Assembly: GCA_028281005.1 (NCBI GenBank)
Contig: JANQKS010000035.1
Span: forward strand, 1 to 34,608
Source: Pseudomonadales bacterium
GTDB lineage: Bacteria; Pseudomonadota; Gammaproteobacteria; Pseudomonadales; Azotimanducaceae
Direction: 5' to 3'
DNA length: 34,608 nt
Shown here: positions 1 through 34,608 of the stretch, piece by piece
Layout of the letters: each line of letters starts with the position of its first letter
Position numbering within the stretch: position 1 is the first letter of the stretch
Position numbers and translations under genes: made by a program
Notes under the pieces: generated by a model
Database searches by the model: none
Seen by the model: the letters and a program-made list of their open reading frames with translations, nothing else
What the model was told of the DNA's origin: nothing

Positions 1-108
1 TTGCTCGTCGCAATATCCAGATATTACTCCTCACTCTTCCTTGCCAGCCCAAAGCTGGCGAACTCTGATCCTAAGTTTTCAAGTGGTTTGAGCACTAGGG
101 TGCCTTAC

Positions 109-384
109 ATGGACACCGCCTGTTTGCCAAGTGAAATCCCTGTCGAGAAACAGTCGATTGCAGTCTTACATCCGGCCTATTTGTGGAGTCTGATCTCCTC
201 GCCTCTATGGACTTCGCCGACATGGACCTGAAATACGTTCTTTGCCAAGCCCAGTCCGATCAGGCTAATCTTATTCATGGATGCCGTCCTCTCTAGTTGA
301 TGTTGAACATCTCAACTATGGCACATCGATGCCGATTCAGAGATGCCGATTCAAAGATGCAGATTCAAAGAGGGCGGTGTCCAT
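109..384. mobile_element. Possible non-autonomous IS/MITE-like remnant
   Basis: ATGGACACCGCC at 109-120 is exactly complementary to GGCGGTGTCCAT at 373-384. The 276-bp segment is therefore bounded by a perfect 12-bp terminal inverted repeat. Inverted ends beginning TGGAC or TGGACA are seen in some IS3-type elements, which is the only family hint. I see no flanking target-site duplication and no transposase frame, so this could be a decayed element or chance. Confidence 0.3.
328..369. repeat. Three tandem 14-bp units
   Basis: Three head-to-tail copies of a 14-bp unit with consensus GATGCCGATTCARA occupy 328-341, 342-355 and 356-369. Copies 1 and 2 differ at one base, and copy 3 has A instead of C at its sixth base. 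The array stops four bases before the right inverted repeat at 373. Possible roles are a protein-binding array at an element end or simple replication slippage. Confidence 0.7.
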
Positions 385-388
385 TCCA

Positions 389-418
389 TCTGAATAAGTC
401 TCCAAAGCTCAGAGGCAC
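389..418. repeat. Dispersed direct repeat, left copy
   Basis: This 30-base sequence matches 34506-34535 in the same orientation at 28 of 30 positions (differences at 393 and 403). The core is ATAAGTCTC, one variable base, then AAAGCTCAGAGGCAC. It lies just upstream of the secreted esterase gene. A repeat this long recurring 34 kb away suggests a multicopy element end. Confidence 0.65.
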
Positions 419-462
419 CTTAGCAGGTGGATGAGCCTAATCACGCACGGCAGGGGGTTAAT

Positions 463-1428
463 ATGCTGCGATTGATCATCATTCTGAGCGTCACTGTACT
501 GCACTGGTTGCCAACTGCCAGCGCAGCGGAGATCGTCAAGGCCGAGCTTGAGTCGGCGCTGGTGCCAAGTCCGGTTGAATACGCGGTGGTGGCACCCAAG
601 GGTTTTCGCGACTTGGATGATCTGCCGTTGGTCATCAACCTGCATGGCGGCGGCGGCAGCCGTGATGTGCTGCTCAGGCAAGCACCATCCTGGCAGCAAT
701 GGTGGGACAGCGAAGCCATCCCACCCGCTGTAGTGGTGATGCCATCGGTCACTGCGCGGGGGTTCTACATGAACTTCAAAGATGGCAGTGAGTTGTGGGA
801 AGACTTCATCGTCGACGAACTCCTGCCACATGTGCGCAAGACCTATCCGGCCACATCGGACCCCAAACGCACCTTTATTACCGGCATCTCCATGGGCGGC
901 ATGGGTTCGCTACGTATCGCTTTTCGTTATCCCGACAAATTTGGTGGCGTAGCGGCGCTTGAACCCGGCATTGAGCCGTTGTTGAAATTTTCCGACATGC
1001 AACCCAAACACCGTTTCTGGCGCAGCGACGAACTCTTTCAACGCGCGTACGGGAAACCCGTTGATGAATCCTATTGGGCCAACAACAACCCCGCCAGCAT
1101 GGCGGTGAAGTACGCCGACAAAATCCGTGCATCCGGATTACAAATCTACGTCGAAGCTGGCGATGAAGATCAATTCTGGCTGTATGAAGGCGCTGAGTTT
1201 CTGCACCGCGTCTTATGGGACCAACGCATCAGGCACGAATACCACCTGGTACGCGGTGCGGACCACGTCGGCCCCTCCATGGCGGAACGTTTGGATGAAG
1301 CCGTGTGGTTTCTGTTTCGCTACGCCAACCCTTGGCCGGTGACCCCACGTATGCAGGCGGTCGATCGCATGCTGGACCCTTTAAAAAAGCGCATCGACGG
1401 GGTTGATCACTACAACGAAGCGCCCTAG
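463..1428 (+). CDS. Secreted alpha/beta-hydrolase esterase
   Basis: This 321-aa protein is a putative esterase of the esterase D / S-formylglutathione-hydrolase-like group. It has an N-terminal signal peptide (a hydrophobic run, then cleavage near TASAA at residues 18-22), so it should act in the periplasm or outside the cell. The HGGGG oxyanion-hole motif is at 61-65 and the nucleophile elbow GISMGG puts the serine at 143. A later AGDEDQF supplies the likely acid and GADHVG the catalytic histidine. I chose ATG 463 rather than GTG 427 because AGGGGG (452-457) sits five bases upstream and this start exposes a clean signal peptide. It stands alone and converges on the neighbouring oxidoreductase gene. 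The substrate is unknown. Confidence 0.85.
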   Translation: MLRLIIILSVTVLHWLPTASAAEIVKAELESALVPSPVEYAVVAPKGFRDLDDLPLVINLHGGGGSRDVLLRQAPSWQQWWDSEAIPPAVVVMPSVTARGFYMNFKDGSELWEDFIVDELLPHVRKTYPATSDPKRTFITGISMGGMGSLRIAFRYPDKFGGVAALEPGIEPLLKFSDMQPKHRFWRSDELFQRAYGKPVDESYWANNNPASMAVKYADKIRASGLQIYVEAGDEDQFWLYEGAEFLHRVLWDQRIRHEYHLVRGADHVGPSMAERLDEAVWFLFRYANPWPVTPRMQAVDRMLDPLKKRIDGVDHYNEAP

Positions 1429-1477
1429 GCCCTTCCTACCAAAAAAATCAATACACCTAACTTAACCACTACCAGCG

Positions 1478-4400
1478 TTAAGCAGCTTGTTTGCCGGGAT
1501 CAAACACGATCACCGGCGTAGGCGGCGTGCGAAACGCCTGCAATAGCTGCTGCTGTTGCCGCTCCGCCTTTTCTATCGCCGCGGCTTTGACGTAACCAAA
1601 GCCACGCACCTGCAAGGGCAAACGCGCCAACGCCACCGCTATGCTCAAGTTTTGTAGGGTGAGTGCCGGTAGGATCTCTTCCAGCAGCGCCTCAAATCGA
1701 GCCAACAACTGCACGGCTTGGCGCCGCTCCGCGGTATAGGCAAATGGATCCAACCGCGTATTACGCATAAACCGCATCGACTTCAGGACTCGAAAGACCA
1801 CTTTGACCCAAGGGCCAAAACGGCGTTTGCGGGTGCCCAGCGCCGGGGGTGCAAGCAAATACTTCACTTTGGCGGCGGCGCCAAACTGTGCGTGCAACTG
1901 CTGGTTGAAAGACTTATCCAGCAGCAAGCGCGCCACCTCGTACTCGTCTTTTACCGCCAGTAGCCGGTAGTAGCTTTCGGCGACTGCCCGGGTGAGCTGC
2001 TCACTACCCGGCCGCAGGGTTTGTTCTGCATGTGCAACACGCGCCAACAGTTGGCGGTAGCGCTGCGCCAGGGCCTCATCTTGATACACCGCCAGGGCTG
2101 CAGCGCGCTGAGGCAATAGTTCTTGCAACGTCTGCGGGGCTGCTTCGCTTGAATCGGGTGCTTTGTCCGGCACTAGGCTGGGGTCGGCAACCGCCGCGCG
2201 GCCTAAATGAAACGCCAACAGGTTACGTTCTACCGCCACGCCGTTGAGTTCAATGGCACGCTCCACGGCAGGCAGCGTCAGCGGTATGCCACCCAACTGA
2301 TAGGCATAACCCAGCAACATGATATTGGCCTGTTGCGCATCACCGAGGCAGGCTTCAATGGTCTCTTCTGCCGCCAGGCTGGCAACATGCCGGGTCACGC
2401 GCTTCAGCCGGGCAATACGTTGGCCCGCCTGGGTTTGCTGACCGTGGCCCAAAACAAAGTCTGCGGTGGGCATGACGTGGCTATTCAACGCCACTTGTGT
2501 GTTTGCGTGCAGCAGCTCAAGTGCTTCGTTACTCGCCGCGGCTACCAAATCACAGGCCACCAGTACATCGGCGCCGGCATTGGGGATACGCGGCGTATGG
2601 AGCTGTTCGCTGGCCTCGGCAATACGTACATGGGAAAAGACCGCACCGCCTTTCTGCGCCAAACCGGTCATGTCTAAAGTGCGCACAGCCTTGCCATCCA
2701 TCCTGGCACCTGCGGCCAACAAGGCGCTCAAGGTGACTATGCCAGTACCACCTACACCGGCCACCAATATATCTGCGTGCTGCCGCGGCTGCGGCGTCGG
2801 TAGAGCCTTTCGCAAGCTGTCTAGATCAGCGGTGGCAGACATTGGCCCGCGCGGTTCACCTTGCACTTCCACAAAGGCGGGGCAGAATCCCTCGGCACAG
2901 CTCAGGTCTTTGTTACACAGCGTCTGGTTGATACGGCGCTTAACGCCCAAGTCGGTTTCCACGGGTTCCACCGCCACACAGTTTGATTGCACGGAGCAAT
3001 CACCACAACCTTCACAAACCGCCTGATTGATCATCAAACGCGGTTTGGTATCCGCCTCCTGTCCGCGTTTGCGCCGCCGGCGTAGTTCGGTGGCACAGGT
3101 TTGTTGGTAAACGATGACACTCACACCGACGTGCTCGCGCAACGTGCGCTGTACCTGATCGAGTTCCCGCCGGTGATGCACCGACAAACCCGGCACCTTA
3201 AATTCCGCAGTTTCCGCCAGCGCTTCGGGCGCATCGCCGACCAAGGCGATGCGCCCCACACCCTCGGCACGTAACTGTTGAACCAAACTTTGTATCGTCA
3301 AAGCGCCGTCGACCGGCTGCCCGCCGGTCATAGCGACGGCTTCGTTAAACAGAATCTTGTAGGTGATGTTGACGTCCGCAGCGACCGCCTGGCGAATGGC
3401 CAACACACCGGAGTGGAAATAGGTGCCGTCACCCAAGTTGGCGAATATGTGCGGCTCCTCGGTAAACGGCGCTTCGCCCAGCCAGGTCACACCTTCGCCG
3501 CCCATCTGCGTGCAGCTGTCGGTGTTGCGGTCCATCCACTGCACCATGTAGTGACAACCGATGCCAGCGGTGGCGCGGCTACCTTCGGGCACCCGGGTTG
3601 AAGTGTTGTGCGGGCACCCTGCGCAGAATAACGGTGTGCGCTCTTGTTTGGCTGGCGCATTTACATTCGCTGTTTGCGCTTCAGAAGCCGTTACCCGTTG
3701 CAGCCAGGCAGCTGGCGCAAGCTGCAACACTTGCGCCAACACGCGGGCAATCTTTGCTACGTCTAAAATTCCGGCGCTCGGCAGTCGACGCTGCCCGGTG
3801 CTGTCGTATTTACCGCTCACCGGCGGGGCCGCTGCCATGCCGTAGAGTATTTCTTTAACCTGCGGCTCCACAAAGGCGCGCTTCTCTTCCACCACCCACA
3901 GCTGATCCACAGCATCTGCAAAGTTGCGCAACAGCTCTGGGTCTAACGGCCAGGTCATACCCAGCTTAAGAATCTCCACACCTGCGGTCCGGATCTCATC
4001 CAAGTTGTGATAACCGAGTTGGCTGAACGCTTCGCGCACATCACGATACGCCTTACCCGCGGCGATGATTCCCAAGGTTTGGCGCTGTTTATCGTTGGTC
4101 CTCTCAGCGTCGCGCTGTGCGGCTGCCGGCGCCCGCGTAAGCCATTGATTGAGACCGGCGCGCCGAGCAAATTCCAGCGCTGCAGGCAGTTTCTGTTCCA
4201 GTAAACGCTGCTCCTGGGCAGTTGGGGTATCCTCCCGACGAATGTGTACATCCGAAGTTGCAGCGGCGGCTACCTGGAAGCGGGGTAAGCCCACTTCAAT
4301 GGTCGCCGCACTGTCCATGTGATCGGCAATGGCTTTTAAACCCACCCACAAACCGCTATGACGAGACAGCTCCCAACCCAGCACGGCGTAGTCGTGCACT

Positions 4401-4972
4401 TCCTGCACATCCGCGGGTGCCAACACCGGTAACATCATATCTTGCAGGGCAAACTCGCTTTGCGTGGCCAGACTTGAAGATTTTGCCGCCGGGTCATCCC
4501 CCACCACCAACAGCACGCCGCCGTGGGCACTGGTACCCCACGCATTGGCGTGACGTATGGCATCACAAGAGCGGTCCAAGCCGGGTGTTTTGCCATACCA
4601 AAGACCAAAAACGCCATCCACCTTGGCGCCAGCGTGAAGACCCACTTGCTGACTCCCCCACACAGCAGTGGCGGCTAAATCTTCATTCACCCCCGGTTGA
4701 AAGTGGATATTGCGCGCTAGTAATTGGGTTTGTTGCTGCCATAAGGTTTTGTCTAACCCGCCCAGGGGTGAGCCTCGATAGCCGGACACGAAGCCCCCCG
4801 TCTGCAAGCCACGGGCAGCGTCCAATTGCGCACGGGTGTGTAAGGCGCGCACCAAGGCCTGGATCCCACTGATCAGCACGACACCATCAGCTTGGGTGTA
4901 CTTCTGTTCTAGCGTGAACGGTGTGAGGGGTGTGAGGGGAGAGAAAGATAAAGGTGCGGCCGGGTGGTGCAT
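1478..4972 (-). CDS. Indolepyruvate ferredoxin oxidoreductase, fused IorA-IorB type
   Basis: This 1164-aa protein is of the single-polypeptide indolepyruvate:ferredoxin oxidoreductase family, about 1150-1180 aa. These thiamine-diphosphate and iron-sulfur enzymes oxidatively decarboxylate aryl- or branched 2-oxoacids to acyl-CoA. Domains in order are an N-terminal pyrimidine-binding domain (GYRGSPLGG near 65), a TPP domain (CAGCPHN near 450, GDGTY near 515), a ferredoxin-like segment with cysteine groups at 653-665 and 686-697, and a gamma domain beginning GVGGTGIVT near 739. ATG 4972 is preferred over ATG 5008 because GCGGAG lies six bases upstream; the longer start has no good ribosome site. 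It is divergent from an Lrp/AsnC gene, a common arrangement for this family, so amino-acid-responsive control is likely. The exact 2-oxoacid cannot be read from sequence. Confidence 0.93.
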   Translation of the reverse strand: MHHPAAPLSFSPLTPLTPFTLEQKYTQADGVVLISGIQALVRALHTRAQLDAARGLQTGGFVSGYRGSPLGGLDKTLWQQQTQLLARNIHFQPGVNEDLAATAVWGSQQVGLHAGAKVDGVFGLWYGKTPGLDRSCDAIRHANAWGTSAHGGVLLVVGDDPAAKSSSLATQSEFALQDMMLPVLAPADVQEVHDYAVLGWELSRHSGLWVGLKAIADHMDSAATIEVGLPRFQVAAAATSDVHIRREDTPTAQEQRLLEQKLPAALEFARRAGLNQWLTRAPAAAQRDAERTNDKQRQTLGIIAAGKAYRDVREAFSQLGYHNLDEIRTAGVEILKLGMTWPLDPELLRNFADAVDQLWVVEEKRAFVEPQVKEILYGMAAAPPVSGKYDSTGQRRLPSAGILDVAKIARVLAQVLQLAPAAWLQRVTASEAQTANVNAPAKQERTPLFCAGCPHNTSTRVPEGSRATAGIGCHYMVQWMDRNTDSCTQMGGEGVTWLGEAPFTEEPHIFANLGDGTYFHSGVLAIRQAVAADVNITYKILFNEAVAMTGGQPVDGALTIQSLVQQLRAEGVGRIALVGDAPEALAETAEFKVPGLSVHHRRELDQVQRTLREHVGVSVIVYQQTCATELRRRRKRGQEADTKPRLMINQAVCEGCGDCSVQSNCVAVEPVETDLGVKRRINQTLCNKDLSCAEGFCPAFVEVQGEPRGPMSATADLDSLRKALPTPQPRQHADILVAGVGGTGIVTLSALLAAGARMDGKAVRTLDMTGLAQKGGAVFSHVRIAEASEQLHTPRIPNAGADVLVACDLVAAASNEALELLHANTQVALNSHVMPTADFVLGHGQQTQAGQRIARLKRVTRHVASLAAEETIEACLGDAQQANIMLLGYAYQLGGIPLTLPAVERAIELNGVAVERNLLAFHLGRAAVADPSLVPDKAPDSSEAAPQTLQELLPQRAAALAVYQDEALAQRYRQLLARVAHAEQTLRPGSEQLTRAVAESYYRLLAVKDEYEVARLLLDKSFNQQLHAQFGAAAKVKYLLAPPALGTRKRRFGPWVKVVFRVLKSMRFMRNTRLDPFAYTAERRQAVQLLARFEALLEEILPALTLQNLSIAVALARLPLQVRGFGYVKAAAIEKAERQQQQLLQAFRTPPTPVIVFDPGKQAA

Positions 4973-5099
4973 GTCTGACTCCGCAAGGACATATAAACGA
5001 TGCCTCATGCTAAGGCCGCAGCCATAGGATTAGGTTGCAAAAATAACATCATTGAGCAGATAATTAGTACTTTAATATCGCTTAAGTCCATATATTAGG
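4973..5099. promoter_or_regulatory. AT-rich divergent promoter region, oxidoreductase / Lrp
   Basis: This divergent spacer becomes strikingly AT-rich from about 5035 to 5099, unlike the flanking genes. A weak plus-strand promoter can be drawn from TTGAGC (5052-5057) and TAATAT (5073-5078) with a 15-bp spacer. AT-rich bendable DNA of this kind is typical of Lrp-family binding and autoregulation. No defined Lrp box could be assigned. The regulator start at 5100 has only TAGG immediately upstream, a poor ribosome site. Confidence 0.4.
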
Positions 5100-5579
5100 A
5101 TGAAATCTCTAGATTCTTTCGATATCAAGATACTTCGGGAATTGCAGAAGGATGCGGAGATATCCATGCAAGACTTAGGAGATCGGGTTGGTCTGTCCCA
5201 CACACCCTGCTGGCGCCGGGTGAAACGTATGGAAGAAGACGGTGTCATCCGCGGCAAAGTGACGCTGTTAGACGCGGATGCTTTGCACCTCAGCGTCAAC
5301 GTCTTTGTCCAGGTTACGCTCAAAAATCACCGCGAGAACGGGCTCACTCTGTTTGAAGAAGCGGTGCAGGACATCCCGGAGATCGTGGAGTGTTACACAG
5401 TGTCCGGTGACAGAGACTTTCTGTTACGCGTGGTCGTCTCCGATGTCACCGCCTACGAACATCTGTTGAAACACACGTTGATCAACTTACCCGGTGTCGA
5501 CAACTTGAGCAGTACATTTGCCCTGCGTCAGGTAAAGTACACCACCGAGTATCCGCTGGCGGCGCTACCAACAGACTGA
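5100..5579 (+). CDS. Lrp/AsnC family transcriptional regulator
   Basis: This 159-aa protein has the full Lrp/AsnC layout. An N-terminal winged helix-turn-helix opens with LDSFDIKILREL, with its recognition region around VGLSHTPCWRRV (about 35-46). A C-terminal RAM domain follows from about 65 to 150 and contains the family-typical VSGDRDFLLRV. Lrp proteins bind amino acids or related effectors and act as dimers to octamers. The gene is divergent from the IorAB-type oxidoreductase and 21 bases upstream of the alpha/beta hydrolase, so both are plausible targets. The effector is unknown. Confidence 0.93.
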   Translation: MKSLDSFDIKILRELQKDAEISMQDLGDRVGLSHTPCWRRVKRMEEDGVIRGKVTLLDADALHLSVNVFVQVTLKNHRENGLTLFEEAVQDIPEIVECYTVSGDRDFLLRVVVSDVTAYEHLLKHTLINLPGVDNLSSTFALRQVKYTTEYPLAALPTD

Positions 5580-5600
5580 CAAGAAGAGAGGGGGGACAAC

Positions 5601-6395
5601 ATGGCAACAGTGACCAGTCACGGCACGGATATCTACTACGAAAGTTATGGTGAAAGTGATATTGATGGTGCGCCAGCCATTATTTTTGCCCATGGCATGG
5701 GCGGTAACGCTGCCATCTGGTTTTATCAGGTCGCCGAATTTTCCAAACGTCACCGCGTTATCACCTTTGATCACCGCTACTTCGCCAGATCAGCCTGTCC
5801 GGCCGGCGAGTTTGATCCGGCCAGGTTTCCGGATGATGTGATGGCCATTATGGATGCGGAGGGGATTGAGCAGGCGGTATTTGTGTGCCAATCCATGGGC
5901 GGATGGACCGGCAGTCAGATGGCCATCCAGCATCCGGAGCGTGTGCTGGCGCTCCTGATGAGTCACACCCCCGGGGTGTTTGAGCACAAAAGCGCGGTGC
6001 GCGATTTAAGCAGTGTGGCCGATCAGATCAGCAAACCCTTCACCGAAATTGGCAGCCCCGCTTTGGCCGCGGATTTTCCGGAGAAAAACCGCGCCGGCGC
6101 TCTGTTGTATGCACAAATCAGCAGCTTTAACGGGATTGACCCAAACGTGATCACCCGCAGCATTGGCACAAGTGGTCTAGGCGTTAACACCGATACCCTC
6201 ACCGACTATCAAATCCCTACGGTATTTGTGTGCGCAGACCATGACATCTTGTTCCCGCCCGCCTACCTTGAAGCACTGGCCGCATCCTTGCCGGGGGCCA
6301 ACTATGTAAACCTTGGCGATGCCGGACACAGCAGCTACTTCGAGTTACCGGATGCGTTCAACGCCGTGTTACAAGGGATGATCGACGCACTGTAA
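5601..6395 (+). CDS. Alpha/beta hydrolase
   Basis: This 264-aa cytoplasmic alpha/beta-hydrolase-fold protein has no signal peptide. The oxyanion motif is HGMGG (31-35), the nucleophile elbow CQSMGG has Ser98, the acid lies in ADHDILFP (about 212-219), and His243 is in DAGHSS. The fold resembles small esterases and 3-oxoadipate enol-lactonase-like enzymes, but the substrate cannot be inferred. A strong GAGGGGGG ribosome site precedes the ATG. It follows the Lrp gene by 21 bases and probably shares its transcript. A decayed luciferase-like monooxygenase lies directly downstream, so this hydrolase may have worked with it. Confidence 0.9.
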   Translation: MATVTSHGTDIYYESYGESDIDGAPAIIFAHGMGGNAAIWFYQVAEFSKRHRVITFDHRYFARSACPAGEFDPARFPDDVMAIMDAEGIEQAVFVCQSMGGWTGSQMAIQHPERVLALLMSHTPGVFEHKSAVRDLSSVADQISKPFTEIGSPALAADFPEKNRAGALLYAQISSFNGIDPNVITRSIGTSGLGVNTDTLTDYQIPTVFVCADHDILFPPAYLEALAASLPGANYVNLGDAGHSSYFELPDAFNAVLQGMIDAL

Positions 6396-6448
6396 AGCCG
6401 CCTGTTTTCCGTACACCCGTGAATTTAAAACGATAGAGAGGCGGCGTC

Positions 6449-6840
6449 ATAGCAAACCCTAACGCACCCATTGGTCTGCATTTCCCCAGGTGGAGATTGG
6501 CAGTGATTTCAATATCATCCGCGACTTCGCCCGGCCGGCCATCATGCGCGCCGCGCGTATCGGTGACGGCTGGCAGGCGATGATGCCCAAACCGGATGCC
6601 GCAGCCGCGCAAACCATCGCCGACTTTAAAGCGGCGGCAGAAGCCGCCGGCCGCGATCCCGATCAGGTGGGCGTAGAGACCACCATTTTTGCCGCCGGTG
6701 ACAACCCGGAAGCGTGGGTCGAAGACGCACAACAGTGGCTTCAGATCGGCGCTACACAAATTGTGTTCCGGCCCCAGGGGGACTTCCCCTACATCCAGAA
6801 AGCAGTGGCAGGCTTCGCGCCGCTCATGCGGGACATCTAA
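6449..6840 (+). pseudogene. Luciferase-like monooxygenase remnant (internally deleted)
   Basis: The frame 6490-6840 encodes only the last ~116 residues of a luciferase-like (LLM, bacterial-luciferase-fold) flavin or F420 monooxygenase. Family-typical sequence is RAARIGDGW followed by the C-terminal helices. Intact members are about 280-330 aa. Just upstream, in a different frame, 6452-6487 reads ANPNAPIGLHFP, which looks like an LLM N-terminus. It follows a Shine-Dalgarno-like GAGAGGCGG and an ATA (6449-6451) where an ATG would be expected. This implies an internal deletion of roughly 150-200 codons with a frame change, plus a lost start. The stop overlaps the converging methyltransferase stop by four bases. 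The C-terminal assignment is good; the N-terminal fragment is inferred. Confidence 0.65.
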
Positions 6841-7862
6841 CGCGGTTTAACAAACCGATAGTGGGCCACCTGCCATTCGCTGCCACGGTCGTAGGCAAAC
6901 ATTTCTTCGCACGCCATAAAAAACATACGCCAACGCTGTTGCCATACGCTCCATTGCGCTTCGCCATAGGTATCGCGCAACGGTTTGGAAACATGCTCAG
7001 CGTGCTGGTCCATGTTTTCCAGCCAGTCCCGCGCGGTGCGCTCATAGTGTGTACCGTCGTGGAGCCAGCGGTCTTCCAGGCTGAGGTCGTCCTGAAAGGA
7101 TAGGAGCGTATCCGCCGCCGGCATCAGCCCGCCGGTGAAGAAATACCGCGCCATCCAGTTACTTTCCCCTTCCGGCTCGAAAGGATATATCAACTCCTTG
7201 TGGCAGAAGATGTGAGTAAACAGCACCCCACCCGGCTTCAGCCAGCTGCTGATGCGCGCCAACAGCACCGCATAGTTGCGCACATGCTCAAACATCTCCA
7301 CGGAAATCACTTTGTCGAAACTGCCTTCAGGCAAGCTCAGTTCGTTTACATCCGCGGTCAGCACCTTCAAATTGTGCAGACCCAGGGCGTCTATGCGGCT
7401 CTGAATGTACTCACGCTGTGTGTTGGAGTTCGAAACCGCAGTGATGGAGAGGCTGGGGTTACGCTCCGCCATCCACAGCGAAAAACTGCCCCAGCCACAA
7501 CCGAGATCAAGCACATGATCGCCATCCTCGATGCCCATGCGCTGCCCATAAAGCTCCAGCGTGTGAATCTCAGCTTGCGCCAAGCTCGCGGCAGGGTCCG
7601 GATAGACGCAGGCTGAGTACTTTAAGCGTGGGCCCAACACCAATTGAAAAAACTCAGTAGGCACTTCGTAATGTTGTTCGTTCGCCTCTTCCGTGTGCAG
7701 CGCCACCACGCTGTCGCGCAGCGCTTGCGTACGCACTTCTTTGATGTCGGCGGGCTGGCGGCGCTCTTCTCTCAGACGCTGTTTAACCAACTGTCGGATC
7801 CCGACGCGGATGAGTGAATCCGGAACCCAACCCGATTCCGCAAGAGCAATTATGGATGCCAT
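6837..7862 (-). CDS. CFA/coclaurine-NMT-like SAM methyltransferase
   Basis: This 341-aa class I SAM methyltransferase of the cyclopropane-fatty-acid-synthase superfamily is closest in style to the coclaurine N-methyltransferase-like branch. It has HYEVP near 64, YSACVY near 82, the SAM-binding loop LDLGCGWGS (118-126), EMFEHVRNY (189-197) and FTHIF (215-219). The Glu-His pair in FEHV matches the catalytic dyad known in coclaurine N-methyltransferases. ATG 7862 is used because GGAG lies eight bases upstream and the preceding gene stops one base before it; a longer frame would run into that gene. It is the last gene of the lipid operon. A role as a second lipid methylase, comparable to FufM in Rhodopseudomonas, is possible but inferred. 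Confidence 0.85.
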   Translation of the reverse strand: MASIIALAESGWVPDSLIRVGIRQLVKQRLREERRQPADIKEVRTQALRDSVVALHTEEANEQHYEVPTEFFQLVLGPRLKYSACVYPDPAASLAQAEIHTLELYGQRMGIEDGDHVLDLGCGWGSFSLWMAERNPSLSITAVSNSNTQREYIQSRIDALGLHNLKVLTADVNELSLPEGSFDKVISVEMFEHVRNYAVLLARISSWLKPGGVLFTHIFCHKELIYPFEPEGESNWMARYFFTGGLMPAADTLLSFQDDLSLEDRWLHDGTHYERTARDWLENMDQHAEHVSKPLRDTYGEAQWSVWQQRWRMFFMACEEMFAYDRGSEWQVAHYRFVKPR

Positions 7863-7863
7863 G

Positions 7864-9138
7864 TTAAGAACTCCGTGAGGTGTATGTTGCCGCGAGCGGA
7901 CGCGGCTGGTTCGCAAACACCATGTGTACGTCACTAATGGTGCGTTCCAAAAAGCCCCCTTCGCAGTATGAGAAGTAGAATTGCCACAGACGCTGAAAGC
8001 GGCGGTCGAAACCTAATTCCAGCAGCTGTTCCGCCACTGCCGAAAAATTCTCCGACCAGCAGCGCAACGTTTTAGCGTAGTCCAAGCCGATATCGTCCAA
8101 CCGCACCAACTTCATCGAGGAGGTGCGGGTAGCCGCGGTGACAAGCCTTGTTACCGAGGGTATAAAACTACCCGGGAAAATGTGTTTCTTGATGAAATCC
8201 ACTTCCTTCAATGCTTCCAGGTAGCGTTGGTCATCGATGGTGATGGCCTGCATGACAAATCGCCCGCCCGGGCGCAGCAGCGTTTCTACCTGGCTGAAAT
8301 AGCCGTCGACAAACTGGTCACCGACCGCTTCCACCATTTCCACCGACACCACCTTGTCGTATTCGCCGGTGAGATCGCGATAGTCTTTGAGCAGCAACTC
8401 TACTTTGTCCTGCAAGCCGGCCGCCGCAATGCGCGCCTTGGCCTCTGCATACTGCTGCTTGGAAATGGTGGTGGTGGTGACCTGGACGTCATAGTGTTGT
8501 GCGGCGTAGACCGCCAGTCCACCCCAGCCGGTACCAATCTCCAGCAAGTGATCACCCGGCTGAAGCTCCAACAACTCACATAACCTGGCCAGCTTGGCTT
8601 CACTGGCCTGATCTAAATCCCAATCGCTTTGTGCAAACACCGCGCTGGAATACATCATGCGTTGATCCAGCCAGAGGCGGAAAAAGTTGTTGCTCAAATC
8701 GTAATGGGCAGCGATGTTGCGCTGGCTACCTTTGCGCGTATTGGCATTACGCCAGTGTTGCAGCTTTTCCATCCCGTGTTTCAGCGACCGAGAGAAAGCG
8801 TTGTCCAAACCCTCCAGCGCCGACCGATTGGCCACCATCAGCCGAACTAACAAGGTTAAATCCGGTGTATCCCAGTCGCCGTCTGCATAAGCCTCACCGG
8901 CACCCACGGTACCGCCAAGTAACAAGCGCATGTAAAAACGCGAATCCTCCACCCGCACCACCGCAGGTGTGGCCGCGGGATCGCCGAAGCGCATCACTTG
9001 ACCGGCTTCGATGACGTGTAAGGCGCCGTGCTCAATCGCCTGCATGCTGTTCAGCACCACACGCCGCGCGGTTCGGTGCAGCCACGGTGATTTGAGATTT
9101 GCCGCCTCAGCGGATCGATGAGCTGTCTGGGTGAGCAT
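7864..9138 (-). CDS. CFA-synthase-family fatty acid methyltransferase
   Basis: This 424-aa protein is of the cyclopropane-fatty-acyl-phospholipid synthase family, which transfers a SAM methyl to unsaturated phospholipid acyl chains at the membrane. An N-terminal lipid-recruiting domain (about 1-135) precedes the catalytic domain with AHYDLSNNFF (144-153) and SAM loop LEIGTGWGG (199-207). Compared with E. coli Cfa, Glu239, Ile268 and Tyr317 are kept (Glu270, Ile299, Tyr354). Cys139 and His266, both bicarbonate ligands, are Ser165 and Gln297. That suggests a methyl or methylene product other than the ordinary cyclopropane. AAGGAG nine bases upstream supports ATG 9138, which overlaps the DUF1365 gene by 32 bases. 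Confidence 0.9.
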   Translation of the reverse strand: MLTQTAHRSAEAANLKSPWLHRTARRVVLNSMQAIEHGALHVIEAGQVMRFGDPAATPAVVRVEDSRFYMRLLLGGTVGAGEAYADGDWDTPDLTLLVRLMVANRSALEGLDNAFSRSLKHGMEKLQHWRNANTRKGSQRNIAAHYDLSNNFFRLWLDQRMMYSSAVFAQSDWDLDQASEAKLARLCELLELQPGDHLLEIGTGWGGLAVYAAQHYDVQVTTTTISKQQYAEAKARIAAAGLQDKVELLLKDYRDLTGEYDKVVSVEMVEAVGDQFVDGYFSQVETLLRPGGRFVMQAITIDDQRYLEALKEVDFIKKHIFPGSFIPSVTRLVTAATRTSSMKLVRLDDIGLDYAKTLRCWSENFSAVAEQLLELGFDRRFQRLWQFYFSYCEGGFLERTISDVHMVFANQPRPLAATYTSRSS

Positions 9139-9856
9139 AAAATTGCGCTCCTTTCAGTTTTAGTCGTGCAGCCTGGTAGTAGATGCGCGCCAGGGTCCGC
9201 AGGTTTTGCAAGGGGTAGGTCAAACGAAGTTTTAGCCCGAGCCATTTTGAAGTTGGCTGCGGTTTGAGATTTAGCGTCGCGAAAAACACCCGCTGTGACT
9301 GTTTAAACAGGTGCATATCGATATCGATCCGCTCCGCCGCCACCCGAAAACGCCAGTTGTAACGCAAACCCATCGGCATAAACGGAGACACGTGAAAAGT
9401 CTTGTCAAACGTCCAACTGTCACTGCCTTCACTACCTTCCTGCGCCAAAACATAGCAGTGGTCTTCATCCCAGGGGGTGTTGGTGATGTGCGCTACGATC
9501 CAACAAATTTGTTGTTCGCTGGTAACAAAATAGAAAGACACCGGATTGAAAGACCGCCCCACCATGCTGGGCTGAGTGAGCAGCCATATTGAATACGTGT
9601 CCCGCTGCAGGGGTGTATCAATCAAGGCTTCCAAACGCTCCCAGCTTAAATACTTGGACCAACGGGGACGCAGCCATCGGCTCAGCGTGCCAGCTTGACT
9701 GCGCCCGCTAGGCAAAGACGCTAACGCCATCCACACCGGGTACGTAAAGCCATGCTGCACATCAAAGTTGCGCCGATGCACAACGGTGCCTGCGAGCACC
9801 GCCTCGCGCAGCAGTTCTGGCGATGCTCCTCCGGATGCAGGTGCTTCAAGCGGCAC
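9107..9856 (-). CDS. DUF1365 domain protein
   Basis: This 249-aa protein is recognisable as DUF1365 from the GTVVHRR start region, the FxYPVWMAL segment, PVSFYFV and the closing LRTLARIYYQAARLK. DUF1365 proteins are nearly always encoded beside a CFA-type methyltransferase and a flavin amine-oxidase-like protein. They have been linked to singlet-oxygen-responsive lipid modification in alphaproteobacteria, and their biochemical step is still poorly defined. I chose GTG 9856 over ATG 9883 because GGGAGG lies six bases upstream and this start gives the usual family N-terminus. It overlaps the upstream flavoprotein gene by 11 bases, so translation is probably coupled. Confidence 0.88.
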   Translation of the reverse strand: MPLEAPASGGASPELLREAVLAGTVVHRRNFDVQHGFTYPVWMALASLPSGRSQAGTLSRWLRPRWSKYLSWERLEALIDTPLQRDTYSIWLLTQPSMVGRSFNPVSFYFVTSEQQICWIVAHITNTPWDEDHCYVLAQEGSEGSDSWTFDKTFHVSPFMPMGLRYNWRFRVAAERIDIDMHLFKQSQRVFFATLNLKPQPTSKWLGLKLRLTYPLQNLRTLARIYYQAARLKLKGAQFYAHPDSSSIR

Positions 9857-11102
9857 GCGACACCTCCCTTTGCAGCAGCGCATCCGCGGCGCGCAGGCCG
9901 CTCACGAAGCCATCCTCGTGAAAGCCTTTCCCCCAATAAGCCCCGGCAAACTGTGTGCGCTCGGTGGCAATCTCTGCGCCGCGTTGCTGAGCCGCAAACG
10001 AGGCACGGGTAAAGTGTGGATGTTGGTAGAAGCCTTGCCACCGCACTGTCCGTGGCACCCGCTGGGGATTGAGCGTGACAAAAAACTGCTCGTCGCACGG
10101 CAGATTTTGTAGCTTGTTCATCCAATAGGTGATGGTGTAGGCGCCGTCCGCCTCACGCACCACGTTCCAACTCGACCAGCATCGACGGTTGCGCGGCATA
10201 AACGAAACGTCTTCATGCAAATACACATGATTGTCCTGGTAGGGGATAGCCCCCAACACGTCATGCTCCGCTGCCGTGGCATCCGCCAGTAATCCCAGCG
10301 CCTGATCAGAATGACAAGCCAGGACCACCCCATCATAACGCGCATTACCCGTGGCCAGCTGCAGCTCCACACCGGTTGCGGTGCGATGAATTGCGGCCAC
10401 ATCTGCCCGTAGCTGTACGCCGCCTGCAAATTGTTGTTGAAAAGCGCCCAGATAGGCCGAGGAGCCACCGCACACCACACGCCACTGCGGGCGGTCGGTT
10501 ATGTTGAGCATCTTGTGATGACGCATAAATGCCACGACGTGGCGCAAGGCGAGCTGCAGACTTTCCTGCGCCGGCTGCGACCACAGCGCAGCGCACATCG
10601 GCGCCATGTGACTGTGCACAAAGGCAGCGCCATAGTTGTGCGCCTCAAGGTAAGCACCTAACGTGGTGTCCTCAATGTCGCCGGCGTCCAACTTTCGGTA
10701 AAACCGCAGTAAATCTCGCCACATTTGCCAGTAGGCCGGCCGCACCAGCTGCCCGTAATTCGCCAAGATTGCGCGCAAGTTGGTGGTGCCGTACTCCAAG
10801 TGGGCAATGTCATCGCGCACCGCAAAACTCATGTCAGACGCTTGCGAGGCCACCCCAAGCTCGTTTAACCAAGCGCTGAAATGGGGATAGTTGTAGTTGT
10901 TAAAGACGATGAAGCCGGTGTCCACTTCAACCGTGGTGTCCTGACCACCCGCAATGGGTAGAGTGTGCGTGTGGGTGTGGCCTCCGAGGCGATCACCTTT
11001 CTCATACAGATCCACGGTACAGCCCGCCTGCTGCAGCCGCCAGGCCGCCGCAATACCGGAAATTCCGGCGCCAACCACTGCCACTTTGAGCCCGCTGCTC
11101 AC
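9846..11102 (-). CDS. FAD-dependent amine-oxidase-like oxidoreductase
   Basis: This 418-aa flavoprotein has an N-terminal Rossmann dinucleotide motif GAGISG (11-16) and the NAD(P)-binding/amine-oxidase fold. It includes FIVFNNYNYPHF, typical of the group encoded with DUF1365 and CFA synthase. It probably acts on membrane acyl chains; related proteins have been connected with UfaD/UfaO-type steps of furan fatty acid synthesis, but I cannot say which reaction applies. The start is GTG 11102: its GTGA overlaps the desaturase TGA stop by four bases and AGGA lies about six bases upstream. The longer ATG frame (11147) would add an unrelated leader inside the desaturase gene. It is the second gene of the five-gene operon. 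Confidence 0.88.
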   Translation of the reverse strand: MSSGLKVAVVGAGISGIAAAWRLQQAGCTVDLYEKGDRLGGHTHTHTLPIAGGQDTTVEVDTGFIVFNNYNYPHFSAWLNELGVASQASDMSFAVRDDIAHLEYGTTNLRAILANYGQLVRPAYWQMWRDLLRFYRKLDAGDIEDTTLGAYLEAHNYGAAFVHSHMAPMCAALWSQPAQESLQLALRHVVAFMRHHKMLNITDRPQWRVVCGGSSAYLGAFQQQFAGGVQLRADVAAIHRTATGVELQLATGNARYDGVVLACHSDQALGLLADATAAEHDVLGAIPYQDNHVYLHEDVSFMPRNRRCWSSWNVVREADGAYTITYWMNKLQNLPCDEQFFVTLNPQRVPRTVRWQGFYQHPHFTRASFAAQQRGAEIATERTQFAGAYWGKGFHEDGFVSGLRAADALLQREVSRAA

Positions 11103-12001
11103 GATAAATCCTGCAACACCCGCGGCGGCGGTTCGCGAACGTCCCATATCAGACCCACGCTGGCCATCCCGCGCAACACGTAGTAGGACAAGTCAATTTG
11201 CCACCAGCGGAAACCCTGACGTGTCGACCCGCAATAATGGTGGTGATTGTTGTGCCAACCTTCACCCAGGGTAAGCAGCGCCAAGATGAGAGAATTGCGG
11301 CTGTCGTCTTCCGTGTCGTAGGTTCGGCGACCCCACCGATGCGCCAACGAGTTTATGCACAGCGTAATGTGCAGCAGCACCAGGGTGGACACTAAGAACC
11401 CCCAGAACAGCATTTGCAGCGCGGTGGTACCGGCCTGGGGGAACACTGTCTCCATCAGCAATCCAAATAGGTACACCAACACCGCCAGTCCCGCCGGGGA
11501 GGCGACGTCAAAGCGGTCAAGCCAAACCAGTTCGGGATATTTGGCTAAATCTCTCACCTGCCGGGTTTGGGTGGCAAAGTGTTTGTCGCACAAGATCCAG
11601 CCCATGTGGGACCACCAAAACCCCTTACGCGAGTTGTGGGGATCGCTTACCTCATCTGTGTGCCGATGGTGCTGACGGTGATGCGCCGCCCACCATAGAG
11701 GACCCCGCTGACCCGAAGACGCCGCCACCGATGCCCAGAAAAACTGATGGGCACGTGAGGTTTTGAACGACTTATGTGAAAAGTAACGGTGGTAAAACCC
11801 GGTAATCGCAAACATGCGCAACAGATACAAGAACAGTGCAACCGCTATATCCACCAGGGCGATGTCAAAAATAAACACACCCACCAGCGCAGTCACGTGC
11901 AGCGCTATGATCGGCACCACACGCAGCCATGCGATGTTTTCGTCTTCACTTTGCGGTTGAATACGGTAGGAATCTACCCACGATATGACTTGCGACCACA
12001 T
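11099..12001 (-). CDS. Membrane fatty acid (acyl-CoA) desaturase
   Basis: This 300-aa di-iron membrane desaturase has all three histidine boxes: HRYFSH (71-76), HHRQHH (107-112) and HNNHHH (250-255). Hydrophobic segments near 28-65 and 165-215 give the usual four-helix topology with a cytosolic active site. The pattern is that of delta-9 acyl-CoA or acyl-lipid desaturases, which insert a cis double bond using O2 and an electron donor such as ferredoxin or cytochrome b5. It is the first gene of the lipid operon, so it could supply the unsaturated chains that the downstream methyltransferases and flavoprotein modify. Position selectivity cannot be read from sequence. Confidence 0.93.
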   Translation of the reverse strand: MWSQVISWVDSYRIQPQSEDENIAWLRVVPIIALHVTALVGVFIFDIALVDIAVALFLYLLRMFAITGFYHRYFSHKSFKTSRAHQFFWASVAASSGQRGPLWWAAHHRQHHRHTDEVSDPHNSRKGFWWSHMGWILCDKHFATQTRQVRDLAKYPELVWLDRFDVASPAGLAVLVYLFGLLMETVFPQAGTTALQMLFWGFLVSTLVLLHITLCINSLAHRWGRRTYDTEDDSRNSLILALLTLGEGWHNNHHHYCGSTRQGFRWWQIDLSYYVLRGMASVGLIWDVREPPPRVLQDLS

Positions 12002-12176
12002 GACCTAGCGCTGATTACCAAACTTGGATTGCACGATGCCATATTCCTTTGCGCTCCGTGAAGCGCATGTCAACACAGGCAATGCCGCATTCACCGGCAG
12101 TTCACACGTTGTTGATCGACGGGCCACTATCCTACAGCGCATCTTTCCTCACGCTTTAATTTAAGGAGTAAAGCCA
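12002..12176. promoter_or_regulatory. Divergent control region, desaturase operon / photolyase
   Basis: This 175-bp spacer must hold the promoters for both the minus-strand lipid operon and the plus-strand photolyase. A small dyad is present: GCGCT at 12051-12055 and AGCGC at 12062-12066, six bases apart, which could be an operator. I found no convincing sigma-70 pair for either direction. In other proteobacteria, photolyase plus CFA/DUF1365 genes are controlled by light or singlet oxygen through an ECF sigma factor with ChrR, or by a MerR-type regulator. No such regulator is encoded in this window. Confidence 0.4.
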
Positions 12177-13607
12177 GTGCGGCAATTGGTCTGGTTTCGA
12201 AACGATTTGCGGGTGGCAGACCACCCGGCATTGCACGCAGCCACCGGCAACGGCCAAACAATCGCTTGCTACTGTATTTGCACCGCCCAGTGGCGCAGCC
12301 ACGACATGGGGGATCGGCGTATTGCCTTCCAACAACGCGCGTTGCGGGCGTTAAGTGCGGAGCTCGCTGAACTCAACATTCCCCTTCTCATCCTGCATAC
12401 GCCGACATTTGCCGATGTATCAGCCGCGCTGTTAGCCCTGTGCAATCAGCATGAAGTTGCTAACGTCCACTTTAATGACGAGTATCCGCTCAACGAACGC
12501 CGGCGCGACCTGGCGGTTGAACAAGACTTAACCGCGGCGGGGATCCCAGTGCAGCGTTATACCGCCGACACTCTGTTTGCGCCCGGTACTTTACTTACCA
12601 GTGGCAACAAACCGTACACGGTGTTTTCGCCATTTTTTAAGCAATGGCGCAATCGCCTCGAGCAACACATGGGGCAACCGCTGCCTGCACCTCAGACGCA
12701 AAGTCCCAGCAACATTTCTTCAGACCCAATCCCCGAATCTTGGGATGGCGTATGCGCCGACCTGGCGGCCGAGCAGTGGCCGGCGGATGAAGCGACGGCA
12801 CAACGCACGTTGTTTAACTTTGCCGATGAGCGTATGGCCAACTACGGTACGCGACGCGACATTCCGTCCGAGCCCGGCACCAGCGGCTTGTCCGCTCATC
12901 TCGCCATCGGCACCGTCTCAGCACGGACCTGTGTCGCCACCGCACTGAAACTGAAAGCTGGCCACGCGGACAGTGACAGCGGTGCGGAAAAGTGGATCGC
13001 GGAACTGGCCTGGCGGGACTTCTACCGCCATATCGTCGCGCTGTTTGATCATGTCAATTACGGCTTTTCCTTCAAACGAGACTACGACCGGCTGCAATGG
13101 CGTGTTGCGCCGGATGAGCTTGAGGCTTGGCAACGTGGAGAAACAGGTTATCCCCTGGTGGACGCCGGCATGCGTCAGCTGCGCGAAATCGGCTGGATGC
13201 ACAACCGCGTGCGTATGGTCACCGCGATGTTCCTGACTAAACATCTGCTGATCGATTGGCGTGAAGGTGAGCGTTACTTCATGCAGCAGCTGGTGGACGG
13301 AGACTTCCCTTCCAACAACGGTGGCTGGCAGTGGAGCGCCTCGGTGGGTACGGATGCAGCGCCCTACTTCCGCATATTTAACCCGGCCAGCCAAGGTGAA
13401 CGTTTTGACCCCAAGGGTATTTATGTTAAACGTTGGGTAGCTGAACTTGACGCAGTTTCGGCACGGCAATTGTTTAAGGCGCCGTTGTCTACACCCGCCG
13501 CAAGCCAAGGTGATCTGTTGGCCGAAGAAGTCACTTATCCCGCTCCCATTGTGGACCATAAAGCCGCACGCGAACGCGCGCTGGCTTTTTTCAAAGGTGA
13601 TGACTAG
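12177..13607 (+). CDS. phrB: Class I deoxyribodipyrimidine photolyase
   Basis: This 476-aa flavoprotein repairs UV cyclobutane pyrimidine dimers using blue light. The N-terminal antenna domain begins with the hallmark LVWFRNDLR, and the C-terminal FAD domain has WRDFYRH, RQLREIGWMHNRVRM and NNGGWQWSASVGTD, including tryptophans of the electron-transfer chain. The length matches E. coli PhrB (472 aa). The start is GTG 12177, with AAGGAG (12163-12168) eight bases upstream. It is divergent from the lipid operon, which fits a shared response to light. It could in principle be a related cryptochrome, but the sequence looks like a bona fide CPD photolyase. Confidence 0.94.
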   Translation: MRQLVWFRNDLRVADHPALHAATGNGQTIACYCICTAQWRSHDMGDRRIAFQQRALRALSAELAELNIPLLILHTPTFADVSAALLALCNQHEVANVHFNDEYPLNERRRDLAVEQDLTAAGIPVQRYTADTLFAPGTLLTSGNKPYTVFSPFFKQWRNRLEQHMGQPLPAPQTQSPSNISSDPIPESWDGVCADLAAEQWPADEATAQRTLFNFADERMANYGTRRDIPSEPGTSGLSAHLAIGTVSARTCVATALKLKAGHADSDSGAEKWIAELAWRDFYRHIVALFDHVNYGFSFKRDYDRLQWRVAPDELEAWQRGETGYPLVDAGMRQLREIGWMHNRVRMVTAMFLTKHLLIDWREGERYFMQQLVDGDFPSNNGGWQWSASVGTDAAPYFRIFNPASQGERFDPKGIYVKRWVAELDAVSARQLFKAPLSTPAASQGDLLAEEVTYPAPIVDHKAARERALAFFKGDD

Positions 13608-13647
13608 AACATTTCGCGGGTTCGAACTAAGACATCGCGGCGCGAAG

Positions 13648-15147
13648 TCACGTAGCCGCTAGGCGCTCACGCAGCTCAAACTTTTTGACTTTACCCATGG
13701 CGTTACGCGGCAGCACATCGTAGATGCGCACCTGGCGCGGGTGTTTATAGCGCGCCAACCGTTCTTCGAATCTTTCAAGCAGGGCCGTCTCGGGGATTGC
13801 CATACCCTCCTTAAACACCACGCAGGCCACCGGCGACTCACCCCACCTTGGATCCGGGCGGCCAACCACGGCATATTCCGCCAATTCCGGCATATCGGCG
13901 AGGACGTTTTCCAACTCCGCAGGGTAGATGTTCTCTCCGCCGGAGATGATGACGTCTTTTTTCCGGTCATCTACATAATAAAAGCCTTCGGCATCGGTAT
14001 GACCAAGATCACCGGTAAGAAACCACTCCCCGTCGAAAGAGGCCGCCGTTAACTCCGGTTCGGCAAAATATTCACTCAACAGATTGGGTCCGCGCAGCTG
14101 TATTTCACCGACTTCGCCAGGCGCCGCCACACTGCCGTCGTTCTTAATGATGCGCGCTTCACAATGCATGGCCGATTTACCCGCGGCACCCAGCTTGGTT
14201 TGAGTGTCCGCAATGGGTAGGCAAATGGCCGTGGGCGCGCTTTCGGTCATGCCGTAGATTTGCGTCGCAGGCACACCCCGGTCGTGCCAGGCATTGAGCA
14301 AAACATCCGGCACCGTCGAGGAGCCGGTGCCGACCATCCGTAAACAGGAAATATCGGTGTTATTCCACAATGGATGTTCCACCAAGGCCTGAATGACCGC
14401 AGGGACCGCCAGGAACATCGTCGGCCGCAGCGTTTGGATAGCTTGCAAAGTGACGCCGGGGTCAAATTTACGCAGCAGGGTGACCCGTGCGCCTACGTAA
14501 AACGCCGGTGTGGTTTGGATGTTTAAGCCACCGGAGTGAAATAGCGGCAGAACACCCAACACGTGGTCCAACGCGCGCATCTCTTGCGCGTGAATGGCGT
14601 TCAAAGCGTTGTAAAACAGCGCCCGTTGTCGATGCACCACACCCTTAGGATTCCCCGTTGTGCCAGAGGTGTAGATCAACAACACCTCGTCATCAAGCCC
14701 ACCACGGTCCGCAAAAGGCTGTGCATCCACCTGAGCCAGGGTGTCGAGGTATTCGCCCTCGAGATCTATCGCCTGCAGGCCGGCAAGATCCTCCGCCAAT
14801 TGCCGCGCGGTGTCCGCAAATTCTTGTTCATAAAACAGATGTGACGCACCCGCGTGATCCAGGATCCAACGGTGTTCTCCCAGCGCCAGTCGATTATTGA
14901 GGGGCATCAGTGAACAGTTGACCCGGGCGCAGGCAAACAACAGCAGTATCAATTCACAGGAGTTAAAACCTAACACCGCAACGTGATCACCCGCTTTTAC
15001 ACCAAACTGCTCGACCAGCAGGTGACAACGTCGCGTTACCGCGTCATCCATCTGCGCGTAGGTATAACTCTGGTCATCCAACGCCAGGGCTTGTCGATTT
15101 CCTGCCCAATTGGCGTTGTAACGAATCCAGTCCCCGAGTCCGTTCAC
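13648..15147 (-). CDS. Class I adenylate-forming acyl-CoA ligase
   Basis: This 499-aa protein is of the acyl/aryl-CoA synthetase (ANL) superfamily, which activates a carboxylate with ATP and then forms the CoA thioester. Motifs in order are the P-loop YTSGTTGNPKG (159-169), YGMTESAPT, the hinge-region TGDLGHTD, KKDVIISGGENIYPAELE, and the C-terminal catalytic lysine in MGKVKKFELRE. It is the last gene of the NicX-like operon: its ATG overlaps the stop of the acyl-CoA-dehydrogenase-like gene by four bases (ATGA), so the two are co-translated. The acid it activates is probably a ring-cleavage product or the operon's starting substrate. Chain-length or aromatic preference is not evident. Confidence 0.9.
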   Translation of the reverse strand: MNGLGDWIRYNANWAGNRQALALDDQSYTYAQMDDAVTRRCHLLVEQFGVKAGDHVAVLGFNSCELILLLFACARVNCSLMPLNNRLALGEHRWILDHAGASHLFYEQEFADTARQLAEDLAGLQAIDLEGEYLDTLAQVDAQPFADRGGLDDEVLLIYTSGTTGNPKGVVHRQRALFYNALNAIHAQEMRALDHVLGVLPLFHSGGLNIQTTPAFYVGARVTLLRKFDPGVTLQAIQTLRPTMFLAVPAVIQALVEHPLWNNTDISCLRMVGTGSSTVPDVLLNAWHDRGVPATQIYGMTESAPTAICLPIADTQTKLGAAGKSAMHCEARIIKNDGSVAAPGEVGEIQLRGPNLLSEYFAEPELTAASFDGEWFLTGDLGHTDAEGFYYVDDRKKDVIISGGENIYPAELENVLADMPELAEYAVVGRPDPRWGESPVACVVFKEGMAIPETALLERFEERLARYKHPRQVRIYDVLPRNAMGKVKKFELRERLAAT

Positions 15148-16352
15148 GGATAGTGTTCCGGGTGTTTAAGACTTTCCGCACCCAGCCGCTCAATACATAT
15201 GTCAGGCGTCCAGGGCAGCATCAGCGAGCCGCAGCGCGAATCGCGATACATTTGCTCTAAGCGTAGGTTTTTAAACAGAGAGCGGCCACCGCAAACGCGA
15301 ATCGCTTCACGGCACAGGTCATTGGCAAATTCCATGACCGTGTATTGCGCCGCATAAGCCCGCAAGCGCGCCTGAGGGGTAGGCTGGTAGCCTGCATCCT
15401 TGATGGCCCGTTCAAACAACGCTTCTGCCTGCTCCAGTTTGATGCGCATCTGCGCCACCGCCACCTGTTTAATTGGATTGTCGCGACTGCTGCTTGCCGG
15501 CGGTCCACCTGGAACCTGTCCATTTAAGTACTGACAAGTGAACGCAAACGCAGCACGTGCAATTCCCATATAGGTGGGACACAAGGTCATAAACATATGC
15601 GGCCAATCACGCGCCGCCTGGTAATACATGCCGGTGGGTAACATTTCCTGCTCCGCCGGGACAAACACATCGGTAAAGCGCAAGTTTTTCGACACGGTGC
15701 CGCGCATACCCAGCACATCCCAATCGCCAAACACCTCAAAACCAGGCGCATCCGCGGGAATCGCTAAGTACATAGTATTGGTGGCGGATGGCTCAGCATC
15801 CCCCGCCAAGGTACACAACACACCGTAAAAATTTGCGCTGCCTGCCAGGGAAGCAAAGTGTTTTTGGCCGTTTACCAGGTAGCCGCCTTCTACGGGTGTG
15901 GCGGTGGTGCCAAACGGCGCCTTGCCTGCAGCGGCCGCGCTGTTGGGTTCCGAAAAAGGTTGAGCAAACAACAGATCTTCCGCAATAACGCGCTCATAAA
16001 TGGCGGCACGCCGTTGGTGGTGTTGTTCGCGCTGATCCGCTGACATCGGCAATTGATCCGCCACCTGGCCGGACCACATCATGGTGGCGGTATGCATGTT
16101 AAATGTCAGCGCGGTAGTCCCGCACCAATAGCCAAGCTCCGCTGCGATGCGCGCATAGCTGGCGTAGTCCACACCCATACCGCCGTAGCGCTGCGGAATC
16201 ACCAACGCTAAAAACCCGGCTTGCGCCAGATCCTGATAGTTCTCCGTAGGGAACATACCCTGGCGATCATTGGCCGCCACACGGTCTAAGAATTTGTCAC
16301 GGCCTAACTCTCTGGCAATGCCGATGAGTTCTTGTTCTTGTGGTTTATCCAT
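15144..16352 (-). CDS. Acyl-CoA dehydrogenase-like flavoprotein
   Basis: This 402-aa protein has the acyl-CoA dehydrogenase fold: an N-terminal helical domain, a middle beta domain (YLVNGQKHFAS near 158-168, MRGTVSKNLRF near 216-226) and a C-terminal helical domain ending with YRDSR (369-373). In medium-chain enzymes the catalytic glutamate falls ten residues after that tyrosine, in a YEGT motif. Here that position is Leu379 within SLMLPW, and the alternative isovaleryl-type glutamate is not apparent either. It may therefore be a flavin monooxygenase or another non-dehydrogenase relative. ATG 16352 is preferred to ATG 16427 because AGGAAGAGG precedes it and the upstream hydrolase ends seven bases before it. 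Confidence 0.85.
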   Translation of the reverse strand: MDKPQEQELIGIARELGRDKFLDRVAANDRQGMFPTENYQDLAQAGFLALVIPQRYGGMGVDYASYARIAAELGYWCGTTALTFNMHTATMMWSGQVADQLPMSADQREQHHQRRAAIYERVIAEDLLFAQPFSEPNSAAAAGKAPFGTTATPVEGGYLVNGQKHFASLAGSANFYGVLCTLAGDAEPSATNTMYLAIPADAPGFEVFGDWDVLGMRGTVSKNLRFTDVFVPAEQEMLPTGMYYQAARDWPHMFMTLCPTYMGIARAAFAFTCQYLNGQVPGGPPASSSRDNPIKQVAVAQMRIKLEQAEALFERAIKDAGYQPTPQARLRAYAAQYTVMEFANDLCREAIRVCGGRSLFKNLRLEQMYRDSRCGSLMLPWTPDICIERLGAESLKHPEHYP

Positions 16353-16359
16353 CCTCTTC

Positions 16360-17166
16360 CTAATCCGATCCCGATGCTGCTGACGGTTCAAGAAAGTCCG
16401 CCAGCGCAGCCGTAAACAGCTGCGCACACTCTACATAAGCCAAGTGCCCCGCCGCGGGTAAACACTCGTATTGAGCGCCGGGTATTTGCTGGGCCATTTG
16501 CGCCAGGGCTTTAGCGGGTGCGGTTTTGTCAAACTCCGCCGCCAAACACAGGGTTGGCACGGTGATGTTAGGCAGCTTGTCAAAACAATCAAAGGTCACC
16601 AGGCATTCAATCACCTGGCGGTAAACGTCTGCGGGCAGCGGCGCCATGGTGGCGATCGCCTCATCAATCGCTACACCTTTACTGGCATCGTGAAACATGC
16701 CGGCAATCAAATCGCGGGCAAAATCTGCCGGAGCCAGACCTTGCTCCAGAGGCGCTAAACGCGCTGCCAGAAATTCCTGGTTCCATTCGCTCCCCGGCTT
16801 GCCGAAGCGCGCTGTGGTCTGCGCCAATATCAGTTTTTCGCAGCGTCCGCCTTGCGCATACCAAGCTTGCGCCACCATGCCGCCGAGACTGTGGCCAATG
16901 ACCGCCAAAGGTTGCGCCTGCAGGTGGGAGAGCAGGTTATCCACACACCGCGCCAGCACTGTAAAGTCCATCTGTTCGACGGGAGGTGAGCCGCCATAAC
17001 CCGGCACGTCCCAAGCAACACAGCGATAACGTGGCGACAACACCGCCAGCTGGTGATCAAAAGAATGTCGATTACCGCCCAAGCCATGCAGAAACAGCAG
17101 CAACGGCCCACTGCCCTGCTCCTTATAGGTCGGTAAATAGGGAGAGCTTGGCGAACTGTCAGTCAC
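16360..17166 (-). CDS. Alpha/beta hydrolase, PcaD/NicD-like
   Basis: This 268-aa alpha/beta hydrolase has oxyanion motif HGLGGN (27-32), nucleophile elbow GHSLGG with Ser93, an acid in AEFDKTAP, and catalytic histidine in AAGHLAYVE. It resembles 3-oxoadipate enol-lactonase (PcaD) and the N-formylmaleamate deformylase NicD. Its ATG overlaps the stop of the NicX-like gene by four bases, so the two proteins are made in step. In nicotinate degradation NicX opens the pyridine ring to an N-formyl amide and the hydrolase NicD removes formate, so a NicD-like role is the best inference from context. Homology alone does not distinguish it from other small esterases. Confidence 0.85.
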   Translation of the reverse strand: MTDSSPSSPYLPTYKEQGSGPLLLFLHGLGGNRHSFDHQLAVLSPRYRCVAWDVPGYGGSPPVEQMDFTVLARCVDNLLSHLQAQPLAVIGHSLGGMVAQAWYAQGGRCEKLILAQTTARFGKPGSEWNQEFLAARLAPLEQGLAPADFARDLIAGMFHDASKGVAIDEAIATMAPLPADVYRQVIECLVTFDCFDKLPNITVPTLCLAAEFDKTAPAKALAQMAQQIPGAQYECLPAAGHLAYVECAQLFTAALADFLEPSAASGSD

Positions 17167-18209
17167 GCAAGCTCACCTTGTAGCTCCCCCGCCGCTACCA
17201 CGGCCCGCCCATCCAAGCTGACCGTACAACCGCGCATGGGTAAATCGAAGTGCCCCAAGGTATGCCGACCGGCCACTTCATTGGCCCCGGTGGAGTAAAG
17301 GAAATTGCCGCCAAACGCGCGCAGCTCGGTCCCGTTAAAATCGTTTTTGTCGTACATGGTCATGGCGTCCCAGCGCGCACCTTTGTTCATGCCCCAACCC
17401 AGATGGCTAACCGCATACGCCTCTCGATCACCCCAGGCGGCAAAGTAACTGCGCATCAGATCCGCATCCACCCCATCGCCGACAATATCGGTAACGTAAT
17501 CATCGGTGATGGTGAGGGTAATCGGCGCATCTGCGTACCGTTTGAAGGTGAGGTTTACATCGCCGCGATCCAACACCAGGGTGCCGTTAACACTGCCCGC
17601 AACAGGGAAACACAAACACAAACCGCCCGGCCAGTGGCTGATTAAGCCTGGGCGTGACACGTACCCCCAACCGCCGCCGACCACAGCACCCTCTAACGAC
17701 ACCGCCAGGTTAGTACCGGCGTCCGACATCACTTGCATCTGCTTGGCACCGCGCAACATTTTCATGCCTGCCTTCACCTGGGTTTCCAGTTCTGGCGTCG
17801 GTTCGACCCGCTCGAGGGCTTCCGGATGCTCATTGGACACCATCAGCACCCGCGCGCCGCCTTTTAGAATTTGCGGGAGCTCCGGTGCGTGCAACATCCC
17901 TTCCACCGTGCAGTCGACGACAAAACCTGCGCTGGCTAAGGCGTTTATGACGGAACTGTTGTGCTGGATGACATCGGTTGCACCGGTCGAACGAACCGGC
18001 ACCGGTGCGGCTTGGGGCGGTGTGGGCACCACCACGTGGTAAGGTTTGGCGCCCAGGCGCAACAGCGCCAGCTCCGCCAGTTGGCGATTAATGGAACGCG
18101 ACTGGGTTTCGGAGATAATGGCGGCTTCTTCACCCGCTTGTACGTTACAACGCTCAAACACACGCGCAAAACAGTCGATCCATTTCCCTTCTATACGCTC
18201 CTGCAGCAC
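17163..18209 (-). CDS. NicX-like 2,5-dihydroxypyridine dioxygenase homologue
   Basis: This 348-aa protein resembles NicX (about 350 aa), the non-heme iron 2,5-dihydroxypyridine 5,6-dioxygenase, whose fold is related to M29 aminopeptidases. Matching blocks include SHWPGG, GTLVLDRGDV, AVSHLGWG, ARWDAM, RAFGGNFLYSTG and GHFDLPMRGC. The three Fe(II) ligands known in NicX (His, His, Asp) correspond to His269, His320 and Asp322 with near-identical spacing. Automated annotation may call it a leucyl aminopeptidase. GTG 18209 is chosen over ATG 18254 because GGGAGGG lies five bases upstream and the length then matches NicX. It heads the four-gene operon and diverges from the CYP153 gene. The ring substrate is unproven. 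Confidence 0.85.
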   Translation of the reverse strand: MLQERIEGKWIDCFARVFERCNVQAGEEAAIISETQSRSINRQLAELALLRLGAKPYHVVVPTPPQAAPVPVRSTGATDVIQHNSSVINALASAGFVVDCTVEGMLHAPELPQILKGGARVLMVSNEHPEALERVEPTPELETQVKAGMKMLRGAKQMQVMSDAGTNLAVSLEGAVVGGGWGYVSRPGLISHWPGGLCLCFPVAGSVNGTLVLDRGDVNLTFKRYADAPITLTITDDYVTDIVGDGVDADLMRSYFAAWGDREAYAVSHLGWGMNKGARWDAMTMYDKNDFNGTELRAFGGNFLYSTGANEVAGRHTLGHFDLPMRGCTVSLDGRAVVAAGELQGELA

Positions 18210-18429
18210 AACTACCCTCCCACTGAAAACATCTGAAAAAAGGACGCGTATCATAGCAGTCCACCGTGCCGATTTGCCCTGCGGCCTGGGTCACTTCTAC
18301 TCAAAATTTGTGCTGCGCGGCACTCAGGCTGACGCTGGTTTTCTTCTATACTGTAACTGTGGCTTTCCCTATGGCGCACCGGCGCTAGCTCGAACCAACA
18401 CCGGGGCTGAACCACTTGAGGAGAACAGC
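18210..18429. promoter_or_regulatory. Divergent promoter region, NicX-like operon / CYP153
   Basis: This 220-bp spacer separates two divergent transcription units. On the plus strand TATACT (18347-18352) is a good -10, but no strong -35 lies at the right spacing, so an activator may be needed. On the minus strand the complement of 18250-18255 reads TATGAT, about 40 bases upstream of the NicX-like GTG. A long upstream extension of the P450 frame covers this stretch but has no ribosome site or family similarity. A shared regulator binding between the two is plausible; none is encoded nearby. Confidence 0.4.
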
Positions 18430-19689
18430 ATGAACATCACCGCCGACCAAGCCGCCCAGGCAAACGCCACTGCCTTGGAAGACATTGACGTCAGCCGACC
18501 GGAACTTTTTGGTGATGACACGTGGCGCCCGTGGTTTGCGCGTTTACGCAAAGAAGCCCCCGTCCACTATCTGGCAGACAGTGTCAATGGTTCGTTCTGG
18601 TCGGTCACCTCACATGACCTGATAAAACAGGTGGATTCCAACAACACGGTGTTCTCCTCGGAGAAGAAAGGTATCGCCATCGTTGATCCCGTTCCCGTAG
18701 AAGGTCAGATTCAAGGCCGCAATTTCATTTCCATGGATGAACCGGAACACGCTAAGCAACGCAGCGCAGTGACGCCGGTGGTGGCGCCTAGAAATCTGGC
18801 CGAACTGGAACCCCTAATCCGCGAACGCGCCGTCGACATTCTGGAAAACCTGCCAGTCGGTGAAACCTTCAACTGGGTGCAGGAAGTATCGGTGGAGCTC
18901 ACCGCACGTATGCTCGCTACGCTGTTTGACTTTCCTTATGAAGAGCGCCGCAAACTGATCCATTGGTCAGACATCACCACCAACATCCCTCAGGTCACCG
19001 GCGACGACAGCATCGACATGCAGGGGCGTTACGACGAGCTGATGGAGTGCGCGGGTGCGTTCTACCAACTGTGGATGTCAAAACTGGGGCAACCGGCCTC
19101 GTTTGATCTGATTTCTTTGCTGCAGAACAACCCTGAAACAGCAAACATGAACGAAGACCCGGAACTGTTCCTCGGTAATTTGCTGCTGTTGATTGTGGGC
19201 GGCAACGATACCACCCGCAACAGCATCAGCGGCGGCATACTGGCGCTAAATCAGTACCCGGACGAATATCAGAAGCTGCGGGACAACCCTAAGCTCATCC
19301 CCAACATGGTGTCGGAGATGGTGCGCTGGCAAACGCCGGTCATACACATGCGCCGCACCGCCTTGCAAGATGTAGAACTGGGCGGCCAACAGATCAAAGA
19401 AGGTGACAAGGTGGTCATGTGGTATCTCTCGGGCAATCGCGACGAAAACATCTTCCCCGACGCAGACCGCCTGATTATCGACCGGCCTAACGCGCGTGCG
19501 CACGTCTCATTCGGTTTCGGTGTACACCGCTGTATGGGCAACCGCCTGGCTGAAATGCAACTGCGAGTACTGTGGGAAGAAATTATGCAGCGCTTTCACA
19601 CGGTTGAGGTGGCCGGCGATATAGAGCGTCTACCCAACAACTTCATCCGCGGCATCAAAGAAGTACCGGTACGTTTACACCCGCTCTAG
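18430..19689 (+). CDS. Cytochrome P450, CYP153 family
   Basis: This 419-aa soluble P450 closely resembles CYP153, bacterial terminal hydroxylases of alkanes, fatty acids and other aliphatic chains. It has VVAPRNLAELEP near 117, the I-helix GGNDTT (257-262), ExxR at Glu296-Arg299, and the heme loop FGFGVHRCMGNRLAE with Cys368. ATG 18430 is supported by GAGGAG (18418-18423) six bases upstream and gives the normal family length. CYP153 enzymes need a [2Fe-2S] ferredoxin and a flavin reductase; neither is encoded in this window. It is divergent from the NicX-like operon, which suggests the two act on the same compound or its alkyl side chain. Confidence 0.93.
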   Translation: MNITADQAAQANATALEDIDVSRPELFGDDTWRPWFARLRKEAPVHYLADSVNGSFWSVTSHDLIKQVDSNNTVFSSEKKGIAIVDPVPVEGQIQGRNFISMDEPEHAKQRSAVTPVVAPRNLAELEPLIRERAVDILENLPVGETFNWVQEVSVELTARMLATLFDFPYEERRKLIHWSDITTNIPQVTGDDSIDMQGRYDELMECAGAFYQLWMSKLGQPASFDLISLLQNNPETANMNEDPELFLGNLLLLIVGGNDTTRNSISGGILALNQYPDEYQKLRDNPKLIPNMVSEMVRWQTPVIHMRRTALQDVELGGQQIKEGDKVVMWYLSGNRDENIFPDADRLIIDRPNARAHVSFGFGVHRCMGNRLAEMQLRVLWEEIMQRFHTVEVAGDIERLPNNFIRGIKEVPVRLHPL

Positions 19690-19726
19690 GTTAGGCGCAC
19701 CGTAACTGCAAACGGCAGCCTCTAGT

Positions 19727-19756
19727 CGTTTCTAACCAGCCCGTTTCTAACCAGCA
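19727..19756. repeat. 15-bp tandem duplication at a gene end
   Basis: The 14-base sequence CGTTTCTAACCAGC occurs at 19727-19740 and again at 19742-19755, a period of 15. The stop codon of the amidohydrolase on the minus strand (TAG, 19747-19749) lies in the second copy. It is probably a slippage duplication in the tail between the P450 and amidohydrolase genes; no hairpin terminator is visible here. Confidence 0.6.
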
Positions 19757-21414
19757 CCGCGCAACAAGCGCCCCGGCATGGCACCGGTGTGCTCACCGAA
19801 CTCGTAGGTGACCTCACCACCACACAACGTATAGGCATAGCCTTCGGCTTTTTGCAGCAGGCGTTTACCACCGGCCGGCAGGTCGTAGGCCATTTCCGGC
19901 TGCTGTAGCTTGAGCGCTTCAAAGTCGATCACGTTGAGGTCTGCCTTAAAACCCGGCGCCACCACGCCGCGATCGTGAAGGCCGTACAAGCGCGCAGTGT
20001 CCTGGCTGAGTTTATGCACCACAAAGGGTAATGACATGCGCGGGCCGCGCCGCCGGTCTCGGGCAAAATAGCTCAACATATAGGTGGACACACTGGCATC
20101 GACCAGCACGCCGCAGTGAGCGCCGCCGTCCGACAGGCCAAACACGCTATAAGGATCCTCTATGACGCGTCGCTGCCCCTCGAGGTCATCGGTATAACCA
20201 CGGAAGAACACCAACAGCGGTGTGCCCGCAGCCATGGCATCCATCATCACTTCCAGCGGATCAACACCCTGCGCTGCGGCTAAACCGGCAATGGAATCTG
20301 CCCTGGTAGGCTCGTAGGAGAGTTGTTCATCCATAACATAGATGTGTTCGTAGTCATTCATAAAACGCTGGGCATCACGATTGCGCGGCAGCATTTTCTC
20401 TTCGTTGAGCACGCGGGCCCGAAAGGCCGGTTCCAGTAAAGCCGCGCGACGCTGCGCCAGCGGCTGGTCTTGGATTTCCCGATAGGCGGGATGCTGGCGC
20501 ATGGGATTGATGGTGCCTTCCAACGTCATGAGGATCGAAGCCGGACGTGCTCCCACTTGGGGCCGCAACGTCAAGTTGTCCTGGGCCAGACGTTCCGCTA
20601 ACGACCATATTTTACCGCGCCCGGTGGTCGCCAACGCGGTGATCGGGCGTTTAGTGGTACGCACAATGTGTTCTATCCACGACAGTTCTGCGTCGTCTTC
20701 CAAATGATCCGAGATGATTTCGATGGTGCCGTGCTGCAACCCGGCAAACGCGTCACCAATTTTGCACATCTCTTCCGCGGACGCGTTGGTGCCCGGGACC
20801 AGATTTCCGGCTTTATCGACATGGCCATAAAAACGCGAAGTGGAAAACCCCAGGGCACCCGCCTGCAAGCCTTCTCGGGTGAGGTCGCGCATGTGTTCCA
20901 TATCCGTCGGAGTGGCATCGTCATAACAACGATCCCCCATCACGTAGTGGCGGATCGCCACGTGGGGGACCTGCGCCCCCACGTCCATGACATAAGGTGT
21001 GTCGATGGCATCAAGATATTCCGGAAAGCTCTCCCAACCCCAGGAGATGCCTTCATGCAGAGCGGTGCCGGGGATGTCTTCGACACTTTCCATCAGTGCG
21101 ACCAATTCATCTTCGGTACCCGGGCGGACCGGCGCAAAACCCACACCGCAGTTACCCATGACAATGGAGGTGACACCATGCCAACAGCTCGGTGTCACTT
21201 GTTTGTCCCAACAAACTTGGCCGTCGTAGTGGGTATGGATGTCAACAAAACCAGGGGTGACTAACTTGCCATCCGCGTCGATGGTGCGCTTCGCCGTGCC
21301 CAGATCATGACCAACCGCGGCAATTTTGCCGTCTTGAATCGCCACATCGGCGTCAAACGGATCAGCGTTGGTGCCATCCACCACGCGGCCATGCTTTATC
21401 AAAACGTCGTACAT
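19747..21414 (-). CDS. D-aminoacylase-type amidohydrolase (paralogue 1)
   Basis: This 555-aa metal-dependent amidohydrolase is related to N-acyl-D-amino-acid deacylases. It has the beta-strand HTHYD with His60 and His62, and GNCGVGF with the metal-bridging Cys89. A conserved ISDHLEDD carries one further histidine, and [10 protein letters not shown] provides the catalytic aspartate. The SHHK motif that carries a zinc ligand in characterised D-aminoacylases reads ITALATTG here, so the true substrate may differ. ATG 21414 is used because GGGGAAGG lies five bases upstream; the longer frame to 21558 runs into the divergent P450 gene. It is a clear paralogue of the amidohydrolase at 24353, which keeps the same MGNCGVGF and [16 protein letters not shown] segments. 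Confidence 0.87.
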
Positions 21415-21461
21415 GCTAACCTTCCCCTGCATAGAATGTGGCAAGGTGGAGATCTTACTAT

Positions 21462-22700
21462 ATGCAAAGTCCCTCAGGAAAACGGCTGACCGCGGCGGAT
21501 CCGCAATTTCGCGACGACCCCCATGCGGCTTACGACATCTTGCGTACAAGCCCAACACCTGTGGCCATCGAAGACTATGGCTGCGCCTTTGTCACCCGCC
21601 ACCAGCAAGTGCTGCAAGGGTTAAAAGAGCGCAGCTTCAGCGTCGATGCACGCAATGCCGCGGAGCTTTCATATATGCGGCGGGTGGCGGGTACCGGCGT
21701 CAAAGAGAGCCAAGGTGACGCCGCTTATGAACCGCCGCTGGTATTGTTGGATGACCCGGCGCACCGCCACATTCGCGGATTGGTCAGCAAAGCTTTTAAC
21801 CCCAACACCATCGAAGCCATGCGTCCACGCGTGGAACACATTACCGCCGACCTGCTCGACGCCATCGAGGGCCGCTCACAGATCGACTTCATCGCTGATT
21901 TTGCGGGTCCGCTGCCAACCATGGTTATTCTCGACATGATGGGATTGCCGCTGACGCACAGCGCTAATTTTAAGCGCTGGTCTGAGGAAATTCTGTGGGG
22001 GTACGACCCCCAACGAGATCGCGCCACCCAAACCCGTTTACGTGAAGCCTACATCGGTATGGCGGCCGTGTTTCGTCAGGCCCTGGAGGACCGCCGCGTA
22101 AATCCAGGTGACGATTTGATATCCGCCCTGGTACAGGCACGCGAAGCGGATGCCAGCCTCAGTGAGTTACAGATCATCAGCTTGTGTACACAATTGATGG
22201 TAGCCGGCAACGTCACCACCACGGACCTCATGGGTAACGGTTTGTTTGCGTTGCTGCAGCACGCGCAGCAACTCAACTGGCTGCTGCAAAACCCCCAGGC
22301 CATTAGCGGCGCCGTAGAAGAAATGTTGCGCTTTGACTGCCCGATTACGGAGACCGCGCGCATCGCCCGCGAAGACATCGAGTTTGCCGGTTGCCCGGTC
22401 CACAGCGGCGACACAATGACGCTGTCGCTGGCCGCTGCCAATCGCGACCCAGAGGTGTTCCCTGAGCCGCACGTGTTTGACGTGCAACGCAAAGCGGACA
22501 CCCACCTCGGCTTCGGCAGCGGCATTCACCTCTGCCTGGGCGCGCCGCTGGCACGTATGGAGACTCAAATTGGCATAGGCAGCTTCTTGGCCCGCTTTGG
22601 CGAGGGCTTGCAGCTGCAGGCTGATACGGCGCCGCGACGGCGCGCATTGCCGTTTTTCCGTGGTTTCGACACGTTGCCGCTTACGCTGGCCAGTGCATAA
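21462..22700 (+). CDS. Cytochrome P450 with atypical I-helix
   Basis: This 412-aa bacterial class I P450 has ExxR at Glu287-Arg290 and the heme loop FGSGIHLCLGAPLAR with Cys358. The I-helix reads AGNVTTT (248-254). Most P450s have an acidic residue directly before the conserved threonine (AGxET or AGxDT), and here it is Val251, so the usual proton-relay acid is missing. It is not a CYP153 and its substrate is unknown. ATG 21462 is chosen because AGGTGGAG lies ten bases upstream; an in-frame GTG at 21438 is an alternative. Only 47 bases separate it from the divergent amidohydrolase, and it leads a probable operon with the PLP enzyme and second amidohydrolase. Confidence 0.9.
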   Translation: MQSPSGKRLTAADPQFRDDPHAAYDILRTSPTPVAIEDYGCAFVTRHQQVLQGLKERSFSVDARNAAELSYMRRVAGTGVKESQGDAAYEPPLVLLDDPAHRHIRGLVSKAFNPNTIEAMRPRVEHITADLLDAIEGRSQIDFIADFAGPLPTMVILDMMGLPLTHSANFKRWSEEILWGYDPQRDRATQTRLREAYIGMAAVFRQALEDRRVNPGDDLISALVQAREADASLSELQIISLCTQLMVAGNVTTTDLMGNGLFALLQHAQQLNWLLQNPQAISGAVEEMLRFDCPITETARIAREDIEFAGCPVHSGDTMTLSLAAANRDPEVFPEPHVFDVQRKADTHLGFGSGIHLCLGAPLARMETQIGIGSFLARFGEGLQLQADTAPRRRALPFFRGFDTLPLTLASA

Positions 22701-22761
22701 CGCAAAGCCCACTTTCTAAGTCGCTTAGTATTTCAGTAAAAGCTCCAGCCAAGGATTCAGC

Positions 22762-24273
22762 ATGGACAAAATTCCCACCACGGCGCCCGGCCAAACCCGA
22801 CGTCAATGGCTTTCCTCAACGGCGTTGGTAGTGGCGGCCGGCGGTGTATCAGCATGCGCCGTCGACGGCCAGCCGGCAAGCAGGCAACCTAGCTCACTTA
22901 CCGGGCCGGAGACAGCCGCTTGTTTTTCAGGCGATAGCCCAGCTGCAACCTTACCCAGCTTCAACCACCCACGCTGCGCACCGCCCCAGACCGTCACAAT
23001 AGCGTCTGAAGCGGAACGTTTCGCTGTTTGGAATCAAACCTTGCGTGAGCGGGCGGCCGGCCGCGAAAGCGCATTTGTGGACCTCGACGCGGTAGACCAC
23101 AATCTCAACCTAGTGACTGCCACACTCGGCGCCAACATCGGCTTACGCCTGGTGGCCAAAAGCCTACCCAGCGTACAACTGCTGGAATACATGATGCTGC
23201 ACGTCTGCACCAATCGTGTCATGGCATTTTCCGAAGGTATGGTGCGTGACTTACTGTGCCGCTTCGGCAGCAGTGTCGACATCTTGCTTGGCAGGCCTGC
23301 AGCCGTACAGGCCGCGGCTCGAACCTTCGCCACGCTGGACCAAGTAGGCGACCCCAGCGGCGAGCAATCAAGCAGTACTTCTAACCCAGCCGGTCGCGTA
23401 CGTTGGCTTGTTGATACGTTGGAACGCACGCAAGAATATGCCGCTTTGGCCAGCAGCCGCGATGAACCTATCTCGGTGGCGGTGGAAATTGACGTTGGGT
23501 TGCGTCGCGGCGGCGCGCAAACCCCAGCGCAGTTGTTGGCAATGCTGGAGGTCATACATTCCACACCCCACTTACGGCTTGGCGGCTTTATGGGGTACGA
23601 AGGGCATATCCCCTTTGCGGCGTTAGGTAATTCCACCCCAGACGAAGAGTTTAAGGCGGTACAGCAGCGCTACGCGGACCTCGTGGCCAGCGGCCGAGCC
23701 GCCTACCCTGACCTGTTTGAAGCGGACCTGGTGTTCAATAGCGGCGGCAGCCGCACTTATCACTACTACACGGACGATGCAGACACGCCGGTTAACGAAG
23801 TAGCCATGGGGTCTGCCTTTTTCTACCCCAGCAACTTCCACAACATACCCGAGCAAAAGCTCCGCGGCGCCAGCTATTTCGCCACCCCTGTCCTCAAACG
23901 CACGGACCCGGCACAGACGCCGTTTGACCCCAACTTCCTGCCGAACATGGCGCAAACGGACGCCAACCTGACCGTTGCTTACTTCATGACCGGCGGTGAC
24001 TTCCCGGGTGCACCCGTGTATCCAGTAGGCCTTACGGCCAACCCATTAACCGCACCGGCGGACCCCAGCCAACCTCGAGGCGTGTTGAACCTGCTGCCAA
24101 ACCAGGGCGCCTGGCTCGGCGCCCCAAGCCTGCCCCTGGCAGTGGGTGACTTTATCTTTTATCAGCCTTGGGAAGGGGATGCCATACGTTGGCTGCGCTA
24201 CCTGGATGTGTTTCGCGGCGGCGCGCTGATCGATCAATGGCCAACGTTTCAACCCGGTATATCAATGAGTTAG
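22762..24273 (+). CDS. Tat-exported putative lipoprotein with PLP racemase-type domain
   Basis: This 503-aa protein has the alanine-racemase/D-threonine-aldolase fold type III barrel: FVDLDAVDHNL near 105 and a candidate PLP lysine at Lys133 (RLVAKS). The N-terminus has a twin-arginine motif TRRQWL (12-17), a hydrophobic stretch and a lipobox VSAC with Cys32, implying folded export and lipid anchoring. DSD1-type enzymes of this fold act on D-threonine or D-serine and bind a metal at the C-terminus through His and Cys; I could not identify those ligands. It sits 61 bases after a P450 and 79 bases before an amidohydrolase of the D-aminoacylase type, so a D-amino-acid or amino-alcohol substrate is suggested. 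AAGGA precedes the ATG by seven bases. Confidence 0.82.
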   Translation: MDKIPTTAPGQTRRQWLSSTALVVAAGGVSACAVDGQPASRQPSSLTGPETAACFSGDSPAATLPSFNHPRCAPPQTVTIASEAERFAVWNQTLRERAAGRESAFVDLDAVDHNLNLVTATLGANIGLRLVAKSLPSVQLLEYMMLHVCTNRVMAFSEGMVRDLLCRFGSSVDILLGRPAAVQAAARTFATLDQVGDPSGEQSSSTSNPAGRVRWLVDTLERTQEYAALASSRDEPISVAVEIDVGLRRGGAQTPAQLLAMLEVIHSTPHLRLGGFMGYEGHIPFAALGNSTPDEEFKAVQQRYADLVASGRAAYPDLFEADLVFNSGGSRTYHYYTDDADTPVNEVAMGSAFFYPSNFHNIPEQKLRGASYFATPVLKRTDPAQTPFDPNFLPNMAQTDANLTVAYFMTGGDFPGAPVYPVGLTANPLTAPADPSQPRGVLNLLPNQGAWLGAPSLPLAVGDFIFYQPWEGDAIRWLRYLDVFRGGALIDQWPTFQPGISMS

Positions 24274-24352
24274 CTGTATCCATCGCTACACGTACACCTA
24301 AAACAGCAGGTATGATTGCAGCAACGGATTAAGACTAGGTTGGGAGACCCCG

Positions 24353-26077
24353 ATGTACGACTACGATCTGATAGTAAAAAACGGCCTTATTGTCGATGGC
24401 AGCGGCAAGCCGGCCCGCCAAGGTGACATCGCCGTTAAAGACGGCCGCATTGTTTCCATGGCACCGGCCGCGGACGCCACTGCCGCGCGCACCATCGATG
24501 CCAACGGCAAAATAGTGACCCCCGGTTTTGTGGACGTGCACACCCACTATGACGGCCAAGCCACTTGGGATGAGCATCTGGCACCGTCGTCCAATCTCGG
24601 CACCACCACCGTGGTGATGGGCAACTGTGGGGTTGGCTTCGCGCCGTGCCGCAGCGCAGACCACGATGTGCTGGTGCAACTAATGGAAGGGGTGGAAGAA
24701 ATCCCCGGCACTGCGCTGGTGGAAGGTATCCCGTGGAATTGGGAGTCGTTCCCCGAGTACCTCGATGCCATCGATGCCCGGCACCACGACATCGACGTGG
24801 CGGTATTGATGCCCCACGGCCCGCTGCGGGTGTTTGTCATGGGTGAACGCGGCGTAAATCGCGAGCCAGCCACCGCAGAAGATATAGAAGCCATGCAGCA
24901 TTATATCCGTGAAGCGCTGGACGCAGGTGCGGTGGGTTTTTCAACCTCTCGTACGCTGGTGCACCGCAGCAGCAGCGGTGAGTACATTCCCACCTATCGG
25001 GCCGCCACCGAAGAGTTAAAACAGCTGGGCGAAGCTTTGTCCGGTGACGCCGGCCACGTCTTCCAATTGATCTCCGACTGGGAAGACGCGGAAGACGAAT
25101 TCGACATTTTGCGAGAAACCAGCCGCAGAACCGGCGCCAAGGGTACGTTTACCTTGCTCGACTTAAAAACCACCGGCGCCACCGGCCTGCCGCTGTGGGA
25201 AGAACATTTGCAACGCATTGAAGATGCACAAGCCAACGGCTTAGACATTCGCGGCCAAGTCTTGTCGCGTCCCGTGGGTATGCTGATGGGCCATCCCGCC
25301 TCGATGAGCAGCTTTTCACGCCGGCCAACCTTTGTGGAGCTAGAGCAACTGCCTGACGCTGAGCGCTTCGCCGAGATGGCGAAACCCGAGGTGAAAGCCA
25401 AAATCTTGAGCGAAGAGAACGTTAACCCGCACATGTTTGTGCGCATTTTCGAACAGCGCTTCGACACCATGTATCCGTTGGAAGAACCCATCAACTACTT
25501 GCCGGCGAAAGAAGATTCCGTGGCGGCCCAGGCGGCGGCTGCGGGGCAGGATGCCGAAGAGTGGTTATACGACTACTTCCTGGGCAACGAGGGCAAAAAC
25601 CTCATCTACATCCCCGCCGCAAATTTCTCCGAACACATACCGGACATGCTGAGCCATCCGAACACCGTGGTCGCCCTTGGCGACGGCGGTGCGCACGTTG
25701 GCTCAATTTGTGACACCAGCGCCAACGTGTATGTGCTCACCAAGTGGGTCAAAGAAAAGCAGGCGATTGAGCTGCCGGCGGCGATCCACATGCTCACCCG
25801 GCAACCCGCGGAGCTGTACTCCCTGCTTGATCGCGGCTTGCTGGCGGAGGGTATGGTGGCGGACTTAAACGTGATTGATTTCGACAGTTTGGCGTTACGA
25901 ACGCCACACATCGTGGCCGACCTGCCTGCCGGTGGCAGCCGCTTCCTGCAGGGTGCCGACGGGCTTGAACTGACCATTAAATCCGGTGAAGTGATCTACG
26001 AAAATGGCGCGCTCACCGACGCTTTGCCCGGGCAGTTGCTGCGCGGCGCCCAGGCGGATCCGCGCGCCAGCGCCTAA
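24353..26077 (+). CDS. D-aminoacylase-type amidohydrolase (paralogue 2)
   Basis: This 574-aa amidohydrolase is of the N-acyl-D-amino-acid deacylase family. It has HTHYD with His63 and His65, GNCGVGF with Cys92, and a C-terminal GDGGAHVG holding the aspartate. It parallels the gene at 19747 over its whole length. Here the SDHLED segment of that paralogue reads ISDWEDAED, so a histidine kept there is a tryptophan, and the SHHK zinc motif is again missing. The two paralogues may therefore have different substrates. No signal peptide is visible, so it should be cytosolic. GGGAG precedes the ATG. Its stop overlaps the converging PhyH-type gene by four bases. Confidence 0.87.
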   Translation: MYDYDLIVKNGLIVDGSGKPARQGDIAVKDGRIVSMAPAADATAARTIDANGKIVTPGFVDVHTHYDGQATWDEHLAPSSNLGTTTVVMGNCGVGFAPCRSADHDVLVQLMEGVEEIPGTALVEGIPWNWESFPEYLDAIDARHHDIDVAVLMPHGPLRVFVMGERGVNREPATAEDIEAMQHYIREALDAGAVGFSTSRTLVHRSSSGEYIPTYRAATEELKQLGEALSGDAGHVFQLISDWEDAEDEFDILRETSRRTGAKGTFTLLDLKTTGATGLPLWEEHLQRIEDAQANGLDIRGQVLSRPVGMLMGHPASMSSFSRRPTFVELEQLPDAERFAEMAKPEVKAKILSEENVNPHMFVRIFEQRFDTMYPLEEPINYLPAKEDSVAAQAAAAGQDAEEWLYDYFLGNEGKNLIYIPAANFSEHIPDMLSHPNTVVALGDGGAHVGSICDTSANVYVLTKWVKEKQAIELPAAIHMLTRQPAELYSLLDRGLLAEGMVADLNVIDFDSLALRTPHIVADLPAGGSRFLQGADGLELTIKSGEVIYENGALTDALPGQLLRGAQADPRASA

Positions 26078-27003
26078 CTGGCAAGCGCATCTCGATAGGG
26101 TTGCGCATGCCACATCGGCCAGCGCCGCTGGGTGCGGCTGATGGTCTCAGCGTTCCAGAAGTCATGGCCCGGAGCCGGTACTCCCAGGCAGCTCAGTTGT
26201 TGTGGGGTGCAATGCTCAAAGAAAATGTGCCATGGCTTCTGAAAACTCACCGGCCAAGCGCTCCAGCCGATCATGTCGTTACCGGCGGCTTTAAAGCTGG
26301 CGGTAAGGGTGTAACGTACACCACCCGGGCGGGTGAGATTGGTGCCGCGGTGATAGACGTCGATGCCATAAGCAAAAACAGACCCGGCGGGGCCAGCGCC
26401 TGAACGCTCAACCGATTTCAGCGGCGCCTGCACCTCTTCCGGGCCAAACGGATCGCGCTCTTCGCCACACACTCTGTTGCTGTCACTCACCGGCACATAG
26501 TGTATCGCACCCAGGTCGTCTGCCACGTCGGTGAGATAAATCATGCAATTGATGGTCCGTTGGCTCACACGCTCTGCGGGCACCGTGAGCGTGTGGTTCT
26601 TAAAATCGCAGTGAAACAACTGGTCAAAGTCCGCCTCCCCGGTGAACTTAGCCCAGGAATGGCTCTGATATAGGTGCACGTCTTCGGTACCCAACGCGGT
26701 TTGGGCCAGCTCAATCAGCGCCGGGTGCAGCGCCAATAGATTTAACGCCGGGGAACAATCAAACGGCATATCGTCAAAGTTACGAAATTGGTCGCGAGAG
26801 AACACCCCAACGGCATCCCCCTGTTTTTGGTCTACAGCCGCAGCTGCGGGGTCGCGGCGATCACCGTACAGGCTATCCATGTCCGCCCGGCAGGGCGCAA
26901 TTTCGTCTGCGGTGAAAAAACGCTCAAGCAACACCCCACCTTCGGTACGCCACCGTTCTAGTGCTGCGCTGTTAAATCGCGCCGAAATTGCTCGTTTTCC
27001 CAT
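26074..27003 (-). CDS. Phytanoyl-CoA dioxygenase (PhyH) family protein
   Basis: This 309-aa Fe(II)/2-oxoglutarate dioxygenase-like protein is of the PhyH superfamily. The metal triad is visible as the His-x-Asp of FHCDF and a distal histidine in YHRGTNLTRPGG, with a nearby arginine (GVRYTL) suited to bind 2-oxoglutarate. Members hydroxylate acyl-CoAs, amino acids (ectoine) or secondary metabolites. ATG 27003 is preferred over ATG 27033 because AGGA lies about seven bases upstream and the first ten residues of the longer frame add nothing recognisable. It is tail-to-tail with the amidohydrolase and divergent from the exported protein at 27082. The substrate is unknown. Confidence 0.85.
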   Translation of the reverse strand: MGKRAISARFNSAALERWRTEGGVLLERFFTADEIAPCRADMDSLYGDRRDPAAAAVDQKQGDAVGVFSRDQFRNFDDMPFDCSPALNLLALHPALIELAQTALGTEDVHLYQSHSWAKFTGEADFDQLFHCDFKNHTLTVPAERVSQRTINCMIYLTDVADDLGAIHYVPVSDSNRVCGEERDPFGPEEVQAPLKSVERSGAGPAGSVFAYGIDVYHRGTNLTRPGGVRYTLTASFKAAGNDMIGWSAWPVSFQKPWHIFFEHCTPQQLSCLGVPAPGHDFWNAETISRTQRRWPMWHAQPYRDALAS

Positions 27004-27081
27004 AAATTTTCCTACATTAAGCCGCATGGCCACATCCGCGCAATCAGCATAGAATGTAGCCGAGTTGATTGCTAAATAAAC

Positions 27082-28191
27082 ATGAGAATGAAGACCATGT
27101 CCAAGCTTGCGTACACTATCGCTATTACGCTGCTGCTGAGTATGAGCGCAGCGGCCAGCGCGGAGATTAAACGCACCGCCTCAGGCAAACCCGATCTCTC
27201 CGGCACCTATGACACCGGCATCCTCACGCCCACCGAGCGTCCGGAGTGGTTGGGTGAAACCGAGTATCTATACCCCTGGGTCGCCAATTTTCTCAACTGG
27301 GCGTATCAAAAAGCCCAGGACTGGTTTGTTTATGCAGATAGTGACCCCGACCGTGAGGCGCCTCCGGCAGGCGGTGATGGCACCAACGCAGCAGGTGCTG
27401 GCGGTGTAGGCGGCTACAACGCTTTCTGGATTGATCTGGGTGACGGTCTCGGCGAAATCGACGGCAAAGTGCCCACTTCTATCCTCTACGACCCGCCCAA
27501 CGGCCGTTATCCAGAGCCGCAGCCGGGTTTTGCGGAACGGATGGGCGCGTACTACGCCAGTTTTATCCATGAAAACACCGGCACGGCGACTTGGTTGGAG
27601 CACGAAGGCCCGGGGCCGTTTGACGGCCCTGAATCTCTGGCGCCGTCGGAACGTTGCCTCATTTCTTTCGCTTCTACCGTGCCAACCCTGCCGAGTTTGT
27701 ACAACAACTACAAGCGCATCATTCAGACTGAAGATTACGTCATGATTTTCAACGAAATGGTGCACGACGCTCGTATCGTACGCATCGATTCCGAACATGG
27801 CCCAGCGGTCAACAAAAAATGGTTAGGAGACTCCATCGGCTACTGGGAAGGTGATGTGTTGGTGGTTGAAACCAAACACTTCAATGACATCAACGGGCTG
27901 CCCGGTGCGGATGAAAACCTGCACGTTGTTGAACGCTTTAGCCGCATGGAGAACGGTGACCTGTATTATGATTTTTCCGTCACCAATGACACCGCGTGGA
28001 CAGCACCTTTCAGCGGGCGTTATGCGTGGCAATCTAAACCTGACTCAAAACTCTACGAATACGCGTGCCATGAAGGGAATTACTCCATGGGCGGTATTTT
28101 GCGCGGCGCACGCCTGTTGGAAAGTGAGTGGCACGAGCAACAAGCCACCAACGCCATGGACGTGGCAGCAGGAAGCGCCTCAGGCGAATAA
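27082..28191 (+). CDS. Exported protein of an uncharacterised conserved family
   Basis: This 369-aa protein starts with a signal peptide (hydrophobic core, then cleavage near AAASA before EIKR). The mature part has blocks I recognise from a large unnamed family in proteobacteria and acidobacteria: YNAFWIDLG, a DPPNGRYP block, SERCL, EMVHDARIVRID, WLGDSIGYWEGDVLVVETKHF, VVERFSR, a YDFSVTNDTAWT block and YEYACHEGNY. The repeated beta-rich pattern and conserved His, Glu and Trp suggest an extracytoplasmic binding or enzyme domain, but no function is known to me. The start is uncertain among ATGs at 27082, 27088 and 27097, none with a strong ribosome site. Two hairpins follow the gene. Confidence 0.75.
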   Translation: MRMKTMSKLAYTIAITLLLSMSAAASAEIKRTASGKPDLSGTYDTGILTPTERPEWLGETEYLYPWVANFLNWAYQKAQDWFVYADSDPDREAPPAGGDGTNAAGAGGVGGYNAFWIDLGDGLGEIDGKVPTSILYDPPNGRYPEPQPGFAERMGAYYASFIHENTGTATWLEHEGPGPFDGPESLAPSERCLISFASTVPTLPSLYNNYKRIIQTEDYVMIFNEMVHDARIVRIDSEHGPAVNKKWLGDSIGYWEGDVLVVETKHFNDINGLPGADENLHVVERFSRMENGDLYYDFSVTNDTAWTAPFSGRYAWQSKPDSKLYEYACHEGNYSMGGILRGARLLESEWHEQQATNAMDVAAGSASGE

Positions 28192-28202
28192 CCCCACCCA
28201 AA

Positions 28203-28256
28203 GAGCACCAACTTAGTGCTCAGGTTGGCAGCGAGCGCGCCGTTTTGGTGCGCTCG
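28203..28256 (+). terminator. Two tandem hairpins after the exported-protein gene
   Basis: GAGCAC (28203-28208) pairs with GTGCTC (28216-28221) across a seven-base loop. A stronger stem follows: CGAGCGC (28232-28238) pairs with GCGCTCG (28250-28256), and the stem can extend inward three more pairs including one G-T, leaving a five-base loop. The second hairpin is followed only by TTCA rather than a T-run, so it may slow or stop polymerase imperfectly or protect the 3' end. The 153-bp spacer 28192-28344 holds nothing else obvious. Confidence 0.5.
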
Positions 28257-28344
28257 TTCAGCAATCGACCCGGTGAGCACCCTGTAAACTGACCCGGTCT
28301 GTTCCCGACCGACTCTTGGTCCGCTTTTTGCACCCCTCTCGGGT

Positions 28345-29157
28345 ATGACAACAACCAATTGGCTCATTGCCACCGATCTCGATGGCACCTTGCTGGATGA
28401 CTCCTACCCTTACCTGGATGCAGCCCGCGTGGTGGATGAAATCCAGCAGAATCACCCTTCCACGGTGGCGCTGGCATCCAGCAAAACCCTGACGGAGATG
28501 CTGGAGCTGGCTCAATGCGCCGGCCACCGACCATTTCTGATCTTCGAAAACGGCGGTGGAGTATCGTGGCCACAGGGCGTCCTGCGTCAACCGGGTGAGC
28601 GCCGCGTGAACGGTTACGAAGTGACCTTGCTCGGCGGCGACATCGCCGATGTGCTCAGCGCCTTGATTCAGGCTCGGGCCCAACACGGCTTTCAGTTTGA
28701 ACGTTTTTCCGAACTCAGCGACCAACGCATAGCCGACATCACCCATTTGCCGCTCGACAACGTGGCACCGGCGCGCCAGCGGCTCACTTCTGAACCGGTG
28801 CTGTGGCAAGACACACCCGAACGGCAACAAACCTTTGTCGAAGCGATGGCCGCAGCCAACCTCACCGTCACCCAAGGCGGCCGTTTCCTTCATGTTGGGC
28901 GCGGTGCTAACAAAGCCCGCGCGGTCAAATACCTGCGCCGCAAGATCTGCTACGAACGCGGCGAACGGCCACGCGTGCTCGCCTGCGGAGATGCGCCGAA
29001 CGATCTGGAGATGATCAACAGCGCAGACCTTGCGTTGTTGTTTCCAGGACGGGATGGCCGCTACCTCCACGCAACGGACAACAAACATGCCCACGCCCCC
29101 AAGGCTGGGCCCAGTCATTGGCTGCAAGGTGTACAACACATCTTCGCCATTGCGTAA
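28345..29157 (+). CDS. Glucosyl/mannosyl-3-phosphoglycerate phosphatase
   Basis: This 270-aa HAD-IIB phosphatase is of the mannosyl-3-phosphoglycerate phosphatase (MpgP) family. It has the nucleophile motif DLDGTLLDD with Asp11 and Asp13 and the C-terminal metal motif GDAPNDLEM. MpgP-family enzymes also serve as glucosyl-3-phosphoglycerate phosphatases beside GpgS. Since the next gene is GpgS, it most likely removes phosphate from glucosyl-3-phosphoglycerate to give the osmolyte glucosylglycerate. The ATG has only a weak ribosome site (CGGGT), so the start is less certain. The synthase follows after 36 bases. Confidence 0.9.
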   Translation: MTTTNWLIATDLDGTLLDDSYPYLDAARVVDEIQQNHPSTVALASSKTLTEMLELAQCAGHRPFLIFENGGGVSWPQGVLRQPGERRVNGYEVTLLGGDIADVLSALIQARAQHGFQFERFSELSDQRIADITHLPLDNVAPARQRLTSEPVLWQDTPERQQTFVEAMAAANLTVTQGGRFLHVGRGANKARAVKYLRRKICYERGERPRVLACGDAPNDLEMINSADLALLFPGRDGRYLHATDNKHAHAPKAGPSHWLQGVQHIFAIA

Positions 29158-29193
29158 CCAGCGCCACTAAGCGTCTGAGAGGAGCGTTAAACC

Positions 29194-30471
29194 ATGAGCG
29201 ACTTTTTCCAAAACGGCATTATCACCACCCTGCACCGCCTACGTGAACGGCCCCTGAACGAACTCGAAGCAGAACTAGAAAACTTCGCCAAAGAACGTCC
29301 AATTGCGCTGGTATTACCCTGCCTATATTCCGAACTGGAGCGCCCGGCGTTGGCCAAAATAGTTCGGGAACTAAGCAAGGTACGCTACATCTCTGACATT
29401 GTGATCGGCTTGGACCAGGCCACCGAAGCCCAATACCACCACGCGTTGGAATACTTTTCGGTATTACCACAACGCCATCACGTCCTGTGGAACGACGGCC
29501 CCCGCCTGCAGGCGGTGAACAGCAAACTGGCGGCGGAACACCTTGCACCCACCGAACGCGGCAAAGGCAGCAACGTCTGGTACTGCCTGGGTTATGTGCA
29601 GGCACTTGGCAACATCGAGGCTGTCGCCTTACACGATTGCGACATCACCACCTACGAACGCGGGTTGTTGGCCAGGCTGTGTTATCCGGTGGCAAACCCC
29701 AATTTCAACTACCAATTCTGTAAAGGCTACTACGCTCGCGTCACCGATGAAAAACTCAACGGTAGGGTTAGCCGCCTGTTGGTCTCACCGCTGATCCGCG
29801 CGATGAAAAAGCTGGCCCCGGGTGAGCCCTATCTGGACTACTTAGACAGCTTTCGTTATCCGCTGGCGGGTGAGTTTGGCATGCGTACCAGCGTGCTCAG
29901 CGACCTGCGAATCCCCTCCGACTGGGCTTTAGAGATTGGCTTGCTTTCCGAAATGTATCGCAACTATGCCACTAACCGCTTGTGTCAGGTGGAAATCGCC
30001 GATACCTACGATCACAAACATCAGGACTTGTCCGCTGACGACAGCAGCAAAGGGTTGTCACGCATGAGTTCGGATATTGCCCGCGGCTTGTTCCGCAAAC
30101 TGGCCACTTTTGGCGTGGTATTTGACCCCGGCACGGTGCGCACGGTCAAAGCCTGCTACTACCGGATTGCCTTGGATCTGATCGAATCTTACGACAGCGA
30201 TGCACAAATGAACGGGCTGACGTTAGACCGACACTCGGAAGAAAAGGCCGTGGAGTTATTTGCCAGCAATGTGCTGAAAGCAGGGTCCGCGTTCCTCGAC
30301 GGCGGTGAAGAAACCCCCTTTATGCCGACCTGGAATCGCGCAACGGGTGCTTATCCGGAAGTGTTCGGCGAGATGTTGGCGGCGGTTAACTTGGATCGCG
30401 GCGACGCTAAATCGGTAGCTCCAGCCACAGCACCTGATACGGCGCTAGCGCCAATTCGTCTGCAAGCGTAA
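29194..30471 (+). CDS. gpgS: Glucosyl-3-phosphoglycerate synthase
   Basis: This 425-aa GT81-type glycosyltransferase is expected to transfer glucose from an NDP-glucose to 3-phosphoglycerate, the first step of glucosylglycerate synthesis. Visible features are the nucleotide-sugar region VLPCLYSELERP (40-51), a GKGSNVW block, and HDCDITTYE with a DxD motif at 148-150. ADTYDHKHQD supplies another conserved metal-site region. GAGAGGAG precedes the ATG. Its last 65 bases overlap the 3' end of the convergent phosphorylase gene, and the final ~20 residues (from about SVAPATAP) look like an unstructured extension. It is 36 bases downstream of its phosphatase partner, forming a two-gene synthesis unit. 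Confidence 0.92.
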   Translation: MSDFFQNGIITTLHRLRERPLNELEAELENFAKERPIALVLPCLYSELERPALAKIVRELSKVRYISDIVIGLDQATEAQYHHALEYFSVLPQRHHVLWNDGPRLQAVNSKLAAEHLAPTERGKGSNVWYCLGYVQALGNIEAVALHDCDITTYERGLLARLCYPVANPNFNYQFCKGYYARVTDEKLNGRVSRLLVSPLIRAMKKLAPGEPYLDYLDSFRYPLAGEFGMRTSVLSDLRIPSDWALEIGLLSEMYRNYATNRLCQVEIADTYDHKHQDLSADDSSKGLSRMSSDIARGLFRKLATFGVVFDPGTVRTVKACYYRIALDLIESYDSDAQMNGLTLDRHSEEKAVELFASNVLKAGSAFLDGGEETPFMPTWNRATGAYPEVFGEMLAAVNLDRGDAKSVAPATAPDTALAPIRLQA

Positions 30472-32089
30472 TGGTCGTTTGCGACAGCTGATCGAGGTAA
30501 GTCCCCGGCTCTAGCCCCAATTCTTTGAGCGCTACCGGTTGGGCCTGATCTACCAAGGAGCTGACAATTAACAACACTTGTTGCGTGTTCGAGCGACGCA
30601 TGGCAAATACGCTGGGCGGCGTGGGGATCACTTCCTGGGCGGCATGTGGTTGCAAAGCCGCTTGCTGGTTGCGGCGTTCAATGAGATCTAACAGCGCTTG
30701 AAAGACACGCGTATGCATGGAATCTGGGTCTTTAAGTTCCTCATGCAGTTCGTGCCATTGCCAACGGCTGCGATTGATCGAGCGCGTGCGACCGGTTTGT
30801 TCCACCAGCTTGATATCGTTTAACGTCCCCAACAGGCTATGAATGTACAGAGCCGGCATACCGCGGAAGCTGACCAACACCGCATGCGCGGCCACGTAGG
30901 CGTTGAGCCCCGGCTCACCGCCAAACGCAGACATCAGAGAGATGTTGATTTCATACGGCCGCTGTTCGTTGCCGCCGGCGTCTCGCAACATTACAAACCC
31001 CCCGCGCTCATGCATCTTGTCCACCAGGCGGGTAATGGCATCCTGAGGCATGAGGCCTTCCAGCGGACGCAAGCCAATGCCGTCATGCGAAGCGATGAAA
31101 TTCAAAAACTTGGTGCCGCTCGGCGGTGGCGACAAACGCAGGGCCCAATTGGTCAGGTAGGTGCCGTCGCCAAATACAAAGCTGTAGAGCAACAGCGGTG
31201 CCAAGCTGAACTGATAAACGATGTGGGCTTCGTCTCCCTCACCAAAATAGCTAACGTTTTCTTCGTGCGGGACATTGGTTTCGGTGATGAGGCGCGCATG
31301 GGGGCATACCTCATCCACAATCACGCGCAACAGCTTCACCAGGGCGTGAGTTTCCGGCAGGCTCATGCAGTTGGTGCCCAGGCGTTTCCACAGGAACGCC
31401 ACCGCGTCCAAGCGAATGAGCTTAGCACCACGCTCGATGTACAACATAAGAATGTCGACAAACTCCAGCAGTACCTGAGGGTTCGAGAAATCCAGATCAA
31501 TCTGGTCTTCGCTGAAGGTGTTCCACACGTGGCGAATACCCCCGTAAGTATGTACCGCGGAAATCAGCGGGCTGCTGCGCGGACGCACCACCTGGGAGAC
31601 GTCAGACTCTTCGGGCAAAGTAATAAAATAGTGGCGGCCGGGTTCGCGGCCGTTTACAAAATCGGCAAACCACAAGCTCTCACGCGAACAGTGATTGATG
31701 ACCAAGTCAAACATCAGGTCGTAGTTGTCCGCCAAATCCTCCACATCCTGCCAAGCACCAACATGGTGGTCGACCATGCGGTAGTCAATGACCGCAAATC
31801 CGTCGTCCGAGGAGGAGGGGAAAAACGGCAGCAGGTGGACGCGCCCAAAAGTCTCACCCACGTGCACGTTCAGAAACCGCCGCAGGGTTTGCAGCGGCGC
31901 CTCACCTTCGGTGGAGACACTGTCGGCATAACTGATGATCATGCAATGATTGCGCGGCGCCGCCCCGGGGATGGGTTGGTCAGGCAGGCGCGACCAAATG
32001 CGCTCCAAAGTGGTCTGGGCGACGCCAGGTTCATACAAGGTGCACAACAGCTGCAGCGCTATGTCTTTGTTGGTGGCGGCAATATTCAT
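30407..32089 (-). CDS. GH13_18 glucosylglycerate (sucrose-type) phosphorylase
   Basis: This 560-aa protein is of the sucrose phosphorylase branch of GH13. Catalytic residues are visible: nucleophile Asp228 in RLDAVAF, acid/base Glu270 in ITETN, and the transition-state aspartate in ASHDGIG (His335-Asp336). Homologues next to GpgS, including E. coli YcjM and a Meiothermus enzyme, phosphorolyse glucosylglycerate to glucose-1-phosphate and glycerate, so that activity is the best inference here. The protein has no signal peptide and should be cytosolic. It is transcribed away from the symporter gene and its 3' end overlaps gpgS by 65 bases. True sucrose phosphorylase activity cannot be excluded. 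Confidence 0.87.
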   Translation of the reverse strand: MNIAATNKDIALQLLCTLYEPGVAQTTLERIWSRLPDQPIPGAAPRNHCMIISYADSVSTEGEAPLQTLRRFLNVHVGETFGRVHLLPFFPSSSDDGFAVIDYRMVDHHVGAWQDVEDLADNYDLMFDLVINHCSRESLWFADFVNGREPGRHYFITLPEESDVSQVVRPRSSPLISAVHTYGGIRHVWNTFSEDQIDLDFSNPQVLLEFVDILMLYIERGAKLIRLDAVAFLWKRLGTNCMSLPETHALVKLLRVIVDEVCPHARLITETNVPHEENVSYFGEGDEAHIVYQFSLAPLLLYSFVFGDGTYLTNWALRLSPPPSGTKFLNFIASHDGIGLRPLEGLMPQDAITRLVDKMHERGGFVMLRDAGGNEQRPYEINISLMSAFGGEPGLNAYVAAHAVLVSFRGMPALYIHSLLGTLNDIKLVEQTGRTRSINRSRWQWHELHEELKDPDSMHTRVFQALLDLIERRNQQAALQPHAAQEVIPTPPSVFAMRRSNTQQVLLIVSSLVDQAQPVALKELGLEPGTYLDQLSQTTITLADELALAPYQVLWLELPI

Positions 32090-32171
32090 AGTTTGCTTCG
32101 GATACTTCGTTGTTCTTTGAATTCTTACATGACGGTCTTTAAGCAGGTTTCATGCCAGCCGGGGTGGAATT

Positions 32172-33725
32172 ATGCTTTTAGTTGATTGGATCATTGTCGC
32201 ACTTTACCTGACCGGCATGCTTGCCCTGGCCGCACTGGTCGGTCGACGGCAAAACAACCGCAAAGACTACTACCTCGGCGGCAACCAAATGTCGCCGTTG
32301 AGTTTAGCCACGTCTACCATCGCCACGCAGTGTTCTACCAACAGCTTACTGGGTGCACCCGCGTTTGTGGGGTTTGTTGCCGGTGGCGGATTGATCTGGC
32401 TGCAGTATGAATTAGCGGTACCCATCGCCATGCTGTTGCTGGTGTATCTACTGGGTACCATGCGGCGTTCAGGGCATGTGTCGGCATACGCGTTCCTCGA
32501 GGAACGCTTAGGTACCTCCGCACGTTTGCTCGCCAGCACCACGTTTTTAGTCTTTCGCGGGGTTGCCACCGGCGTCACGGTTTACGGCGTCGCCGTGGTT
32601 GTGACTTTGCTGGTCGATGTCAGCTACACCCAAGCGGTATTGCTGCTGATGGGGGTGACCATCGTCTACGACGTCTTAGGCGGCATGCGTGCGGTGGTCA
32701 TCAGTGACGTCATCCAGATGCTACTGATCATTGCGGCCACGTTGTTCAGTCTGTGGCTGTTGACCGACGCGGTAGGCGGCTGGGGCCAAGTCATTGCCGC
32801 CCATGCAGACACAGGCCGTCTAAACGCCCTGGAGTTCAGCAGCGGTTTTGCAGGGCAAGGCAACTATGGCTTTTGGCCGATGCTGATCGGTGGCTGTTTC
32901 CTCTACATGGCCTATTACGGCTGCGATCAAAGCCAGGCGCAAAGGGTGCTGGCCAGCCGCTCGCCGCAAGACGCCGAGCGGGTGTTGTTTTATAACGGCC
33001 TGCTGCGCTTCCCCATGGTGTTGCTGTACTGCCTGCTGGGTATGGCACTGGCGGCGTTTGCGCTCATTGAACCGGCGTTTTTGGGCACCCTACCCCTCAG
33101 CAGCCAGGGTACACCCAATTACAACTTGGTCTACCCGCTCTACGTACTGCAAAACTTTCCACCCGCCATGGTGGGTTTGGTGATGGTTGGCATCTTTGCC
33201 GCGGCCATGTCCTCCATCGACTCCGCTCTGAACTCTTTGTCCGCCGCAACCATGGAGGATTACGTCCAACCTTATACCCAGCAGTCGGAACGCAGCGCCT
33301 TCGTCACCGGCAAGGTGGTCACCCTCGGGTGGGGACTGTTTGCCATTGCCTTCAGCTACCAGGTAGAAGCCATTGCGCCCACCGTGCTGGAGGCCATCAA
33401 CAAAATAGGCTCCGTCGCCAACGGCCCGTTGCTGGCCTTGTTTGCGGTGGCCCTGCTATGCCCGCGCGTGGGTCAACGTCGAGCCATGCTAGGCTTTGCA
33501 GCGGGGCTAACCCTGAACCTCTGCCTGTGGCTATTTGTGCCAAGTGTGTCCTGGTTGTGGTGGAACGTCGCCGGAGCCTTGGTCAGCTTTGCCGTCACCC
33601 TGCTCGGACGCGCGCCGCAGTTTCAGCGACCCGACGTCCTGCCGAGCCCGGTAACGCGCTGGGCGATGCTGGTCATGAGTGGGCTGATCCTCACGGTCTG
33701 TATCTTATTTGGTGTGCGGCCGTAA
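32172..33725 (+). CDS. Sodium:solute symporter (SSS family)
   Basis: This 517-aa integral membrane protein has about 13-14 hydrophobic segments, matching the SSS (SGLT-like) fold. YYLGGNQM near the start is the typical cytoplasmic loop after the first helix, and SSIDSALNSLSAATMEDY is the conserved TM8-TM9 region with sodium-site serines. GGGGTGGA precedes ATG 32172. It is divergent by 82 bases from the glucosylglycerate phosphorylase, so it most likely imports glucosylglycerate or a related glucoside or sugar with sodium. Substrate specificity is inferred from neighbours only. Confidence 0.9.
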   Translation: MLLVDWIIVALYLTGMLALAALVGRRQNNRKDYYLGGNQMSPLSLATSTIATQCSTNSLLGAPAFVGFVAGGGLIWLQYELAVPIAMLLLVYLLGTMRRSGHVSAYAFLEERLGTSARLLASTTFLVFRGVATGVTVYGVAVVVTLLVDVSYTQAVLLLMGVTIVYDVLGGMRAVVISDVIQMLLIIAATLFSLWLLTDAVGGWGQVIAAHADTGRLNALEFSSGFAGQGNYGFWPMLIGGCFLYMAYYGCDQSQAQRVLASRSPQDAERVLFYNGLLRFPMVLLYCLLGMALAAFALIEPAFLGTLPLSSQGTPNYNLVYPLYVLQNFPPAMVGLVMVGIFAAAMSSIDSALNSLSAATMEDYVQPYTQQSERSAFVTGKVVTLGWGLFAIAFSYQVEAIAPTVLEAINKIGSVANGPLLALFAVALLCPRVGQRRAMLGFAAGLTLNLCLWLFVPSVSWLWWNVAGALVSFAVTLLGRAPQFQRPDVLPSPVTRWAMLVMSGLILTVCILFGVRP

Positions 33726-33735
33726 TCGTGCAGAC

Positions 33736-34512
33736 CTACAACGGCCGCGCCCAGATATTACGGTAGCGCACCGGATTCGAATGGTCTTGGAGTTTTATGG
33801 GCGCAGCGCCGTGTGGCTGGTATTGCGGCGCCCCAATAAATGCAGTGGGACCTTGCACAGCAACGTGGTTGTGCACCAACATGCCGTTGTGTAACACCGT
33901 CAAAGTTGCCGGCCGCAGCACGCGGCCGTTATCGCCAAACAGCGGCGCGTTGAAGATGATGTCGTAGCTTTGCCATTCACCGGGAGGGCGGGCTGCATTG
34001 ACCAATGGGATGTGTTGTTTGTAGACACTGGCGGCCTGTCCATTTGCGTACGTGGGGTTGTTATAGGAGTCCAGTACCTGGACTTCGTATCGTTCCATGA
34101 GAAACACGCCGCTGTTCCCGCGCCCCTGGCCTTCGCCTTCGATATGCCTGGGCGCAGCCCATTCAATGTGCAGCTGTACATCGGTGAATGTAGCCTTGGT
34201 GCGAATATCGCCTGCGCCTGGAGACACCACCAATTCCCCTTCGACAACCTGCCATCCGGCGCTATCGCCTTTCATCGATTCCCAAGCATCCAGATTCTGT
34301 CCATCAAACAGGATGATGGCGTCCGCCCGGGGGGCACCGTGTTCGGTTCCAGGCTGTACCACGGGCGGCAGCGGTTGCCACAGCTCCGTAACCGCTGCCC
34401 GTGCGTACACTTGTTCCCGCGACAACTCTGCTGTAACAGCTACAACAGGCCAACCAACACCGACAATCATCACCAGAATCAATACTGTCGCTTGACTAGG
34501 GAGCCTCTGCAT
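33736..34512 (-). CDS. Secreted DUF1080 (3-keto-disaccharide hydrolase-like) protein
   Basis: This 258-aa protein has a signal peptide (hydrophobic stretch, then cleavage near VAVTA) followed by a DUF1080/PF06439 concanavalin-like domain. Typical blocks are ILFDGQNLDAWES, a DIRTKATFTDVQLHIEW block, GNSGVFLMERYEVQVLDSY, EWQSYDIIFNAP, and PIKLQDHSNPVRYRNIWARPL at the end. Members include 3-keto-disaccharide hydrolases and are common in periplasmic glycan or glycoside degradation. ATG 34512 is used instead of the TTG three codons upstream. The 5' end touches a dispersed repeat. It converges with the symporter gene with only ten bases between them. Confidence 0.85.
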   Translation of the reverse strand: MQRLPSQATVLILVMIVGVGWPVVAVTAELSREQVYARAAVTELWQPLPPVVQPGTEHGAPRADAIILFDGQNLDAWESMKGDSAGWQVVEGELVVSPGAGDIRTKATFTDVQLHIEWAAPRHIEGEGQGRGNSGVFLMERYEVQVLDSYNNPTYANGQAASVYKQHIPLVNAARPPGEWQSYDIIFNAPLFGDNGRVLRPATLTVLHNGMLVHNHVAVQGPTAFIGAPQYQPHGAAPIKLQDHSNPVRYRNIWARPL

Positions 34513-34533
34513 AAGTCTCAAAAGCTCAGAGGC
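34503..34533. repeat. Hairpin GCCTCTG/CAGAGGC at right-end repeat
   Basis: GCCTCTG (34503-34509) and CAGAGGC (34527-34533) are exact complements separated by 17 bases. The hairpin overlaps the start of the DUF1080 gene on the minus strand, where it could affect translation. Inverted ends of the form GCCTCTG occur at some insertion-sequence termini, which would fit the dispersed repeat it sits in. Confidence 0.5.
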
Positions 34534-34535
34534 AC
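34506..34535. repeat. Dispersed direct repeat, right copy
   Basis: This matches 389-418 at 28 of 30 bases in the same orientation. The remaining bases to the right edge (34536-34608) contain no gene and may continue the same element. The left copy loses similarity soon after its core. Confidence 0.65.
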
Positions 34536-34608
34536 TGGCGCGTGGGCTGGCAAGGCGGCGCTCGCAGGAAATGTAGGCACCTTTTCAAGAGCGCCAACGC
34601 AGCCCAGC

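Follow-up and report, generated by a model that had tools for sequence, protein, structure and literature searches.

The DNA window analysed here (34,608 nucleotides in all, from contig JANQKS010000035.1 of the Pseudomonadales assembly GCA_028281005.1) carries at positions 17163-18209 a gene whose product resembles the dioxygenase NicX, raising the question of whether this protein opens the same ring as NicX, opens a different ring, or performs some other reaction. The answer that we consider rather probable is that it is a NicX-fold ring-cleaving dioxygenase with a mononuclear non-heme Fe(II) centre, which belongs to an aerobic pathway and whose substrate differs from plain 2,5-dihydroxypyridine. 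The gene, for which the initial annotation gave no strand, is an intact open reading frame on the minus strand encoding 348 amino acids from a GTG codon. The longest mechanical open reading frame would start from an ATG at 18254 (363 amino acids); however, the GTG start is favoured on sequence grounds because a ribosome-binding-like GGGAGGG (18215-18221, minus strand) lies just upstream and because the start codons of relatives fall at the same residue (ATG in nine and GTG in one of the ten relatives for which aligned starts were printed). On the plus strand, a cytochrome P450 open reading frame at 18046-19689 (its top-scoring model, SolI, reaches 422 bits where the cut-off is 850) overlaps the NicX-like gene from its mechanical TTG start; the ATG at 18430, which follows ggagaa, looks like the real start.

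The NicX-like gene, present as a single copy in its genome, is the first in a minus-strand row of four closely spaced genes. It is followed by an alpha/beta hydrolase gene (16360-17166), which overlaps it by four bases, an acyl-CoA-dehydrogenase-like flavoprotein gene (15144-16355; the open reading frame extends from 16427, and the ATG at 16355 was picked as the likely start), and an AMP-forming acyl-CoA ligase gene (13648-15147), which overlaps the flavoprotein gene by four bases.

Among solved structures, NicX of Pseudomonas putida KT2440 (PDB 7cn3, 7cnt and 7cup), a 2,5-dihydroxypyridine 5,6-dioxygenase whose product is N-formylmaleamate, is the only convincing relative by sequence and by far the best match by fold. 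With the single sequence as a phmmer query, NicX (7cn3) was retrieved at an E-value of 6.6e-59 and the sole other row at 1.3; with a profile of 53 sequences, the values were 3.9e-79 for 7cn3 and 0.31 for the next row. Structural comparison of a model of the NicX-like protein with NicX yielded a TM score of 0.91 and 1.9 Å over the full length, at ~36% identity. A Pfam and NCBIfam search produced no convincing model for the protein, a result that is uninformative alone because the NicX-type controls from Pantoea (L122) and Sphingobium xenophagum (NdpE) match no model either. NdpE, as annotated, belongs to the same family and has the same iron ligands as the protein studied here, but it differs in retaining Glu177, in lacking the insertion described below and in lying among the ndp genes of a nicotine pathway.

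According to the mutation evidence of the NicX study (PMC7910607), the iron of NicX is held by His265, Ser302, His318 and Asp320, the R293A substitution leads to loss of the iron, and Glu177 and His189 bind the substrate 2,5-dihydroxypyridine, the E177A mutant keeping 2.7% of the activity. We compared these residues in an alignment of 102 members of the branch that includes this gene and 22 NicX-type proteins. The His-His-Asp triad that the initial annotation had recognized at 269, 320 and 322 indeed aligns with the iron ligands His265, His318 and Asp320 (codons at 17403-17405, 17250-17252 and 17244-17246, on the minus strand like all those given here), and Ser306 (17292-17294) aligns with the fourth ligand, Ser302; each of the four is invariant in all 102 branch members and all 22 NicX-type proteins. 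Arg297, the equivalent of Arg293, is conserved in the branch, and His192 (17634-17636), aligned with the substrate-binding His189, is His in 101 of the 102 members and Ser in one. The protein thus shares with NicX the full-length fold, the four iron ligands and the counterparts of His189 and Arg293.

The branch departs from NicX in the substrate pocket. Glu177, present in 22/22 NicX-type proteins, occurs in 0/102 branch members, where this position is taken by Gly (60, including Gly180 of this protein, codon 17670-17672), Val (28), Thr (7), Asn (4) or Ser (3). Conversely, a two-residue insertion beside the substrate-channel loop (Glu103-Gly104, codons 17898-17903) is found in 102/102 branch members and 0/22 NicX-type proteins; it adjoins the Leu104-His105 loop of NicX, which changes the NicX channel. 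Residues near the pocket also differ consistently between the branch and the NicX-type proteins. Opposite NicX Glu308, MAFFT puts other residues, whereas HMMER puts Glu311, which is invariant in 53 sequences. Judging from the alignment, it is plausible that the carboxylate has been shifted within the pocket, with Glu103 serving in place of Glu177. Whatever its effect, the exchange of Glu177 for Glu-Gly provides a simple signature for mending annotations and for picking substrates to test.

In a tree of 72 rows, 49 branch members form one side with support of 100/100 and a stem of 1.39, at which, as the tool warns, long branches meet; the other side consists of the 22 rows with Glu177 and one row with Gln177, from Thioclava (L124). 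By its sequence, the gene belongs to a clade separate from the NicX type, which we denote EG-type. The 102 branch loci comprise this window, 80 loci from GTDB, two from plasmids and 19 from further genomes; 18 of these 19 stem from a survey of 398 Pseudomonadota genomes and agree with the rest in these residues. The GTDB loci, which include Acidimicrobiia and one Methylomirabilota MAG, are the best 80 of at least 573, and near relatives are over-represented among them. Left out of the 102 were the Thioclava gene (Gln177, another type), two genes with 23-27% identity (L163 and L164) and a split gene too short to align (L146); the haloarchaeal and further plasmid relatives discussed below are likewise outside the counts of 102 and 22. 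The split gene, from the same genus as this window, lies in two overlapping open reading frames, reflecting either a pseudogene or a sequencing error. Of 37 genomes of this genus, 7 have a match; in one of the 7 the gene is in two pieces, and another matches at 49%.

The 398 Pseudomonadota genomes were drawn evenly, and 36 of them have a match: 19, including the genome studied here, encode a branch member (at least 55% identity), 16 encode a NicX-type relative at 34-44% identity, one genome has both types, and two matches are weak. Of the 16 relatives at 34-44%, 15 were compared, and all 15 have Glu177. The ring-cleaving step of this branch would thus be about as common as NicX (19 versus 16 of the 398 genomes), and its patchy spread suggests horizontal transfer. 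Were a ring cleaver this common to go under a peptidase name, it would hint at an overlooked route for the breakdown of natural N-heterocycles or aromatics.

The partner genes of the branch differ from those of NicX as well. We assigned each open reading frame within 6 kb to its best-hit query in the 102 branch loci and in 21 NicX-type loci; the neighbourhood maps contain shadow open reading frames, best-hit counts alone were used, and contig ends shorten some loci. In the branch, the hydrolase is present in 75 loci, the flavoprotein in 74 and the ligase in 82, with at least one of them in 99 and all three in 54, whereas NicE was found in one locus, a NicC-like gene in four, and NicD, NicF or a Mo hydroxylase (NicA/B-type, anywhere in the locus) in none of the 102. 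The NicX-type loci show the reverse: NicD in 19 of the 21, NicF in 19, NicE in 18, NicC in 14 and Mo hydroxylase in 17, a flavoprotein-like gene in one, and this hydrolase or ligase in none. The best hits in this window are only the hydrolase, flavoprotein and ligase, with no NicD, NicE, NicF or Mo hydroxylase among them. The initial annotation had argued from the nic genes missing in the window, an argument that is weak alone and that gains weight from the 102 relatives. Still, the nic-gene context of a 2,5-dihydroxypyridine 5,6-dioxygenase is usual, not obligatory, and the four-gene unit is not universal in the branch, because most actinobacterial loci have the ligase alone nearby.

In 27/102 branch loci versus 0/21 NicX-type loci, a flavin reductase gene is located no more than 500 bases from the NicX-like gene; 41/102 branch loci have one within 8 kb. 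In the other 75 branch loci, including this window, no flavin reductase gene was found within 500 bases; the one flavin reductase found in this genome is unlinked, with at most 42% identity to those of the operons. Further genes accompany the branch in particular lineages. The operon of Ensifer adhaerens adds a glutamine-synthetase-family gene, a flavin reductase and an APC permease; glutamine-synthetase-like genes occur in rhizobial loci (7/102), and two rhizobial loci have a cupin gene nearby (L142 and L144), the latter also a fumarylacetoacetate-hydrolase gene. The neighbouring transporters comprise TRAP and TctC types, ABC transporters and an APC permease, and we rejected them as a guide to the substrate, as the types differ by lineage.

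Could the protein nonetheless be a genuine 2,5-dihydroxypyridine 5,6-dioxygenase, with Glu103 standing in for Glu177 and unrelated hydrolases performing the later steps? We regard this as unlikely, although it is the strongest of the alternatives. It is consistent with the retention of the iron site and His192, with the gain of Glu103 coinciding exactly with the loss of Glu177 across the 102 and 22 sequences, and with a haloarchaeal EG-type gene on a plasmid of Natribaculum longum (L171), one of whose neighbours is NicF-like (38-41% identity). The same plasmid gene lies beside genes for a Rieske ring-hydroxylating oxygenase, a glyoxalase-fold protein and a CN-hydrolase; this is a possible archaeal ring-degradation locus, and its context speaks for ring chemistry in the EG type, while the NicF-like neighbour also fits a NicX-like pathway. 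In two haloarchaeal relatives, the insertion is present and Glu177 is replaced (by Gln and Ser), with His189 also absent. Against 2,5-dihydroxypyridine as the substrate stand the counts of NicD, NicF, NicE and Mo hydroxylase in the branch loci and the consistently different residues on the pocket side. Furthermore, a Pantoea NicE query had no match in this genome, a search that shows little as it had no positive control; blastp with the same query detects NicE in most NicX-type loci. A NicF query gave one weak match in this genome (30% identity, E = 2.6e-9). Given the separate branch, the changed pocket and the different partner genes, the ring is probably other than that of NicX. The proposal of the initial annotation, an unassigned ring-cleavage enzyme for pyridine or another N-heterocycle, is strengthened as to the first part by the lost Glu177 and the different conserved neighbours and holds up for the most part, with a pyridine or other N-heterocycle as no more than a candidate for the ring.

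The partner enzymes offer further indications. Across 67 sequences of the alpha/beta hydrolase, conservation of Ser93, Asp213 and His241 is at least 95%, and the protein is not close to NicD (27% identity over 81 amino acids in pairwise comparison, E = 8e-5). The flavoprotein has Leu404, in 73 of 73 sequences, at the site of the usual catalytic Glu of ordinary acyl-CoA dehydrogenases; this site was located manually, beyond the point where the alignments stop. Its closest solved relative, 5gj7/5z8t, is named only as an 'acyl-CoA dehydrogenase type 2 domain protein'. The absence of the usual Glu, together with the flavin reductase genes linked to some of the operons, favours a two-component monooxygenase of the acyl-CoA-dehydrogenase fold, although the flavoprotein could also be a dehydrogenase with its base at another position. 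Such a dehydrogenase-like partner could use a CoA thioester, and together with the CoA ligase as the commonest partner (82/102) and the variable residue 180 (Gly, Val, Thr, Asn or Ser), it raises the possibility that the NicX-fold iron enzyme catalyses other chemistry in a degradation pathway that runs through CoA compounds, for instance as a hydrolase or as an oxygenase cleaving a C-C bond outside a ring. We give this reading slightly less credence than activity on 2,5-dihydroxypyridine; against it, the iron ligands, His192 and Arg297 of the ring cleaver are conserved, and the linkage to flavin reductases agrees with hydroxylation of an aromatic.

That the protein is an M29-type aminopeptidase, in line with the labels on some relatives, is very improbable, as the M29 structures AmpT, AmpS and PepS (2ayi, 1zjc and 4icq) fit the model far worse than NicX does (TM scores of at most 0.65, 4.0-4.7 Å, 12-13% identity), and the Pfam model Peptidase_M29 (PF02073) gave no match to the protein (E-values up to 1) and none in its genome (0/1), although it matches in 4 of 14 control genomes. 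The aminopeptidase-like label noted initially is real for relatives, the window itself having no annotation: the sole annotated branch member found, from Ensifer adhaerens, is called 'peptidase M29', and several NicX-type or more distant NicX-family proteins are called 'leucyl aminopeptidase'. In PMC7356986, both NicX and HpdF, the 2,5-dihydroxypyridine dioxygenase of a 2-hydroxypyridine pathway, are described as homologous to metallo-aminopeptidases. Taken together, the profile search, the alignment and the modelled structure support a fold of the NicX type, in which all iron ligands are present by alignment, and not an M29 peptidase, as the initial annotation had anticipated.

We thus return to a ring-cleaving dioxygenase of the NicX fold with a different substrate. 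In the pathway that we infer, an aromatic or heteroaromatic acid would be hydroxylated by the flavoprotein, itself supplied by a flavin reductase; the NicX-like enzyme would add O2 and open the ring, and the alpha/beta hydrolase would split the open product as a deformylase, amidase or C-C hydrolase. The ligase would form a CoA thioester at a stage that either precedes or follows the opening of the ring. The closest analogy for how the operon works is probably the HsaA-HsaB-HsaC-HsaD steroid module, in which a flavin monooxygenase with its reductase, Fe(II) ring cleavage and an alpha/beta hydrolase are combined. HsaA and HsaD are weak NCBIfam matches of partner genes here; however, HsaC has a fold different from that of NicX, which the cleaver in this operon shares, and the operon includes a CoA ligase in addition. 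The fuller version of this proposal, to which we assign about even chances, is an aerobic catabolic pathway found in several bacterial phyla. Its NicX-fold dioxygenase, in which the active-site carboxylate has moved (Glu103 for Glu177), would follow a flavin monooxygenase and precede a CoA ligase, and the ring that it opens would not be 2,5-dihydroxypyridine but perhaps an N-substituted pyridone or one linked to CoA. An N-methylpyridine substrate, such as homarine or trigonelline, was considered because the loss of Glu177 might leave room for an N-substituent; this is speculation, and a literature search returned no support for it. Our search of open papers, with subscription papers mostly outside its scope, found no description of this operon. 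What the present analysis adds to the initial annotation is that Glu177 is lost, that Glu-Gly is inserted, that the neighbours are conserved and that the hydrolase is not close to NicD.

Several further relatives combine features differently. The genes from Thioclava (L124) and Neorhizobium (L177) have Gln177 without the insertion, and in the alignment with the haloarchaeal and plasmid relatives both, along with L175, have Leu at the Arg293 position. The Thioclava gene lies beside genes of the 4-hydroxyphenylacetate-hydroxylase type, flavin reductase and isochorismatase family, a Peribacillus gene with Glu177 (L173) beside a 4-hydroxyphenylacetate-hydroxylase-type gene, and the Neorhizobium gene has a flavin reductase nearby. 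These three possibly represent a third functional group.

Elsewhere in the window, Amidohydro_3 genes at 19747-21558 (minus strand) and 24353-26077 (plus strand), spanning the region 19747-26077, flank a second P450 gene and a gene for an Ala_racemase_N-domain protein whose start is Tat-like. The luciferase-like monooxygenase at 6490-6840 (plus strand) is no more than a fragment, a 116-amino-acid open reading frame covering profile positions 179-249 of 314. In the region 6837-13607, a desaturase gene, an amine-oxidase-like gene, a DUF1365 gene and two CMAS genes line up next to a photolyase gene. A 1176-amino-acid open reading frame at 1478-5008 (minus strand), beside an AsnC/Lrp-family regulator gene, has TPP-enzyme, POR and DUF6537 domains, which we take to be the domain set of fused indolepyruvate ferredoxin oxidoreductases. 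Finally, at 28345-32089, a HAD phosphatase gene, an open reading frame without Pfam match and an alpha-amylase-family gene follow one another in a row that presumably resembles a compatible-solute cluster of the glucosylglycerate type.
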